Origin: Duganella sp. 1411
GTDB taxonomy: Bacteria > Pseudomonadota > Gammaproteobacteria > Burkholderiales > Burkholderiaceae_D
Assembly: GCF_017833525.1 (NCBI RefSeq)
Contig: NZ_JAFICD010000002.1
Span: 930,001 to 994,000, forward strand
Reading direction: 5' to 3'
DNA: 64,000 bases
Notes under the pieces: generated by a model
Told to the model about the DNA's origin: nothing
Seen by the model: only the letters and a program-made list of their open reading frames with translations
Databases searched by the model: none
In this document: positions 1 through 64,000 of the stretch, piece after piece
Numbering within the stretch: position 1 is the first letter of the stretch
Layout: the number at the start of each line of letters is the position of its first letter
Program-made: the position numbers and the translations under genes

Positions 1-2342
<2,342 letters not shown>

Positions 2343-2368
2343 GCCGCGCCGTCCAACCTGCAGCGCCA

Positions 2369-2399
2369 ACGCCCCGGCTCATCCCCGGGGCGTTTTTTT
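2369..2399 (+). terminator. Rho-independent terminator of ppc
   Basis: A 9-bp perfect stem (2369-2377 with 2385-2393) with a 7-nt loop runs straight into a 7-T tract, 27 bases after the ppc stop codon. Confidence 0.9.
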
Positions 2400-2424
2400 G
2401 CTCGCATAACCCGCACGGCCAAGC

Positions 2425-2451
2425 GGGGACGGACCCTGCGGGTCCGTCCCC
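2425..2451. repeat. Perfect 12-bp hairpin, 3-nt loop
   Basis: GGGGACGGACCC (2425-2436), loop TGC, then its exact complement (2440-2451). No T-tract follows, so it is not a standard terminator. Like the other hairpins of this window it starts with GGGG, ends with CCCC and lies between genes. Role unknown. Confidence 0.6.
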
Positions 2452-2516
2452 TAGGCGGTAGCGCGAGCGTATCGCTCAAAGCGCGGCGGGTTGGGAGGTG
2501 GCGCCGCCACCTTCAT

Positions 2517-2540
2517 TTCCAATCTGGAATCCGCTATGCT
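2517..2540 (+). promoter_or_regulatory. Possible promoter and operator of the propeller kinase
   Basis: TATGCT at 2535-2540 resembles a -10 box only 6 bases before the ATG at 2547, and no Shine-Dalgarno sequence is visible, so the mRNA could be leaderless. The 13-bp dyad TTCCA-ATC-TGGAA (2517-2529) lies just upstream and could be an operator. The -35 match is poor. Confidence 0.3.
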
Positions 2541-2546
2541 GTCGTT

Positions 2547-5531
2547 ATGAAAGTCATCACAAGTTGGACATTTTCGCGCGCCCGCTTGCTGATGGTGGGA
2601 GCCCTGTGTGCGCTGCTCGTGCTGGCCGCGCCGACCGCGCCGGCCAGCGCCGCGCGCCACGCGCGCCTGCTGGGCGACTACGCGCACACCGCGTGGAGCG
2701 CCGCGCAGGGCGCGCCGGCGCAAATCCAGGCCATCACGCAAACGCCGGACGGCTGGTTGTGGCTGTCCACCCCGACCGGCTTGTACCGCTTCGACGGCGT
2801 CAACTTCGAGCGCCGCGACCGGATCGGCGGCCACGCGCTGCTGTCGACCATCGTGCTGCCGCTGCACACCGCGCCCGACGGCGGCCTGTGGGTCGGCTAC
2901 CGCTTCGGCGGCGCCAGCGTCTTCAAGGACGGCAAGGCCGCGCACTACGGCGCCGACAACGGCTTCCCGCCCGGCGCCGCGCACAGCTTCACCACCGCCC
3001 CGGACGGCGTGCTGTGGGCCACCACCGCGCGCGGCCTGGCGTGGCTCGACCGCGCGCGCGACCGCTGGGTGCGAATCGGCCCGGACACGGGCTTCGATCC
3101 GCGCGTGCCGGTCTGGCAGGTGCTGTTCGACCGCGCCGGCACGCAATGGGTGTCGACCTCCAACGCCGTCTACTACCGCCGCGCCGGCGACGCGCGCTAC
3201 CGCGTCGCCAGTCCCGCCGGCATCGAACTAGCCTCGCTGGCGGCCGCGCCGGACGGCACGGTCTGGGTATCGAACGGGGCCGACGCCAATTACCGCCTGT
3301 CGACGGCGCCGCCGGTGGCCGGCGCTACGGCGCCCAGGCCGGAGCTGCCGGGCAGCGGCATGTGGTTCGACCGCGCCGGCACGATGTGGCTGGCCAGCGA
3401 AACCCACGTCGAGCGGGTGCTGGCGGATGTGTTTCCCGATCCGCGCCAGCGCCTCACGCGCGACCAGGGCTTGAGCGGGCTCAGTCCGCAAACGTTTTTC
3501 GAGGACCGCGACGGCAATATCTGGTTCGGCACCGCGACCGGCCTCGATCGCTTCCGCCGCTACCGCGCCGTACCGCTGCCGGTCGACCTGCCGATCGTCA
3601 CGCCGGCATTGGCGGCCGGCGCGGACGGCAAGGTCTGGCTGAGCAACTCCAGCAGCAGCGCCTGGCTGATGGACGCCGAGGGCCGCCAGCACGCCGCCCT
3701 CGACAGCGGCTTCTGGAGCTCGGCGGCGGGCGCCGGCGGGCCCGCGCTCGGCACTTACCAGGGCATCTGGCAGGCCGGCCAAACGATACCCTCGCCGGCC
3801 GCGCCGCTGGCCGACAGCCCGACCATCTACGCGCTGGCGCGCGACCGCCGCGGCGACTGGTGGGCCAGCTACCTGAATTACGAGTTGTTCCGCTTCCGCG
3901 ACGGCAAATGGGAGCAGCCCTACCCGTCGCTGCCGAAGCTGCGGGTGATGGCGCTGCTGTCGGATGGCCGCGACCGGCTATGGATAGGCTACCAGGGCAA
4001 CCGCATCGCCGTCGTCGACGGCGGCAAGGCGACCCTGATGGGCGCCGAGCACGGCCTGCGCATCGGCAACGTGTTGTGCATCTACGAGCACCACGGCAAC
4101 CTGTGGGTCGCGGGCGAATCGGGCGCGGCGCGTTACGACGGCCGGCGCTTCGTGCCGCTGCTGCTGGCCGACGGCCGCGAACTGCGCGGCATCAGCGGCA
4201 TCGTCGCCACCGACGACGGCGAGCTCTGGCTGCACGGCCACGACGGCGCCTTCCGTATCGGCGCCGGCCAGCTCGGCGCCTTCGTGCGCGGCGGCGCCCG
4301 GGTCGACTATGAGCTGCTGGGCAAGGAAGAAGGCCTGACCGGCACGGTCCAGCCCAGCGGCCCGTTCCCGTCGATGGTGCGGGCCGGCGACGGCAAATTA
4401 TGGCTGTCGACCACCGGCGGCGCCATGCTGATCACGCCCGGCGCCATCCGCCGCGACCCGCTGCCGCCGCCGGTCGAGCTCCTCGCCGTCTCGAGCAACG
4501 GCAAAGACTACCCGGCCGACCGGCCGCTGCGCCTGCCGCAGGGCGCGAACAACCTGCACCTGGCCTTCACCGCGCCCGGCTTGTCGGTGCCGGAGCGCGG
4601 CGCCTTCCGCTACCGGCTCGACGGCGTCGACCAGGACTGGCAGAACGCCGGGGGCCGGCGCGAAGCGTTCTACACCAACCTGCAACCGGGCAGCTACCGC
4701 TTCCGCGTGATCGCCGCCAACCGCGACGGCGTCTGGAACAACAAAGGCGCCACGCTCGACATCGAGCTGCCGCCGACGTTCGTGCAAAGCGTCTGGTTCA
4801 AGCTGCTGTGCGGACTGGCGCTGGTGGCGCTGGTGGCGCTGGCTTGGCGCTGGCGGCTGGCGCAGCTGGCCGCGCTGATCGAGGCGCGCCAGCTGGAACG
4901 CCTGGAAGAGCGCGAGCGCATCGCCCGCGCGCTGCACGACACCTTCCTGCAACAGGCGCAAGGCACGCTGCTGATGATGCAAACGGCGATGGAGCAGATC
5001 CCGCCCGCCCTGCCCGCGCGCGCCGCGATGGAGCGCGGCATCGGCCACATCGAACGGGCGCTGATCGAGGGCCGCGACGAGGTGATGGGCTTGCGCTCGG
5101 CGGCGCGCGCCGACGAAACGCTGGCCGAGGCGCTGGCCTGTTTCGGCGACGGCCTGGCCGAGGGCTTGCCGGCCCGCTTCCGCCTGCAGGTGCGCGGCGC
5201 GCCGTACGCGCTGACTGCGACGACCAAGGACGATTTGTTCGCCATCGGCCGCGAAGCGATCGGCAACGCCTTCCGCCACGCCGACGCCGGCCACATCGTG
5301 GTGGAACTGAACTTCGGCGCCGACGCGCTGACCTTGCTGGTGCGCGACGATGGCAAGGGCATCCCGGAGGAGATTTTGCAGGCGGGCGAACGGCGCGGCC
5401 ATTACGGCTTGGTCGGCATGCGCGAGCGCGCCGCGCGCCTGGGGGCGGCGCTGGAGGTCGGCGGCGTCGACGGCGGCGGCGCCTTGGTGCGGGTCACGCT
5501 GCCACGCGGGACGGATCGGCGCGCGTCTTAA
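2547..5531 (+). CDS. Beta-propeller sensor histidine kinase (Reg_prop / Y_Y_Y / HisKA_3)
   Basis: Membrane sensor kinase with a large periplasmic sensor. Order seen in 994 residues: signal/TM segment (about 10-32); repeated two-component propeller blades with WLST-, LWVGYRFG- and [12 protein letters not shown] motifs (about 60-600); a Y_Y_Y Ig-like domain ending in [10 protein letters not shown] (about 670-735); one TM (about 747-770); HisKA_3 box [13 protein letters not shown] with phospho-acceptor His797; N-box [15 protein letters not shown] lid [10 protein letters not shown] and [16 protein letters not shown]. Such NarL-type kinases normally phosphorylate a LuxR-type regulator, but none is adjacent, so this is an orphan. 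The ligand is unknown; propellers of this type often sense polysaccharides or their uptake (family knowledge). Confidence 0.9.
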
Positions 5532-5637
5532 CCCTCCCTTCAGCCAGGTCGGGCACTGTACGTTTGGAGCATCGACACGTGGTGCCGCAAAGGAGTGTAA
5601 TGTCTGGTCCACACCCACAACCCCAAGGAGTCCGCAC

Positions 5638-6417
5638 ATGAAACTGAAAGACAAAGTCTGCGTCGTCACCGGCGCCGCCAGTGGCATCGGCAAGGAAATC
5701 GCCCTGATCTACGCGCGCGAAGGCGGCAAGATCGTCATCGCCGACCTCAATCTGGAAGCCGCCCAGGCCACCGCCAACGAGATCAAGGCCGGCGGCGGCC
5801 AAGCCATGGGCGTGGCCATGAACGTCACCGACGAAGCGCAGGTGAACGCCGGCATCGCCGCTGTGGTCGACGCCTGGGGGCAAATCGACGTGCTCGTGAG
5901 CAACGCCGGGATCCAGATCATCCACCCGGTCGAGGAGTTCCCTTACGACGAATGGAAAAAATTGCTCTCGATCCACCTCGACGGCGCCTTCCTCACCACC
6001 AAGGCCTGCCTGCCGCACATGTACAAGGCCGGCAGCGGCAGCGTCATCTACATGGGATCGGTGCACTCGAAGGAAGCGTCGAAGCTCAAATCGGCCTACG
6101 TCACCGCCAAGCACGGGCTGATCGGCCTGGCCAAGGCGGTCTCGAAGGAAGGGGCCGAGCACGGCGTGCGGGCCAACGTCATCTGTCCCGGCTTCGTGCG
6201 CACGCCGCTGGTGGACAAGCAGATTCCCGAGCAAGCCAAGACGCTGGGCATCTCCGAGGACGACGTCATCAAAAAAGTCATGCTGGCCGACACGGTCGAC
6301 GGCAAGTTCACGACGGTGGAAGACGTCGCCGAAGTGGCGCTGCTGTTCGCCAGCTTCCCGTCGAACGCGCTGACGGGGCAATCGCTGGTGGTCAGCCACG
6401 GCTGGTTCATGCAATAA
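5638..6417 (+). CDS. bdhA: D-3-hydroxybutyrate dehydrogenase (SDR family)
   Basis: NAD-dependent oxidation of 3-hydroxybutyrate to acetoacetate, a step in using stored polyhydroxybutyrate; cytosolic. 259 residues, normal for the family. Seen: cofactor loop TGAASGIG (11-18), NNAG-type motif VSNAG, catalytic Ser141, Tyr154 and Lys158 (SAYVTAKHG), and the C-terminal VSHGWFMQ typical of BdhA. AAGGAG sits about 7 bases before the ATG. It fits with the phasin gene at 22.8 kb. A more general SDR role cannot be excluded, but the sequence resembles true BdhA closely. Confidence 0.9.
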
Positions 6418-6422
6418 ACTCC

Positions 6423-6506
6423 GGGGTCAGGTCCACCAATTCTACACGGGCTCTTCCGTAAAGCCTTTTACGGACCGGTCCGTGTAGAAATGGTGGACCT
6501 GACCCC
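6423..6506. repeat. Family B hairpin repeat, copy 1
   Basis: Arms 6423-6449 and 6480-6506 are 27 bp with one mismatch, starting GGGGTCAGGTCCACCA; the centre holds a second small hairpin (CCGTAAA/TTTACGG). It starts 5 bases after the bdhA stop and ends 53 bases before the next gene. Confidence 0.9.
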
Positions 6507-6559
6507 GTCTTTGAAAACCGGTAGAATCGCGCCCATCGCCATATCAAACGGAGCGCCAC

Positions 6560-6985
6560 ATGCGGTTGTGCATACTTACTGTTTTCCTTCTGACGGCCGC
6601 CACGGCGCACGCGCAGGAGGCGGCGGCGGCCAAACCGGCGCCATGGGGCAGCCCGACCGTCGACAACGGCGCCTGCTGCCAGACGCTCGACGAAGTGCGC
6701 GCCAACATCGACCGCATCGACCACGACATCGTGCGCCTGATGGCCGAGCGCGGCCGCTATGTGCACGAGGCGGCGCGCTTCAAGGCCGATCCCACCCATG
6801 TGGAAGTGCCGGCGCGCGCCGAGGCCGTGGTGCAAAAGGCGATGACGCTGGCCGCGCAAAACGGCTTGTCGCCACAGATCGCCGAATCGACCTATCGCCC
6901 GATGCTGCGCGCCTACCTCGACTACGAACAGCAAGTGTTCGCCAAGGCCAGCGCGGCCGGCCAAACCCCGTGGAAACAGAAATAA
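6560..6985 (+). CDS. Exported chorismate mutase type II / PchB-like protein
   Basis: AroQ-fold helical enzyme. The first 18 residues (ending ATAHA) form a clear signal peptide, so the product is periplasmic or secreted. The body has LDEVRANIDRIDHDIVRLMAER, then YVHEAARFK and VPARAEAVV; the last two are reminiscent of the isochorismate-pyruvate lyase PchB as much as of chorismate mutases. 141 residues in all. An ACGGAG sequence precedes the ATG. Exported AroQ enzymes are known, but their extracellular role is unclear. The gene stands alone between two family B hairpins, with no aromatic or siderophore genes nearby, so the reaction cannot be fixed from context. Confidence 0.82.
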   Translation: MRLCILTVFLLTAATAHAQEAAAAKPAPWGSPTVDNGACCQTLDEVRANIDRIDHDIVRLMAERGRYVHEAARFKADPTHVEVPARAEAVVQKAMTLAAQNGLSPQIAESTYRPMLRAYLDYEQQVFAKASAAGQTPWKQK

Positions 6986-6990
6986 GCTCC

Positions 6991-7075
6991 AGGGTCAGGT
7001 CCACCATTTCTACACGGGCCCGGCCATGGACGGACGATACGGTTGAACTCGTGTCGAAATGTTAGACTTGACCCC
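6991..7075. repeat. Family B hairpin repeat, copy 2 (chimeric arms)
   Basis: Left arm AGGGTCAGGTCCACCATTTC matches copy 1; right arm, read on the minus strand, is GGGGTCAAGTCTAACATTTC and matches copies 3 and 4. The element is therefore an imperfect hairpin made of two sub-types. It begins 6 bases after the previous stop codon and ends 14 bases before the next start. Confidence 0.85.
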
Positions 7076-7088
7076 GGGGTTCCAAGCC

Positions 7089-8021
7089 ATGCCGCAGCCG
7101 CCACCGAATTTAAATCTGCTGCGCTCGCTCGACGCGCTGCTGGAAACCCGCAACCTGACGCTGGCGGCAACCATGCTCGGGCTGACGCAGTCGGCGCTGA
7201 GCCGCCAGCTGGCGCAACTGCGCTCCCAGTTCGACGATCCGCTGCTGATCCGCGAGGGCCAGCGCTTTCTGCTCACCCAGCGCGCCGAGGCGATGCGCGG
7301 ACCGCTCAAGGCCACGCTGCTGGCGCTCGAGGCGATCATCGACGGCCCCGGCTTCGACGCCGCCACCTGCGCGCGCACGTTTTCGATCGCCGGCTCGGAC
7401 TACCTGGCCGACCATATGCTGCCGCTGCTGGTCGCGGCGGTCGCGGCCAACGCGCCGCGCGCCGGCCTCGCCTTCCATCTGTGGGAGCCGGGCTACTATC
7501 GGCTGCTCAGCGACGAAGGCGTCGATCTGGTGGCCACCATCGCCGACACCGTGCCGGACAATCTGCACGGGCGCGCGATGGGCGAGGACCGGCCGGTCTG
7601 CGCCATGCGCGCCACCCATCCGCTGGCGCGGCAACCGGCGCTCACGTTGGCCGACTACGCCCGCTGGCCCCACGCGCGCATTACCGGCGGCAGCGACAAG
7701 GACGGCTTCGTCGAGCAGGCGCTGGCGCGGCAAGGCTTGCGCCGCGACGTGCGGCTGACGGTGCCGTTTTTCTCGTCGGCGCTGCGCATCGTCGGCGACA
7801 ACGACCTGCTGCTGACGATTCCGGAACATATCGCCATCAAAATGGCGGCGCGGGCGCCCGTCGTTTGGCGCCCGCTGCCGTTCGAGGCGCCCGTCTACCG
7901 CTACTGGCTGCTGTGGCATGCGCGCAATCACCACGATCCCGCGCATCAATGGTTCCGCCATCAGGTCTTCGACGTGCTGCACCGTTTCGACCACGGCGTC
8001 ACGCACTTCAATGCCGAGTGA
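7089..8021 (+). CDS. LysR-family transcriptional regulator
   Basis: DNA-binding regulator: N-terminal winged helix (LNLLRSLDALLETRNLTLAA...LTQSALSRQL) and a periplasmic-binding-like effector domain. The N-terminus resembles the NodD/NahR/PcpR branch. I chose the ATG at 7089 (310 residues) because the earlier in-frame ATG at 7059 lies inside the right arm of a family B hairpin; no good Shine-Dalgarno supports either. The downstream esterase is on the same strand 107 bases on and could be a target, but there is no divergent partner, so the effector and regulon are unknown. Confidence 0.88.
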   Translation: MPQPPPNLNLLRSLDALLETRNLTLAATMLGLTQSALSRQLAQLRSQFDDPLLIREGQRFLLTQRAEAMRGPLKATLLALEAIIDGPGFDAATCARTFSIAGSDYLADHMLPLLVAAVAANAPRAGLAFHLWEPGYYRLLSDEGVDLVATIADTVPDNLHGRAMGEDRPVCAMRATHPLARQPALTLADYARWPHARITGGSDKDGFVEQALARQGLRRDVRLTVPFFSSALRIVGDNDLLLTIPEHIAIKMAARAPVVWRPLPFEAPVYRYWLLWHARNHHDPAHQWFRHQVFDVLHRFDHGVTHFNAE

Positions 8022-8128
8022 GCGCCATGCCGCGCCCGCATACTTACTATGCGTCCCCGCCAGTTGATCTGATGACACCGCTTCCTTAGACTGGGCACTT
8101 GCATTTCCAACAGTCACGGGATCGATCG

Positions 8129-9349
8129 ATGAAACTTGTATATCTACGCTGCGCGGCGGCCCTGCTGCTCGCGCTCACCGGGAGCCCGGAGCCGGCGATG
8201 TCGGCGACGCCGCCGAACTGGGTCACCACCTGGACGGCCGCCCCCGACAGCGCCGGGCCGGCGCTGCAAGCCCAGACCATCCGCCAGATCGTCCGCGCCA
8301 GCGTCGGCGGCGACAGCGTGCGCATCCGCCTGTCCAATCTGCACGGCGCCGGTCCGGTCGGCATCGGACCCGTGCATGTGGCGCTCCGAGCCGCCGGGGC
8401 GTCGATCGAGCCGGGCAGCGATCGCGCGCTGACCTTCAACGGCAGCCCAACAGTCACCATCGCCAACGGCGAAAGCGTCCTGAGCGACGCTGTCGACCTG
8501 AACGTGGCGCCGCTGCGGGAACTGGCGGTCAGCCTGTACCTGCCCGACGGCGCGGGCGTCGCCTCCATCCACGGCGCCGGCATGCAGACGGCCTATATCG
8601 TGCGCGGCGCCGACGTGACCGCCGCCCTCGCCTTCGCGGTCACGGAAACCGACGACAGCCGCTACTTCCTGACCGACGTCGAAGTCGCTTCCAGCGCCAA
8701 GGCGCGGGCGGTCGTGGTGGTCGGCGACTCGATCGCCGATGGCGTCGGCTCGAAGGAGGAGGCCAACGCGCGCTGGCCCGACCTGCTCGCCGCGCGCTTG
8801 ACGACGTCGTCGATCGCCGTCGTCAACGCCGGCATCGCGGGCAACCGGCTGCTCAAGGGCGCCAGCAAGCCGTTTGTCGGACCGAGCGCGCTGGCGCGGT
8901 TTGAGCGCGACGCGCTGGACAAGCCGGGCGTGCGCTGGATCGTGCTGCACGAGGGGCTCAACGACATCAGCGCCGGCGACATGCTGGCGTCGCCGGCCGA
9001 GCAGGTATCGGCGCGGCAGATTATCGATGGCCTGCAAACCTTGATACGGCAGGCGCACGCGCGGGGCGTGAGGATCTGCGGCGGCACTTTGACGCCGTAT
9101 GGCGGCGTAGGCAAGCCGTTCGTGCATTCGGCGCTCGGCGAGGCCAAGCGGCAGGAGGTCAATGCGTGGATACGCGAGGCGGGCGGGTTCGACGCGGTCG
9201 TTGATTTCGACCGGGTGCTGCGCGATCCGCAGCGGCCGACGCATCTGCTGCCCGCCTTCGATAGCGGGGATCATCTGCATCCGAACGACCGCGGCTATCA
9301 GGCGATGGCGGAGGCGGCCGCGGTCGCGTTGACACGTGGGGCGGATTAG
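8129..9349 (+). CDS. Secreted SGNH/GDSL-family esterase
   Basis: Probably a carbohydrate or lipid esterase of the SGNH superfamily. The signal peptide ends near residue 26 (PAMSA). An N-terminal beta-sandwich-like part (about 30-190) precedes the hydrolase fold: block I VVVVGDSIADG with nucleophile Ser201, the block II/III region GIAGNRLL and HEGLNDIS, and block V Asp381-x-x-His384 (DHLHPND). 406 residues. Start at ATG 8129, giving the signal peptide directly. The last codons and the TAG stop (9347-9349) lie in a family A repeat, so the natural C-terminus may have been altered by the insertion. Confidence 0.87.
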   Translation: MKLVYLRCAAALLLALTGSPEPAMSATPPNWVTTWTAAPDSAGPALQAQTIRQIVRASVGGDSVRIRLSNLHGAGPVGIGPVHVALRAAGASIEPGSDRALTFNGSPTVTIANGESVLSDAVDLNVAPLRELAVSLYLPDGAGVASIHGAGMQTAYIVRGADVTAALAFAVTETDDSRYFLTDVEVASSAKARAVVVVGDSIADGVGSKEEANARWPDLLAARLTTSSIAVVNAGIAGNRLLKGASKPFVGPSALARFERDALDKPGVRWIVLHEGLNDISAGDMLASPAEQVSARQIIDGLQTLIRQAHARGVRICGGTLTPYGGVGKPFVHSALGEAKRQEVNAWIREAGGFDAVVDFDRVLRDPQRPTHLLPAFDSGDHLHPNDRGYQAMAEAAAVALTRGAD

Positions 9350-9432
9350 GCGGAACGCCGTAATCCGCCATTGCATGCGCCGTCGAGACGCATGCAATGG
9401 CGGATTACGCTGCGCTAATCCGCCCTACGTGT
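9332..9432. repeat. Family A palindromic repeat, full two-arm copy
   Basis: Starts ACACGTGGGGCGGATTA and ends TAATCCGCCCTACGTGT. Each arm is itself a small dyad (GGCGGATTA/TAATCCGCC), and the two arms are inverted around CGTCGAGACG, flanked by GCATGCG/CGCATGC. It overlaps the end of the esterase gene. Confidence 0.92.
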
Positions 9433-9482
9433 TTCCAAGGTATATCCAGCGTATATCCAGCGTGTATCCACATTGAACGACG

Positions 9483-9507
9483 AAAAAAAAGGAGGCGCAT
9501 GGCCTCC
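9483..9507 (-). terminator. Rho-independent terminator of rpoD
   Basis: Read on the minus strand: GGAGGC stem, 5-nt loop, GCCTCC, then eight T. It lies 23 bases after the rpoD stop codon. Confidence 0.9.
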
Positions 9508-9529
9508 CTTCCGTTTTCCCGCTTGACGC

Positions 9530-12019
9530 TTAGTTTTGCGTCAGGAACGTCTTCAGCTTGTCCGAACGCGACGGCTGGCGCAGCTTGCTCATCGCCTTCG
9601 CTTCGATCTGGCGTATCCGCTCGCGCGTGACGTCGAATTGTTTGCCCACCTCTTCCAAGGTGTGGTCGTTCGACATCTCGACGCCGTAACGCATGCGCAG
9701 CACTTTCGCTTCGCGCGGGGTCAGCGAGTCCAGCACTTCCTTGATGACGTTGCGCATCGACGCGTGCAGCGCGGCGTCCAGCGGTGCCAGGGTGGTGTTG
9801 TCCTCGATGAAGTCGCCCAGCTGCGAATCGCCGTCCTCGCCCATCGGCGTTTCCATCGAGATCGGCTCTTTGGCGATCTTCATGATTTCGCGCACTTTGT
9901 TTTCCGGCATTTCCATCTTGACCGCCAGGGTCGCCAGGTCCGGCTCGCTGCCCGTTTCCTGCATGATCTGGCGCGAGATGCGGTTCATCTTGTTGATCGT
10001 TTCGATCATGTGCACCGGCACGCGGATGGTGCGGGCCATGTCGGCGATCGAACGGGTGATGGCCTGACGAATCCACCACGTCGCGTACGTCGAGAACTTG
10101 TAGCCGCGACGGTATTCGAACTTGTCGACCGCCTTGAGCAGACCGATGTTGCCTTCCTGGATCAGATCGAGGAACTGCAAGCCGCGGTTGATGTACTTCT
10201 TGGCGATCGAAATCACCAGACGCAAGTTGGCGACCGTCATTTCACGCTTGGCCTGGCGCGCGCGTTTTTCGCCGGCGGCCATCTGCTTGTTGATCTTGCG
10301 CAGGTCGGCCAGCGGCAGCGCCACGCGGGCCTGCAGGTCGATCATCTTCTTTTGCAGCTCTTTGACGGCTGGTACGTTGCGGCCCAGGATGGCGCTGTAC
10401 GGGTAGGCGGAATCGACCTCGCCGTCGACCCAGTCCAGGTCCGTCTCGTTGCCCGGGAACACCTTGATGAAGTGGGCGCGCGGCATGCCGCATTTGTTCA
10501 CGCACAGTTCCAGCACGGCGCGCTCGATGTGGCGCACTTCTTCCATCTGGCCGCGCAAGGTGTCGCACAGCTTTTCGACGACCTTGGCGGTGAAGCGGAT
10601 GCCCAGCAGCTCGGCCGAGATGGCTTCCTGCGCGGCGACGTACGCCTTCGAACCGTAACCGCCGGCGGCCTTGCGCATCTTGTCGTACTGGGTCGAGATG
10701 ACGTCGAACTTTTCCAGCGCGGCTTTTTTCAGCTGCGCCAGTTGCTCGGTCGAGAAGCCGGCCGCGCCGCCGTTGGCGTCGCCGTCTTCTTCCTCGACTT
10801 CTTCTTCCTCTTCCTCGTCGTCGTCCGACGGCGCGGCCGGCGCGGCCGCGACGGCCGGCGCGTTGTTGGCCTCGTTCAGGTCGACGAAGCCGTCCACCAC
10901 TTCATCGACCTTGAGCTCGTCCGCTTCGATCTTGCGCGCCAGCGCGACGATCTCGGCGATCGTGGTCGGGCAGGCGGAGATGGCCTGGATCATGTCCTTC
11001 AGGCCGCCCTCGATACGCTTGGCGATCTCGATCTCGCCTTCGCGCGTCAGCAGCGCCACGGCGCCCATCTCGCGCATGTACATGCGCACCGGGTCGGTGG
11101 TGCGGCCGAAGTCGGAGTCGACCGTCGACAGCGCGGTCGCGGCGGCCGCTTCCACTTCGTCGTCGGAGGTGACGGTGGCCACGCTGTCGGTCAGCAGCAG
11201 CGATTCGGCGTCCGGGGCGCGCTCGTAGATGGCGATGCCCATGTCGTTGAAGGTGGCGATGATGCCTTCGATCGCCTCCGGGTCGACGATGTTTTCCGGC
11301 AGCTGGTCGTTGATCTCGGCGTAGGTCAGGAAGCCGCGCTCCTTGCCCATGTTGATCAGGTTCTTGATCTGGGTGCGGCGGCGCTCGAGCTCCTCGGCGG
11401 TGCTCTTCGAATCGATGCCCAGCATGTCGGCGGCGCCGCCCTTGGCCTTGCGCTCGCGCGCCTTCGACACGGCCTTCAGTTCGGCGCGCTCGACGGCGTT
11501 CAACGCCGCCACTTCATCGTTTTCCGGCGTGAACTCGGACGGCTTGCGGCCGCGGCGGCCCGGCACCTTGACGCTCGGCAGCAGATAGCCGGAGGTGTCG
11601 ATCGACGCCAGGGTGGCGGCGTCGGTGACCTGGCTGACGGCCGGGCCGGCGGTGACGATGGTGACCGGCGCCGGATCAGCGGCGACCTTGACGGCCTTGA
11701 CCAGCTTGGACTTCGGCGCGACCTTGACCACCACCGTGTCGGCGACGGGCTCGTCGGCCGCGACGGCGCCGGAGATGGCGCCCTTGCGCGCCACCTTGAC
11801 GGTCTTGAGCGGCGACTCGAGCGCCACCTGCGCCTCGGCCTGGGCCGCCTCGGCGGCGGCGCTCAGGCGCGTTTTTTTCTTGACTACCGTTACTTTGCTC
11901 GCTGCCTCTTGCGCATTATCGATCACATAGGATAGAGTCGTCTTTGGCACCACCAGCGGCGCGGAGCTGGTGCGGGCGGCCTTGACGGACAACGTTAAAG
12001 TTTTCGGCGTTTTTGTCAT
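9530..12019 (-). CDS. rpoD: Primary sigma factor RpoD (sigma-70)
   Basis: Housekeeping sigma subunit of RNA polymerase. Seen in 829 residues: a Lys/Ala-rich extension of about 200 residues; region 1.1 ([20 protein letters not shown]); the region 1.2 promoter-proximal part ([11 protein letters not shown]); a non-conserved region with an acidic run near [17 protein letters not shown]; region 2 ([30 protein letters not shown]); region 3; region 4 ([28 protein letters not shown]). Start at ATG 12019, preceded by GAGAG at a normal spacing; an ATG 45 bases upstream gives an unconvincing leader. dnaG, the usual upstream neighbour in many relatives, is not here. Confidence 0.98.
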
Positions 12020-12135
12020 TAAAAGTCTCTCAATGCGTATTCGCCAGAAAATACAAAATGCCATAGCCCGCGCCGACCGTTACCGGTGCGCATGGATGGA
12101 AATGTTGTAATTTAGCTGACGATTATCTGCGGAAT

Positions 12136-12164
12136 AAAAAAAGCCCGCTTCCAACGACGGGCTT
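12136..12164 (-). terminator. Intrinsic terminator upstream of rpoD
   Basis: On the minus strand AAGCCCG (12164-12158) pairs with CGGGCTT (12147-12141) across a 10-nt loop and is followed by a T-run (12142-12136). It points toward rpoD yet lies 117 bases before its start codon, so it must end a transcript begun further upstream, or act as a leader attenuator. Confidence 0.8.
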
Positions 12165-12340
12165 GTTTCTCTTTTCAGTGAAGAATGAGGAGAGGGCAAA
12201 GTATGCCGTATAGCGGGACATCAGGATAATGAATAAATCCCATATCCGATATCCAGAAACCATATAACAAAGGCACACGCCCCTGTCAGACCAATCGCAT
12301 CCTGTACCAACTGAAACGCACCGCCCTGCAATGGTGCGTC
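12136..12340 (-). ncRNA. Candidate small RNA or attenuated rpoD leader
   Basis: This fills most of a 471-base gap (12020-12490) with no convincing gene. A perfect TATAAT on the minus strand (12350-12345) and the terminator at 12164-12136 would define a transcript of about 200 nt. No good -35 box is seen. The stretch after the start has a weak resemblance to a tRNA D-arm (TTTCAGTTGGTACAGG), but no T-arm or acceptor stem follows. It is not recognisable to me as 6S RNA or another known family. Inference only. Confidence 0.35.
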
Positions 12341-12490
12341 AAGCATTATACACGTTTTAGGCCGCCGCCGCACCTGTCGTCCATCTCTCATTGGCCGCAG
12401 TGTGAGCAAACCGGCACGGTAGCCTAAAAGGCACTGCAATCCCGGGGGGCGCATGATATGCTGGCGCCTCTTGCTTAACCTACGAAGTCG

Positions 12491-12955
12491 ATGAACACTA
12501 GCCTTACCCCTCAGCCTCTGGCGACCGAGCCGGCCGCATCCGCTCCGGCCACCGCGGCCCTGACCCCGCGCACCCTGTTGAAACAGCTGCAAACCCAATT
12601 CCCGGCGTTCCGCGATTTTCTGCCGCTGTCGATCGGTATCGACAAGCAGATCCTGGCGATCATGCCCGAACTGGACCGCAAGACCATGCGCTCGGCGCTC
12701 GGCATCCACACCGGCTCGCTGCGTTACCTGAAGGTCATGGAAAAAGCCAAGGTGCGCCACGACCTCGACGGCACGCCCGGCGCCGAGGTGACCGACACCC
12801 ACCGCGCCCACGCGACCCAGGTGCTGCAGGAGCGCTTCAAGAAAGAAGCCGAACGCAAGAAGGCCGAGCGCGAGGCCGCGGCCGCCGAGGAAGCGGCCCG
12901 CGTGCGCGCCGACAAACTGAACCAGCTGACCGCGAAATTCTCGCGCAAGGGTTAA
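12491..12955 (+). CDS. ProQ/FinO-domain RNA-binding protein
   Basis: Probable RNA chaperone. After a Pro/Ala-rich leader (1-24), residues about 25-115 carry the FinO/ProQ fold: LLKQLQTQFPAF, PLSIGIDKQIL, MRSALGIHTGSLRYLKVM and GTPGAEVTDTHR. The tail (116-154) is a charged Ala/Glu/Lys helix followed by RADKLNQLTAKF. 154 residues, smaller than E. coli ProQ (about 230) and lacking its C-terminal Tudor-like domain, as is common in betaproteobacteria. The exonuclease gene starts one base after its stop, so the two are probably co-transcribed, which hints at a joint role in RNA metabolism. Confidence 0.88.
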   Translation: MNTSLTPQPLATEPAASAPATAALTPRTLLKQLQTQFPAFRDFLPLSIGIDKQILAIMPELDRKTMRSALGIHTGSLRYLKVMEKAKVRHDLDGTPGAEVTDTHRAHATQVLQERFKKEAERKKAEREAAAAEEAARVRADKLNQLTAKFSRKG

Positions 12956-12956
12956 G

Positions 12957-13625
12957 TTGGATCGCGAACGGCAGTCACCGGCGGCGGAGGCCGAGCTTCC
13001 GCCCTACGTCGGCATCCGCATCGCCGATGTGCAACTGGTGACGACGGCCGAGCAGGCGTTGGCCGCGCGCGACGCCCTGCTGGCCAGCGACGCCATCGGC
13101 TTCGACACCGAATCGAAGCCGACCTTCATCAAGGGCGAGGCTTCGACCGGCCCCCATCTGATTCAATTCTCCACCGACGACAAGGCCTATCTGTTCCAGA
13201 TCGGCGGCACCACCGCGGCGCATACGCTCGAGGTGTTGCAGGCCGTGCTCGAGGCGCCGGCGCCGCTGAAGGTCGGCTTCGGCCTGTCCGACGACGTCAA
13301 GCGGCTGCACGCCAAGCTGGCGATCCGCGCCGCCGGCGTGGTCGACCTGTCGGTGGCGCTGCGCACGCCGGGCCAGCGCAACGACCTCGGCGCCAAGACG
13401 GCGGTGGCCAAGTTCTTCAGCCAAAAGCTGCAAAAGTCGAAGAAGATCTCCACGACCAACTGGGCGCTGCCGCGCCTGAACGACAAGCAGATCCTGTACG
13501 CGGCCGACGACGCCCAGGTGGCGCTGCGCGTGTATCGGCATTGGATCGCCAACGGCGGCAAGCTGCCGCCGATGCGGCCGGTCAAGCTGCCGCGCGCGCC
13601 GAAACCGCCGCAAGCGGACGCTTAG
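12957..13625 (+). CDS. DEDDy 3'-5' exonuclease (RNase D-like domain)
   Basis: Single-domain exonuclease of the DnaQ/RNase D fold. Motif Exo I is FDTES, Exo II region HLIQFSTDDKAYLF and VGFGLSDDVKRL, Exo III YAADDAQVALRVY, giving the tyrosine (DEDDy) class. No HRDC domain, unlike RNase D; 222 residues. The start is a TTG one base after the previous stop codon, supported by AAGGG just upstream; no nearer ATG keeps the N-terminal strand. Translational coupling with the ProQ-like gene is likely. DNA or RNA specificity cannot be told from sequence. Confidence 0.83.
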   Translation: MDRERQSPAAEAELPPYVGIRIADVQLVTTAEQALAARDALLASDAIGFDTESKPTFIKGEASTGPHLIQFSTDDKAYLFQIGGTTAAHTLEVLQAVLEAPAPLKVGFGLSDDVKRLHAKLAIRAAGVVDLSVALRTPGQRNDLGAKTAVAKFFSQKLQKSKKISTTNWALPRLNDKQILYAADDAQVALRVYRHWIANGGKLPPMRPVKLPRAPKPPQADA

Positions 13626-13688
13626 ACGTTCTGTCCACTGTTCTTTTTGGCAACACAAGGGTATGCTTTGGATTCCCGGGCGGCTCGG

Positions 13689-13722
13689 CGGCGGATTACG
13701 CTGCGCTAATCCGCCCTACGTG
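13689..13722. repeat. Family A repeat, single arm
   Basis: One arm only: GGCGGATTACGCTGCGCTAA followed by TCCGCCCTACGTG. A related arm in opposite orientation starts 75 bases downstream. Confidence 0.85.
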
Positions 13723-13796
13723 GAACGCAGGCATCGGTAGGTACACGTGGAACGCGGACTTGGTCAACGACCCACATATTGAATGTGCCCGTTAAA

Positions 13797-13829
13797 CACG
13801 TAGGTCGGATTAGCGCAGCGTAATCCGAC
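13797..13829. repeat. Family A repeat, single variant arm
   Basis: CACGTAGGTCGGATTAGCGC, then AGCGTAATCCGAC. The G-to-T change in the core (GGTCGGATTA) is matched by a change on the other side (TAATCCGAC), so the small dyad is kept. With the arm at 13689 it forms a divergent pair. The 13626-13873 gap holds nothing else I recognise. Confidence 0.8.
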
Positions 13830-13873
13830 AAGTGCCATCCGCGGCCAAACCAAGGACTAGGACGAGGGACTGG

Positions 13874-14578
13874 ATGCTGACTTCTGCCATCACACGATTG
13901 GGCGCGCTGCTGGCGTTGAGCCTGCCCGCTGCGGCCGCCACACCGCCGGACACTTTGGCGCAGCGCGTCGCCGCCTGCATTTCCTGCCATGCCGCCAAGG
14001 AGCGCGGCGACGCCTTCTTCCCGCGCATCTCCGGCAAACCGGCCGGCTATCTGTACAACCAGCTGATCAACTTCCGCGAGGGCCGCCGCAACTATCCGAT
14101 GATGACCTATATGGTCGACCATCTGCCCGACGCCTACCTGCGCGAGATCGCCGACTATTTCGCCGCCCAGCATCCGCCCTACCCGCCCGCCCAGGCCGGC
14201 AGCGGCGCCAACGCCGGCGCCGCCGCCCTCGCGCGCGGCGAGGCGCTGGTGCGGCAAGGCGATCCGGCCCGCAAAATCCCCGCCTGCGTCAGCTGCCACG
14301 GCGGCGCGCTGTACGGCGTCGAACCAGCCATCCCCGGACTGGTCGGCCTGCCCAGCGACTACATCAACGCCCAGTTCGGCGCGTGGAAAAACGGCGTGCG
14401 CCACGCCGCCGCGCCCGACTGCATGGCCGAGATCGCCGCCAAGCTGAACGAGGCCGACGTGGCCGCCGTCTCCGCCTGGCTCAGCAGACAGCCGCCGGAC
14501 GCCGCCGCGCGGCCCGCCGCCAGTATCGCCATGCCGTTGCCGCTGCGTTGCGGCAGCGTGCCGGCCGACGCCAAATGA
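13874..14578 (+). CDS. Periplasmic diheme cytochrome c (c4/c553 type)
   Basis: Electron carrier with a signal peptide (cut near residue 22, PAAAA) and two haem-binding motifs, CISCH (Cys35, Cys38, His39) and CVSCH (138-142), in two similar domains. 234 residues. Methionine axial ligands are plausible in the MMTYMVDHL region and the second-domain equivalents. Start at ATG 13874, which places the signal peptide first; the longer in-frame ATG at 13832 adds an unlikely basic leader. It is 16 bases ahead of the triheme cytochrome and surely co-transcribed. No dehydrogenase or oxidase gene is adjacent. Confidence 0.88.
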   Translation: MLTSAITRLGALLALSLPAAAATPPDTLAQRVAACISCHAAKERGDAFFPRISGKPAGYLYNQLINFREGRRNYPMMTYMVDHLPDAYLREIADYFAAQHPPYPPAQAGSGANAGAAALARGEALVRQGDPARKIPACVSCHGGALYGVEPAIPGLVGLPSDYINAQFGAWKNGVRHAAAPDCMAEIAAKLNEADVAAVSAWLSRQPPDAAARPAASIAMPLPLRCGSVPADAK

Positions 14579-14594
14579 GCCGGGGGACGACATC

Positions 14595-15887
14595 ATGAAA
14601 AAAATCACCCTCGCACTGGCCGGCGCGCTGGCCCTGGTGGTGGCCGGCGTGCTCGCCATGCTGGCGCGCACCGGCGACGATCCCGGTCCGCCGCCGACCA
14701 TCACCGCCAAACTGGCGCCGGCCGAAAAAATCGCCCGTGGCGCTTACCTGGCCAGAGCCGGCGACTGCATGGCTTGCCACACCACGCGTGGCGGCCAGCA
14801 ATACGCCGGCGGGCGGGCGCTCAAAACGCCGTTCGGCAGCGTGATCTCGCCCAACATCACGTCCGACAAGGCGACCGGCATCGGCGGCTGGAGCGCCGAC
14901 GATTTCTGGCTGGCCCTGCATAACGGCAAATCGAAGGATGGCCGCCTGCTGTACCCCGCCTTCCCGTACACCAATTACACGCGCATCACGCGCGACGATT
15001 CGGACGCGCTGCACGCTTATTTTCAAACGGTGCCGGCCGTCAGCCGGGCCAACCAGCCGCATGAGTTGCGCTTCCCCTACGACCAGCAGTTCATGCTGGC
15101 GGCGTGGCGCGCGCTGTACTTCAAGCCGGCGGTGTTCCGGCCGGAGACGGGGCAGTCGGTGGACTGGAACCGGGGCGCGTACCTGGTGCAGGGACTTGGG
15201 CATTGCAGCGCCTGCCATAGCCAGCGCAACACCCTGGGCGCGGTCAGCGGCAAGAGCGGCGACAGCCTGTCGGGTGGCTTGATCCCGGTGCTGGGCTGGT
15301 ACGCGCCGTCGCTCAACGCCGACGCCGAGGCCGGCCTGGGCGACTGGCGGCCCGAGCACATCACGGCGCTGCTCAAGACCGGCGTCTCGCCGCGCGCGAC
15401 CGTGTTCGGGCCGATGGCGGAGGTGGTCAGGGAAAGCCTGCAATATCTGGACGACAGCGATATCAACGCGATGGGGGTGTATCTGCGCGCGTTGCCGGCG
15501 CAAGGCGTCAAACCGGAGTTCGAGCGCGACGGCGGCGCGCAGGCCACCGCGTTCCTGACGGCGGGCGCCAAGCTGTATGAGAAGCACTGCGTCGATTGTC
15601 ATGGCGCAGGTGGGGCCGGCATGCCGCCGGGCTATCCGCCGCTGGCCGGCAACCGCGCGCTGACGATGGAGCAGGCGGTCAATCCGATCCGCATCGTGCT
15701 CAATGGCGGTTTCGCGCCCGGCACGGCGGGCAATCCGCGTCCGTACAGCATGCCGCCGTTCAGTCACGTGCTCAACGATACGGAGGTGGCGCAGGTGGTG
15801 TCCTACCTGCGCAGCGCCTGGGGCAACAACGCGCCGCCGGTCGACAGCAATGATGTCAACCGCTACCGCGCGATTCCGCTGGATTGA
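14595..15887 (+). CDS. Triheme cytochrome c, alcohol/gluconate dehydrogenase subunit type
   Basis: Membrane-anchored electron carrier that in related systems passes electrons from a periplasmic dehydrogenase to ubiquinone. N-terminal signal/anchor (about 5-27), then three haem motifs: CMACH (58-62), CSACH (204-208) and CVDCH (332-336), with the typical SPNITSD, LYPAFPYTNY and YLRSAWGNN motifs. 430 residues. No flavin or quinoprotein subunit is next to it; a full three-subunit set with its own cytochrome lies at 32.7-36.5 kb, so this pair may serve an enzyme encoded elsewhere. Confidence 0.9.
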   Translation: MKKITLALAGALALVVAGVLAMLARTGDDPGPPPTITAKLAPAEKIARGAYLARAGDCMACHTTRGGQQYAGGRALKTPFGSVISPNITSDKATGIGGWSADDFWLALHNGKSKDGRLLYPAFPYTNYTRITRDDSDALHAYFQTVPAVSRANQPHELRFPYDQQFMLAAWRALYFKPAVFRPETGQSVDWNRGAYLVQGLGHCSACHSQRNTLGAVSGKSGDSLSGGLIPVLGWYAPSLNADAEAGLGDWRPEHITALLKTGVSPRATVFGPMAEVVRESLQYLDDSDINAMGVYLRALPAQGVKPEFERDGGAQATAFLTAGAKLYEKHCVDCHGAGGAGMPPGYPPLAGNRALTMEQAVNPIRIVLNGGFAPGTAGNPRPYSMPPFSHVLNDTEVAQVVSYLRSAWGNNAPPVDSNDVNRYRAIPLD

Positions 15888-15924
15888 TGACCGCATCGAC
15901 CGACCATCCCAAATAACCACGGAG

Positions 15925-15998
15925 ACACGTAGGGCGGATTAGCGCAGCGTAATCCGCCATGCATGCGTTTCGACGGCTCACGCAATGGCGGATTACGT
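15925..15998. repeat. Family A repeat, truncated right arm
   Basis: The left arm is complete (ACACGTAGGGCGGATTAGCG and AGCGTAATCCGCC). The right arm stops after GGCGGATTACG, exactly where the stop codon of the minus-strand ATPase gene (15999-16001) begins. Confidence 0.85.
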
Positions 15999-17120
15999 TT
16001 AATGATGCTCGGCGAAGCCGATGCGGTCGGTGGTGGCGTTGCGCGCGTCATCGACGCCGATCTTGCCCTCCGCCAGCAGCACGCGCAGCGAGGCGTTCAT
16101 CGTGTGGCAGCCCTCGCTGCTTTTGCTGGCCATCCAGCCGCGCAGCGCCGACAACTGCCCGCCGGCGATCATGTCGACCACCTCCGGATTGGACGTCAGG
16201 CACTCGGTGGCGAGGTAGTAGCGCTCCCCCTCCACCGACGGCAGCAGCGCCTGGCACAACACGCCGCGCAAGGCATGCGCCAGCGCCTGCGACTGCGGCT
16301 CGGTGTTGCCCAGCAACCGCACCATCTTCTGCAAGCCCAGCTCGGTCGAGCGCGCGTGCAGCGACGCCAGCACCAGCGGTCCGGATTCGGCCAGCGCCAG
16401 CGCCTCCTGCGCCGTCTGCGCGTCGCGGATCTCGCCGATGACGATGACGTCGGGCCGTTCGCGCAGCGCGTCCAGTGCGCCGAGATAAAAACTCTCGACA
16501 TCGCCGTCAAACCCCACCTCGCGCTGCGTGATGACGCACTGGCGCTGCGGAATCAAGGTCTCGACCGGATCTTCGATCGTGATGATGTGGCCGGAGCGGT
16601 GCTTGTTGATCTCGTCGAGCATCGAGGCGATGGTGGTCGACTTGCCCTGGCAAGTGTCGCCAATAATCAACACCAGGCCGCTGGTCAGCTTGGCGAAATT
16701 CTGCTCGTGCTGGCGCAGGCCGAGCTGGCTGAGCGGCATCGGTTCCTTGGGGAAGCGGCGGATCACGCAGCCGAGCCGCTTCTTGCCCTGGAAGGTGAAG
16801 CAATTGGCGCGGATGCGCGCCGTGTGCAGATCGACGGCGCGGTCGAAGGCGCGGTCCTGGATCCGCTCGGCCCAGTTCGGCTCGACGACCTCGAAGAACT
16901 CTTCCAGCTCCTCGCGCGTGATCGGCGAATCGGTCACCGCCACCAGGCCCTTGGGCTGGCGCAGCAGCAGCGGGCTGTTTTGATGGATCAGGATGTCGCT
17001 GAAGATGAGCTTGGAGTTCAGCAGGTGCAGGATCTGTTGTACCAGGGTGCCGAAGACCGGATGGTCTTCGTTCTCGATATAGGTCAGCGTGCGTATTTGC
17101 GACGACAAGTAATTTTCCAT
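15999..17120 (-). CDS. PilT/PilU-type twitching motility ATPase
   Basis: Hexameric retraction ATPase of the type IV pilus family. 373 residues; the start at 17120 gives MENYLSSQ with AGAG upstream. Walker A is GDTCQGKST (154-162, Lys160), an unusual wording of the usual GPTGSGKST but obeying GxxxxGK[ST]. Walker B VIVIGEIRD, the Asp box IITIEDPVE, and ASLHARST in place of the usual His box TLHTNSA. Similarity seems nearest to PilU. No pilT or other pilus gene is adjacent. The C-terminus ends at a truncated family A repeat. Confidence 0.85.
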   Translation of the reverse strand: MENYLSSQIRTLTYIENEDHPVFGTLVQQILHLLNSKLIFSDILIHQNSPLLLRQPKGLVAVTDSPITREELEEFFEVVEPNWAERIQDRAFDRAVDLHTARIRANCFTFQGKKRLGCVIRRFPKEPMPLSQLGLRQHEQNFAKLTSGLVLIIGDTCQGKSTTIASMLDEINKHRSGHIITIEDPVETLIPQRQCVITQREVGFDGDVESFYLGALDALRERPDVIVIGEIRDAQTAQEALALAESGPLVLASLHARSTELGLQKMVRLLGNTEPQSQALAHALRGVLCQALLPSVEGERYYLATECLTSNPEVVDMIAGGQLSALRGWMASKSSEGCHTMNASLRVLLAEGKIGVDDARNATTDRIGFAEHH

Positions 17121-17152
17121 CTGTACTCTGCTCTCCGGGCGTATGGCATGGT

Positions 17153-17797
17153 TTAGCTCTTCAGCTTCGGATATTTGAAGCCGGTGCATAAGTCCATACT
17201 GTAACGCTGATTGCCCTCAAGCACCAGTACGTGTTCGGGCGGCTCCTCGCCGGCCAGCGCGCCGGAGAACAGCGGCAGGCCCTCGCCTTTACGGATCAGG
17301 TCGTCACAACGCTCGTAGACGTTCGGGCAGCCGGTCTCGGCCAACAGGGCTTGCACGATCGGCACCTTCCAGGCGTCGACGCCGCCGGACTGGAACTGGC
17401 AGATCAGATAGCCGTCGACGCCGCCCCAGCCGTGCACCAGCAGGCCGGACAGGCCGTCGTCCTCGCCCAGGATCACCGGCACCAGCGCGTTCGGGCCGGC
17501 GGCGCGGATGGCGGCGGCGCGCTTGGCGACGGCGGCCTTGACGCGGCGCTTCATCATCGCGTGGTCGACCGGCTCGTCCTCCTTGTAGCTCCACATGCGG
17601 GCGCGGATCTGCGACTTGGAGTTGTAGGCGGCGCGGCCGATGAACTGGCGCGCCGAGCTTTGTACGATGGCCGTCGAGCCGGGCTTCATTTTTTCCTGCG
17701 GCTTGCCGTCGACCTTGTCGATCGCGGTGGGGTAGATCCAGGGGTCGCCGGCCAGCAAGCTCTTTTCCTTGCCCTGTTTGATGGTGATGATCAGCAT
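17153..17797 (-). CDS. RlmI-like PUA protein lacking the methyltransferase domain
   Basis: The N-terminal 214 residues resemble RlmI-type 23S rRNA cytosine methyltransferases: PUA part (MLIITIKQGKEKSL, AGDPWIYPTAIDKV, FIGRAAYNSKSQIRARMWS) and the following small domain (VPVILGEDDGLSGLLVHGWG, YLICQFQSGGVDAW). The protein then stops after YSMDLCTGFKYPKLKS, where RlmI continues with its Rossmann SAM-binding domain of about 190 residues. No such domain follows downstream in any frame; the pilU-like gene begins 32 bases later. It is either a decayed paralogue or a stand-alone RNA-binding protein. Start at 17797 gives the PUA domain first. Confidence 0.7.
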   Translation of the reverse strand: MLIITIKQGKEKSLLAGDPWIYPTAIDKVDGKPQEKMKPGSTAIVQSSARQFIGRAAYNSKSQIRARMWSYKEDEPVDHAMMKRRVKAAVAKRAAAIRAAGPNALVPVILGEDDGLSGLLVHGWGGVDGYLICQFQSGGVDAWKVPIVQALLAETGCPNVYERCDDLIRKGEGLPLFSGALAGEEPPEHVLVLEGNQRYSMDLCTGFKYPKLKS

Positions 17798-18020
17798 GTG
17801 AGTCCAGATAGTGTTGCAATCGTGTTGCGGGGGTTTTGCGGAATAGGCCGAATGATACCTCATGCGGCACGCCGGCCCGCCGGTTGCCGCCGCTGGCCCC
17901 GGCTGATTCCCGGCGCAGCGCATTCCAGCACGCCCAGCGTGCATTCTGTCGCAGCCCGGTGTCGCCGGCGCCGTCGGCCGCGTAGTATTCAAGCTCAAGA
18001 TTATTTACCGGGAGACCAGC

Positions 18021-18800
18021 ATGACCACCACCACCGTCCGCGATACCCTGCGCGTCCTGATCCTTGCCGCCGGCATGCTGGCGGTCGCCGCGCCGGCCAA
18101 CCTGGCGCTGGCCGGGCCGCTGAGCTGGATCGGCGGCGACCGTGTCCAGGGCAACGGCAAGATCGTCAAGCAGAGCCGCGAGGTGGGCCACTTCACGGCG
18201 TTCACGACCAGCGTCAGCGGCCATGTCGAGATCCGCCAGGGCAACACCGAGGGCGTCACCGTCGAGACCGACGACAACCTGCAGGCGCTGGTCGAGACGG
18301 TGGTGGAAAACGGTACGCTGCGGATCCGTCCGGCCAAGAAAAACCTGTCGCTGGAGACGCGCAACATGAAAATCGTGGTGATGGCGCGCACCCTGGAGCG
18401 GGTGTCGGTGGCCGGTTCGGGCGCGGTCACGGCCGACAAGCTCGACGTCGAACGCATGCAGTTCGACATCGGCGGCTCGGGTGAGCTCAACGTGCGCGAG
18501 CTGCGCGCCGAGTCGCTGGCGGTGTCGCTGGGCGGCAGCGGCAACCTCAACGTCGGCGGCAACGCCGAGCGCCTGCAGATATCGATAGGCGGCTCGGGCG
18601 AGGTGCACGCCGGCCGGCTGGCCACGCGCGACACCGTGGTCAGCATCGGCGGCTCGGGCGAGGCGACCGTGTGGGCGAGCAAAACGCTGAACCTGAGCGT
18701 GGCCGGCTCCGGCGACATCGGCTACTACGGCGATCCGAAACTGAGCCAGAACATCCGTGGCTCGGGCAGCATCAAGCGGCTGGGCGCGGCGCCGAATTGA
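18021..18800 (+). CDS. GIN-domain (DUF2807) exported protein
   Basis: Periplasmic protein of unknown function. A signal peptide ends about residue 31 (NLALAG). The rest is a right-handed beta-helix-like array with repeated GSG turns (VAGSGAV, IGGSGEL, LGGSGNL, IGGSGEV, IGGSGEA, VAGSGDI), the hallmark of the head-GIN family. 259 residues. The GGGAGACC motif upstream serves as ribosome site. It is a single-gene unit divergent from the RlmI-like gene. The family is often linked to envelope sensing or adhesion, without proven biochemical function. Confidence 0.85.
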   Translation: MTTTTVRDTLRVLILAAGMLAVAAPANLALAGPLSWIGGDRVQGNGKIVKQSREVGHFTAFTTSVSGHVEIRQGNTEGVTVETDDNLQALVETVVENGTLRIRPAKKNLSLETRNMKIVVMARTLERVSVAGSGAVTADKLDVERMQFDIGGSGELNVRELRAESLAVSLGGSGNLNVGGNAERLQISIGGSGEVHAGRLATRDTVVSIGGSGEATVWASKTLNLSVAGSGDIGYYGDPKLSQNIRGSGSIKRLGAAPN

Positions 18801-18807
18801 GCGTTAT

Positions 18808-19755
18808 CTAGGCGAAAAGCGAGCGGGGCCTCGAGCCCCGCGCCAGCGACTTGAGCCATCGTTTTAACTGCGGCACGTCGGCGGCGGCCAAGCGCTCGGC
18901 CACCTCGGGAGGGGGTTGAGCGCCGCCAGCCGGCATGGACGCTTGCAGCATTTCCTCAATCGCCATTCGCAAGCCCTTCGCGCAGCCCCGTTGAAGCGCT
19001 TCATACTCGAAAAGTTCTTCGAATGTCTTGAATCTTCGATTAAACAACATCGCCGGTCCCTCCGTCTGCGCAAACATACTAGAGCCGCGAAATTCATCCT
19101 GCAAAGTAGACCGCACCCAGCGCTCGATACTCCCACGCACCAACTGCATTTCCGGTGCTTTCATCCGTTCGGAAAGCGAACTCAACAACGTGCGCATCTC
19201 CGGAGCACTTCTTGAACGCAGCAAACCAAACAACATGGATACGATATTAGAGCGGTGATCCGCGATTTTGTTCCGGTGCTGGTCGATCAGCATGTATTTC
19301 TGTTGCGGCTGGAATTGCTCCATTCCCTCCGGCGGCGCCAGCATCAGATTGGCCAGATCGGTGCTGGCGCGCCACGCCGCGCGGCCGTGGTACAGCACGA
19401 TGGGCAGCACCGGCGGCAGCTTGCCGCCGCGCGTCAAACAGTGCCGCGCGACCAGATCCTGGCACAGCAATCCGACATAGACCTGCATGCGCAAGGCCAT
19501 CCACTCGTCCGGCCGCGCCTGAAACTCCAGCAGGATGTAGACGTAGATCCAGTCGCTCCCAATCCGCGCCCGCCAGACCACATCGTCGTGCCGCGCCTTG
19601 CCGCGATCGTTGACGTAACTGGCGTTCACCCGCTCGAACGCGCCCACGTCCAGCGAGCGCGCCCATTCCGCCGATAAAAATGCCGCCAGCAAGTCGCGCA
19701 CCATTTCCGGATGCCCGAACAACTGTTTGTACAACATGTCGCCGCGACTTTTCAT
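18808..19755 (-). CDS. Rpn/YhgA-family recombination-promoting nuclease
   Basis: PD-(D/E)XK nuclease once annotated as transposase (Transposase_31). Seen: [18 protein letters not shown] at the N-terminus, [23 protein letters not shown] holding the D...ExQ catalytic pattern, then [12 protein letters not shown] and [15 protein letters not shown], all typical of the family. 315 residues from the ATG at 19755; an upstream start at 19839 would add 28 unconvincing residues. The C-terminal third, with a [20 protein letters not shown] helix pair, is variable in the family. Rpn proteins are encoded in many scattered copies and stimulate RecA-independent recombination (family knowledge). No mobile-element ends are visible. 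Confidence 0.83.
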
Positions 19756-19851
19756 CGACAAAGTGTAGCGTTTGACATCGTTGACGAGTACGCTAGTCGG
19801 CGAGCCCGGTTTGGCGCTCGTCAAACAAACCTCAACCACAGGGAGAAATAC

Positions 19852-21162
19852 TTGAACGTCATCGTCTCATCTGTCCGCCGCGCCCTGGCGCTGCCCGCCA
19901 TGCTGTTGAGCACCGCCGCTGTTTCCTCCACACCGCCCGCCGCCCCTCCCGCGGCCCCGCCCGCCATCACCGCCGTCAAGGCCGCGCACATGGTCGACGT
20001 GCGCAACGGCGCGCTGATCGACAACGCCGTGGTCCTCGTCAGCGGCGAGCGCATCACGGCCGCCGGCAGCGGGCTGGCGATCCCGCCCGGCGCCAACGTC
20101 ATCGACCTGGGCGACAAGACGCTGCTGCCCGGCCTGATCGACGCCCACACCCACCTGACCGGCGATCCGCAGGACGCCGGCTACGCCATCGTCGCCAAAT
20201 CGATCCCGCGCTCGACCCTGACCGGCGCCAAGAACGCCCGCGTCACGCTCAACGCCGGCTTCACCGCCGTGCGCGACGTCGGCGCCGACGGCTACACCGA
20301 CATCGGCCTGCGCGACGCCATCAACGACGGCGACGTGCCCGGCCCGCGCATCGCCGCCGCCGGCCCGGCGATGGGCATCACCGGCGGCCACTGCGACGAC
20401 ACCATGCACGCGCCGCAATACGGCATCACCGGCCTGGGCGTGGCCGACGGCGTCGAGGAGGCGCTCAAGGTCACGCGCCGCAACATCAAGTACGGCTCGG
20501 ACGTCATCAAGATCTGCGCCACCGGCGGCGTGCTGTCGTTCGGCGACGATCCGCGCACGTCGCAATACACGCTGGAGGAATTGAAGGCCATCATCGGCGA
20601 CGCCCACCGCCTGGGACGCAAGGCCGCCGCCCACGCGCACGGCGGCGACGGCATCAAACTGGCGGTGCTGGCCGGCGTCGATTCGATCGAGCACGGCTCC
20701 TACATCGACGACGAGGGCATCAAGCTGATGAAGGAACACAAGACCTGGCTGGTGCCCACGCTGTATCTGGGCGACTGGCTGATCGAGAACGCCGAGGCGA
20801 TCAAGCTGCCCAAGCCGCTATTGGAAAAGGCCAAGGTGGTGTTGCCGCAGGCGCGCATCAACATCGGCCGCGCCATCAAGGCCGGCGTGCCGATCGCCTT
20901 CGGCACCGATGCCGCCGTCTATCCGCACGGGTTGAACGCGCGCGAGTTCGCGGTGTTGGTCAAGCTGGGCATGACGCCGGCGCAGGCGATCCGCACGGCC
21001 ACCGTCAACGCCAGCGAGTTGCTGGGCTGGAGCGACCGCATCGGCACCATCGAGGCGGGCAAGTTCGCCGACATGATCGCCGTCGACGGCGATCCGCTCA
21101 AGGACGTGACGGTGCTCGAGCGCGTGCGGTGGGTGATGAAGGGCGGCGCCGTGGTCAGGTAG
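19852..21162 (+). CDS. Secreted metal-dependent amidohydrolase (prolidase/imidazolonepropionase-like)
   Basis: TIM-barrel hydrolase, probably cleaving peptide-like or carbamate bonds. A signal peptide covers about 1-25, followed by a Pro/Ala linker. Metal ligands seen: His99-x-His101 (DAHTHL), the carboxylated-lysine candidate Lys220 in [11 protein letters not shown], the AAHAHGG and SIEHGS histidines, and the Asp in FGTDAAV. 436 residues. The start is TTG at 19852, chosen because GGGAG lies 7 bases upstream and the signal peptide begins there; no ATG is suitably placed. A monocistronic unit facing the yaeQ gene. The exact substrate is unknown. Confidence 0.88.
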
Positions 21163-21168
21163 GCAGGA

Positions 21169-21711
21169 TCAGCGCTCGCCCTTGAAGGTCTCGCGGCCCA
21201 CTTCGACGGTGGTGGTGCCGTCGGTCAGCCAGATCTGGCCGTCCTGGATCGTGCATTGCAGCTGCATCGAGCGCTGCGCCATCCGCGCCAGTTGCTCGGT
21301 GGCGTCGGCGTTCAAATTGATCACGGTCAGGTTCTTGCAGCGCTCGACCTTGTTGGCCAGCGCCTTCCACCAGATATGGCTGGTGGCCGCGTAGCTGTAC
21401 ACGTACACGTGCTCCGAACGGCCGCTGGCCTTCAGGATCACCTTCTCGTCCGGCTGGCCGACCTCGATCCACAGCTGGATCGCGCCGGTCAAGTCCTTCT
21501 GCCAGATATCCGGCTCTTCGACGTCGAACAAGCCCTTGGTGAAGGTCAGCGCCTCGTTGGCGTGGATCGCGAAGGCCACCAGCCGCACCATCATGCGCTC
21601 GTCGGTCTCGGACGGATGCCGCGCCAGGGTCAGCGACTGGGTCTCGTAGAAATTGCGGTCCATGTCCGCGATCTGCAGGTCGGCTTTATAAATTGTTGCT
21701 TTGAGGGCCAT
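21169..21711 (-). CDS. yaeQ: YaeQ-family protein
   Basis: Small PD-(D/E)XK-fold protein of unclear role. In E. coli and Salmonella it is tied to RfaH-dependent expression by multicopy suppression; no enzyme activity is proven. 180 residues, normal length. Typical motifs: MALKATIYKADLQIADMDRN, HPSETDERMMVRLVAFA, GLFDVEEPDIW, LWIEVGQPDEK and CTIQDGQIWLTDG. It lies 18 bases downstream of purU on the same strand, so it is probably expressed with it. It ends only 6 bases from the convergent amidohydrolase gene. Confidence 0.94.
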   Translation of the reverse strand: MALKATIYKADLQIADMDRNFYETQSLTLARHPSETDERMMVRLVAFAIHANEALTFTKGLFDVEEPDIWQKDLTGAIQLWIEVGQPDEKVILKASGRSEHVYVYSYAATSHIWWKALANKVERCKNLTVINLNADATEQLARMAQRSMQLQCTIQDGQIWLTDGTTTVEVGRETFKGER

Positions 21712-21729
21712 CGGTCAATCTCGGATAAA

Positions 21730-22608
21730 TTATTTGAAGACGACAGTCTTGTCGCCGTTCTGCAAAATGCGGTGCTCGACGAACCACTTCACGGCGCGCG
21801 CCAGCACCACGCACTCGACGTCGCGGCCGATCGCCGACAGCGTCTCGGCGTCCATCGAGTGGTCGACCCGCTCGACGTCCTGCTCGATGATCGGACCCTC
21901 GTCCAGATCGCCGGTGACGAAGTGCGCGGTCGCGCCGATCAGCTTGACGCCGCGGTGGTGCGCCTGCGCATACGGCTTGGCGCCCTTGAAGCTGGGCAGG
22001 AAGGAATGGTGGATATTGATCGCCTTGCCCTTCAACGCCGTGCACAGGCCAGGCGACAGGATCTGCATGTAGCGCGCCAGCACCACCAGGTCGATCTGGT
22101 GGGTCGCCATCAGCTCGATGATCTTGGCTTCCTGCGCCAGCTTCGCCTCCTGCGGCGCGCCGGTGGCCAGCGGCAGGTGGTGGAACGGAATATTGTAGCT
22201 CGCCGCCAGCTGGTAGAAATCCATGTGGTTCGACACGATCGCCGGAATCTCCACCGGCAGCAGGCCGCTCTTGTAGCGGAACAGCAGATCGTTCAGGCAA
22301 TGGCCGATCTTCGACACCATCAGCATCACGCGCGGCTTGTAGTGGGCGTCGCGCATTTCCCAGGTCAATTGCATGTCGGCCGCCAGCAGGCCGAAGTCGG
22401 CGCGCAGCAACTCGTCGTCGATGGCGCGGTCCTCCAGCGCGAAGTGCACGCGCATGAAGAACAGGCGCGATTCGCTGTCGCCGAACTGCGCCGAATCGAT
22501 GATGTTGCAGCCGTGGTCGGCCAGAAAACCCGAGACGCGATGCACGATGCCGCGCTGATCGAGGCAAGAAATAGTCAGGATGTATTCGGGATTTACGGGT
22601 TTGGTCAT
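21730..22608 (-). CDS. purU: Formyltetrahydrofolate deformylase
   Basis: Hydrolyses 10-formyl-THF to formate and THF, balancing the one-carbon pool and feeding formate to PurT. Order: ACT domain (about 8-85: ILTISCLDQRGIVHRVSGFL), then the formyltransferase domain with VLARYMQIL, INIHHSFLPSFKGAKPY, the HHRGVKLIGATAHFV stretch and DLDEGPIIEQDVERVDH, which carry the catalytic Asn/His/Asp set. 292 residues from ATG 22608; an ATG two codons earlier (22614) is equally possible, and no strong Shine-Dalgarno decides. Upstream gene of the purU-yaeQ pair. Confidence 0.95.
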   Translation of the reverse strand: MTKPVNPEYILTISCLDQRGIVHRVSGFLADHGCNIIDSAQFGDSESRLFFMRVHFALEDRAIDDELLRADFGLLAADMQLTWEMRDAHYKPRVMLMVSKIGHCLNDLLFRYKSGLLPVEIPAIVSNHMDFYQLAASYNIPFHHLPLATGAPQEAKLAQEAKIIELMATHQIDLVVLARYMQILSPGLCTALKGKAINIHHSFLPSFKGAKPYAQAHHRGVKLIGATAHFVTGDLDEGPIIEQDVERVDHSMDAETLSAIGRDVECVVLARAVKWFVEHRILQNGDKTVVFK

Positions 22609-22746
22609 GGCCATCACGGTAGATTTCGATATCAACGGAACAATAACAAGGCCGGTATTGTCGCACGGCTGGGCTCATCGAGTAAAACTAGTGTGATTTT
22701 GGAACCTTTCCGCCTGAATGGTGTCTATCCGTGTGCCGACCACCCC

Positions 22747-22775
22747 CGCCGGGCCGAGAACCCGGCGTTTTTTTT
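22747..22775 (+). terminator. Intrinsic terminator just upstream of the phasin gene
   Basis: CGCCGGG (22747-22753), 7-nt loop, CCCGGCG (22761-22767), then eight T. It points toward the phasin gene, whose ATG is only 27 bases further, with no plus-strand gene between it and purU. It may attenuate a phasin leader or end a short upstream RNA. Confidence 0.75.
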
Positions 22776-22801
22776 AAACAAAGCACACGACGAGGCTCAC
22801 C

Positions 22802-23269
22802 ATGCTGTCCCCTTTCCCTTCGCAATTTCCCCAGCAATTTTTCACGCCCGCAGTCAAATCGCACCTGGAAACCATGCTCACGCTGTACACCGACATGGCG
22901 CAGCGCACGCTCGAAACGCTGCAAAGCCTCGGCGAGTTGAACCTGCAGCTGGGACGTGACCTGATCGCCGAATTCGGCGCCAACTGCCAGCGCGTGATGG
23001 CCGCCAGGGACGCCAGCCAACTGGGCGGCGCCGTCGGCGCACAGCTGATGCCGGGCGCCGCCGCGCTGCAAACGTACCAGCGCGGCCTGGCCGATCTGCT
23101 CGGCCGCAGCGGTTCGAGCATGGCGCAAACGGCGACCACCCACCTGCCGGCGGTACGCCGCACGGCCGGCGCCGTGGCCGAGGAATTCGTCAACCAAGCC
23201 TCGGAACAGACGGCGCGCGCCACCGAAAACCTGTCGCGCTACCACGCCGCGAGCCCATTGCGCCACTAA
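22802..23269 (+). CDS. Phasin-family protein
   Basis: Amphipathic helical protein that coats polyhydroxyalkanoate granules. 155 residues, nearly all helix. Typical phasin features: an N-terminal FPQQFFTPAVKSHLETM segment, the heptad-rich QRTLETLQSLGELNLQLGRD stretch, and an Ala/Gly/Thr-rich tail (MAQTATTHLPAVRRTAGAV). GAGG lies upstream. Together with bdhA at 5.6 kb it indicates a PHB-storing cell. An intrinsic terminator sits in its leader, so expression may be attenuated. Confidence 0.85.
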   Translation: MLSPFPSQFPQQFFTPAVKSHLETMLTLYTDMAQRTLETLQSLGELNLQLGRDLIAEFGANCQRVMAARDASQLGGAVGAQLMPGAAALQTYQRGLADLLGRSGSSMAQTATTHLPAVRRTAGAVAEEFVNQASEQTARATENLSRYHAASPLRH

Positions 23270-23397
23270 TCAGCCCGGCCCGCGAGCCGGCGCATGTGGA
23301 ACTTCCGTCAACCTTGCACCTCTAACCACACAGAGCGGCGGTTAGCGTCGCAGCTCCCCAACCCGACGGAACCACCAGTACCCACCAGGAGGAAGTT

Positions 23398-23769
23398 ATG
23401 GCAAGTAACAGCAATAACCCAGGAAACGACCAGCCGAAACCGAAAGGCACCGCCAAGCGTGGCTTTGCGGCGATGGATGAAGCCACCCAGCGCGCCATCG
23501 CCAGCAAGGGCGGACAAGCCGCCCACCAAAAAGGAACGGCACACGAATTCGACTCGGAAGAGGCGCGCAAGGCCGGCCAAAAAGGCGGCGAGGCGGTCAG
23601 CCGCGACCGCGAGCACATGGCGCAGATCGGCCGTAAAGGTGGCGAAAGCCGCCAGTCCGCCGCCCGCGCCAATGCCGAAAAAAACGCCGCGGCGGGCGGC
23701 GCCCGCAGCGGCAGCTCGGAACAATCGGCCAAGGGCGGCAGCCGCCAGGGCAAGGGCCCGGGCAGCTAA
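23398..23769 (+). CDS. KGG-motif stress-induced protein
   Basis: Small hydrophilic general-stress protein. 123 residues, rich in Gly, Ala, Lys, Gln and Ser, without Cys or Trp. It carries three KGG repeats (RAIASKGGQAAH, KAGQKGGEAVS, QIGRKGGESR), the signature of the KGG family that includes Bacillus GsiB. Such proteins are disordered and resemble plant LEA proteins; the molecular role is not established. A perfect AGGAGG precedes the ATG, suggesting high translation. Single-gene unit, closed by a strong hairpin shared with the convergent modE. Confidence 0.88.
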   Translation: MASNSNNPGNDQPKPKGTAKRGFAAMDEATQRAIASKGGQAAHQKGTAHEFDSEEARKAGQKGGEAVSRDREHMAQIGRKGGESRQSAARANAEKNAAAGGARSGSSEQSAKGGSRQGKGPGS

Positions 23770-23773
23770 GATC

Positions 23774-23806
23774 GATGGATGGGCGGGTTTGGCCCGCCCA
23801 TCCATC
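23774..23806. terminator. Perfect 14-bp hairpin between convergent genes
   Basis: GATGGATGGGCGGG (23774-23787), 5-nt loop, exact complement (23793-23806). It fills the 37-base gap between the KGG gene and the modE stop codon (23807-23809) and would stop or stabilise transcripts from both sides, although no T-tract follows. Confidence 0.6.
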
Positions 23807-24616
23807 CTACGCCGGCGTGCCGATGATGACGCTCGACGCCTTGAAGACGGCGATGACCTCGCTGCCGACCGCCAGCGCCAGCGCCTCGCCGCTCTCGCGG
23901 GTGACGATGGCGGCGATGACACCGCCGCCGCGCAATTCGATGCTCACTTCCGTATTGACGGCGCCCGGCACCAGGCGCGCGACCTTGCCGGCCAGCTGAT
24001 TGCGGGCCGACAAGCGCGCCGTCCCCATCTCCGCCACCACGATCACCGACGAGGCCTTGATCAACGCAAACGCTTCGGCACCGACGGTCAGACTGAGGCT
24101 GTCGCTGCTGTCCCGCGTGATGGTGGCCACGATGTGCTGGCCACCGGCGATCTCCAGCGTGATCTCGTCGTTGACGGCGCCCTCCTTCAAGTCCACCACC
24201 TTGCCGCTGAACTGGTTGCGCGCGCTGGTTTTCATCTTCATCCTTTGTATCAGTAGAAAATCGTCGGCCAGCGCGGACGACTGCCCGCTCAGATGCGCGA
24301 CAAACTTGCGGTGCTCTTCGTCAATCTTACGGAAGTTTTCCACCAACTGCGCGCCGCGCGGCGTCAACCGTGTGCCCCCGCCACCCTTGCCGCCGGCGGC
24401 CCGCTCCAGCAGCGGCTCGCCGGCCAGATTGTTCATCGCCTCGATCGCGTCCCACGCGCCTTTGTAGCTCATGCCCACCGCCTTGGCCGCGCTGGTGATC
24501 GAGCCGGTCGCGGCGATCGCCGCCAGCAAGGCCACCCGTTCCTGGCCGCCCAGCTTCTGGCCGTCGACGGTCATCCAGACGTTGCCTTGCAATGCCATGG
24601 TCGGTTTCATGATCAT
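23807..24616 (-). CDS. modE: ModE-family molybdate-responsive regulator
   Basis: Represses the molybdate uptake operon when molybdate is bound. 269 residues: N-terminal winged helix (VALLAAIAATGSITSAAKAV, MSYKGAWDAIEAMNNLAGEPL, TRLTPRGAQLV), then two Mop domains, each beginning SARNQ (SARNQFSGKVVDLKEGAVND; SARNQLAGKVARLVPGAVNT) that bind the oxyanion. The ATG at 24616 overlaps the modC TGA (ATGA) with GGAGG just before; an ATG at 24610 is the alternative. It is the last gene of modABCE, an arrangement differing from E. coli, where modE is upstream and divergent. Confidence 0.93.
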   Translation of the reverse strand: MIMKPTMALQGNVWMTVDGQKLGGQERVALLAAIAATGSITSAAKAVGMSYKGAWDAIEAMNNLAGEPLLERAAGGKGGGGTRLTPRGAQLVENFRKIDEEHRKFVAHLSGQSSALADDFLLIQRMKMKTSARNQFSGKVVDLKEGAVNDEITLEIAGGQHIVATITRDSSDSLSLTVGAEAFALIKASSVIVVAEMGTARLSARNQLAGKVARLVPGAVNTEVSIELRGGGVIAAIVTRESGEALALAVGSEVIAVFKASSVIIGTPA

Positions 24617-25290
24617 TGCTCCTCCGCGTAGACGATGCGGCCCTGCTCCATGCGCAGCACGTGGTCGCCGAACGCGCTGACGTCCTCCGGATCGTGGGTG
24701 ATTAAAATCATCGGTATCGCCAGCTTGCGCTGCAGCGCGTCGAGTTCGGCGCGCATGCGCTCGCGCAGGCCGTGGTCCAGCGCCGCGAACGGCTCGTCCA
24801 GCAACAGCGCGTCCGGCCGGGGCGCCAGCGCGCGCGCCAACGCCACGCGCTGGCGCTGGCCACCGGACAACTCATGCGGCAGCTGGTGCGCCACGTGCTC
24901 CAGTTCAAACGCCCGCAGCCAATAAGCGATGGCCTCGCCGTCGACGCGCGACCACGGATTGCGCCAGCCGCGCTGCAAGCCGAAACCGATATTCTGCCGC
25001 ACATTCAAATGCGGGAACAAGGCGTAATCCTGGAACAGGTAGGCCACCCGCCGCCGCTGCGGCGCCACGTCGATACCGGCGCCGCTGTCGAACAGACGGC
25101 GCCCCGCCAGCTCGATCCGGCCGTGATCCGGCGTCGCCAGGCCGGCCAGCGCCTTCAGCAGCTGGCTCTTGCCGGCGCCGGACGGCCCGTGGATCACCAC
25201 GCGCTGGCTGGCCGATTCGAAGCGCGCGCTCAGCTCGAAGATGCGGGCGCCGGAGCGCAGGGTCTTGCCGATGTCGACTTTGATTTGCAT
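24613..25290 (-). CDS. modC: Molybdate ABC transporter ATP-binding protein (short form)
   Basis: Energises molybdate import with ModB. Walker A HGPSGAGKS, Q-loop YLFQDYALFPHL, signature LSGGQRQRVALARAL, Walker B ALLLDEPFAALD and switch His in ILITHDPEDV. 225 residues, so it lacks the C-terminal TOBE/Mop regulatory domain present in the roughly 350-residue E. coli ModC; molybdate sensing may rest wholly on ModE. Stop overlaps the modE start, and the start lies 2 bases after the modB stop. Confidence 0.95.
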   Translation of the reverse strand: MQIKVDIGKTLRSGARIFELSARFESASQRVVIHGPSGAGKSQLLKALAGLATPDHGRIELAGRRLFDSGAGIDVAPQRRRVAYLFQDYALFPHLNVRQNIGFGLQRGWRNPWSRVDGEAIAYWLRAFELEHVAHQLPHELSGGQRQRVALARALAPRPDALLLDEPFAALDHGLRERMRAELDALQRKLAIPMILITHDPEDVSAFGDHVLRMEQGRIVYAEEQ

Positions 25291-25292
25291 GG

Positions 25293-25979
25293 TCACCCCA
25301 AGGGATTGCGGTTCGGCGTCAGCTTGTTGGCAACGATCAGCACGGTGATGCACACCACCGACGTGATGACCACCAGCAGATTGGCGCTGTCGTCCTGTCC
25401 GGCCTGGACCGCCTCGTAGACGGCGATCGACAGCGTCTGCGTCTTGCCGGGAATGCTGCCGGCGACCATCAAGGTCGCGCCGAACTCGCCCATCGAGCGC
25501 GCGAACGCCAGCAAGGTGCCGCCCAGCACGCCGCGCCACGCCAGCGGCAGCGTCACGCGCAGAAACACGCCGAACGGCGGCACGCCCAGCACTTGCGCGG
25601 CCTGTTCCAATTGCCGGTCGACCGACTCGAAGGCCGCGCGCGCGCCCTTGAGCACCAGCGGAAACGCCACCACGGCCGCGGCGATCACCGCCGCCTGCCA
25701 GGTGAAGATCAGGTTGATGCCGAAGCTGTCGCGCAACCAGGCGCCGATCACGCCTTCGCGGCCGATCACCACCAGCAGGTAGTAACCGAGCACCGTCGGC
25801 GGCATCACCATCGGCAAGGTCAGCAGCGCGTCGAGCAGCTCGCGGCCGGGGAAACGCTTGCGCGCCAGCAGATAGCCCAGCGCCACGCCCAACACCAGAT
25901 CGATCAGCGTGGCCCACAGCGCCACCTTCAATGACAGGCGCAGCGCGATCCAGGCCGGCTCCGAGAAAATACTATCCAA
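25293..25979 (-). CDS. modB: Molybdate ABC transporter permease
   Basis: Inner-membrane channel subunit. 228 residues with about five to six TM helices; the family EAA loop is LEQAAQVLGVPPFGVFLRVT, and the typical RSMGEFGATLMVAGSIPGKT and TLPMVMPPTVLGYYLL motifs are present. Second gene of the mod operon, 15 bases after modA and 2 bases before modC. Confidence 0.95.
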   Translation of the reverse strand: MDSIFSEPAWIALRLSLKVALWATLIDLVLGVALGYLLARKRFPGRELLDALLTLPMVMPPTVLGYYLLVVIGREGVIGAWLRDSFGINLIFTWQAAVIAAAVVAFPLVLKGARAAFESVDRQLEQAAQVLGVPPFGVFLRVTLPLAWRGVLGGTLLAFARSMGEFGATLMVAGSIPGKTQTLSIAVYEAVQAGQDDSANLLVVITSVVCITVLIVANKLTPNRNPLG

Positions 25980-25994
25980 CCGCGCGCTCCTGCG

Positions 25995-26744
25995 TCACGA
26001 ACGGCCGAAGCCATGCCGCGCCAGTATCGCCTGCGCGGCCGGCGACAGAACGTAGTCGACAAACTTGCGGCCGGCCGCCGGCTGCGGGCCGGCGGCGATC
26101 GCGGCGATCGGATAGCTGACCGGGGTCGCGGTCGGTACCGTGGCGATCACCCGCACCTTGTCCTTCTGGACGATGGCGTCGGTGGCGTAGACGAAGCCGG
26201 CGTCGACCTCGCCACGGGCGACGTAATCGAGGCTCTGGCGCACCGAGGTGCCGAAGATGGCTTTCGGCTCGACCGCCGCCCACAGCTTGGCCTGCTCCAG
26301 CGCTTGCCTGGCGTAGCGCCCGACCGGCACGCTGGCCGGGTTGCCCATCGTGACGCGGGTGACGGCCGCTTGCCGCAGGTCGGCCACGCTTTTGAGCGCC
26401 AGCGTGCTGTTGGCCGGGGCGATCAGCACCAGGGTGTTGGTGGCGAAGTCGCGGCGGCTGCCGGCGGCCAGCAGTTTGAGCGACTCGGCCTTGTCCATCG
26501 CGTCCTGGTCGGCGGAGGCGAACACGTCGACAGGAGCGCCTTTGGCGATCTGCTGCACCAGCGGGTCGGAGGCGGCGAAGTTGAACAATACCTTGTCACC
26601 GGCGTGTTCCTTCTCGTAGGCGGCGCCGATTTCCTTGAAGGCGTTGGTCAGGCTGGCGGCGGCCGACACCGTGATGTCGGTGGCCGACGCCGTTGCGGCA
26701 ACGGTTGCCAGGACCGTCGTCATGATCATCTTCAAAGCCCGCAT
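25995..26744 (-). CDS. modA: Periplasmic molybdate-binding protein
   Basis: Captures molybdate or tungstate for ModBC. 249 residues with a signal peptide ending near residue 21 (ATASA). Oxyanion-contact motifs are seen: VSAAASLTNAFKEI, FNFAASDPLVQQI and GAPVDVFASADQDAMD, then VGRYARQAL and VDAGFVYATDA with the conserved Tyr region. First gene of modABCE. Its operator (26897-26920) is about 150 bases upstream, on the far side of a family A repeat. Confidence 0.95.
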   Translation of the reverse strand: MRALKMIMTTVLATVAATASATDITVSAAASLTNAFKEIGAAYEKEHAGDKVLFNFAASDPLVQQIAKGAPVDVFASADQDAMDKAESLKLLAAGSRRDFATNTLVLIAPANSTLALKSVADLRQAAVTRVTMGNPASVPVGRYARQALEQAKLWAAVEPKAIFGTSVRQSLDYVARGEVDAGFVYATDAIVQKDKVRVIATVPTATPVSYPIAAIAAGPQPAAGRKFVDYVLSPAAQAILARHGFGRS

Positions 26745-26764
26745 ACTTCTCCTTTATGGTGATG

Positions 26765-26862
26765 ACGTAGGGCGGATTAGGCGGAACGCCGTAATCCGCC
26801 ATTGCCTGCGCCGCCGATGACGCATGCAATGGCGGATTACGCTGCACTAATCCGCCTTACGT
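26765..26862. repeat. Family A palindromic repeat, full copy in the mod leader
   Basis: Starts ACGTAGGGCGGATTAGGCGG and ends TAATCCGCCTTACGT; inverted arms around CCGCCGATGA. It lies 20 bases upstream of the modA start codon, between modA and the ModE box. Confidence 0.92.
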
Positions 26863-26896
26863 GATTCCCCGTTTGGCACCGACCTTACGGGTCGAT

Positions 26897-26920
26897 CGCA
26901 ATATACCTGATTATATAACG
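26897..26920. promoter_or_regulatory. ModE-binding operator
   Basis: CGCAATATA - CCTGAT - TATATAACG: two half-sites CGnnATATA in inverted orientation spaced by 6 bases, essentially the E. coli ModE box (TATATA-N6-TATATA type flanked by CG). It lies between modA (minus) and the GbsR-type gene (plus). Repression of modA is the obvious role; an effect on the plus-strand gene is possible. Confidence 0.85.
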
Positions 26921-26953
26921 AGGCCGGCGCCAGCGGCTTGCAGGAAACTCTTT

Positions 26954-26976
26954 TATAATTTCAGGAATTACTGAAA
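26954..26976 (+). promoter_or_regulatory. -10 box overlapping an 18-bp palindrome, GbsR/cyd promoter
   Basis: TATAAT (26954-26959) is followed by and overlaps the perfect dyad TTTCAG-GAATTA-CTGAAA (26959-26976), 22 bases before the GbsR-type start codon. A repressor bound here would block the promoter; autoregulation by the gene it precedes is the simple inference. Confidence 0.6.
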
Positions 26977-26998
26977 ATTCAAAACAAAGGAAAGATCC

Positions 26999-27643
26999 AT
27001 GTCCCCCACGCCTGTCGACGTCGCCCCGCTCACCCCGCTGGCCCAGCGTTTCATCATGCACTTCGGCGAAATGGGTAGCCGCTGGGGCATCAACCGCACC
27101 GTCGGCCAGATCTACGCCCTGCTGTACGTCAGCGCCCGGCCGCTGAACGCCGACGAGATCGCCGAATCGCTGTCGTTCTCCCGCTCCAACGTGTCGATGG
27201 GACTGAAGGAGCTGCAATCGTGGCGCCTGGTCAAGCTGCTGCACAAACCGAACGACCGCCGCGAATACTTCGAGCCGCCCAAGGATATCTGGGACATCTT
27301 CAAAGCCCTGCTGGAGGAACGCCGCCGCCGCGAAATCGAACCGACCTTGTCGATGCTGCGCGACGCGCTGCTGGAAACCCCGTCGAACGAGGCCGACCGC
27401 GCAGCCCAGCAGCGCATGCGCGAGATGTACGACCTGATCGAGCTGTCCAGCTCATGGTTCGACGACGTGCAGCGGCTGTCGCCGGAAACGCTGGCCTCGC
27501 TGATGAAGATGGGTTCCAAGGTCAAGAAACTGATCGACGTCGGCGAATCGGTGCGCGACACCTTCCGCTTCGGCCACCGCGAGGACGACAAGTCCGGCGC
27601 CACGCAGCAGGAAGACGACGCCACCGGCAAGGACCGGCCATGA
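26999..27643 (+). CDS. GbsR/MarR-family transcriptional regulator
   Basis: Winged-helix regulator of the GbsR branch: FIMHFGEMGSRWGINRTVGQ, LYVSARPLNADEIAESLSFS, RSNVSMGLKELQSWRLVKLL and the wing PNDRREYFE; a helical C-terminal half and a charged tail. 214 residues. AAGGAAAG precedes the ATG. Its TGA overlaps the ATG of the cydP-like gene, so it leads an operon gbsR-like, cydP, cydA, cydB, cydX and probably controls it. The signal is unknown; a palindrome overlaps its own -10 box. Confidence 0.9.
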   Translation: MSPTPVDVAPLTPLAQRFIMHFGEMGSRWGINRTVGQIYALLYVSARPLNADEIAESLSFSRSNVSMGLKELQSWRLVKLLHKPNDRREYFEPPKDIWDIFKALLEERRRREIEPTLSMLRDALLETPSNEADRAAQQRMREMYDLIELSSSWFDDVQRLSPETLASLMKMGSKVKKLIDVGESVRDTFRFGHREDDKSGATQQEDDATGKDRP

Positions 27644-27846
27644 GCCTGCGCCAACGTTACGGCACGCCGCTGGCGCTGGCCATCACGCTGGCGCTCATCG
27701 TCAAGGCCCTGATCCTTTACGGCCTGTGGTACGCGTTCTTTTCCGCGCCGCAGGCCAAACACATGCGCATGCCGACCGCCAGGGTCGAACACCACCTGCT
27801 GGCGCCGGCATCCCCTCCTCCAACATCCCACGAAAGTAGAAAATGA
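27640..27846 (+). CDS. cydP: CydP-like small subunit of cytochrome bd oxidase
   Basis: 68-residue membrane protein with one TM helix (about 12-34: ALAITLALIVKALILYGLW, then YAFFSAP) and a Pro/His-rich tail. It fits the small CydP proteins found beside cydAB in beta- and gammaproteobacteria. Its ATG overlaps the regulator stop (ATGA), and its own TGA overlaps the cydA ATG, so all three are translationally coupled. Easily missed because it is short. Identification rests on position, length and the K-A-L-I-L-Y-x-L-W-Y pattern, hence moderate certainty. Confidence 0.75.
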   Translation: MSLRQRYGTPLALAITLALIVKALILYGLWYAFFSAPQAKHMRMPTARVEHHLLAPASPPPTSHESRK

Positions 27847-29408
27847 GTCCGCTCGACGATGTCGTCAGTTTATCGCGCCTGCAATTCGCCGCGACCGCGA
27901 TGTATCACTTCCTGTTCGTACCGCTCACCTTGGGCCTGGCCTGGATACTCTTCATCATGGAATCGGTCTACGTCATGACCGGCAAAGAGATCTACCAGGA
28001 CATGACCAAGTTCTGGGGCAAGCTATTCGGCATCAACTTCGCCATGGGCGTCACCACCGGCATCACCCTCGAATTCCAGTTCGGCACCAATTGGGCCTAC
28101 TACTCCCACTACGTCGGCGACATCTTCGGCACGCCGCTGGCGATCGAAGGCATGATGGCCTTCTTCCTCGAATCGACCTTCGTCGGCCTGTTCTTCTTCG
28201 GCTGGAACAAGCTCTCGCGCGTGCAGCACCTGGGCGTGACCTTCCTCGTCGCGCTCGGCTCCAGCCTGTCGGCGCTGTGGATACTGATCGCCAACGGCTG
28301 GATGAACCACCCGGTCGGCGCCGAGTTCAACTTCGAGACCATGCGCATGGAGCTGGTCAGCATCACCGAAGTGATCTTCAATCCGGTGGCCCAGGTCAAG
28401 TTCGTCCACACCGTCGCCGCCGGCTACGTGACGGCCTCGATGTTCGTGCTCGGCATCTCGGCCTTCTACCTGCTCAAGGCGCGCGACGTCAACTTCGCGC
28501 TGCGCTCGTTCGCCATCGCGGCCGGCTTCGGCCTGCTGTCGACCTTGTCGGTGATCGTGCTGGGCGACGAATCGGGCTACACCGTCGGCGAGGTCAACCA
28601 GGCCAAGCTGGCGGCCATCGAGGCCGAATGGGAGACCCAGCCGGCGCCGGCCGGCATCACCGTGTTCGGCCTGCCCAATGAGCAAACCCAGCGCACCGAC
28701 TATGCCGTCAAGATACCGTACGCGCTGGGCCTGATCGCCACGCGCTCGGTGGACAAGCAAGTGCTCGGCATCAAGGAGCTCAAGCAAAACAACGAAGCGC
28801 GCATCCGCAACGGCATGCGCGCCTATGCCGCGCTCGAGCGCCTGAAGTCGGGCGACAAGTCGCCCGCGGCGCGCGCCGCCTTCGCCGCATTGCGGGACGA
28901 CCTCGGCCACGGCCTGCTGCTGAAGAAGTACACGCCCAACGTCGTCGACGCCTCCGACGCGCAAATCAGGATGGCGGCCAACGACACCGTGCCGAAAGTG
29001 GCGCCGATGTTCTGGTCGTTCCGCATCATGGTCGCGCTGGGGCTGATGTTCCTGTTCATCTTCAGCGCCTCGTTCTACTTCCTGGTGCGCAAGCGCCTGG
29101 CCGCGCAGCGCTGGCTGCTCAAGCTGGCGGTGGCGGCCATTCCGCTGCCGTGGGTCGCGGCCGAGCTGGGCTGGGTGGTGGCCGAATACGGCCGCCAGCC
29201 ATGGACCATCGCCGGCATCCTGCCGACGCACTTGTCGGCATCCAGCCTGCAGGCGGGCAGCCTGTACTTCAGCCTGGCCGGCTTCATCGGCTTCTACACC
29301 TTGCTGCTGGTGGTTGAAATGACGTTGATGGTCAAGTTCGCGCGGCAAGGGCCGAGCAGCCTGCACACCGGCAAATACCACTGGGAGCACAAGGCGGCAA
29401 TGGCTTGA
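27843..29408 (+). CDS. cydA: Cytochrome bd ubiquinol oxidase subunit I
   Basis: Quinol-oxidising subunit of the high-affinity terminal oxidase, in the inner membrane. 521 residues, with a Q-loop of the long (E. coli) kind. Haem ligands by position: His22 (b595), His189 and Met396 (b558). Typical motifs: FGTNWAYYSHYVGDIFGTPL, MMAFFLESTFVGLFFFGWN, ANGWMNHPVG and the C-terminal GRQPWTIAGILPTHLSAS. It starts inside the cydP stop codon. A hairpin lies in the 105-base gap before cydB. Confidence 0.98.
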   Translation: MSPLDDVVSLSRLQFAATAMYHFLFVPLTLGLAWILFIMESVYVMTGKEIYQDMTKFWGKLFGINFAMGVTTGITLEFQFGTNWAYYSHYVGDIFGTPLAIEGMMAFFLESTFVGLFFFGWNKLSRVQHLGVTFLVALGSSLSALWILIANGWMNHPVGAEFNFETMRMELVSITEVIFNPVAQVKFVHTVAAGYVTASMFVLGISAFYLLKARDVNFALRSFAIAAGFGLLSTLSVIVLGDESGYTVGEVNQAKLAAIEAEWETQPAPAGITVFGLPNEQTQRTDYAVKIPYALGLIATRSVDKQVLGIKELKQNNEARIRNGMRAYAALERLKSGDKSPAARAAFAALRDDLGHGLLLKKYTPNVVDASDAQIRMAANDTVPKVAPMFWSFRIMVALGLMFLFIFSASFYFLVRKRLAAQRWLLKLAVAAIPLPWVAAELGWVVAEYGRQPWTIAGILPTHLSASSLQAGSLYFSLAGFIGFYTLLLVVEMTLMVKFARQGPSSLHTGKYHWEHKAAMA

Positions 29409-29428
29409 ACCCGCACGGCGGCGCATAG

Positions 29429-29455
29429 GGGGTCGTAGCCGCCGGGTACGACCCC
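29429..29455. repeat. Hairpin in the cydA-cydB gap
   Basis: GGGGTCGTA (29429-29437), 9-nt loop, TACGACCCC (29447-29455). No T-tract. It may stabilise the cydA 3' end of the mRNA and set the cydA:cydB ratio. Confidence 0.55.
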
Positions 29456-29513
29456 GCCTCACCGGGTTGGGCCCCGGCTCCATCCACCCGCGGCAATTTC
29501 AAAGAGAAAAACC

Positions 29514-30656
29514 ATGCTATTCGACTACGAAACTTATAAAATCATCTGGTGGTGCTTCGTCGGCGTGCTGCTGATCGGCTTCGCGCTGACCGACGGCTTC
29601 GACTTCGGCGTCGGCATGTCGCTGCCCTTCCTCGGCAGGAACGACACCGAACGGCGCGTCATCATCAACACCATCGGCGCCACGTGGGAAGGCAACCAGA
29701 CCTGGTTCATCGCCGCCGGCGGCTGCCTGTTCGCGGCCTGGCCACTGGTGTACGCGGCGGCCTTCTCGGGCTTCTACATCGCGCTGATGCTGTGCCTGTT
29801 CGCGCTGTTCTTCCGTCCGGTCGGCTTCGACTACCGCAGCAAGATCGCCGATCCGCGCTGGCGCGGCACTTGGGACTGGTGCCTGTTCGTCGGCGGCCTG
29901 GTGCCACCGCTGATCTTCGGCGTCGCCTTCGGCAACCTGCTGCAGGGCGTGCCGTTCCGCTACGACGACACCATGCGCCTGACCTACAGCGGCAACTTCC
30001 TCGCGCTGCTCAATCCCTTCGGCGTGCTGGCCGGCGCGCTGAGCGTGACGATGCTGCTGATGCACGGCGCCACCTATCTGGGCCAGAAGACCGAGGGCGT
30101 CATCGCCGCCCGCTCCCGCCGGGTGGCGGTCGGCGCGGCCGCGCTGACGACGCTGTTGTTCGCCGGCGCCGGCGTCTGGATCGCGCTCGGCATCGAAGGC
30201 TTCCGCATCACCGCCATGCCGGAGGCGAACAGCGCCTTCATGCCCAACGCCAAAACGGTGGTGGCCGCCACCGGCGCCTGGCTGGACAACTACGCGCGCT
30301 GGCCGCTGATGCAAGCGTTGCCGGTGGCCGCCTTCGTCGGCGCCGGGCTGGTGATCGTGTTCACGGCGCGGCGCATGGCGCTGGCGGCGTTCCTGGCCAG
30401 CGGGCTGACGGTGGCGTCCATCATCTTGACGGCCGGCGCGGCGATGTTCCCGTTCATCATGCCCTCGTCGCTGGCGCCGGGCAGCAGCCTGACCGCCTGG
30501 GACGCCGTGGCCAGCCACAAGAGCCTGGCCGTGATGTTCTGGGTGGTGGTGGTCATGCTGCCGATCGTCGTCGCCTACACCGGCTGGGTGTACCGGGTGG
30601 TGCGCGGCAAGGTCACCGAGGCGCACATTCTTGAGAATCAACACACGGCATATTGA
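29514..30656 (+). CDS. cydB: Cytochrome bd ubiquinol oxidase subunit II
   Basis: Partner of CydA. 380 residues with about nine TM helices. Typical motifs: YETYKIIWWCFVGVLLIGFA, LTDGFDFGVGMSLPFLGRND, NTIGATWEGNQTWFIAAGG (with the conserved Trp-Glu-Gly-Asn-Gln-Val/Thr-Trp), and the C-terminal MFWVVVVMLPIVVAYTGWVY. Length matches the E. coli protein (379). cydX follows after 11 bases. Confidence 0.98.
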   Translation: MLFDYETYKIIWWCFVGVLLIGFALTDGFDFGVGMSLPFLGRNDTERRVIINTIGATWEGNQTWFIAAGGCLFAAWPLVYAAAFSGFYIALMLCLFALFFRPVGFDYRSKIADPRWRGTWDWCLFVGGLVPPLIFGVAFGNLLQGVPFRYDDTMRLTYSGNFLALLNPFGVLAGALSVTMLLMHGATYLGQKTEGVIAARSRRVAVGAAALTTLLFAGAGVWIALGIEGFRITAMPEANSAFMPNAKTVVAATGAWLDNYARWPLMQALPVAAFVGAGLVIVFTARRMALAAFLASGLTVASIILTAGAAMFPFIMPSSLAPGSSLTAWDAVASHKSLAVMFWVVVVMLPIVVAYTGWVYRVVRGKVTEAHILENQHTAY

Positions 30657-30667
30657 AAGGAATCAGC

Positions 30668-30820
30668 ATGTGGTATTTCGCCTGGATTTTAGGCGTCGGC
30701 CTGGCATTGGCCGCCGCCATCATCAACGTTATGTGGCTCGAATCGAACTACGCCTTCGGGCAGCGCGACGAGGACACCACCAGGGCCCGCTTCGAGAACG
30801 CCCGAGCGCGCGACACGTAG
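30668..30820 (+). CDS. cydX: Cytochrome bd accessory subunit CydX
   Basis: 50-residue single-TM protein, MWYFAWILGVGLALAAAIIN then VMWLESNYAF, matching the CydX/YbgT consensus that stabilises haem b595 in CydAB. The ATG follows AAAGGA by 6 bases and the cydB stop by 11. The charged C-terminal tail (QRDEDTTRARFENARARDT) ends at a TAG (30818-30820) inside CACGTAGGGGCGGACTGG, a stretch resembling the outer end of a degenerate family A repeat, so the last residues may be repeat-derived. Confidence 0.93.
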   Translation: MWYFAWILGVGLALAAAIINVMWLESNYAFGQRDEDTTRARFENARARDT

Positions 30821-30901
30821 GGGCGGACTGGCGCGGCCACAATCTTGCAAAGAATTATCTTTTATGCAATCATCGGGCATCTCGTTCACAGGGCCTGAAA
30901 C

Positions 30902-31615
30902 ATGAGCGTCGCCGTCTCCATCGCCTGTATCTCGCTGGCCACTTTTTCCGGCGTCCTCTGGCAGCGCCAGCGTCGTGCAAAACGCGAAGCCTACATCCGC
31001 GATTTCCTGCTGCCCAAGGGATTGTTCGAAGCGCTGCGGGTGCATCACCCGCAGCTCACGCTCAAGGACTGCCAGTTGGTATCGCAAGGGCTGCGCCAAT
31101 TCTTCCTGGCGCATTTGAAGAGCGGCGGCAAGTTCGTCTCGATGCCATCCCAGGTCGCCGACGATCTGTGGCACGAGTTCATCCTCTACACCCGGGCCTA
31201 CGAACAGTTCTGCCGGCGCGCTTTCGGCCGCACGCTGCACCACACGCCGGCGGTCGTGCTTAGCAAGCGCAATCAGGGCAACGCCGGCATCCGCCGCACC
31301 TGGTATTTTGCCTGTCACGAGGAAAACATCAATCCGCACAAGCCGAGCCGGCTGCCTTTGCTGTTCGCCCTGGACAGCAAACTGGACATCCCCAACGGTT
31401 TTAACTACGTGCCCGATTGCAGCGGTTTCAAGCGCAAGGACGACACGGGTTACGCCGCCGGCGGCGTCTACTGCGGCGCCGACTTGGGCGGTGGCGACGG
31501 TGGTGGCGACGGCGGCTCCGCCGATGGCGGCGGCGATGGTGGCGCCGACGGCGGCGGCGATGGTGGCTGCGGCGGCGGTTGCGGTGGTGGTGGCTGCGGC
31601 GGTGGCGGCGACTGA
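30902..31615 (+). CDS. Uncharacterised protein with GRDP-like core and Gly/Cys-rich tail
   Basis: I do not know its function. An N-terminal TM segment (about 3-20) is followed by a basic stretch and a conserved-looking core (about 30-165). This contains DDLWHEFILYTRAYEQFCRR and FGRTLHHTP, reminiscent of the W-H-x-F-I-L-x-T-x-x-Y motif of glycine-rich domain proteins. Residues about 190-237 are almost pure Gly, Asp, Ala and Cys, ending CGGGCGGGGCGGGGD with four regularly spaced Cys. 237 residues. It is a single-gene unit after cydX. Confidence 0.65.
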   Translation: MSVAVSIACISLATFSGVLWQRQRRAKREAYIRDFLLPKGLFEALRVHHPQLTLKDCQLVSQGLRQFFLAHLKSGGKFVSMPSQVADDLWHEFILYTRAYEQFCRRAFGRTLHHTPAVVLSKRNQGNAGIRRTWYFACHEENINPHKPSRLPLLFALDSKLDIPNGFNYVPDCSGFKRKDDTGYAAGGVYCGADLGGGDGGGDGGSADGGGDGGADGGGDGGCGGGCGGGGCGGGGD

Positions 31616-31730
31616 CAACCACAGCGTTCATTACCAAATCGTAATGATTTCCATATTGGCACTCGCATCAAAAAAACCTACCATGACCTCCAGCTTGCAT
31701 TAAATGCAATGATCACTGGAGGAAATAGCG

Positions 31731-32474
31731 ATGTCCCACACACTGCGCGACGGCGCCGCCACGCGTCCACTACACGGCGGGTTGATGGCGTGCCTGCTGG
31801 CGTTGGCCGCCCACGCCCACGCCGACACCAACCCCGCCGCTCCGTCGCCATCGGCCACGCGCACGCTCGATGGCGGCTGCGCGCGCGACAACGACCGCTA
31901 TGGCTGCAGCTGGCGCGGTCCATCGTCCGACTATATCGTGCAGAACCTGCCGCAATCGGATCAGGAAGTTTGGTCGGCCTGCTTCGAGCGCGAGGGCATC
32001 CATGGTCCCGAGAAACACTGCACCGGCGGCGTGCGGCGAGTGGGCGACGAACGCGCCGCCGACCTGGCCGCGGCGACCAGCGGGTTGAACGAGCGGGCCT
32101 TGCCGCAGGGCTGGACAGCACTGTCGCTACCTGTGCTGCCGGGCAGCTTCCAACAGCAGGGCAATCGCGATATCGCCCTGCTCATGTACCAAAGCCACGA
32201 AGGCCAGGACGACCAATACGGCCTGGTGGTGGTCCCGGACGCCTCAAGCAGCCAGCCGGCCAAGGTGGTCAAAACGTTCACCGATAAGGGGCCCAACGCG
32301 CCGCGCCTGTCGCTGGTCAAGCCGGGCAGCTACGCGCCGGTCTGCCACGACGGCGGTCACTGCGCGCCGGTAATGATCAGCAACGAAGCAATCGGCCTGT
32401 GCTTTGGCGAAGCCAGTTGCGAGATCATCTACTTCGACGCCGGCGCGTACCGCGAACTCTTCGTGACCGACTAA
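31731..32474 (+). CDS. Hypothetical secreted protein
   Basis: Not recognised. 247 residues; GGAGG lies 10 bases before the ATG. A signal peptide is likely, with a hydrophobic stretch at 17-30 (GLMACLLALAAHAHA); the region before it is unusually long, so a later ATG (residue 19) may be the real start. The mature part has six to eight Cys in pairs (CARDNDRYGC, CFEREG...CTGG, CHDGGHC, CFGEASC), which suggests disulfides outside the cytoplasm, and a strand-rich middle (DQYGLVVVPD). A family B hairpin begins 5 bases after the stop. Confidence 0.6.
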   Translation: MSHTLRDGAATRPLHGGLMACLLALAAHAHADTNPAAPSPSATRTLDGGCARDNDRYGCSWRGPSSDYIVQNLPQSDQEVWSACFEREGIHGPEKHCTGGVRRVGDERAADLAAATSGLNERALPQGWTALSLPVLPGSFQQQGNRDIALLMYQSHEGQDDQYGLVVVPDASSSQPAKVVKTFTDKGPNAPRLSLVKPGSYAPVCHDGGHCAPVMISNEAIGLCFGEASCEIIYFDAGAYRELFVTD

Positions 32475-32479
32475 AAGAG

Positions 32480-32563
32480 GGGGTCAAGTCTAACATTGCT
32501 ACACGAACTGAGCTTTAAAGCGCATTAGCGCTGAGCTCGTGTAGCAATGTTAGACCTGACCCC
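32480..32563. repeat. Family B hairpin repeat, copy 3
   Basis: Left arm GGGGTCAAGTCTAACATTGC then TACACGA; the right arm is its complement with one mismatch, followed inward by a shorter GCTCAGC-type pairing. 84 bp. Confidence 0.9.
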
Positions 32564-32671
32564 GGAGTGTGGTTGCCGCACGAAACTTTTAATTTCATAT
32601 GTGACATATTCAAATATGTAGTAAGTTCCATCCTTGTAGTAGCGAGCCCAGCCATCCATCGATAGCCCATC

Positions 32672-33385
32672 ATGCCCACACCTAAAATCAACCTCTCGCG
32701 CCGGACGCTGCTGATGGCGACCGCCGCCGCCGTTCCGCTCGTGTCCGCCCCGCTGTACCGCGCCCGCGCCGCCGGCCTCGAGGGCGTCGAGCTGCAGCGC
32801 TACCAGCCGCTGTTCTTTTCCGCCGCCGAGTGGCGCTTCGTCATGGCCGCCTGCGACCGCCTGATCCCCGCCGAGGGCAAGGGCCCCGGCGCGCTCGAGA
32901 CCAACGTCCCCGTCTTTATCGACCAGCAATTGCACGCCGGCCTCGGCGCCGACGTCTACATGCAGGGGCCGCACAAGAACGATGCCGCCTCCACGCTGGG
33001 CTTCCAGCACGACCACACGCCGCAACAGATGTATCGCCTCGGCATCAAGTTGGCCGAGCAATACAGCCAGCAAGTCCACAAGAAGTCGTTCGAGCAACTG
33101 GCGCCGGCCGAGCGCGACGCCCTCCTCGCCGCGCTGGAAAAGAACACCGCCGATTTCGCCGCCCTGGGCGAGCCGTCGCTGAAGGCGTCGCAATTCTTCG
33201 GCCAGCTGCTCGACGACACCAAGAACGGCTACCTGGCCGACCCCATGTACGGCGGCAACAAGGATATGAAGGCCTGGGTCGCCATCGGCTTTCCCGGCGC
33301 GCGCGCGGCCTTCACCGAGTGGGTCGACGTGCACGATGTCAAATATCCGCTGGGGCCGGTGAGCCTGAGCGGCAAACGCGCCTGA
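32672..33385 (+). CDS. Gluconate 2-dehydrogenase subunit 3 family protein
   Basis: Small subunit that escorts and anchors the flavoprotein of membrane dehydrogenases. The Tat-type signal (SRRTLLMATAAAVPLVSA) fits export of a folded complex. The body carries RFVMAACDRLIPAEGKGPGA and LLDDTKNGYLADPMYGGNKDM, typical of the family. 237 residues. First of three genes (subunit 3, GMC flavoprotein, triheme cytochrome) and 32 bases before the second. Confidence 0.9.
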   Translation: MPTPKINLSRRTLLMATAAAVPLVSAPLYRARAAGLEGVELQRYQPLFFSAAEWRFVMAACDRLIPAEGKGPGALETNVPVFIDQQLHAGLGADVYMQGPHKNDAASTLGFQHDHTPQQMYRLGIKLAEQYSQQVHKKSFEQLAPAERDALLAALEKNTADFAALGEPSLKASQFFGQLLDDTKNGYLADPMYGGNKDMKAWVAIGFPGARAAFTEWVDVHDVKYPLGPVSLSGKRA

Positions 33386-33416
33386 CCGGCCCTCCTCCTT
33401 ATTCTTCAGGTACTTT

Positions 33417-35186
33417 ATGCAAACCATCACTAACGACGAGGTCGACGTCGTCATCGTCGGCCTCGGCTGGGCCGGCTCCATCATGGCCATCGAACTGGCC
33501 AGGGAGGGCTTGAAGGTGCGCGCGCTCGAGCGCGGCCCCGATCGTCCGCCGGAAGACTTCGCCTATCCGAAACCGGCCGACCAATACGCCTACGCGATCC
33601 GCAACAAGGTGTTCGTGACGCCGCGCGACGCCGCCCTGACGGTGCGCTACAACACGGCCGAGACGGCGCTGCCGACGCGCAAATGGGGCGCCTTCGTGCC
33701 CGGCAATGGCGTCGGCGGCTCCGGCCTGCACTGGACGGGCGTGCTGATCCGCCCGACCCAGACCGACATCAAACTCAAGACCTACGCCGACCAGGCCTAC
33801 AAGCGCGGCGTGCTCGATCCCGACATGCGCATCAAAGACTTTCCATTCACGTGGCAGGAGATCGAGCCGCACATGGACAAGTTCGACAAGATCTGCGGCC
33901 TGTCCGGCACCACCGGCAACCTGGGCGGCCAGATCCAGCCGGGCGGCGATCCGTTCGAGGGCCCGCGCTCGAGCCCGTTCCCACTGCCGGCGCTGCACGA
34001 CACGCTCAACAGCTCGCTGTTCGCGGCCGCCGCCAAAAAACTGGGCTACCACCCCTTCCCCAACCCGTCGGCCAACGTCACCCAGCCGTGGACCAATCCG
34101 TACGGCGCCCAGCTGGCCCCGTGCAACTACTGCGGCTTTTGCAGCAAGTATCCGTGCCTGAATTATTCGAAGGCGTCGCCGCAGACCACCATCCTCGACG
34201 TGGTCAAGCGCCTGCCCAACTTCGACTACAAGACCGGCGCCAACGTGATCCGCGTCGACCTGCACGCCGACAAGAAGACCGCCAAAGGCGTCACCTACAT
34301 CGACGGCCAGCAGCGCGAGGTGTTCCAGCCGGCCAAGATCGTCATCCTCAGCAGCTTCCAGTTCGCCAACGTGCGCCTGATGCTGTTGTCGGGCATCGGC
34401 GAGCCGTACAACCCCGTCACCGAGCAAGGCATGATCGGGCGCAACTACGCCTTCCTCAGCGTCGGCGACGCCACCTTGTTTTTCAAGGACAAGCATTTCA
34501 ATCCGTTCGCCACGGCCGGCGCCACCGGCGAGATGTTCAACGACATTTCGCCGGGCAACTTCGACGGCCCCGGCCTCGGCTTCATCGGCGGCGCCAAGAT
34601 CCACAGCTCGCAGGCCAGCGGCGCGCCGATCGGCACCGCGCTGCCGCCCGGCACGCCGACCTGGGGCAAGGGCTGGAAGGACGGCATGGTCGACTGGTAC
34701 GGGCGCGCGATGAAGGTCAGCATCTCGACCAGCTGCATGGCCTATCGCGGCCACTACCTGGACCTGGACCCGAACTACAAGGACCCGTGGGGCCAGCCGC
34801 TGCTGCGCATGACGTTCGACTGGCGCCAGAACGAGCTCAAGCTGCAACGCCACCTGCGCGGCATCGTGCTCGACATCGCCAAGGAACTCAAGCCGGACGC
34901 CATGTCGGAGAATTTCCTCGGACTCGACTCGCACTGGGACATCACCAAATACGTCTCCACCCACAACGTCGGCGGCGCCATCATAGGCACCTCGCCGCGC
35001 GATTCGGCGCTCAACCGCTACACCCAGTCGTGGGACGTGCACAACGTCTTCGTCCCGGGCGGCAACGCCTTCCCGCAGAACTTCCAGGCCAATCCTACCG
35101 CGCTGATCGGCGCCATCACGCTGTTCGCGGCCGAGGCGATCAAACAGCAATACCTGAAAAATCCCGGACCGCTGGTGCAGGCATGA
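33417..35186 (+). CDS. GMC-family FAD-dependent dehydrogenase (sugar/alcohol/gluconate type)
   Basis: Catalytic subunit that oxidises a sugar, polyol or sugar acid in the periplasm, passing electrons to the cytochrome. 589 residues. FAD-binding DVVIVGLGWAGSIMAIELA near the start, GNGVGGSGLHWTG, and the C-terminal GMC signature around STHNVGGAIIGTSPRDSALN and FPQNFQANPT. A cysteine cluster, Cys236, Cys239, Cys242 and Cys247 (CNYCGFCSKYPC), matches the position of the iron-sulfur ligands in FAD-glucose and fructose dehydrogenases. No signal peptide of its own; it is probably carried out with the Tat subunit. Substrate not determinable. Confidence 0.9.
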   Translation: MQTITNDEVDVVIVGLGWAGSIMAIELAREGLKVRALERGPDRPPEDFAYPKPADQYAYAIRNKVFVTPRDAALTVRYNTAETALPTRKWGAFVPGNGVGGSGLHWTGVLIRPTQTDIKLKTYADQAYKRGVLDPDMRIKDFPFTWQEIEPHMDKFDKICGLSGTTGNLGGQIQPGGDPFEGPRSSPFPLPALHDTLNSSLFAAAAKKLGYHPFPNPSANVTQPWTNPYGAQLAPCNYCGFCSKYPCLNYSKASPQTTILDVVKRLPNFDYKTGANVIRVDLHADKKTAKGVTYIDGQQREVFQPAKIVILSSFQFANVRLMLLSGIGEPYNPVTEQGMIGRNYAFLSVGDATLFFKDKHFNPFATAGATGEMFNDISPGNFDGPGLGFIGGAKIHSSQASGAPIGTALPPGTPTWGKGWKDGMVDWYGRAMKVSISTSCMAYRGHYLDLDPNYKDPWGQPLLRMTFDWRQNELKLQRHLRGIVLDIAKELKPDAMSENFLGLDSHWDITKYVSTHNVGGAIIGTSPRDSALNRYTQSWDVHNVFVPGGNAFPQNFQANPTALIGAITLFAAEAIKQQYLKNPGPLVQA

Positions 35187-36469
35187 GCAAGCACGCGATG
35201 AAAACACTGACCTGCCTTCTGACCGCCGCCGTCATCGGACTCGGCATCGCCGGCCACGCGGCCGCCGCCGCACCGGCCGCGCCGGGCCAGACGCTGGCGC
35301 AACGCGGCGCCTACCTGGCGCGCGTGGGCGATTGCGTCGCCTGCCACAGCGCGCCGGGCAAGCCCGCCTTCGCCGGCGGCCTGCCCATCGACAGCGGCCT
35401 CGGCGTCCTCTACTCGACCAACATCACGCCCGACAAGGAACACGGCATCGGCAAGTACACGGAGCAGCAGTTCGCCGACGCCGTGCGCAAGGGCGTGCGC
35501 GCCGACGGCACCCACCTGTACCCCGCCATGCCGTACACCAGCTACGCCAAGGTCAGCGACGAGGACATCAAGGCGCTGTACGCCTACTTCCAGACCGGCG
35601 TTCAAGCCTCGGCCTACGCCCCGCCGGAGTCGAAGATGGGCTTCCCGTTCAACCAGCGCTGGGGCATGGTGTTCTGGAACTTCTTCTTCGCCGACAACAA
35701 ACCGTTCAAGCCGCAGCCGGGCTGGAGCCCGCAGGTGCGCAACGGCGCCTACCTGGTCGAGGGCCTGGGCCATTGCAGCACCTGCCACACGCCGCGCGGC
35801 TTCGCCATCAACGAAAAAGCCAGCAACAGCGGCGAGGCCAAGTTCCTCGCCGGCGGCGAGCTCAATGGCTGGCCGGTGCCGTCGCTGCGCGGCCTGCCGC
35901 GCTGGGACCTGGCGGCCATCGTCGACTACCTGCAAACGGGACGCAACAAGAACTCGGCGGTGGCCGGCGAGATGACCGCCGTGGTCCAGCACAGCACCTC
36001 GCAAATGACCACCGCCGACCTCAACGACATCGCCGCGTACCTGAAGGCGCTGCCGCCGGCGCCGGCGCGCGAGGCGGCCGTCAAGCCGCAGGGGCGCGAG
36101 GCCACGGTCAAGAAACTGTCGGCCGCCGTCGACCTGACGTTGGGCGAGCGCTTGTACCTGGATAATTGCTCGGCGTGCCACTTCGTCACCGGCAAGGGCG
36201 CGACGCGGGTGTTCCCCGAGCTCGACGGCGCCAGCGTGGTCAACGCGGAGAACCCGACCGCGCTGCTGCACGTGATGCTGGCGGGCGCGCGCACGCCGTC
36301 GACCGACAAGGCGCCGTCGGTGCTGGTGATGCCGGGCTTCGGCAAGCGGCTCAGCGACGGCGAGGCGGCCGCGCTGGCGAGCTTCCTGCGTCAGGGCTGG
36401 GGTAATACGGCGGCGGCGGTGTCGGAGAAGGATGTCGCCAAGGTGCGCGCCAGGATCGACGCAAAATAA
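35183..36469 (+). CDS. Triheme cytochrome c subunit of the GMC dehydrogenase
   Basis: Transfers electrons from the flavoprotein to ubiquinone. Signal peptide to about residue 30 (AGHAAAAA), then three haem motifs: CVACH (51-55), CSTCH (198-202) and CSACH (329-333), with STNITPD, LYPAMPYTSY and FLRQGWGN. 428 residues. The ATG overlaps the flavoprotein TGA (ATGA), so the two are translationally coupled. A family A repeat starts 9 bases after the stop. Confidence 0.93.
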   Translation: MSKHAMKTLTCLLTAAVIGLGIAGHAAAAAPAAPGQTLAQRGAYLARVGDCVACHSAPGKPAFAGGLPIDSGLGVLYSTNITPDKEHGIGKYTEQQFADAVRKGVRADGTHLYPAMPYTSYAKVSDEDIKALYAYFQTGVQASAYAPPESKMGFPFNQRWGMVFWNFFFADNKPFKPQPGWSPQVRNGAYLVEGLGHCSTCHTPRGFAINEKASNSGEAKFLAGGELNGWPVPSLRGLPRWDLAAIVDYLQTGRNKNSAVAGEMTAVVQHSTSQMTTADLNDIAAYLKALPPAPAREAAVKPQGREATVKKLSAAVDLTLGERLYLDNCSACHFVTGKGATRVFPELDGASVVNAENPTALLHVMLAGARTPSTDKAPSVLVMPGFGKRLSDGEAAALASFLRQGWGNTAAAVSEKDVAKVRARIDAK

Positions 36470-36477
36470 TGCCTGTG

Positions 36478-36576
36478 ACACGTAGGGCGGATTAGGCGGA
36501 ACGCCGTAATCGGCCAATGCATGCGCCGTCGAAACGCAGGCATGGCCGATTACGCTGCGCTAATCCGCCCTACGTG
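36478..36576. repeat. Family A palindromic repeat, full copy
   Basis: Starts ACACGTAGGGCGGATTAGGC, ends TAATCCGCCCTACGTGG; inverted arms around CCGTCGAAAC, and both arms carry the variant CGGCCAATGC/GCATGGCCG. It fills the gap between the cytochrome gene and the convergent AEC transporter gene. Confidence 0.92.
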
Positions 36577-36591
36577 GAACCGTGGTGTCCC

Positions 36592-37536
36592 TTAGTGCAG
36601 CAGCCACATCCACGCGCTCAACGTGAAGAACGAGGCCACCATGCAAATCAACAGCGTCGTGGCGCTGCGGTCGGCCTCGCCATACGCCTGCGCGACGATC
36701 GGATAGATGCTTAACATCGGCATCGCCGCCATCAGCAACGCCGCCGCGCGCAGCGCCGGTTCCATCGGCGCCACGCCCGCCAGCGGCAGCACGGACAGGA
36801 TCAGCAGCACGGCCAGCGGGTGCCCCACCAGCTTGCCCACCACCACCGGCAGCACCCGCTGCCAGCCGCTGCTCAGCGACAGCCCGACCAGCGTGCCGCC
36901 GATGGCGAACAGCGACACCCCGCCGCTGGCTTGCGAGAACAAGGTGACGCTGCGCAGCACCGGCTGCGGCAGCTGCAGCTCCGCCAGACTGACAACCAGG
37001 CCGGCCGTCACCGCCAGCACCAGCGGGTTGCGCGCCAGCCGCTTGAGCGATTGCCCGACCACGTGGCGCCACGAGCCGCCCGCGCCGCGCGCGCTTTCCG
37101 CCATCGCCAGCAGCAGCGGCAACATGACCAGGTTCTCGACCATGACGTTCAGCGCCAGCGCCACGCCGGCCACCGGCGCGACCAGCAACAGCAGGATCGG
37201 AAACCCCATGAAACTGCTGTTCGAACACGACACGCCCATCGCCAGGAAAGTGCTGCGCATGCGGTTCAAGCCGGCCAGCCGGCGGGCGGTCAGGTAGGCG
37301 ATCGTCATCATCAGCAACGAGCCTCCCAGATAGGCCAGCAGGTAGGCCGGGTGCAGCACCTCGCGGATATGGCGCTGGGCCAGCGCGTTGAAGATCAGCG
37401 CCGGCAGCGCGAAGTTGAGCACGAACTTGCCGAACACCCGCATGTCGGTCCGCTCGAACACGCCGAAGCGGGTGGCGAGGTAGCCGGCGAGCACAATGAT
37501 GTAGATCGGACTGGTGATGGCGAGGATATCAAGCAT
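36592..37536 (-). CDS. AEC-family (auxin efflux carrier-like) transporter
   Basis: Inner-membrane secondary transporter. 314 residues with about ten TM helices; the N-terminus PIYIIVLAGYLATRFGVF and the central FLAMGVSCSNSSFMGFPILL and C-terminal MPMLSIYPIVAQAYGE blocks are typical of the AEC family. Bacterial members export or exchange malate and other organic acids (family knowledge). It follows the ROK regulator gene by 9 bases on the same strand. Confidence 0.88.
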   Translation of the reverse strand: MLDILAITSPIYIIVLAGYLATRFGVFERTDMRVFGKFVLNFALPALIFNALAQRHIREVLHPAYLLAYLGGSLLMMTIAYLTARRLAGLNRMRSTFLAMGVSCSNSSFMGFPILLLLVAPVAGVALALNVMVENLVMLPLLLAMAESARGAGGSWRHVVGQSLKRLARNPLVLAVTAGLVVSLAELQLPQPVLRSVTLFSQASGGVSLFAIGGTLVGLSLSSGWQRVLPVVVGKLVGHPLAVLLILSVLPLAGVAPMEPALRAAALLMAAMPMLSIYPIVAQAYGEADRSATTLLICMVASFFTLSAWMWLLH

Positions 37537-37545
37537 GGACGGGCG

Positions 37546-38673
37546 TTATTCTTCGGTATAAAAATGTGCCCACAGCGGCACCAGGGCCGCGCCCAGCGCC
37601 TGCGTGTGCTGTCCGCCCTCGGCCAGCACCAGCCGGGGCCTCGGCGGCGCGACGCCGTAGCGGTGCTCGCGGTCCCAGAAGCTGGCGTTGTCGATCAGCG
37701 CCCGCCCCAGCGCCGGCGGCAGCTCGCCGCCGAAGACGATGGCGTCCGGATCGAACAGGCCGGCCAGCACGTTGACGATCTGGTCGAGCGCCGGCTTGAC
37801 CCCTTCCATCCATGCCGCCACGCCCGGCCAGGCCGGGTCGAACGACTGCCTCAGCTGCGCGATCGTGGCGACCGGCACCGATAAGGCCTGCAGCGCTTCG
37901 AGCAGATAGCGCAGCGCCGGCCGGCTGGCCGGATTGACACCCGGGACGCTGAAGGTGATCTCGCCGGCGTTGCCGTGGCGGCCCGTGTACGGCTTGCCGT
38001 CGAGGATGACGCCGGAGCCGAAGCCATAGCCGAAATCGAGGTAGCAAAAACTGCGCGCCCAGCGGCCGACGCCAAGCAGGTTCTCGCCGATGGCGGCGGC
38101 GGTGGCGTTGTTCTGGATCGTCACCGGCAAGCCCAGCGCCGCGCTGACGACCGGCTCGAGATCGACCAGCGACCAGTCCCGCAGCGGCTCGGGGGCGTTG
38201 ACCTGGCGTCCGCCGGCGATGAAAAACGCCGGAATCGACAAGCCCACGCCGATCACGTCGCCGCGCGCGACGCCGTGCTCCTCTAACATGCCGTCGATCA
38301 TCGCCGCCAGCGCGCGCAAGGTGGCGTCGCGGTCGAGCGCGACGCTGTCGATGCGCCGCTGCGCCGTGACCTGGCAGGCCAGGTCGGCCAGGCAGACGTC
38401 GACGCTGTCGGTGCCCAGCGCCACGCCGACCGCGTAGGCGGCCTGCGGGCGCAGCGCCAGCGTGATGCTCGGCTGGCCGCGCCCGCCCTTGGGCGGCGCG
38501 CCGGCCACCAGCAGCCCGCGCGCCAGCAACTGGTCGGTCATGCGGTGCACCCAGGGCTGCGTCAGTCCGGTTTCGCCGGCCAGCGCGGCGCGCTGCATGG
38601 CGCCGTTGACGCGCACCAGATTCAGGATCTTGCGCTCGTTTTGCAACAGCGTTTTGGGATGCGGATCGGTCAT
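37546..38673 (-). CDS. ROK-family transcriptional regulator
   Basis: Sugar-type repressor: winged helix (ILNLVRVNGAMQRAALAGET, GLTQPWVHRMTDQLLARG) followed by a ROK ATPase-like fold (GVALGTDSVDVCLADLA, GVGLSIPAFF, IQNNATAAAIGENLLG, GNAGEITF). 375 residues. The zinc motif CxCGxxGCxE that normally follows G-x-A-G-E is absent, so ligand sensing may differ from NagC/XylR. First gene of a pair with the AEC transporter and divergent from the TonB receptor cluster; control of both is likely. Confidence 0.88.
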   Translation of the reverse strand: MTDPHPKTLLQNERKILNLVRVNGAMQRAALAGETGLTQPWVHRMTDQLLARGLLVAGAPPKGGRGQPSITLALRPQAAYAVGVALGTDSVDVCLADLACQVTAQRRIDSVALDRDATLRALAAMIDGMLEEHGVARGDVIGVGLSIPAFFIAGGRQVNAPEPLRDWSLVDLEPVVSAALGLPVTIQNNATAAAIGENLLGVGRWARSFCYLDFGYGFGSGVILDGKPYTGRHGNAGEITFSVPGVNPASRPALRYLLEALQALSVPVATIAQLRQSFDPAWPGVAAWMEGVKPALDQIVNVLAGLFDPDAIVFGGELPPALGRALIDNASFWDREHRYGVAPPRPRLVLAEGGQHTQALGAALVPLWAHFYTEE

Positions 38674-38827
38674 GCGGCCAGCGCGGGATGTGAGAAGGAA
38701 GGCAAGAGTTTATTCCTGAACGAATCCGCCATCGTACTCGAAGCACCGCCGTTTGTCATGGCGCGGCCCCACCGCCGGCGCGCCGCCGCGCCGAAATAAT
38801 TTGCGTGTTTTTGTCATCAAGAAGTAA

Positions 38828-38842
38828 TATGCGTCACGCATA
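38828..38842. promoter_or_regulatory. Perfect 15-bp palindrome upstream of the TonB receptor gene
   Basis: TATGCGT-C-ACGCATA, inside an AT-rich stretch (GTAATATGCG...TAATAATATTTTATAC) that probably holds the receptor promoter, 29 bases before its ATG. A candidate operator for the divergent ROK regulator. The 38674-38870 gap holds no gene. Confidence 0.5.
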
Positions 38843-38870
38843 ATAATATTTTATACACCGGAGACACCGC

Positions 38871-41414
38871 ATGAAACCTCGCCAGGCCCGCCGCCCCCGG
38901 GCAACCCCGCTCTATTACGCCGCCCTGCTGACGTGCGCCGCGCCGCTGGCCGCCGCCGCGCCGGCCGACCCCGCCGCCCCGGCGGACACGCCGGCGGCGG
39001 CCGCCGACCAGGCCGACGGCATGCAGTCGGTCGTCGTCACGGGCACCGCCAAGGGGCGTACCAAGCTCAGCGCGCCGTTCGCGATCAGCACCTTCAGCGA
39101 GGCGCAACTGCAGCGCGACGCCTCCGGCAGCACGGTCGACATGCTCAAGCGCGTGCCCGGCCTGTCGGTCGAGGCCTCCGGCGGCCAGGGCGGCGGCCAG
39201 AACATCTACGTGCGCGGACTGCCGGCCGGCGGCTGGTTCTACGTCCAGCTGCAGCACGACGGCCTGACCATGTTCGACGAGCCGCAGGAATCGTTCTTCA
39301 ACATCGACACGCTGTACCGGCTCGACCTGATGACCGAGCGGGTCGAGGTGGTGCGCGGCGGCACCTCGCCGATCTACGCCAACAACGCCCCCGGCGCCAC
39401 CGTCAACATCATCGGCCGCAAGGGCAGCGACACGCCCGAGGGCACCGTGCGCGCCACCGTCGGCAGCCACGGCCTGACCCGCTACGACGGTTATGTGGCC
39501 GGCCCCGTCAACGACCGCCTCAACTACGCCATCGGCGGCTTCTACCGGCGCGACAAGGGCTGGCGCGAGCCCGGCTACACGGCCGACAAGGGTGGCCAAC
39601 TGAGCGCCGCCGCCACGCTCAAACTCGACGGCGGCCACCTCGACGTCGAGGCCAAGGTGCTCAACGACCGCACCGCCTTTTATACGGCGATCCCGCTGTT
39701 CGACCCGCGCACGCCGTCGCTGTCGCTCGACGGCCAGCTCGACGCCGGCACCGGCACGCTCAACTCGTCGGACTTCCGCCACTACCAGGTGCGCACGGTC
39801 GACAACGGCGTCGCCGGCAAGGTCGACCGCGACCTGGCCGACGGCATCCACACCGACCTCAAGCAATTTAGCGTCAACTTCGAGCGGCAGCTCGGCGACG
39901 GCTGGAGCGTGGCCAACCGCTTCGGCGCCGTGCACGCCGACGTCAGCTACGACGCCGTGTTCTCCGGCGCCAGCCCGCAGGACGCCAACGGCTATCTGGC
40001 CGGCAAGCTGGCCGCCGCCCGCGCCGGTTTCGGCGCCTCGGTCGACCGCCTCGGCTACGTGCTGGCCAACCAGCGCGGCGCCAACGGCCAGCGCGTGGTG
40101 TTCGATCCGGCCGGCCTCGGCGGCCTGGTGCTGGAGAGCCAGCTCAACGCCGTCGACACCGGCCTCAGGACGATCACCGACGACCTGCGCCTGGGCAAGA
40201 AGATCGATACGCCGCTGCTGGGCAAGCACGAGCTCACGGCCGGCCTGTACTACAGCCACTTCGACTTCACGCAGCGCCGCCTGCCCAACGTCATCCTGAC
40301 CACGGTCAGCTCGCAGGCCAAGGCGCTCGACGTGCTGGCCTACGACCAGGGCGGCGCGGTGGTCGGCGCCGTCACCGAGGACGGCTTCGTCCGCTACGGC
40401 AACGGCGCGGCGGCCGGCCACGCCACCGGCACCTACCTCTCGCCCTACCTGGCCGACGCCTGGCAGGTGCTGCCGCAACTGACCTTGGACGCCGGCCTGC
40501 GCCGCACCCTCTTCACCGACCGCGGCGACAACGCCGGCACCGTGACGCAGAACCAGCAGGACCCCGCCACCCTGGCCGACAACAATGTCGGCGGCCTGAG
40601 CGGCGCGACCACCGCCAAGCGCGAAACGCTGGGCGGCAACTCGTGGACCCTGGGCGCGGCCTACAAGCCGGCCGACGCGCAACAGCTGTTCGCCCGCCTG
40701 ACCAAGGCGGTGCGCTTCCCGCGCCTGCAAAACGTCTACCTGCTGCAAACCACGCCGGTGACCGACATCCGCCAGGCCGAGGCCGGCTGGCGCGTGGCCG
40801 GGCCGCTGTCGTTCTCGGCGATCGGCTTCTACAGCCACTTCAACCGGCTCTCGCTCAACGGGCTGGTGCTCAACCAGGCCACCGGCAACCTGGAAACCTT
40901 GCCGCTGATCGGCGAGACCGAAACCAGGGGCCTGGAGCTGGAGGCGAACTGGCGCGCCTCGCCGCGCTTCTCGGTCAACGGCAACCTGACGTTGCAGCAG
41001 CCGAAAACCAAGCGCCTGGCCAACCCGGCGACCGGCTCGTCGGGCGCGGCCTACGACGGCAAGCAGCTGACGCAGATACCCAAACTGCTGGCCAGCGTGC
41101 AGCCGGTCTGGAACCTCGACGTCGCCGGCCAGTTCGTCGAACTGAGCGCGACGGCCAGCCGCATCGGCGAGCGCTACGTCGACTACGCCAACAGCACCGC
41201 CCTGCCCGCCTACACCACGGTCGACCTGGGCGCGCGCATCCCGGTCGGCGCGTGGGAATGGCAGTTGTCGGTCAAGAACGCCGGCAACTCGGCCGGCCTG
41301 ACCGAAGGCAATCCGCGCACCGACAGCCTGAGCGGCCAGGGAAGCGCCACCGCCATCTACGGCCGCCCGGTGTTCGCGCGCCAATACCAGGCGTCGCTGG
41401 CCTACCGCTGGTAG
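38871..41414 (+). CDS. TonB-dependent outer-membrane receptor
   Basis: Gated importer for a large or scarce substrate. 847 residues: signal peptide (to about 30), TonB box region near SVVVTGTAKG, plug domain (about 55-170: MLKRVPGLSVEASGGQGGGQ, YVRGLPAGG, RVEVVRGGTSPIYANNAPG, ATVNIIGRKG), then the 22-strand barrel ending in YQASLAYRW with the usual terminal aromatic. No N-terminal signalling (STN) extension. The substrate is suggested by the two phosphodiesterase-like genes downstream, not by the receptor itself. A strong terminator follows. Confidence 0.92.
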   Translation: MKPRQARRPRATPLYYAALLTCAAPLAAAAPADPAAPADTPAAAADQADGMQSVVVTGTAKGRTKLSAPFAISTFSEAQLQRDASGSTVDMLKRVPGLSVEASGGQGGGQNIYVRGLPAGGWFYVQLQHDGLTMFDEPQESFFNIDTLYRLDLMTERVEVVRGGTSPIYANNAPGATVNIIGRKGSDTPEGTVRATVGSHGLTRYDGYVAGPVNDRLNYAIGGFYRRDKGWREPGYTADKGGQLSAAATLKLDGGHLDVEAKVLNDRTAFYTAIPLFDPRTPSLSLDGQLDAGTGTLNSSDFRHYQVRTVDNGVAGKVDRDLADGIHTDLKQFSVNFERQLGDGWSVANRFGAVHADVSYDAVFSGASPQDANGYLAGKLAAARAGFGASVDRLGYVLANQRGANGQRVVFDPAGLGGLVLESQLNAVDTGLRTITDDLRLGKKIDTPLLGKHELTAGLYYSHFDFTQRRLPNVILTTVSSQAKALDVLAYDQGGAVVGAVTEDGFVRYGNGAAAGHATGTYLSPYLADAWQVLPQLTLDAGLRRTLFTDRGDNAGTVTQNQQDPATLADNNVGGLSGATTAKRETLGGNSWTLGAAYKPADAQQLFARLTKAVRFPRLQNVYLLQTTPVTDIRQAEAGWRVAGPLSFSAIGFYSHFNRLSLNGLVLNQATGNLETLPLIGETETRGLELEANWRASPRFSVNGNLTLQQPKTKRLANPATGSSGAAYDGKQLTQIPKLLASVQPVWNLDVAGQFVELSATASRIGERYVDYANSTALPAYTTVDLGARIPVGAWEWQLSVKNAGNSAGLTEGNPRTDSLSGQGSATAIYGRPVFARQYQASLAYRW

Positions 41415-41436
41415 CGCGCCGTCACCACGCCCCACG

Positions 41437-41462
41437 GACCGGGTGCGCCCGGTCGCTTTTTT
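41437..41462 (+). terminator. Intrinsic terminator after the TonB receptor gene
   Basis: GACCGGG, TGCG loop, CCCGGTC, then six T (41457-41462). It lies only 17 bases before the next start codon, so it either separates the units or lets part of the transcription through, giving more receptor than downstream enzyme. Confidence 0.8.
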
Positions 41463-41478
41463 AAGAAAGTATGGTTTT

Positions 41479-42270
41479 ATGAATGTGATCAAACCCCGCC
41501 GCGGCGCCATGCGCCTGATGTTGCAAACCGGCTTGCTGGCCATCGCCGAGCCGGCGCTGGCGCAACCGCCGGCGCACGCCGCCGCCCTGCCCGGCGCGGC
41601 CGACGAGGCGCCCAAATTCCACGCCGACGGCACGCCGGCGCACTGGCCGGGCAACACGATCATCTGCCACATCGACCGGCGCAGCGACACCTTCATGGCC
41701 ATGCTCGACCTGCACACGGTGCTGATGCGCAGCGGCCTGACGCACCGCGTGGTGCCGCTGCCGCCGGCCAGCTACCACACGACGGTGTTCGAGGGCATCT
41801 CGTATCCGCAGCGCGCGCGCCGCTTTCCGCGCGACCTGCCGCGCGACGCCAGCGAGGCAGCCTGCGACGCCGCTTTTTTGAAGAAGCTGCAACAGTTCGA
41901 CCTCGGCTGCCGGCTGCCGCTGCGCATGCGTCCGAGCAAACTGGAACTGCAGACCAATCCCTACAACATCCAGCTGGAGCCGGTCGACGCCGCCGAGAAC
42001 CACAAGATCCGGGGGCTGCGCGACCGCCTGGCCGCGCTGCTGCAATTCCGCGACGACGAGCACGACAGCTACCGCTTCCACACCACGCTCAATTATTTCT
42101 CGTCGCCGCTGAACGACGCCGAGCAACAGCAATTCGCGCGGTTGCGCCAGCGCATGCTCACCAGCTTCATCGCCCGCTCGCCGCTGATCGAACTGCAGGC
42201 GCCGGAGTTCTGCTACTTCGACGACATGTTCGAATTCCGCCCGCAACTGCGGCTACACAACAAGTCCTGA
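41479..42270 (+). CDS. DUF1868-type 2H phosphoesterase-like protein, exported
   Basis: Probably a phosphodiesterase with the LigT/2H fold. 263 residues; signal peptide to about residue 28 (PALAQ). Two H-x-T motifs are present: His100-x-Thr102 (SYHTTVFEG) and His201-x-Thr203 (RFHTTLNYF), spaced as in 2H enzymes. KFHADGTPAHWPGNTIICHI and a C-terminal FYFDDMFEFRP-like block (FCYFDDMFEFRP) match DUF1868 proteins. I chose ATG 41479 since upstream ATG 41443 lies in the terminator hairpin. Second gene of the receptor cluster. Confidence 0.78.
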   Translation: MNVIKPRRGAMRLMLQTGLLAIAEPALAQPPAHAAALPGAADEAPKFHADGTPAHWPGNTIICHIDRRSDTFMAMLDLHTVLMRSGLTHRVVPLPPASYHTTVFEGISYPQRARRFPRDLPRDASEAACDAAFLKKLQQFDLGCRLPLRMRPSKLELQTNPYNIQLEPVDAAENHKIRGLRDRLAALLQFRDDEHDSYRFHTTLNYFSSPLNDAEQQQFARLRQRMLTSFIARSPLIELQAPEFCYFDDMFEFRPQLRLHNKS

Positions 42271-42347
42271 GCCGGCAGGACTGGCGCGCCCCGGCGCGCG
42301 CACCACCCGGCACGCACGTCCCCACTTCACTTCAAGGAGAACCACCC

Positions 42348-43514
42348 GTGACACCTATCTTCTCGACCGCCAAACGCCTGAGCGCCGCGCTGCTCGGACT
42401 GGGCCTGGTCGGCGCCGCCGCGCCGGCGCTGGCCAACAGCTGGAATCCCGAGCACATCATGCTCGCGCTAAAGTTCCCCTACTCGCATAATGCCGGGGGC
42501 AACGTGGTCACCATCGCCCACCGCGGCCTGGTCGGCCCCGGCTGCCCGGAAAATTCGGCCTGCGCCATCACCAACGCCGTCAACAACAATATCGAAGCGA
42601 TCGAACTGGACGTCAAGGAATCGTCCAGCGGCACGCCATGGCTGTTCCACGACCAGAACGCCGGCCGCCTGGTCAGCCACAGCGGCGGCCTCGACATCTA
42701 CACCGGCGCCGGCTGGAACCCCGACATCCGCACCATGAACGACCAGCAGCTGAACGACTCGCGCCTCATGGACCACGACTTCAAGGTCAGCAATTACAAC
42801 GCGCTGCTGGTTTCGACCGCGCTCAACAACGTCAAGTTCGGCGCCAACCATGTCGTCATCGTATTCGACATCAAGACGGCGGACGCCGTCTCGAAAATCG
42901 CCGACATGGTCAACACGCGCGGCATGCAAAACCAGGTGGTGCTCAAGTTCAGCTCCTCGCTGTTCGCCCACAATCCGGCCGACATCATCAAGTTCACCAA
43001 GGGCGTGGCGTTCGCGCCGACCGTCTACGCCGGCGATATGGACCAGATCATCGACAGCGGCTACGCCGGTAACATGACGAGCTGCGCTGACCAGGGCGCG
43101 GACAAGTACCAGTGCCGCATCGAGGCCTGGGCCGATCAGGCGACCAGGGTGCAGAACTACGCGTGGCTGGAAGTGGGCAACAAGCAAGCGTTCAACGGCG
43201 GCGACCCCACGCGTTTCCTGGTCAACCACGTGAGCGGGCTGAAACGCGCCATGGGCGGCTTCAGCCCGGTCCCCGAGTACCGCGCCAACGCGGGTGACGG
43301 CGCCTACTACATCCGCAGCAACGGCACCTGCTGCGCCCGACTGTCGGACTACCTGTCCAACTCGAAGTACTTCGGCCGCGAAACCCAGGACGACCGCTGG
43401 CAGGTGACGGAACTGTTGAAGGGTGGTTTCACCAGCATCATCAGTGACAATCCGTTTGCCGTCAGCAATGCCGCCATCAAGCAGGGCCGCCGTAACACCC
43501 AGCTGTATCAATAA
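42348..43514 (+). CDS. Exported GDPD-like phosphodiesterase
   Basis: TIM-barrel enzyme of the glycerophosphodiester phosphodiesterase / phosphatidylinositol phospholipase type. Signal peptide to about residue 28 (PALANS). Catalytic pattern: His58-Arg59 (IAHRGLVGPGCPENS), Glu86 and Asp88 (IELDVK) and His101 (LFHDQNAGR). A long insert with YIRSNGTCCARLSDYLS and ISDNPF near the end is less usual. 388 residues. GTG start at 42348 with AAGGAG 9 bases upstream. Third gene of the cluster. Confidence 0.85.
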   Translation: MTPIFSTAKRLSAALLGLGLVGAAAPALANSWNPEHIMLALKFPYSHNAGGNVVTIAHRGLVGPGCPENSACAITNAVNNNIEAIELDVKESSSGTPWLFHDQNAGRLVSHSGGLDIYTGAGWNPDIRTMNDQQLNDSRLMDHDFKVSNYNALLVSTALNNVKFGANHVVIVFDIKTADAVSKIADMVNTRGMQNQVVLKFSSSLFAHNPADIIKFTKGVAFAPTVYAGDMDQIIDSGYAGNMTSCADQGADKYQCRIEAWADQATRVQNYAWLEVGNKQAFNGGDPTRFLVNHVSGLKRAMGGFSPVPEYRANAGDGAYYIRSNGTCCARLSDYLSNSKYFGRETQDDRWQVTELLKGGFTSIISDNPFAVSNAAIKQGRRNTQLYQ

Positions 43515-43537
43515 GCGACCGGCCCCGGAGGAAGACC

Positions 43538-45004
43538 ATGCCACTGAACCGATATCTGGCGCTCCCGACCATCGCCGTGCTGCTCGGCGCGGCGCTGTGG
43601 GCGGCCGGCGCGGGCGAAGGCGAGCGCGCCGCCACGCCGCAACAGGGCTCTGTGGCGGGCGCTTCCTCCGGCGGGCTGCTGTCCTACCTCGCCGCCGCCG
43701 GACCTGTCGCGCCGCCGCCCCTGGCCTCCGCCGATGCGTTGCGCCGGCAGGCGGCGCGACTGCCCGCCGATTTCCAGGCCGACGTCCTGTTGCGGCTGGC
43801 CGCCGGGCCGGAGGCGCGCGATGCCGCCGACCTGATCCTGCAAGCGTACCGGCTGGCGCCGCAGGCGGCGCGGCCGTTGCCGGGCCGGGTCGCGCGCGCC
43901 TGGGCCGGCGGCGACGACGTCGTCCTGCCGCCGCAAACCGCCGGGCTCGACCAGCTATCGTTGCAAATCCGCGCCGTGCGCGCCATGCTGGCGATCGCGC
44001 CGGAGCGCATCGGCATGCTGTCGTCGCCGTTCCCCGGACCGCGCGCGGCCGACTGCGACGCCGACTATGTCGACGACCCGGGCGCGGTGTACGAGCTGGC
44101 GTCGGCGACCTTGCCCGCCCAGGCCTACGCGCGCGCCGCGTTCGCGCTGAAGGTCGTCAGCCGTGCCAGGACGGAAATGGACCTGGCGCCGGCCGTCCAA
44201 TTCATCACCGCGTTGCCGCCGCTGGCGCCGCGCGACGAGGCCGCGCTCGCGCAGGGCTTGAGCGCGCTGTTCGCGCGAGCGCAGGGCAACGACCCCGGTT
44301 TCGCCGCCACCGGGCCGGGCCTCGCTTCCGGCATGGAGGCGCTGCTGGCCCGCTACAACGGCATGCCGGACGCGCGCCGCGAAGTGCAAGCGGCGTTCCG
44401 CAACTATGTCGCCACCCATCTGGCGGCGGCGCGCTGCCCTGCCAGCCTTGGCGGCGAGTACAGGCAGCTTGAGCGCGGCTTCACCGCCGGCGACAACGCT
44501 GACGCGGCCGACGCGCCGGATACGCCCGACCTCGCGCCGCGCGCGGCCACTGCGCCGGCCCCGTACGCCGCCGCGGCCGACGCCATCCGTCACGCCGCCG
44601 CGACGACGATGGCACGGCTGCACGCAGGCCCGGACGCGTCCCCGTCCGAGCCGCCGGACGCCGACGATTTGCTGGCCACCCTGGACAGCGCGGGCGTCAT
44701 GTCCGCCGCCGCCGGCGACGCCGGCGGCCGTCTACAACGCATCGCCGTGCATGCGCTGCTGCGCTACCTGGAATACGCGCCGCCGGGCGCGCGGCGCGAC
44801 GGCGCGTTCGCCCGGCTGCAAGCCTGGCTTGCCGACGGCGCCGGCGCGCGCGACCATGACCGCAGGCTGGCCGACCTGCGCGCGCTGGCCGACGGCGCGC
44901 GGCGCTGGCCGGACGCCGACCGGCGTCTGCGGCAACTGGCGGCCAGCCGCGACTTGGTGATCAGTGTCTACGCCCAGCTCGTGCTGAGCAAGCAATTCCC
45001 GTAA
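43538..45004 (+). CDS. Unknown helical protein in the receptor/phosphodiesterase cluster
   Basis: Not recognised. 488 residues, about a quarter alanine, nearly all predicted helix. A hydrophobic N-terminus (PTIAVLLGAALWAAGAGEG) looks like a signal peptide or anchor, so it probably faces the periplasm. Two halves are joined by an Ala/Asp/Pro linker (about 318-350). LGGEYRQLERGFTAG and LQRIAVHALLRYLEYAP are distinctive stretches. GGAGGAAG precedes the ATG, which is 24 bases after the GDPD stop, so it is surely in the same operon. Confidence 0.7.
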   Translation: MPLNRYLALPTIAVLLGAALWAAGAGEGERAATPQQGSVAGASSGGLLSYLAAAGPVAPPPLASADALRRQAARLPADFQADVLLRLAAGPEARDAADLILQAYRLAPQAARPLPGRVARAWAGGDDVVLPPQTAGLDQLSLQIRAVRAMLAIAPERIGMLSSPFPGPRAADCDADYVDDPGAVYELASATLPAQAYARAAFALKVVSRARTEMDLAPAVQFITALPPLAPRDEAALAQGLSALFARAQGNDPGFAATGPGLASGMEALLARYNGMPDARREVQAAFRNYVATHLAAARCPASLGGEYRQLERGFTAGDNADAADAPDTPDLAPRAATAPAPYAAAADAIRHAAATTMARLHAGPDASPSEPPDADDLLATLDSAGVMSAAAGDAGGRLQRIAVHALLRYLEYAPPGARRDGAFARLQAWLADGAGARDHDRRLADLRALADGARRWPDADRRLRQLAASRDLVISVYAQLVLSKQFP

Positions 45005-45098
45005 AACCGATCTCGCCGCGTCCGGCCGCCCGGGGCATCGCCAGCCCATCGCCCGGATGTGGTACATTCACGCCTCGAATCTCCTCCGCCGTCACGCC

Positions 45099-45608
45099 AT
45101 GTCCTCCCTGAAGTACCTCAGCGCCTATTCCGAGCAAACGCAGCAGCAAGTGACCGAGTTGCTGGCCAAGAACCAGCTAGGCGACGTGCTGCTCAAGCGT
45201 TACAAGAAACCGCACGACCTGCGCACCGACAAGGCGCTGTACCAGTACGTGCAAGGCTTGAAAGATGAGCATTTGCGCAACGCCGAGCCGATCAACAAGG
45301 TCGAGTACGACAGCAAGATCCACGTGATCAACCACGCGCTGGGCTTGCACACGTCGATCTCGCGCGTCCAGGGCGGCAAGCTCAAGGCCAAGCACGAGAT
45401 CCGCGTCGCCACCATGTTCAAGGAGGTGCCGCTGGAATTCTTGCGCATGATCGCCGTGCACGAGCTGGCGCACGTGAAGGAAAAGCAGCACGACAAGGCG
45501 TTCTACAAGCTGTGCACCTACATGGAACCGAACTACCACCAGTTCGAGTTCGACCTGCGGCTGTACCTGACCCACCTCGACAGCGGCGCCGGCCGGCTGT
45601 GGGCATAA
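45099..45608 (+). CDS. YgjP-like zinc metallopeptidase domain protein (M48/DUF45)
   Basis: Cytosolic gluzincin-like protein. Zinc motif His121-Glu122-x-x-His125 (AVHELAHVKEKQHDKAFY), with the typical second-ligand region after it, and C-terminal NYHQFEFDLRLYL. 169 residues. The ATG at 45099 matches the family N-terminus (MSSLKYLSAYSEQTQQQV); an ATG at 45057 would add 14 residues. No signal peptide. Monocistronic, convergent with the MFS gene. Substrate unknown. Confidence 0.85.
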   Translation: MSSLKYLSAYSEQTQQQVTELLAKNQLGDVLLKRYKKPHDLRTDKALYQYVQGLKDEHLRNAEPINKVEYDSKIHVINHALGLHTSISRVQGGKLKAKHEIRVATMFKEVPLEFLRMIAVHELAHVKEKQHDKAFYKLCTYMEPNYHQFEFDLRLYLTHLDSGAGRLWA

Positions 45609-45639
45609 CGGCTTTGTCGCCGCGCCGGGCCGCTGTGGT

Positions 45640-46974
45640 TCACGCCGCCGCCGGATGGCGCTCCTTGACGATGCCGCGATAGACCAGCCACGTCGCCGCC
45701 AGGCTGATGGCGCCGGCGCCGGCCATCCAGTAGCCCGGCGCGGCCTTGTCGCCGGTACTCTCGATAAGCAAGGTCGACACCAGCGGCGTCATGCCGCCGA
45801 ACAGCGCCGTGGCCAGGCTGTAGGCCAGCGAAAAGCCGGTGGTCCTGACGCTGGCCGGGATGATTTCCGTCAGCGCGACGATGGTGGCGCCGTTGTAGCT
45901 GCCGTAGAGAAAGGACAGCCACAGCTCGACCACGACCATGTGCTCGAAACTGGGATGGCCAACCAGCCAGGACAAGGCCGGATACGCGGTCAGCACCGTC
46001 AGCGCCGAGCAGATCGCCATGATGGGCCAGCGCCCGATGCGGTCCGACAGCGCCCCCATGACCGGCAGCCAGATGAAGTTCGACAGGCCGACGCACAAGG
46101 TGACGAGCAGGCTTTCCTCGGTGCTCAGCTTGAGCACGCTCTTGCCGAAGGTCGGCGTGTAGACGGTGATCAGATAGAACGCGACCGTCGTCAACACGAT
46201 CAGCATGGTGCCGGCGACCACCAGCGGCCAGTTCAGGCTGATGGTCTTGAGCATCTGCCGGAACGTCGGATGGGACTTGCGCGCCAGGTAGGCCTCGGTC
46301 TCCTGCAGCGAGCGGCGGATGTAGAACACCACCGGGATGATGGAGCAACCGATGAAGAACGGGATGCGCCAGCCCCAGTCGGCGATGAACGCCTTGCTGA
46401 GCGTCTCGTTGAGCCCGTAGCCGAGGGCGGCGGAGAAGATGATGGCGACCTGCTGGCTGGCCGATTGCCAGCTGACGTAATAGCCCTTGTTGCCGGGCGT
46501 TGCCATCTCGGACAGGTAGACCGACACGCCGCCCAGCTCCACGCCGGCGGAAAAGCCTTGCAGCAAGCGCCCGATCAGCACCAGCAGCGGCGCCAGCAGT
46601 CCGATGGTCTCGTAGCCGGGCACGAAGGCGATCAGCGCCGTGCCGGAGGCCATGATCGCCAAGGTCAGCACCAGGCCCTTGCGGCGGCCGATGCGGTCGA
46701 TGTAGCTGCCGAGGATGATCGCGCCCAGCGGCCGCATGAAGAACCCGGCGCCGAAGGTGGCGAACGTCATCATCAACGCCGCGTATTCGCTGCTGGCGGG
46801 GAAGAACGCCTTGGAAATATAGGTGGCGTAAAAGCCGAACAGGAAAAAGTCGTACATTTCGATGAAATTGCCGCTCGTCACCCGGATGACGGTGGCGATG
46901 CGGGACGGGGCGCGCGCCGGTTCGCGCGGCGGCACGGCCTCGGCGAGGGCTTGGACGCTGGATGGAATAGCCAT
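45640..46974 (-). CDS. MFS transporter, MHS family (citrate/tricarballylate-like)
   Basis: Proton-coupled importer of organic acids. 444 residues, 12 TM helices. MHS hallmarks: [75 protein letters not shown] and the repeated-half [13 protein letters not shown]. Closest by eye to CitA/TcuC citrate and tricarballylate carriers. Third gene of a porin, binding protein and MFS operon, starting 27 bases after the binding-protein stop. Confidence 0.88.
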
Positions 46975-47001
46975 GGGTTACCTATCGATGAAAAATGAAA
47001 A

Positions 47002-47799
47002 TTAGTGCTGGAGCGGGGTCGACGCCGGCTCCAGGCCGGTGGCCTCGATCGCGGCGGCGTTGGCGGGCGACGCCAGGAAGCGCAGCAAGGCGCGTCCGGC
47101 CTCCGGCTGCCCGGCGTCGCGCACCAGCGCGGCGGAAAATTCCGTCTTCAATTGCACTTCCGGCGGCAGCAGGCCGACGATGTCGATGCCCTTGACCGGC
47201 ATCAGTTCGCTGCGCTGCTGGCAGCCGAAATCGGCCTCGCCGTGGGCGATGATTTCACCGACCGGCGTGGCCGGGATTTTCGCGGCCTTGCCCTGCATCT
47301 GCTGGGCGATGTCCAGCTTCTTCATCAATTTGCCCTCGATGTATTCGCCGCTGGCGCTGTCCGAATAGGCCACCTTGCGCGCCGTCAGGAAAGCGCTGCG
47401 CAAACCCTCGGTCGTGCTGATGTCGGGCTTGGCCGCGCCGTGGCGCACGGCGCAGGCGATGGGGGAGTTCGCCAGCACCACCTTGGTGCCGGGAACCAGG
47501 CGCCCCGCCGCCATCAGCTGGTCGAGCGCGTCGCCCACCATGATGACGACGTCGATCCGCTCGCCTCGCGCCAGGCGCGCCGGGATCGCGTTGGCCGTGG
47601 TGCCCATCGACGGTCCCCATTCGGATTGCAGATGGTCGCCGCTGACGCGTTCGTATTCGGGCGCCAGGTTTTTATAGGCCTGGGCGAAGCCGCCCGAGCT
47701 GACCACGCGGATGTCGGCGGCGTTGGCCGCGCCGGCGGCGAGGAAAACCAGCGCGGCCAGCAATGGGCCCGATTTCCGTGCCAGATGATGTGGAAGCAT
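47002..47799 (-). CDS. ModA-like periplasmic solute-binding protein, without ABC partners
   Basis: Type II periplasmic binding protein of the ModA/AccA group. 265 residues; signal peptide to about residue 28 (AGAANA). Seen: IRVVSSGGFAQAYKNLAPEY, GERIDVVIMVGDALDQLM, KVVLANSPIACAVR, KVAYSDSASGEYIEG and EADFGCQQRSELMPVKGI. GGAG precedes the ATG at 47799. There is no ABC permease or ATPase next to it; it lies between a porin and an MFS carrier, so its ligand is likely the organic substrate of that carrier rather than molybdate. Confidence 0.82.
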   Translation of the reverse strand: MLPHHLARKSGPLLAALVFLAAGAANAADIRVVSSGGFAQAYKNLAPEYERVSGDHLQSEWGPSMGTTANAIPARLARGERIDVVIMVGDALDQLMAAGRLVPGTKVVLANSPIACAVRHGAAKPDISTTEGLRSAFLTARKVAYSDSASGEYIEGKLMKKLDIAQQMQGKAAKIPATPVGEIIAHGEADFGCQQRSELMPVKGIDIVGLLPPEVQLKTEFSAALVRDAGQPEAGRALLRFLASPANAAAIEATGLEPASTPLQH

Positions 47800-47816
47800 A
47801 GTCGTTTCTCCGATCG

Positions 47817-48908
47817 TTAAAATTTTTGCATGAAGCCGAGTGTCAGGGCCGCGCCGTGGCGGTCGTTGGCGCGCGTCCCGGCGGCGCCGGCGGCATCGCC
47901 TTGCCACAGCGTGTAGTCCGATTCGAGGTACAGCGTGGCGCGCGGCGACAGCGTTTTTTCCAGGTAGGCGAAGGCGCGCTGGAAGCCGTCGTCGATATGG
48001 CCGGTGGCCGAGCGGCGCACCTTGTACCAGGCGGTCGTCAGCAGAAGGTCGGGCGCGAATTGCCGGCTCACACCGGCGGAAACCACACCCTGCCGCACCG
48101 ACCGGTCGACGCCGACGTCGGCGCGGTTGACGCCGGCATTGGCCTTGAACTGCCATGCGTCCACCTTGTAGGCGGCGCCGAGCGTGGCGGCATCGAGGAC
48201 GAGGTTGTCACGGTTGCGAAAGCGCATCACGGCGCCGGAGACGGCCAGCCCGTCCCGCTGGTAAGCCAGGGCGCCACCCCAGGTCGACAACGGCGACGTC
48301 GCCCCCGCCACCTCGCCGAACGAATACGCCGCGCGCGCCACCACCGGTCCCAGGTTGGCGGTGTACTTGACCATGTTATCGAGCCGATAGAAATTGTCGG
48401 CATAGCCGCTGCTGCCATATTGCTGGCCGAACGCATGGCCGCCGAACGCGGTGTTGCTCAAGCCGGTGATGTTGATGTTCGGATTGAAGCTGGCGTAGCG
48501 GATGCCCAGCGGGTCCACCGGCGCGATGGCGTCGGCCAGCAGCGTCGCCTGGCGCCCCAGGTACACCGATCCCAGCGGCGACTTCAGGCCCACCCACGCC
48601 TGCCGGTCGAACAGCTTGTCGGATTTGGCCGCGCTGCCGGTATCCAGATTGAGCCCGCCCTCGAGGCGGTACACCGCCTGCCAGCCGCCGCCGAGGTCTT
48701 CCTGGCCGCGCAGGCCCCAGCGGCTGGTGTTGTTGACGCCGCTGCTGATGGACGGCTGCGCGCCGCCGGCCATCGGCGCGTTGGCGGCGGTCAAGCCCTT
48801 GCCATAACGGACGCCGGCATCGGCTATGCCATATAACACCGCGCCGCCCTGCCCCAGGCAGGCGCCGCTGGCGGCCAACAACAGCGCGAACGCGCAACGA
48901 TTTCGCAT
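47817..48908 (-). CDS. Gram-negative trimeric porin
   Basis: 16-strand outer-membrane pore of the betaproteobacterial type. 363 residues; signal peptide to about residue 20 (ACLGQG), then VLYGIADAGVRY, GVNNTSRWGLRGQEDLGGGW, YRLEGGLNLDTG, FDRQAWVGLKSPLGSVYLGR, and the C-terminal LTLGFMQKF ending in Phe. GGAG precedes ATG 48908; longer versions add residues before the signal peptide. First gene of its operon; the binding-protein gene follows after 17 bases. Confidence 0.92.
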   Translation of the reverse strand: MRNRCAFALLLAASGACLGQGGAVLYGIADAGVRYGKGLTAANAPMAGGAQPSISSGVNNTSRWGLRGQEDLGGGWQAVYRLEGGLNLDTGSAAKSDKLFDRQAWVGLKSPLGSVYLGRQATLLADAIAPVDPLGIRYASFNPNINITGLSNTAFGGHAFGQQYGSSGYADNFYRLDNMVKYTANLGPVVARAAYSFGEVAGATSPLSTWGGALAYQRDGLAVSGAVMRFRNRDNLVLDAATLGAAYKVDAWQFKANAGVNRADVGVDRSVRQGVVSAGVSRQFAPDLLLTTAWYKVRRSATGHIDDGFQRAFAYLEKTLSPRATLYLESDYTLWQGDAAGAAGTRANDRHGAALTLGFMQKF

Positions 48909-49017
48909 CGTGTCTCCATTTTTCGAATGATGCCTTCTTGACGAGGCTGCTGATTGATAGCGCATCATCGTTGAAATGGCATAATTTGATAATTGCAATT
49001 TTTCCGGAGATTAATGC

Positions 49018-49935
49018 ATGCAGCGCATCAATTACGAACTTCATGATTTACAGGCCTTCGTCGCCGTCGCCGAGCGCAACAGCTTTCGCCAGGCCGCCAC
49101 CGACCTGTTCCTGTCGCAGCCCGCGCTCAGCCGGCGGATCGAGAAACTGGAGGACGCGCTGGGGGTCAAGCTGTTCGAGCGCACCACCCGGCGCGTGCAG
49201 CTGACCAATGTGGGCCAGATGTTCCTGGTGAACGTGCGCGACTCGCTCAACGGCCTCGAGGATGCCGTGCTGGGCGTCGCCGACCTCGCCGCGCACCGCA
49301 CCGGGACGGTCACGTTCGCGTGCGTGCCGTCGGCCGTGCGGCACTTCCTGCCGGACGTGCTCAAGCGCTTTAGCGCGCGCTTTCCGAAAATCCGCGTGCG
49401 CGTGCACGACGAAAGCGCGCAGGACGTGCTCAACCTGGTGCTGAGCGGCGAGGCGGACTTCGGCGTCTGCTTCACCGGCGCGGAAAATCCGGAGATCCAT
49501 TTCCAGCCGATCCATGTCGAAAGCTACGTGCTGGCGATGCGGCGCGACCATCCGCTGGCCAAGCGCAAGAAACTCAACTGGAAGGAGACGGTCGACGAAC
49601 GCTATATCTCGGTGGCCAAGTCGAGCGGCAACCGCAGCGTGCTGGACGCGGCGCTGTCGGGCGTGGAAAAGCACCCGTGGATCTCGTGCGAGATCAACCA
49701 CGTGTCGGGCGTTCTGGCGCTGGTGGAATCGGGGCTGGGGGTGGCGGCGGTGCCCGGGCTATCGATCCCGCGCGAGGCGCACAGCGCGGTGGTCGGCGTG
49801 CCGCTGGTCAATCCCGTTGTCAACCGCACGCTCGGCTTGATCAGCAGGCATCAGCATGCGATGCCGCCGGCGTCGCGCACGCTGTTCGACATGCTGAGCG
49901 CGGGCATCGGCAAACCGGGGCGGCGGGCCGCGTAG
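49018..49935 (+). CDS. LysR-family regulator divergent from the porin operon
   Basis: 305 residues: HTH (ELHDLQAFVAVAERNSFRQA, LFLSQPALSRRIEKLEDALG, ERTTRRVQLT) and effector domain (GTVTFACVPSAVRHFLPDVL, EADFGVCFTG, VALVESGLGVAAVPGL-type motif). CGGAG lies before the ATG. Placed 109 bases from the porin start on the other strand, the standard arrangement for control of porin, binding protein and MFS; the intergenic region holds the small dyad AATTGCAATT. The inducer is probably the transported acid. Confidence 0.9.
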   Translation: MQRINYELHDLQAFVAVAERNSFRQAATDLFLSQPALSRRIEKLEDALGVKLFERTTRRVQLTNVGQMFLVNVRDSLNGLEDAVLGVADLAAHRTGTVTFACVPSAVRHFLPDVLKRFSARFPKIRVRVHDESAQDVLNLVLSGEADFGVCFTGAENPEIHFQPIHVESYVLAMRRDHPLAKRKKLNWKETVDERYISVAKSSGNRSVLDAALSGVEKHPWISCEINHVSGVLALVESGLGVAAVPGLSIPREAHSAVVGVPLVNPVVNRTLGLISRHQHAMPPASRTLFDMLSAGIGKPGRRAA

Positions 49936-49962
49936 CGCGCCCCTGCCGCCTCCGGCCGGACG

Positions 49963-52851
49963 CTAGCGGGCGCCCTGGCCGGTCTGGAAGCGCACCGTCG
50001 CCGGCGCCAAGCCGGGCGCGCTGGCCGTCAAGGCGGCCTCGCCGGCCTGTCCGGTCGATTGCACGATCACCTGCGCCCAGCCGTTGAACACGCGCCGCTG
50101 CCACGGCGCGGCCGGCGCCGTGACGCGCAGCACGCCCCATTTGCTGGTGCCGACGGAACGCTCGAACATGCCCTGCACGCCATCCTTCGGCGTCGCCACG
50201 ACATAGGCCAGGCTGTTGGTGTCCTGCAGCTGGGCGGCGTCGAGCGCGATCGCCAGGCCGCCGTCGAGCGGCGCCGCCTCCACCGCGCGCCCGTTCACGT
50301 ACACCGCCTGATCGGCGGCCAGCCGGTCGATGAACAAGGCGGCGCGGCCATCGCGCGCCATGGCCGGCCGGGGGAACTCGCCCCGCAACACCAGATAGCG
50401 CGTCAGCGGCGGCTGCGCGGTCGGCGGCAGCCACGCGGCCGGGTCGCGCCAGGACGAGGTGTCGACCGTGGCGGCGCGCGCCGCCGGATCGTCGGCGCTG
50501 TCGACGGCGAGCGTGCGCCAGCCGGTCAGCGGCACGAAGCCGTGCCGCTCGGCCGGACGGTCGGGCTCGTGCGAAGCGGGATCGCCGTTGCCGACGCCGA
50601 TGATGCGGATCGGGCCGGACGCGGCAAAACCGATCTCGTCATCGGCGGTCGGCACGATCTTGCCGGCGGCGTCGGCGACGTTGACCCACACCACGGCGAT
50701 GTCGGTGCCGTCGGGCTTGAGGACGGTCTGGTCGGCGCTCAGCGCCACGCGCGCGCCGGCGCCGGTGGTCGCCACCTCGGCCGTCGCCACCGGCGCGCCG
50801 CCGCGATAGGCGGTCGCCGTCAGTTTGCCCGGCTGGTAAGGCACCGTCCATTCGAGGTGGCCGTCCTTGACCATGGTCTTGCGGCCCAGCGGGCGGCCGT
50901 CCTGGAACAGCTCGACCGCGTCGCCGTTGCTGTAGACGGCCACCTTGATCGGCTGCCCCTCCCGGCCGGCCCAGTTCCAGTGCGGCAGGATGTGCACCAT
51001 CGGCGCGCGCGTCCACACCGACTTGAGGTAGTAGGCCGTGTCCTTCAGCACGCCGGTGGTGTCGAGCATGCCGAATTGCGAACCGACCGCCGGCCAGCCG
51101 AACGGCGTGGTCTCGCCCCGGTAATCGAAGCCGGTCCAGACGAACATGCCGCCCATCCAGTCGCGCTCCCGGACGCGGCGCCAGCCCTCCTCGATGCTCA
51201 GGCTGCTGCCGGGCCGGGCCTGGCGGTCGTAGGCGTTCAGGTGGGAGCGCGCCGGCTCGTCGACATAGACGCCACGCGTGGTGAAGGTCGAGCCCTCCTC
51301 CGACATCAGCGCCGGCTTGCCGGGATGGTCGCGGTGGAAGCGGTCGACATCGTGCTGGGCGCCGTAATTAAAGCCAATCACGTCGGCGCCGAGCGACACG
51401 CCCTGGCCCGAGCCGCTGGTGGCGACCATGGTGCGCCGCGTCGGGTCCATGCGCTTGACGTGGCGGTCCATCTCGCGCGCCAGGTGCGGGCCGGGGTCCT
51501 TCCACTCCAGCGCCCATTCCTCGTTGCCCACCGACCAGATGACGACGCTCGGATGGTTGCGGTCGCGCCGTATCATGCGCTCGAGCTGTCCGCGCACCTC
51601 GGGCGTGGTGCCCATCATGCGGTGCTCGTCGATGACCAGCATGCCCAGCCGGTCGGCCTCGTCCAGCAGTTCCGGCGTCGGCGGATGGTGCGAGGCGCGG
51701 TAGGCGTTCACGCCGAACGACTTCAGTTGCTTCAGGCGCCAGGTCTGCAGGCCGTCCGGCAGCGCCACGCCGACGCCGGCGTGGTCCTGGTGGTTGTTGG
51801 TGCCCTGCAGCTTGAGCGGCTTGCCGTTCAGCGTAAAACCCTTGTCCGGGTCGAACGCCACCGTGCGGATGCCGAAGCGGGTGTGGTAGCTGTCGACCGC
51901 GCGGCCGCCCCGCAGCAGCGTGGTCTTCAGCGTGTACAGGTTCGGTTCCTCGAGCGACCACAGACGCGCGCGCGGCACCGTCAGCGCCGCGCTGAACTCG
52001 CCGTTGCGCGCGGCGTCCACGGTGCGGCCGGCCTGTTCGGCCTGCGCCACCAGCTGGCCGTCCGGCGCGTACACCTGCTGGCGCAGCGAGAACGACTCCG
52101 CGCTGTTGCCGTCGTTGGCCACGGTGACGTCGACGTCGACGCGCGCGCGCCCGCCGTCGACCCGGGTCTTGACGAAGGTGCCCCACTGCGCCACGTGCAG
52201 CGGCGCGGTCTTGGTCAGCCAGACGTGGCGGTAGATGCCGGCGCCCTCGTAGAACCAGCCCTCCTCGACGGTGGCGTCGGCGCGCACGGCGATGACGTTG
52301 TCGCCGCCGACGTTCAGATAATCGGTGATGTCGTAGCGGAAGCCGGAGTAGCCGCTGGGTTCGGTACCGATGTAGTGGCCGTTGACCCAGACCGTGCTGT
52401 TGCGGTAGACGCCGTCGAACTCCAGCGAAATGCGGCGGCCCTGGTCGCTGGCCGGGATATGGAGCACCTTGCGATACCAGCCGACGCTGTTTTCCGGGAA
52501 GTTGCGGCCGATGGCCAGCGAGCCATGGTTGGTGTCGGCGCGCGCATCGAACGGCAGCTCGACCGCCCAGTCGTGCGGCAGGTCCAGCTTGCGCCAGGCG
52601 GCGTCGCTGAAGTCGGCGGCGGCCGGGCCGTCGCCGTAGCCGGCCTTGGCGAAGAAGAAGGGACGCAGGCCGTGCCGAAAATCCTTTTGCGCGTCGTACG
52701 CGTGGCCGTGGGCGAAGCGCCAATCCTTGTCGATGTTGATGCGTTCGCGGACGTCGCCGGCGTGGACGGCGGCCGGCGGAGCCGCTATGGTGGCGCAGGC
52801 GCAGCCCGCGAGGATGATGGCGATCAGTATCTTGCCCAGTCGATTGGTCAC
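49963..52851 (-). CDS. Glycoside hydrolase family 2 (beta-galactosidase type)
   Basis: Exported retaining glycosidase. 962 residues; the N-terminus IAIILAGCACATIAA contains a lipobox (LAGC), so it may be a lipoprotein. Order: sugar-binding jelly roll (about 40-215: LPHDWAVELPF, GVYRNSTVWVNGHYIG), Ig-like domain, TIM barrel (about 330-620) with LQGTNNHQDHAGVG, acid/base Glu444 in IWSVGNEEW and nucleophile probably Glu518 (LMSEEGS), then two C-terminal beta domains of the DUF4982 kind. Beta-galactosidase, glucuronidase or related specificity is open. Monocistronic. Confidence 0.9.
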   Translation of the reverse strand: MTNRLGKILIAIILAGCACATIAAPPAAVHAGDVRERINIDKDWRFAHGHAYDAQKDFRHGLRPFFFAKAGYGDGPAAADFSDAAWRKLDLPHDWAVELPFDARADTNHGSLAIGRNFPENSVGWYRKVLHIPASDQGRRISLEFDGVYRNSTVWVNGHYIGTEPSGYSGFRYDITDYLNVGGDNVIAVRADATVEEGWFYEGAGIYRHVWLTKTAPLHVAQWGTFVKTRVDGGRARVDVDVTVANDGNSAESFSLRQQVYAPDGQLVAQAEQAGRTVDAARNGEFSAALTVPRARLWSLEEPNLYTLKTTLLRGGRAVDSYHTRFGIRTVAFDPDKGFTLNGKPLKLQGTNNHQDHAGVGVALPDGLQTWRLKQLKSFGVNAYRASHHPPTPELLDEADRLGMLVIDEHRMMGTTPEVRGQLERMIRRDRNHPSVVIWSVGNEEWALEWKDPGPHLAREMDRHVKRMDPTRRTMVATSGSGQGVSLGADVIGFNYGAQHDVDRFHRDHPGKPALMSEEGSTFTTRGVYVDEPARSHLNAYDRQARPGSSLSIEEGWRRVRERDWMGGMFVWTGFDYRGETTPFGWPAVGSQFGMLDTTGVLKDTAYYLKSVWTRAPMVHILPHWNWAGREGQPIKVAVYSNGDAVELFQDGRPLGRKTMVKDGHLEWTVPYQPGKLTATAYRGGAPVATAEVATTGAGARVALSADQTVLKPDGTDIAVVWVNVADAAGKIVPTADDEIGFAASGPIRIIGVGNGDPASHEPDRPAERHGFVPLTGWRTLAVDSADDPAARAATVDTSSWRDPAAWLPPTAQPPLTRYLVLRGEFPRPAMARDGRAALFIDRLAADQAVYVNGRAVEAAPLDGGLAIALDAAQLQDTNSLAYVVATPKDGVQGMFERSVGTSKWGVLRVTAPAAPWQRRVFNGWAQVIVQSTGQAGEAALTASAPGLAPATVRFQTGQGAR

Positions 52852-52901
52852 TTTGTCTCCTTATTGTTCCGGCTAACACTAATTTAAACGCACATCTAAA
52901 T

Positions 52902-52998
52902 CACGTAAGGCGGATTAGCGTAGCGTAATCGGCCAATGCGTGCGTCAACGCGACGCATGCATGGCGGATTACGGCGTCCCGCCTAATCCGCCCTACGT
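52902..52998. repeat. Family A palindromic repeat overlapping a gene end
   Basis: Starts CACGTAAGGCGGATTAGCGT, ends TAATCCGCCCTACGT. On the minus strand its outer end encodes the last five codons and the TAG stop (52983-52985) of the glycosyltransferase. Confidence 0.9.
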
Positions 52999-54260
52999 AA
53001 AGCCGTGACCGCCAACTCCTCGACCAGATCGGCGATCTGCTCGGCGGGCGGGCGTTCGGCCGCCAGCTTCGCGGCCAGCGCGGCGCAGGCTTGCGCCACC
53101 TCCGGCCGCTTGAGCAGCCCCGACAGCGCGGCGGTCCAGGCTGCGGGCGGCGCGTCCAGCCCAACCACCGCGCCCACGCCCAGGCGCGCCAGGCGCATGC
53201 CGTTGTCGGGCTGGTCGTACGAGAACGGCACCACCAGTTGCGGCTTGCCCGCCGCCATCACCGTGGCGCTGGTGCCGATGCCGCCGTGATGGACGAACGC
53301 CGCCACGCGCGGCGCCAGCGCGTCGAACGGCGCGTACGCCACGTGGTGCACGAACGCCGGCAACGCGGCCGGCAACTGGTCGCGGAACGGCGTGATGACG
53401 ACCACGCGTTGTTGTAACGCTTCGGCCGCCGCGATCGCGCGCGCGATGAAGGCGCGGCCGTGCGCCATCGCCGACCCCGGCGTGACGGCGATCGGCGCCG
53501 GGCCGGCGTCGAGGAAGCGCCGCAAGTCCGGGTCCAGCGGCTCGTCCGGCGCGGCCGGCAGGCGCGGGAAACCGGTGCACACGGTGTTCGGCGGCCAATC
53601 GGGCTGCGGCGCCGCGAACCAGTCGGGGAAGGCGCAGATGACGCGCTGCGGCGAATGCAGCCAATGGCTCATCACGCGCCGCACCGGCGCCAGGCCGAGC
53701 GCGGCGCGCAAACGGTTGATTTCGGGACGCACGGCGGGATCGATGACCAGCCGCTCGATCAGGCCCAGCACGGCGCGCACGACCCACGGCGGCATCCGCG
53801 CCAGCCACTCCAGCCCGGCGCGCGCGGCGGGATCGTAGGCGGAGAAGAAACACGACGGCGCCAGGTGGACGGTGGCCAGCGGCACGCCGCGCGCCTCCTG
53901 CAGCAGGCGGCCGGTCATCGCCAGCGTGCTGGCCACGATCACCGTCGGCCGTTGTTCGACCAGCGCCAGCTGCCGCGCGTACGACGGGGCGAAATGCCGG
54001 GACATGTACTTCCAGATCGTGAACAGCCCTTTTTGCGGATGCCACAGGTCCGGGTCGTACACCAGCTCGTCGAGCTCGGCCTGGCTCAGGCCCGAGGCGA
54101 AGCCCATGCCGGCGCGCTCGATCCGTTCCTTGAAATTGTCGGAGGCGACCAAGGTGACCTCATAGCCGCGCCGCAGCAGCGCCTGGCCGATGACGATGAA
54201 CGGGTAGACGTCGCCGGCGCTGCCGGCGGCGAGGATCAGGATATGGCGCGCGCCGGCCAA
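52983..54260 (-). CDS. Glycosyltransferase, GT1/UGT (MGT) family
   Basis: Probably moves a sugar from a nucleotide sugar to a lipid or secondary metabolite. 425 residues. N-terminal domain HILILAAGSAGDVYPFIVIG and the acceptor side; C-terminal donor domain with PIAVTPGSAMAHG, FVHHGGIGTSATVMAAGKPQ and VVPFSYDQPDNGMRLARLGV, the UGT/sterol glucosyltransferase signature. The protein ends ALRRAD, encoded by the outer arm of a family A repeat, so the native C-terminus is probably lost by a few residues. Last gene of the TetR-TPR-LOG-GT operon, 3 bases after LOG. Confidence 0.88.
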   Translation of the reverse strand: MAGARHILILAAGSAGDVYPFIVIGQALLRRGYEVTLVASDNFKERIERAGMGFASGLSQAELDELVYDPDLWHPQKGLFTIWKYMSRHFAPSYARQLALVEQRPTVIVASTLAMTGRLLQEARGVPLATVHLAPSCFFSAYDPAARAGLEWLARMPPWVVRAVLGLIERLVIDPAVRPEINRLRAALGLAPVRRVMSHWLHSPQRVICAFPDWFAAPQPDWPPNTVCTGFPRLPAAPDEPLDPDLRRFLDAGPAPIAVTPGSAMAHGRAFIARAIAAAEALQQRVVVITPFRDQLPAALPAFVHHVAYAPFDALAPRVAAFVHHGGIGTSATVMAAGKPQLVVPFSYDQPDNGMRLARLGVGAVVGLDAPPAAWTAALSGLLKRPEVAQACAALAAKLAAERPPAEQIADLVEELAVTALRRAD

Positions 54261-54263
54261 GCC

Positions 54264-54803
54264 CTACGCTTTCAGCAGTTGCAGCAGCGCTTGCGGATCG
54301 GTCGCGGACATCATCAGCGCCGCGTGCTGCGGACGGATGAAGCCCTGCCCGCTGGCATGGGCGATGAAGTCGATCAAGCCGTCATAGAAGCCGTCGACGT
54401 TGAGCAGGCCGATCGGCTTGGCGTGGATGCCCAGCTGCGACCAGGTCAGCATCTCGAACAGTTCCTCGAGCGTGCCCATGCCGCCGGGCATGGCGATGAA
54501 ACCGTCCGACAGGCTGGCCATCATGGCCTTGCGCTCGTGCATATCCTTGACGATGAACTGGCGCGTCAGGCCCATGTGGCCCACTTCGCGCTCGACCAGC
54601 GCGGTCGGGATCACGCCGGTGACCTCGCCGCCGGCCGCCAGCACGGCGTCGGCGATGACGCCCATCAAACCCACCTTGCCGCCGCCGTAGACCAGCGCCA
54701 GGTTCTGGTCGGCCAGCGCCCGGCCCAGCGCGCGCGCCGCCTCGGCGTAAGCGGGCGTGACGCCCGCGTTGGCGCCGCAATACACACAAATCGTCTTCGT
54801 CAC
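54264..54803 (-). CDS. LOG-family protein (TIGR00730, cytokinin-riboside phosphoribohydrolase)
   Basis: Cleaves nucleoside 5'-monophosphates to base and ribose phosphate; in bacteria probably nucleotide salvage or detoxification. 179 residues. Signature PGGMGTLEELFEMLTW and ICVYCGANAG, LVYGGGKVGLMGVIAD, GVIPTALVERE, MHERKAMM all match. The start overlaps the stop of the TPR gene (ATGA). Confidence 0.93.
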   Translation of the reverse strand: MTKTICVYCGANAGVTPAYAEAARALGRALADQNLALVYGGGKVGLMGVIADAVLAAGGEVTGVIPTALVEREVGHMGLTRQFIVKDMHERKAMMASLSDGFIAMPGGMGTLEELFEMLTWSQLGIHAKPIGLLNVDGFYDGLIDFIAHASGQGFIRPQHAALMMSATDPQALLQLLKA

Positions 54804-55585
54804 TGCTGTTTTTCCTCCATCAATTCCTGTCGCGCGGCCTCGACATCGAGGCGCTCCATGGCGTCGCGCGGCGTCATGCCGGCGGCCTGTTCCAGCAAGG
54901 CCGTGGCCTCGGCCATTTTCTTTTTACCTTCGAGCAGCGCCAGCGCGTGGCCGTACTGGATGCGCGCGATCGCCGAATCGGGATCGAGCCGCAGCGCCGT
55001 CTGGAAGTGGCGGTAGCCCTCCTCCTTGCGGGCGCCGTAGGTCAGGCCGCCGATCATGCCGCCGACCTTGTCGACGATCTCGGTGTGGAACACGCCCAGG
55101 CCGACGTGGGCGTCGGCGCGCGCCGGCGCCAGCCGGACCGTCGTCTCCAGGCTGGCGCGCACGCGCGGGCCGAGCCCCTGCGCCAGTCCCTTGACCACCG
55201 AGATGCCCAGCGCGTAATAGCCCAGAGCGTAGGCGTGCCAGTAATAGCCGGCCGGGTTGTCCGGCTGCTCGCGCTGCTGGCGTTCGCAGCGCTCGGCCAC
55301 GCACTCGAAGGTGGCGATGCGTTTTTTCTCGTTCGGCTCCAGATATTGGGCGTAGATGCAGATCGCCTTGTGCGCGACCGAGTAACCGTTGACGCCGACG
55401 TCGAGCCCCAGCCGCGCGGCCCGCTCGAACTCGCCGGCGTGGAAGGCGATCCACGCCTGCAGCAGCGCCGGATTGGCGGGGAACGGCTCCAGGTCGCCGC
55501 TATGCAGCGCCGGCCAGGCCGCCTTCAGCGCCTCCGGCGTGTAGCGGTAGGCGGGGTCGGGATAGGGGAAAGGGGTCCAGGCCAT
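54800..55585 (-). CDS. TPR-like uncharacterised protein
   Basis: No firm assignment. 261 residues, helical, with tetratricopeptide-like pairs (ALLQAWIAFHAGEFERAARL, FQTALRLDPDSAIARIQYGH, EATALLEQAAGMTPRDAM) and a conserved-looking centre NPAGYYWHAYALGYYALGIS. No signal peptide. It sits 15 bases after the TetR gene and overlaps LOG by 4 bases, so all are one operon. It may act as an adaptor or assembly factor. Confidence 0.72.
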   Translation of the reverse strand: MAWTPFPYPDPAYRYTPEALKAAWPALHSGDLEPFPANPALLQAWIAFHAGEFERAARLGLDVGVNGYSVAHKAICIYAQYLEPNEKKRIATFECVAERCERQQREQPDNPAGYYWHAYALGYYALGISVVKGLAQGLGPRVRASLETTVRLAPARADAHVGLGVFHTEIVDKVGGMIGGLTYGARKEEGYRHFQTALRLDPDSAIARIQYGHALALLEGKKKMAEATALLEQAAGMTPRDAMERLDVEAARQELMEEKQQ

Positions 55586-55600
55586 GGTGTCTCCGGCGGC

Positions 55601-56266
55601 TCACTTGAGCTTTTTTAGATATTCTTCGGACAGTTTCTGGAACAGCAAACTGGTCTCGTTGCGCAGGTACGGGCCGATCTGCGACAGCACTTGGTAGCAG
55701 CCGCGCGCGAGGGCGTCGGCCATCGATTGCTGCTCGCTGTACTTGCGCGGATTGCGCACGTATTCGTACGACAGCCAGTAAGTCGCCACCACCACCATGT
55801 TGGTGGCCATGGCGTCGATGGCGGCGTCGGACGCCTCCAGCGATTTTTCGCTGCGCAAGTCCTCGCACAGCTGCTTGGCGACCTTGATCTTGTGCGCCAG
55901 GATCTGCTTGAAATGCAGCTCCAGCTTGCGGTTACGCGACAGCAAGTCGTTGAGGTCGCGGTAGAAGAAGCGGTAGCGCCAGATCAGCTCGAACATCAGG
56001 TGCAGGTACATCCAGACGTCGTCGATGTTGGAGCGGCGGCCGTTGGGCACGGTGAGGATGCGTTCGATCTCGGCCTCGAACTGGACGAAGATCGAGTTGA
56101 CGATGTCGTCCTTGTTACGGAAATGGTAGTACAAATTGCCTGGCGAGATGTTCATCTCCTCGGCGATCACCGTGGTGGTGATGTTGGGTTCGCCGAACTC
56201 GTTAAACAAGCGCAGGGACAGTTCCAGTATGCGTTCACGGGTGCGGCGGGGTGCTTTTTGTTGCAT
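55601..56266 (-). CDS. TetR/AcrR-family regulator (PhaD-like)
   Basis: Repressor with N-terminal TetR HTH: RERILELSLRLFNEFGEPNI, TTTVIAEEMNISPGNLYYHF, RNKDDIVNSIFVQFEAEIER. The wording ISPGNLYYHF and the C-terminal part (WRYRFFYRDLNDLLSRN) resemble PhaD-type regulators of polyhydroxyalkanoate genes. 221 residues. It is the first gene of the operon with TPR, LOG and GT genes, and probably regulates it. Confidence 0.88.
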   Translation of the reverse strand: MQQKAPRRTRERILELSLRLFNEFGEPNITTTVIAEEMNISPGNLYYHFRNKDDIVNSIFVQFEAEIERILTVPNGRRSNIDDVWMYLHLMFELIWRYRFFYRDLNDLLSRNRKLELHFKQILAHKIKVAKQLCEDLRSEKSLEASDAAIDAMATNMVVVATYWLSYEYVRNPRKYSEQQSMADALARGCYQVLSQIGPYLRNETSLLFQKLSEEYLKKLK

Positions 56267-56601
56267 AGCGAGGATCTCTGTTTATTCTCATGCAAGCATA
56301 ACACCGATGACGCCAAACTGAGAACACTGGGACCGCTTTCAACGTAAATGAGGGGGGATGGGCGCAAGATAGGCGGTTCTTCGGCGAAAGCCGGGCAAAC
56401 GCCATGGTGGCCGGACGGCCCCGGCCGCAGCCCGGGCCGACAGACTGGTTAAACTAACAACTGACGGTCAGTCCCCATGGGGGTCAAGTCTAACATTCGT
56501 ACATGAGCTCGGCAGCTTTGAAACTGCGGCCGAGCTCATGTACGAATGTTAGACTTGACCCCATCCGGTCGCATCCGGTCGCGGCCCTGGAAAGTCGGCG
56601 A
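56267..56601. other. 335-base gap without a gene
   Basis: This holds the TetR-operon promoter region (from about 56340 leftward), a G/C-rich stretch without recognisable motif (56345-56470) and the family B hairpin copy 4 (56480-56562). No convincing coding sequence or RNA gene is visible on either strand. Confidence 0.6.
56480..56562. repeat. Family B hairpin repeat, copy 4 (perfect 34-bp arms)
   Basis: GGGGTCAAGTCTAACATTCG and TACATGAGCTCGGC on the left are exactly complementary to the right arm; the loop of about 15 bases is AGCTTTGAAACTGCG. The best-preserved copy of the family. Confidence 0.93.
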
Positions 56602-57437
56602 TCACCGCTGCGGGGATGGTTGCGTCGGCGGCGCCGCCACATCCGGCGGCAACTGCGCCGCCGGCAGCCATTTCTGGTGGATCTTCAGGAAGCTGCCGTC
56701 GCGCTTAATGTCGCGCAGCGCGTCGGCCCAGGCGGTCACGGTGGCCTCCGGCGTGCCCTTGGAAAACGCGAAATAGACGCCGTCGACGCTCAGGTTGAAC
56801 GCCAGCTCGACCGCGTCGGCCGGTAGCCGGCCCGCTCCATCGACGCCGGCATCAGTTCCTCGGCGACGAACCACAGGTCGAAGCGCCGGCTCATCAGCAT
56901 TCTGGCGGCGGTTTCGGCGGTCGTGACCTCGTCGGTGACGTTGTAGCCCATGCGCCGCGGCAGGCTGACGAAGACGGTGCTGCGCTGGCCACCGGCGCGC
57001 ACCTTGTGCAGGCCAGGATCCCCGCGCCGCAGCTCGTCGAGCCGGCCCTTGACCACGTAGGCCGACACCCGCGTGGTGAACACCGGCCCGACGAAATCGA
57101 GGATCGCCTCGCGCTCGGGCGTGCGCACCAGCACCGCCAGCACCACGTTGGGCTCGGCCCTGGCCAGCGCGTTGGCGCGCGCCCACGGAATGATCTCCAG
57201 CCGCTCCGGCCGCCCCAGCCGCTCCTGGATGCGCGCCACCAGCTCGACCGCCAGTCCGTCCGGCTGGCCGTCGTGCAGGAAACTGGTCGGCTTGTTTTCC
57301 ATGCCGTAGATTTTCAGCGGCGCCGGCTGCGGCGCCGGCGCCCGCGCCGCGGCCGGGCCGGCAAGCGGCAGCAGCAACAACAGCGCCAGCCCGCCGGCCA
57401 GGCGCGCGCGCTTGCCGCCTTGTCCGGCCGCGGCCAT
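56602..57437 (-). pseudogene. Periplasmic solute-binding protein (amino-acid type), frameshifted
   Basis: SBP_bac_3-like protein. Frame 1 runs from ATG 57437: signal peptide (ALLLLLPLAGPAAARA), KIYGMENKPTSFLHDGQPDG, LAVELVARIQERLGRP, VVLAVLVRTPEREAIL and FDLWFVAEELMPASMERAGY. After RP near 56824 it leaves frame and stops at 56790. The rest of the domain continues in the -1 frame (DAVELAFNLSVDGVYFAFSK...LKIHQKWLPAAQ) to 56602. Loss of 1 or 4 bases in the CCGGCC-rich stretch would explain it; a sequencing error is possible. It starts 2 bases after the GGDEF-EAL gene and is the third gene of that operon. Confidence 0.8.
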
Positions 57438-57439
57438 CG

Positions 57440-60400
57440 TCAGGCGGAGGCCTGGACCGCGTCGGCGATGCGCAGCGGGCCGTGCGCGCGCGCGTGCAGG
57501 CGGAAGCCTTCGCGGATGTTCTCGCGTAGCACCGCGCCCTTCCACGGCTTGGTGTAGAAGCGGTCGATGGCGCCGTGGTTGATGGCGGCCATGATCGGCG
57601 TCAGGTCGGCGTAGGCCGACAGCATGATGCGGAAGGTGTCCGGGCACAGGTTCTTGACCCGCTCCATGAACTCGGTGCCGCTCATCAACGGCATGCACTG
57701 GTCGCACAGGATCACCTGCACCCGGTGCTTGGCCAGGATGTCGAAGCCCTCGGCCGCCGTCTGCGCCGTCAGGATGCGGTAGCCGTCCTGCGACAGGAAG
57801 TCGGTCAGCACGTCGAGCATGAAGGCGTCGTCGTCGACGATGAGCAGGGTTTGCTGCTCGAGCACCGCCTCGTCCACCGGCGCCTGCAACTGGCGCCCCT
57901 CGCCCATCATCGCTTCGAACTCCTCCTCGGGCAGCGGCCGACTGAAGAAATAGCCCTGCATCTCGTCGCAGCCGTGCCGGCGCAGGTAGGACAGCTGGGC
58001 GTCCTTCTCCACGCCCTCGGCGATGACCTCGAGCTTGAGGCTGTGCGCCATGTTGATGATGGCCAGCACGATGGCGGCGTCGTCCGGGTTGCTGGTGACC
58101 TCGCGCACGAAGGCGATGTCGATCTTGAGCTTGTCGATCGGGAAGCGCTTCAGGTACGCCAGCGACGAGTAGCCGGTGCCGAAGTCGTCGATCGAGATCT
58201 TGATGCCCAGCGCCTTGAGGTTTTGCAGCACGGTGATGGTCTCTTCCGCGTTCGACATCAGCGAGCTCTCGGTCAGCTCCAGCTCCAGCAGCTCGGGGGC
58301 GATGCCGTGCTCCTTGATGGCGCGCAGCACCTCCTCCTCCAGTCCGCCGACGAAGAACTGGATGCCCGAGACGTTGACCGACAGGTGCACCGCCCAGCCG
58401 TGGTTGCGGCGCCAGTCGGCGATCTTGCGGCAGGCCTCGTGGATCACCCACGAGCCGACCCGCACGATCAGGCCGGTCTCCTCGAGGATGGGGATGAACA
58501 GCGCCGGCGAGACCATGCCGTGGCCGGGCCGCCGCCAGCGGATCAGCACCTCGGCGCCGCTGATGCGCCCGTTGCCGATGTGCACCTTGGGCTGGAAGTG
58601 CAGCACGAACTCGTGGTTGTCGATGGCGCGCCGCAGCGCGTTCTCCAGGTCCAGCCGCGCCAGCGATTGCGCGTTCATCTCGGCGGTGAAGAAGCGGAAG
58701 GCGTCGCGCCCGGCCTCCTTGGCGCGGTACATGGCCGTGTCGGCGTACTGGATCAAGGTGTCGGGGTCGTTGCCGTCGTCGGGGAACACGGCGATGCCGA
58801 TGCTGGCCGTGACCGTCACCTCGTGCCCCTTGAGGTCGAACGGCCGGCGCATCGAGTCGCGGATCTTGTCGACCACGGCGATGGCGTTCTGCGCGCCCTC
58901 GGGCAGCATCAGGATCGCGGCGAACTCGTCGCCGCCGAAGCGGCCGATGGTGTCGCGCACCCGCAGGCAGTCGACCAGCCGGCTGGAGAACTGGCGCAGC
59001 AGCTCGTCGCCGATGGTGTGGCCCAAGGTGTCGTTGACGTTCTTGAAGCGGTCGACGTCGAGGAACAGCACCGCCAGCGACCATTTGTGCTCGCTGGCCT
59101 GGCGCAGCGAGTGCATCAGCGAGTCGTAGAACTGGCTGCGGTTGGGCAGGCCGGTCAGGGTGTCGAAGTGCGCCAGTTTCAACAGCCGCTGCTCGGCCTC
59201 CTTGCGCTCGGTGATGTCGCGCGCCACCGCCACCAGGATCCAGCTCGGCCCCGAGCGCAAGGTGCGCCGCTGCACCTCGACCGCCAGCGGCCGGCCGTCG
59301 CGGCATTGCAGCAGCAGCTCGGTCATGGCGCCGCTCTGGTCGCCCGCCAGCAGTTTCTCGTACAGCTCCTCGAGCTTGCGCAGGTCGCCCTCGGCCGCCA
59401 CGCCCGGGCCGATCTTGAGGAAGTCCTCGCGCTCGTAGCCGAGCATGCGGCAGGCGGTGGCGTTGACGTCGACGAAGCACATGCCGGCGCGGTCGACCAG
59501 GAAGATGGCGTCGGCGGTGGCGTCCATCGCCAGGCGGAAGCGGCGCAGGTCCTCGTCGAGGCGGATGCGGGCATTCATGTCCGAGGTCAGCTGCGCGTGG
59601 TGGCGCTTGATCTCCTCGTACAGCAGCAGGTTTTCGTAGGCCACCGAGATCTGCGCGGCCACCGTGGCGGCGACGCGCTCGTCGACCTCGGAGAAGCCGT
59701 CGGCGCCGAGCTTGTCGACCAGGTACAGCCAGCCGTGGGTGCGCTCGCGCGAGGCGATCGGCACGCCCAGGAACGAGTGCACCGGCGGATGGCCGGCCGG
59801 CAGGCCGATCGTCGCCGGATCGCCGTCGAGGTCGTTGATGCGGCACGGCAGGCGCTGGTCGAGCAGGCCGCGCAGCACGCCGGCGCGCGGCGACTGGGCG
59901 ATCTGGCGGATCGGCACGCCGGCGCCGCAGCTGGCGTAGTAACTGAGCTCGGTCGCGCCGGTCTCGAGCACGCCGATGCAGGCGTACTTGGACACGCAGA
60001 TGTTCTGCGCCACGCGGCAGCCGATCTCCACCAGCGAGCGCGGGTCGCGCTCGGTGCCCAGCTCGATGCCCAGCTCGATCAACGCGGTCAGCCGCAGGCT
60101 CACCGCCTGGAGGCTCGACAGGGAACTCGACAGCCGCTGCGTCATCAGCGACAGGTGCTCGGGCGCGCCCTCGTCGGCCTCGGCCGCGCCGTGGGCGAAG
60201 CGCGAGATCAGCTGGCTGCTCGATTCGAGCTCGCCCAGGTACTCGGCCACCTTGTCGTCGATGTTGTGGAAGCGCCCCTCCTGCGGCGGCTCGGGCGCGA
60301 AGGCCGGCAGGTCGGCCTCGCCGTCGCCCTCGCCGGCCACGGCCAGCCCCAGCGCCTCGTGCACGGTGCGCAGGATCACGTCCGGATCGGACGGCTTGGG

Positions 60401-61120
60401 CAGCACCCAGCGCACGCCGCACGACTGCGCCACGGCCATCGCCTCGCGCTCGCGGTAGGTGGCGGTGTAGAAGATCACCGGCACGTCGGCCGTCTCCGGA
60501 TTGCCGTGCATGCGGGTGACGAACTCGTAGCCGTCCATGTTGGGCATCAGGATGTCGGAGATCACCAGGTCGGGCCGCTCGGCCAGCACCATTTTGAGGC
60601 CCTCGGCGCCGTTGGAGGCCTCCAGCAGGCGGTGGCCGCCGTAGCCGAGCAGGGTCATCAGGAACTCGCGGTTGAGCACGTGGTCATCCACGATCAGGAT
60701 CGTGGCGATGTCGTTTTTAGGCGGGGTCGACATCTCCCCGCCTAAAAAAGACTCGATTTGCGTCACGAAGGTGTCCGGCTCGATCGGTTTGCCGATGTAG
60801 CCGTCGAAGCCGGCCTCGAGCAGGCGCTCGCGGTCGCCCACCATCGCCAGCGCCGTCACCGCCAGGGTCGGGATGTGGCGCACCCGCTCGTCGCCCTTGA
60901 GCGCGGCCACCACGCCGTAGCCGTCGAGCTTGGGCAGGTGGACGTCGCAGATGATCAGGTCGGGCAGCTCGCGCAGCGCGGCGGCCACGCCGGCCTCGCC
61001 GTCGGCGGCCGACAGCGGCGCGTAGCCGAACGCGCGCAGCAGATAGACCATCAACTCCATGTTGGTGGCGTTGTCCTCAATTATCAGTATTCGTGCCGAC
61101 ACCTTTGACCCCCTTGTCAT
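57440..61120 (-). CDS. REC-REC-GAF-PAS-GGDEF-EAL-REC cyclic-di-GMP signalling protein
   Basis: Large cytosolic regulator, 1226 residues. Two receiver domains (phospho-sites Asp59 and Asp189); GAF (about 330-500); PAS (about 540-660); GGDEF with an intact GGDEF motif at 729-733 (diguanylate cyclase site); EAL-type domain in which EAL reads EVL (Glu857) but NVS, TES, DDFGTGYSSL, KID, AEGVE and QGYFFSRPL are present, so phosphodiesterase activity is possible; C-terminal receiver (Asp1140, LCDQCMPLMSG). Start ATG 61120 overlaps the kinase stop (ATGA); a GTG at 61102 behind AAGGGGG is an alternative. A hairpin hides a possible internal start at 60733. Confidence 0.92.
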   Translation of the reverse strand: MTRGSKVSARILIIEDNATNMELMVYLLRAFGYAPLSAADGEAGVAAALRELPDLIICDVHLPKLDGYGVVAALKGDERVRHIPTLAVTALAMVGDRERLLEAGFDGYIGKPIEPDTFVTQIESFLGGEMSTPPKNDIATILIVDDHVLNREFLMTLLGYGGHRLLEASNGAEGLKMVLAERPDLVISDILMPNMDGYEFVTRMHGNPETADVPVIFYTATYREREAMAVAQSCGVRWVLPKPSDPDVILRTVHEALGLAVAGEGDGEADLPAFAPEPPQEGRFHNIDDKVAEYLGELESSSQLISRFAHGAAEADEGAPEHLSLMTQRLSSSLSSLQAVSLRLTALIELGIELGTERDPRSLVEIGCRVAQNICVSKYACIGVLETGATELSYYASCGAGVPIRQIAQSPRAGVLRGLLDQRLPCRINDLDGDPATIGLPAGHPPVHSFLGVPIASRERTHGWLYLVDKLGADGFSEVDERVAATVAAQISVAYENLLLYEEIKRHHAQLTSDMNARIRLDEDLRRFRLAMDATADAIFLVDRAGMCFVDVNATACRMLGYEREDFLKIGPGVAAEGDLRKLEELYEKLLAGDQSGAMTELLLQCRDGRPLAVEVQRRTLRSGPSWILVAVARDITERKEAEQRLLKLAHFDTLTGLPNRSQFYDSLMHSLRQASEHKWSLAVLFLDVDRFKNVNDTLGHTIGDELLRQFSSRLVDCLRVRDTIGRFGGDEFAAILMLPEGAQNAIAVVDKIRDSMRRPFDLKGHEVTVTASIGIAVFPDDGNDPDTLIQYADTAMYRAKEAGRDAFRFFTAEMNAQSLARLDLENALRRAIDNHEFVLHFQPKVHIGNGRISGAEVLIRWRRPGHGMVSPALFIPILEETGLIVRVGSWVIHEACRKIADWRRNHGWAVHLSVNVSGIQFFVGGLEEEVLRAIKEHGIAPELLELELTESSLMSNAEETITVLQNLKALGIKISIDDFGTGYSSLAYLKRFPIDKLKIDIAFVREVTSNPDDAAIVLAIINMAHSLKLEVIAEGVEKDAQLSYLRRHGCDEMQGYFFSRPLPEEEFEAMMGEGRQLQAPVDEAVLEQQTLLIVDDDAFMLDVLTDFLSQDGYRILTAQTAAEGFDILAKHRVQVILCDQCMPLMSGTEFMERVKNLCPDTFRIMLSAYADLTPIMAAINHGAIDRFYTKPWKGAVLRENIREGFRLHARAHGPLRIADAVQASA
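60714..60748 (-). other. Perfect 13-bp hairpin inside the gene, with ribosome site and ATG
   Basis: TTTTTAGGCGGGG (60714-60726), 9-nt loop, exact complement (60736-60748), at the REC1/REC2 junction. On the coding strand the second half of the stem and loop contain GGCGGGGAG followed by ATG (60733, codon 130). This could be an internal translation start masked by structure, or a relic of an old gene boundary: T-runs flank it on both strands. Confidence 0.6.
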
Positions 61121-62589
61121 GACTCCAGCGGCAGCGCCAGTGTAAAAATACTGCCGACGCCATACTCGCTGTCAAACAAAATTTCCCCATGCAACAGGGC
61201 CGCCAATTTCTGGCTCAAATGCAGCCCCAGTCCCGTGCCCTCGAACTGGCGCATCGAACTGGCTTGCAAACGCGATACCGCCTGGTGCCGACCGCCCTGA
61301 CCGGCGTCGGCGCCGTTGTCGCTGATGTTGATCGTGACGCAATCGCGGGCGCCCACCGTGGCCGCCTCCAGCCGCACCCGCACCGCGCCGCTGTCGGTGA
61401 ACTTGATCGCGTTGTCGACCAGGTTCATTAAAATCTGCTGCAGCGCGCGGCGGTCGGACTTGACCGTCAATTCATGGTCGGAATCGACCAGCACCAGCTC
61501 CAGCCCCTTGTTGCGCGCCTGCGGCTGCGACAGCGCCAGCACCTCGTCGATGACGGGCCGGCACTGCAGCGGCACCAGCTCGAGCTCGACCTTGCCCGAC
61601 TCGATCCGGGTCAGATCGAGCAGGTCGTTGATCAGCGACAGCAGGTGGCGCGCGCTGCTTTGCACCGTCCGCAACTGCTTGGCCTGCTCCGAATTGATGG
61701 GCCCAGGCAACTTCATCAACATGGTACCGGTAAAACCGATGATCGCGTTCAGCGGCGTCCTGAGCTCGTGCGACATGCCACCGAGGAAGCGGTCCTTGGC
61801 CGCCACCGCCTTGGCCAGCTCGACATTCTTTTCCTGCAGCGCCAGCTCGATGCGGCGGCGCTCGCTGACGTCGCGGATCGCGCTCATGAACAAGGTGCCC
61901 TCGTCCGTCGCGACCGGGCTCAGGCTGATCTCGACGGGGAACTCGGCGCCGTCGCTGCGCAGGCCGTACAAGTCGCGCCCGCTGCCCATCGGCCGCGGCG
62001 ACGGCCGCGCGCCATAGTCGGCCCGGTGCGCCTGGTGGACCTGGCGGAAGCGCGCCGGCATCAGCGTCTCGAGCAGCGCGCCGCGCAACGCCCCGTGCGC
62101 GTAGCCGAACATCTCCTCGGCCCGGCGCGTGGCTAGCACCACGCGGCCGCTGGCGTTGGCGATGATGATCGCGTCCGGCATCAACTCGAGGATGCCGTCG
62201 AAGCGCGCCTCGACCAGCTTGGCGTCGCGCACCACCTTGAGCGCGGTGACGTCCTTCTTGCTCCACAAAATATACTCGGGCGCGCCGGCGGCGTCGCGCA
62301 GCAGCTTGCTGGTGCTGTCGATGTACACCAGCGCGCCGTCCTTGGCGCGGCGCACCGACTCGTAGCTGGCCGCGCCGGCGTCGAGCGTCTGGCGCGTCAC
62401 CGCGCCGCCATCGTCCCGCCCTGGCAACTCGATCAGATCGGCCAAGGTGCGGCCGACCGCCTCCGCGCTGCTGTAGCCGAACACCGTGCGCGCGCCGTTG
62501 GTCCAGTACACCACTTCGCCATCGAGACGGGTGACGACCACCGCGTCGGGGGTCTCGTCGAGGATCAGGGTTCCGAAGTCTATCGCCAT
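61117..62589 (-). CDS. PAS-PAS sensor histidine kinase with degenerate ATP lid
   Basis: Cytosolic sensor kinase, probably the partner of the REC-rich protein next to it. 490 residues from ATG 62589 (AAGGTG upstream; longer versions begin with an unlikely Cys-rich leader). Two PAS domains (about 10-120 and 135-245), HisKA with FLGGMSHELRTPLNAIIGF (His274), N-box LMNLVDNAIKF and G2 box FEGTGLGLHLSQKLA. The G1 box, normally DxGxGI, reads DNGADAGQGG and the loop after it is shorter than usual. No TM segments. Confidence 0.85.
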   Translation of the reverse strand: MAIDFGTLILDETPDAVVVTRLDGEVVYWTNGARTVFGYSSAEAVGRTLADLIELPGRDDGGAVTRQTLDAGAASYESVRRAKDGALVYIDSTSKLLRDAAGAPEYILWSKKDVTALKVVRDAKLVEARFDGILELMPDAIIIANASGRVVLATRRAEEMFGYAHGALRGALLETLMPARFRQVHQAHRADYGARPSPRPMGSGRDLYGLRSDGAEFPVEISLSPVATDEGTLFMSAIRDVSERRRIELALQEKNVELAKAVAAKDRFLGGMSHELRTPLNAIIGFTGTMLMKLPGPINSEQAKQLRTVQSSARHLLSLINDLLDLTRIESGKVELELVPLQCRPVIDEVLALSQPQARNKGLELVLVDSDHELTVKSDRRALQQILMNLVDNAIKFTDSGAVRVRLEAATVGARDCVTINISDNGADAGQGGRHQAVSRLQASSMRQFEGTGLGLHLSQKLAALLHGEILFDSEYGVGSIFTLALPLES

Positions 62590-62637
62590 CGTTGCACCTT
62601 GTTTACTGTACTTCATACGAGTAACCATACAGCAACA

Positions 62638-62668
62638 AATCACGCAAAAAATCACACAAAATCACACA
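62638..62668. promoter_or_regulatory. Three direct repeats upstream of the signalling operon
   Basis: AATCACRCA occurs at 62638, 62650 and 62660, about 10-12 bases apart, roughly one helical turn. They lie 50-80 bases upstream of the kinase start and overlap the end of the lipase gene. A binding site for an unknown regulator is possible. An inverted repeat TTACT...AGTAA (62603-62622) lies between them and the kinase. Confidence 0.4.
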
Positions 62669-63600
62669 GGTGTTGCGGTTTTGATTTCCGCCAGCGCGCA
62701 GCGCATGATTTCCGGGTGCCGGCCCAGCGCGACATGGCCGACCGCGCCGAACACCAGGTTGCGCGCGCCGGGCAAATCGCTCGATTCCTGGGGCGCGACG
62801 ATGTTGTCGTGGACAGAATAAATCGACGAGAATAATTGGCGTTGCAAATAAGCCTCAGTGGCCGCCAGCGACGCCAGCCATTCGCTGTCGCGCCGCATTT
62901 GCACGGCGTTACTTCCAGGACCGAAGCCGGCCAAGGCGGTGCCGTGATGCGGCGTGCCCAGCGTGATCACGCGGGCGATGCGCGCCGCGCCGTGGCGGCG
63001 CAGATACGCGCGCGCCACCAGCCCGCCCATGCTGTGCGCCAGCACGATCACTTGCGTGCTGCCAGTGGCCTCGCACAGGCGCTCGACGGCCGCGTGGACC
63101 TGCGGCACGAAGTCGTCGATCGGCGCGCCGGGCGGCTCGAGGTCGACGCCGTAGTGGCTGATGCCGGCGCGCGCCAGCAGCTTGCTCATCGGAAGCCAGT
63201 AGCCGCTGTTGCAGGCGTAGCCGTGGATCAGCAGCACCGGCAGGCCGCGCGCGCGCGGCTGCAGCCGCATGCCCAGCGGTCGCAGCATGTAGTAGGAGGA
63301 CGTCAGCATCGAGGAGAAAAATTCATGCGCGAACAGCCTGGCCGCGCCGCGCCGATCGAGCGCGTGGGCGGCCGGCGTGGCGCCGCGCCCGCGCCGGCTC
63401 AGGCGGAAGTTATTGGCGTTGATGAGCAGCCGCACCAGCAGCACGGCCAGCGCCGCGACGGCCAGGCAGGCCAGCGCGGGCCAGGGCGCGCCGGACGCGG
63501 CGCGCCATGCAGGATGCCACCAACGGTACAAGGCGTACGCCAGCGCCAGCAGCGCGCCGATCTGTATCGCCAGCAGCAGGATGAGCAATCGTTTGATCAT
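62662..63600 (-). CDS. Membrane-anchored alpha/beta hydrolase (lipase/esterase)
   Basis: 312 residues. Two N-terminal TM helices (about 4-26 and 42-62), then an alpha/beta-hydrolase fold: oxyanion HG in LLIHGYACNSGYWLP, nucleophile elbow LAHSMGGLVAR, then ITLGTPHHGTAL, typical of triacylglycerol lipases, and the catalytic His probably in FGAVGHVALG. The start at 63600 gives a clean TM segment. Upstream of the signalling operon on the same strand, but with a 72-base gap. Confidence 0.87.
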   Translation of the reverse strand: MIKRLLILLLAIQIGALLALAYALYRWWHPAWRAASGAPWPALACLAVAALAVLLVRLLINANNFRLSRRGRGATPAAHALDRRGAARLFAHEFFSSMLTSSYYMLRPLGMRLQPRARGLPVLLIHGYACNSGYWLPMSKLLARAGISHYGVDLEPPGAPIDDFVPQVHAAVERLCEATGSTQVIVLAHSMGGLVARAYLRRHGAARIARVITLGTPHHGTALAGFGPGSNAVQMRRDSEWLASLAATEAYLQRQLFSSIYSVHDNIVAPQESSDLPGARNLVFGAVGHVALGRHPEIMRCALAEIKTATPV

Positions 63601-63708
63601 GTCTCATCATACTCCGCGGCGCGGGCGGCGGCAGGGGGTCAAGCGAACGGAACACTAGTCGGATCGGTGACGGCCCTGGCGATTGGGGGGGCCGGCGGTC
63701 ACGCGGGC

Positions 63709-63743
63709 ATGGCGGATTACGCTGCGCTAATCCGCCCTACGTG
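63709..63743. repeat. Family A repeat, single arm
   Basis: ATGGCGGATTACGCTGCGCT then AATCCGCCCTACGTG. The left arm is missing; a short tandem repeat starts at its right end. Confidence 0.85.
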
Positions 63744-63807
63744 TTTGCGCGTCATTGTTTGCGTGTTTGCGCGTCATTGTTTGCGCGTGATTGTTCGTGC
63801 GTCATTT
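63742..63807. repeat. Short tandem repeat, about 14-bp unit
   Basis: Variants of GTTTGCGCGTCATT repeat about 4.5 times (one unit is shortened to GTTTGCGT; later ones read GTTTGCGCGTGATT and GTTCGTGCGTCATT). The array runs exactly up to the stop codon of the GMC gene at 63808. Confidence 0.8.
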
Positions 63808-64000
63808 TTACGTTGCGCGCAGGCGCGACGCCAGGGCGCTGGCCAGGCGCGCCGCCACGCCGTATACCGATAGCTGCGGATTGGCGCCGATCGACGTCGG
63901 GAACAGCGAACCGTCGTGCACCGACACATTGCGCAGCCCGCGGTAGCGGCCTTCGTCGTCGGTCACGCCCAGCCGCTCGTCGCCCGCCATCGCGCAACCG
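63808..64000 (-). CDS. GMC oxidoreductase, C-terminal end (continues beyond window)
   Basis: 64 codons of the 3' end are visible; the 5' part lies beyond base 64000. The C-terminal GMC signature is clear: GCAMAGDERLGVTDDEGR, then LRNVSVHDGSLFPTSIGANP and QLSVYGVAARLASALAS, where the Asn-Pro and the preceding His/Asp lie near the flavin. It differs in wording from the GMC dehydrogenase at 33.4 kb and is thus a separate enzyme, probably a choline/alcohol dehydrogenase-like or cholesterol-oxidase-like GMC protein. Confidence 0.85.
   Translation of the reverse strand, partial: GCAMAGDERLGVTDDEGRYRGLRNVSVHDGSLFPTSIGANPQLSVYGVAARLASALASRLRAT

Follow-up and report, generated by a model that had tools for sequence, protein, structure and literature searches.

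The window, a 64,000-nucleotide stretch of Duganella DNA, contains a locus of six genes. All six are open reading frames with the coordinates and order assigned to them in a preliminary description of the sequence, and five are placed in families by profile models. On the minus strand are an AEC-family inner-membrane carrier (36592–37536; PF03547, 92.1 bits against a cut-off of 25.7) and, 9 bp from it, a ROK-family transcriptional regulator comprising a winged helix and a ROK domain (37546–38673; PF00480, 82.7 bits against 22.9). Divergent from these, the plus strand encodes, in order, an 847-residue TonB-dependent receptor (TBDR; 38871–41414) with the Pfam plug and barrel, a 263-residue 2H phosphoesterase (41479–42270, alternative start 41443; DUF1868/PF08975, 92.8 bits against 21), a 388-residue GDPD (42348–43514; PF03009, 35.4 bits against 23.6), and an alanine-rich protein of 488 residues (P488; 43538–45004) that is probably exported or anchored.

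The two enzymes belong to unrelated phosphodiesterase folds, as had been proposed, and both carry the expected residues. In the 2H protein, the motifs H100-T-T and H201-T-T (numbered on the 263-residue form) are 101 residues apart, and both catalytic histidines are invariant in a 15-row alignment. This protein matches PDB entry 2fsq (Atu0111; E = 1.7e-18) and shares the fold family and both HxT motifs with the DUF1868 family (named in no paper of the literature searched), but differs in being embedded in a receptor locus and in its probable export, suggested by a hydrophobic N-terminus preceded by K-P-R-R. Its gene more likely begins at the ATG at 41479, preceded by AAGAAAG, because the GTG at 41443 falls within a terminator-like hairpin followed by T6 (41437–41454, plus strand), found by consensus scan and in the sequence. 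The 64-nt gap between the receptor and 2H genes folds overall no better than shuffled sequences (z −0.26); the hairpin may serve in attenuation. Its position between these two genes counts against the reading of the locus preferred below.

The GDPD is a member of its family by profile, by the HR...E.D...H residues, and by fold. The residues H58-R59, E86, D88, H101, and D174-x-K176 are all present and occupy invariant columns in alignment A2, and the predicted structure (pLDDT 89.2) resembles experimentally solved GDPDs, most closely 3i10 from Bacteroides thetaiotaomicron (E = 2.0e-15). While fold and catalytic residues are those of PF03009, the protein belongs to a subfamily of its own, marked in its C-terminal third by an invariant CC and D-x-R that it has in common with proteins of Xanthomonas, Dickeya, Trinickia, and Paraburkholderia. 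A signal-like N-terminus indicates that it is probably exported. Elsewhere in the same genome, there are only two other PF03009 matches.

The description of P488 as a protein of no known family is borne out by searches of Pfam and NCBIfam profiles, neither of which gave a match at E ≤ 0.1. Its proposed helical nature agrees with a mostly helical prediction, although the AlphaFold model is weak (mean pLDDT 68, from 6 sequences), and a fold search of the PDB with it gave nothing at E ≤ 0.001. Scoring of 7996 candidates recovered five relatives besides P488 itself.

The conserved core of the locus is the set of ROK, TBDR, and 2H genes, whose copies in the nearest locus, L083, are 67, 72, and 63% identical, respectively. 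The regulator is 38% identical to the ROK of L082, 28–31% to ROKs adjoining receptors linked to DUF218, and 50–53% to those of six 2H/ABC loci (L026, L027, L036, L037, L039, and L041), whose receptors BLAST relates to the window TBDR weakly or not at all. Between the divergent genes, a 24-bp block, GTAATATGCGTCACGCATAATAAT (38824–38847, plus strand), contains the 15-bp palindrome TATGCGTCACGCATA (38828–38842) and ends 23 bp upstream of the receptor ATG. The block is identical in the same ROK-TBDR gap of L083, the rest of which is less conserved. A resembling block, TATTCGTCACGAATA, lies 5' of the L026 TBDR, and none was seen 5' of the remaining ROK/ABC loci examined. We regard the palindromic block as a candidate ROK operator. 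The AEC carrier may provide an uptake step, and its belonging to the unit is uncertain: no gene of L083 bears the AEC label, an MFS gene follows the 2H gene there, and other loci carry MFS or ABC importers instead, so that the carrier does not hold as a fixed component.

Adjacency of receptor and 2H genes recurs in other genomes. The TBDR is directly upstream of the 2H gene in 20 of 58 loci and within 8 kb in 32, while 26 (some in short stretches, and including loci adjoining a Rieske oxygenase) have no TBDR within 8 kb. Many 2H genes adjoin TBDRs, TonB/ExbBD, importers (sugar-type SBP_bac_1 ABC or MFS), and regulators often of the sugar-type ROK or LacI families; recurring neighbors also include a phosphatase of the inositol-monophosphatase family, and phospholipase-C-type enzymes (PF04185) occur in L026, L041, L085, and L087 by profile or similarity (Pfam-checked for L026 and L085). 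The 2H protein lacks a signal peptide in all eight loci with an ABC importer in the same operon, whereas, where the 2H gene is linked to a TBDR and no ABC importer is present, its N-terminus is signal-like in 22 of 23 loci.

The suggestion that the four plus-strand genes form one conserved unit is not supported. At E ≤ 1e-10 for the window GDPD and E ≤ 1e-6 for P488, relatives of each were found in only 1 of 74 genomes of the genus, the window's own, and neither gene is present in the L083 stretch examined; both could therefore be passengers. GDPDs of differing subfamilies are nonetheless found near 2H genes in 10 of 58 stretches. By genome, a GDPD lies within 10 kb of the 2H gene in 7 of 33, where GDPD density predicts 0.30 (P = 1.7e-8 on the assumption of independent genomes, although four of the seven are from one family). 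In an eighth genome (G806, L051), a GDPD frame interrupted by stop codons lies ∼5 kb from the 2H gene. Contiguous same-strand triples occur as TBDR-2H-GDPD in the window and in Duganella sp. Leaf126 (L006), whose GDPD is of a different subfamily (29% identity over 223 residues), and as TBDR-GDPD-2H in G1032 (L078).

To our knowledge, natural sugar phosphodiesters are known as bacterial food from two plant-pathogen systems, those for agrocinopine and xanthosan, and the genus of the window is not one we know as a pathogen group. According to its description, the xan cluster of Xanthomonas oryzae pv. oryzicola comprises xanR (ROK), xanT (TBDR), and xanP (2H), with the GDPD-derived avrBs2 adjacent; XanT and XanP were experimentally proved to import xanthosan, a sugar phosphodiester, and hydrolyze it to Gal-1-P, and the HxT/S histidines of XanP, H99 and H204, are 105 residues apart (PMC12807533). 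Since xanT-xanP-avrBs2, as so described, already sets a 2H enzyme and a GDPD-derived enzyme at one TBDR, the preliminary view that two phosphodiesterase folds beside one receptor are a novel combination does not stand (PMC12807533). The window shares with that account of xan a ROK gene in the cluster, neighboring TBDR and 2H genes, a homologous 2H enzyme with two HxT/S motifs, a GDPD-superfamily gene, and, by analogy, a logic of sugar phosphodiester import followed by hydrolysis.

The components themselves differ. For homology with XanP, the Xanthomonas-type 2H proteins L069–L073 were used in place of XanP itself (WP_014501370.1). These derive from five genomes of the order of Dyella, and their HxT-HxS spacing is 105 residues in all five, as in XanP, compared with 101 in the window protein, which is 29–33% identical to them and falls in a separate clade. 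The 3 kb upstream of this 2H type, examined in three of the five, holds a TBDR (L074), directly 5', in G1102, where a GDPD-domain frame of 718 residues lies ∼5 kb off, and no TBDR in G1054 or G1072. L074 matches TIGR01782 (592.9 bits against a cut-off of 310); the window TBDR has no BLAST match to it at E ≤ 1e-3, and TIGR01782 is absent among the 25 family matches listed for this receptor, which forms its own clade outside the XanT-type family. Nor does an AvrBs2-family, GDPD-derived synthetase stand alongside: the window GDPD, short, probably exported, and with the hydrolase residue set, reaches 35.7 bits over only 124 residues against the 716-position AvrBs2 effector model, with its cut-off of 1000. 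The window also adds the AEC carrier and P488. By these comparisons, the locus probably functions like xan yet is not xan, and since both the receptor and the 2H clade differ, its substrate may differ from xanthosan.

The acc system of Agrobacterium, as described, likewise imports a sugar phosphodiester, agrocinopine, and cleaves it with a phosphodiesterase, an analogous scheme, but uses a periplasmic binding protein, an ABC importer, and the phosphatase AccG, where the window has a TBDR and an AEC carrier (PMC4526662). Neither an ABC importer with a binding protein nor a sugar-phosphate phosphatase was found among the window genes from 36592 to 45608, and the 2H/ABC/Inositol_P loci (L027, L030, L036, L039, and L041) are closer than the window to acc as so described.

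From these lines of evidence, we consider it fairly likely that the locus is a xan-like module for sugar-phosphodiester scavenging in a soil-type bacterium. The TBDR would bring into the periplasm a sugar phosphodiester that porins would not admit because of its size or charge. There, the exported GDPD and 2H enzymes would cleave it to a sugar or its phosphate, possibly one after the other, with the GDPD trimming the diester and the 2H enzyme opening an internal or cyclic sugar phosphodiester, a cut modeled on the action of XanP on xanthosan. The product would enter the cytoplasm through an inner-membrane carrier (AEC in the window, MFS or ABC in relatives), and the ROK protein, on sensing the product sugar, would leave the palindrome and free the receptor promoter. 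Of the import and degradation of a phosphodiester originally proposed, the sugar-phosphodiester class is thus upheld by the xan precedent, the 2H neighborhoods, and the recurrence of GDPDs in other lineages, while the novelty, the four-gene unit, and the fixed AEC carrier are not. The glycerophospho-sugar, phosphoinositol, and teichoic-type fragments originally offered as examples are conjectural substrates.

With slightly more confidence than doubt, we further propose that DUF1868 2H enzymes are central to general, modular nutrient loci for sugar phosphodiesters in Alpha-, Beta-, and Gammaproteobacteria, of which xanthosan feeding is one instance. Receptors (from at least two TBDR clades lacking mutual BLAST similarity), importers (AEC, MFS, ABC), and partner enzymes (GDPD, phospholipase C, inositol-phosphatase family) would be swapped around a 2H/regulator core, the 2H enzyme being cytoplasmic where an ABC importer takes up the intact diester and exported otherwise. 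The window would be a free-living version, in which a secreted GDPD of its own releases or trims the substrate and no plant is forced to make it. If so, sugar phosphodiesters would be a wider nutrient class for soil and plant-associated bacteria, used without an injected effector; the recurring locus would give the DUF1868 family a function; and the identity of the substrate could be tested on a small set of purified proteins and a single regulator.

A less likely arrangement, though the strongest competitor, is that two independent modules adjoin, one a sugar-phosphodiester unit of ROK, TBDR, and 2H genes, the other a separately arrived GDPD-P488 pair with an unrelated envelope function. The restriction of both protein types to one genome of the genus set fits this, as does TBDR-2H without a GDPD in the stretches of L083, L005, and L021. 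P488 has the highest GC content of the six genes (0.758; window gene mean, 0.674). Moreover, the P488 relative P0056 and the GDPD relative P0019 both have a longest contig of 46,155 bases and a JGI source, and the pair may thus travel together. Separate arrival, however, would not lead one to expect GDPDs of other subfamilies to recur, as they do, immediately next to the TBDR and 2H genes of L006 and L078 and in the vicinity of 2H genes in several lineages.

Scavenging of phosphate under starvation, from glycerophosphodiesters or phospholipid head groups and with the sugar not the food, is improbable. Glycerophosphodiesters are the classical substrates of GDPDs, and PF04185 enzymes accompany some 2H genes, but the sugar-type regulators and importers around 2H genes argue against it, and Pfam recognizes no phosphatase in the window unit. 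A little less probable again is a true xan system that takes up and cuts xanthosan scavenged from what Xanthomonas makes in plants. It would accord with the gene content, as reported for xan (PMC12807533), although receptor family, 2H clade, and GDPD all depart from that system, and receptors 50% identical to L074 adjoin other 2H genes of the genus (L017 and L018), which are better xanthosan candidates. The 2H family is also found in many genera that we take to be plant-associated.

That the receptor is a siderophore or cofactor receptor with unrelated neighbors is very improbable: its best named model is the siderophore model TIGR01783, but at 129.4 bits, below the curated cut-off of 223.5, it does not group firmly with siderophore receptors. 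It is 50% identical to the receptor of L077 and 38–39% to those of L005, L006, and L021. Receptors of its clade precede a 2H gene (the window, L083, L005, L006, and L021) or, in 10 loci, one for a DUF218-type protein (checked with Pfam in one of the 10), several of these receptors with a divergent ROK gene.

All six genes placed at 36592-45004 by the preliminary description were recovered in this 7.63 Mb genome, and family models identify five of them: an AEC carrier and a ROK regulator on the minus strand and, on the plus strand, a TonB-dependent receptor (TBDR), a 2H phosphoesterase (PF08975/DUF1868) and a GDPD. The sixth, a plus-strand 488-residue protein (P488) said to belong to no known family, was likewise assigned to none by family searches. 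The plus-strand genes are closely spaced (64 bp from the TBDR to the 2H ATG, 77 bp from 2H to GDPD, 23 bp from GDPD to P488, and 52 bp from P488 to a YgjP-like gene on the same strand). Despite these short gaps, co-transcription of the whole row is not assured, because a consensus scan places a terminator-like hairpin followed by T6 in the TBDR-2H gap (41437-41454, plus strand). This hairpin could possibly act by attenuation, which would hold receptor output above enzyme output; in the nearest orthologous locus (L083), the same scan detected no terminator-like hairpin in the receptor-2H gap.

A precedent for this gene content is the xan cluster of Xanthomonas. According to its description (PMC12807533, December 2025), the TBDR XanT imports the cyclic dimeric galactose phosphodiester xanthosan, which the GDPD-derived synthetase AvrBs2 makes in plant cells, and the 2H enzyme XanP (motifs H99/T101 and H204/S206) hydrolyzes it; the cluster also includes a ROK gene, xanR. 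Judged by titles and opening abstract lines, this was the sole on-subject match found for TonB-dependent, ROK, phosphodiesterase and sugar phosphodiester literature, in a collection with most subscription-journal papers and bioRxiv preprints outside its scope; in the same collection, xanthosan is named in one paper from 2024 onward and DUF1868 in none, and no mention of XanT-XanP-like loci beyond Xanthomonas was found in the parts of PMC12807533 covered. Five 2H sequences from the order of Dyella (L069-L073), which we infer to come from Xanthomonas genomes, are 29-33% identical to the window 2H, and in all five the HxT and HxS motifs lie 105 residues apart, the same distance as in XanP. Genome G1102 has a TBDR (L074) immediately upstream of its 2H and, by coordinates only, a 718-aa GDPD-domain frame ∼5 kb away; in G1030, also by coordinates only, GDPD-domain frames of 1136 and 724 aa occur at 5 and 7.5 kb. 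In genomes G1054 and G1072, no TBDR was detected within 3 kb upstream of 2H and no comparably long GDPD frame genome-wide. The XanT-type receptor L074 belongs to TIGR01782 (592.9 bits), whereas the window receptor has no match to this model among the 25 families listed, and BLAST gives no match between the two. The 2H tree places the window in a five-member Oxalobacteraceae clade (100/100), separate from the Xanthomonas-type clade. Given the different receptor family and the separate 2H clade, the window locus is xan-like in logic and content, and is not a member of xan.

By analogy with xan, and considering the synteny, the TBDR would take up a phosphodiester, the putative substrate that the GDPD and 2H (both with catalytic residues and signal-like N-termini) would cleave in the periplasm, and the ROK protein would presumably act at a palindrome to control expression. 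The AEC carrier might, tentatively, bring the product into the cell. It also adjoins a gluconate 2-dehydrogenase-like set at 32672-36469 (subunit 3, a GMC flavoprotein and a cytochrome c, the last with three matched stretches), and may belong with these genes and not with the phosphodiester unit.

The window GDPD retains the hydrolase residues, its model has a pLDDT of 89.2, and the nearest solved folds are GDPDs; its 51 matches include named relatives from Duganella, Xanthomonas, Luteibacter, Dickeya, Pectobacterium, Trinickia and Paraburkholderia. An AvrBs2-type synthetase was rejected on a score of 35.7 bits versus a cut-off of 1000 and a signal-like N-terminus, as was a relative of the cyclizing sphingomyelinase-D/phospholipase-D branch, since the best 50 fold matches are ordinary GDPDs and none is so named. 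For P488, five matches besides itself were obtained from 7996 candidates scored, one of them from Xanthomonas. The records of a P488 relative (P0056) and a GDPD relative (P0019) give an equal length, 46,155 bases, for the longest contig, and these genes may therefore be neighbors there. The helical character ascribed to P488 agrees with its predicted structure, which is mostly helical, but the model is weak (pLDDT 68) and gave no fold match at E ≤ 0.001.

Conservation within the genus differs from gene to gene: among 74 genomes, TBDR relatives (E ≤ 1e-80) occur in 58 and 2H relatives (E ≤ 1e-6) in five, and the window type of GDPD (E ≤ 1e-10) and P488 (E ≤ 1e-6) were each found in one, the window's own. 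The remaining four genomes with 2H each have a TBDR immediately upstream of it, belonging to the window's receptor clade in L005 and L006, where the two genes as called overlap by a few bases, and to a different clade in L017 and L018. In L006 (Duganella sp. Leaf126), 2H is followed by a GDPD of another subfamily (29% over 223 aa relative to the window GDPD). Thus, when the four plus-strand genes were checked for the synteny raised in the preliminary description, the exact set turned up in no other locus, but the receptor-2H and receptor-2H-GDPD arrangements did. Ten other loci of the genus (L007-L016) have a receptor of the window's clade followed by a different protein family, identified as DUF218 from the one member tested (L009); the ROK gene is divergent from the receptor in L008, L009, L010, L012, and L013, and sugar-type importer genes are present in several. 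These loci are a sister locus type with a different envelope protein.

Of 392 genomes in the family, 13 carry PF08975, as do 9 of 299 in Dyella's order (G793). Named genomes yielded 47 2H loci, many of them from plant-associated groups (Dickeya, Pantoea, Pseudomonas of the syringae/viridiflava group, Trinickia, Paraburkholderia, and Methylobacterium). A set of 58 distinct loci was obtained by removing duplicates (L020, L022, L038, L040, L080, and L084) and setting aside short fragments (L068-L073), and was counted by six-frame profile matches because home-made gene calls missed genes in L030, L048, and L077. In this set, a TBDR lies directly upstream of 2H on the same strand (≤450 bp) in 20 loci and within 8 kb in 32. 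Class-wide searches of 369 genomes, a sample too thinly drawn for use, returned GDPD in one genome and 2H in two, the window's own being counted in both.

A GDPD occurs within the available stretch of 10 of the 58 loci. Comparison of PF03009 and 2H coordinates in 33 genomes of named loci places a GDPD at most 10 kb from 2H in seven of them (Duganella G780; Trinickia G784; Dyella G793, G794, and G796; Rhodanobacter G804; and Asticcacaulis G803). The chance expectation, from per-genome GDPD number and genome size, is 0.30 genomes (P = 1.7e-8 assuming independence, which the seven do not have: they fall in four families, one supplying four). The 33 genomes represent 33 of the 47 named loci; the 14 omitted (L020, L024, L040, L045, L054, L055, L057-L061, L063, L065, and L066) show no GDPD in their stretches, with L020 and L040, being duplicates, outside that count. 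PF03009 coordinates could fall inside the L023, L026, L041, and L046 stretches if on the same contig, and the sequence there is not GDPD; in G807, a fifth PF03009 place is 10.0 kb away if on the 2H contig. Genome G1032 has a contiguous TBDR-GDPD-2H row (L078) and a TBDR-2H pair (L079), and, elsewhere, a receptor sharing 50% identity with that of the window and immediately followed by a GDPD (L077, 10756-14101), with no 2H match in that 19-kb stretch. An eighth genome of the 33, Pseudomonas capsici (L051, G806), has a GDPD frame (∼4065-4598) interrupted by three stop codons ∼5 kb from 2H, possibly a decayed partner gene; it is outside the ten because the profile missed the broken frame, which was revealed by the genome's own ordinary GDPDs.

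A second layout, in Trinickia, Paraburkholderia, Caballeronia, Dyella, Rhodanobacter, and a Ralstonia MAG, places SBP_bac_1 and two permeases after 2H, in most cases with an ATPase and frequently with ROK and a phosphatase of the Inositol_P family (family labels checked against Pfam on a single member per cluster). Operon-like 2H/ABC rows are found in L026, L027, L030, L036, L037, L039, L041, and L049; TonB/ExbB/ExbD or a GH32-like gene is close by in several loci, and a phospholipase C is present in L026 and L041. In the ABC loci, 2H starts 14-24 residues before a conserved KF motif with no hydrophobic stretch (8/8), and 22 of 23 TBDR-linked enzymes have a hydrophobic, often twin-arginine-like N-terminus. 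These 23 combine a TBDR in the stretch with a readable KF motif and lack any SBP or permease label within 4 kb (rows without the motif, L042, L054, L055, L057-L061, L063, and L082, were omitted); by crude hydropathy, values ≥1.24 were taken as signal-like and ≤0.72 as not, with the dividing line set after the values were known, and L025 (0.89) is the single miss. L051 has both a divergent ABC and a signal; in L062 and L064, the ABC genes lie upstream and the starts are unclear. Export by itself does not mark receptor loci, because signal-like N-termini were also seen where TBDR and ABC genes are both absent (e.g., L028, L031, L032, L033, L045, L053, and L066). In the 2H tree, the branch that sets the ABC group apart has moderate support (73/81), so few independent events may underlie the compartment rule.

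L083, from another genus of the family (G220), is the best match to the window, with ROK, receptor, and 2H 67, 72, and 63% identical, respectively. An MFS gene follows this set, and neither GDPD nor P488 was found in the stretch. The ROK-receptor gaps of both loci contain an identical 24-bp block, GTAATATGCGTCACGCATAATAAT, and shorter common runs, including 13 bp around CATCGTACTCGAA. Within the block lies a 15-bp odd palindrome (38828-38842), ending 28 bp before the window's receptor ATG, which is a candidate ROK operator. Among the other ROK/ABC loci, a similar palindrome was found upstream in L026 only (ROK 53% identical; TATTCGTCACGAATA upstream of the receptor), a match that is not independent because the degenerate pattern was composed after sight of the L026 sequence. 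Six ABC-type 2H loci encode ROK proteins with 50-53% identity to that of the window despite receptors with little or no BLAST similarity, which points to a related inducer. More distant 2H-linked ROK proteins occur in L082 (38%), L049 (31%), and L081 (30%).

Other contexts were also observed. In Rhodobacteraceae-type loci (L054, L055, and L057-L060), a 2H relative has a Rieske oxygenase and a CbiX-like protein as neighbors, frequently together with an SDR, and no receptor is present (labels checked against Pfam on L058 only); this is another use of the family. In an Oxalobacteraceae genome (L086, G337), a 2H at 9023-9843 behind a XanT-like receptor is split over two frames, and may be broken or misassembled. 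The top match of the 2H profile search is a fungal protein with PF08975, from Mycena galopus (P0058).
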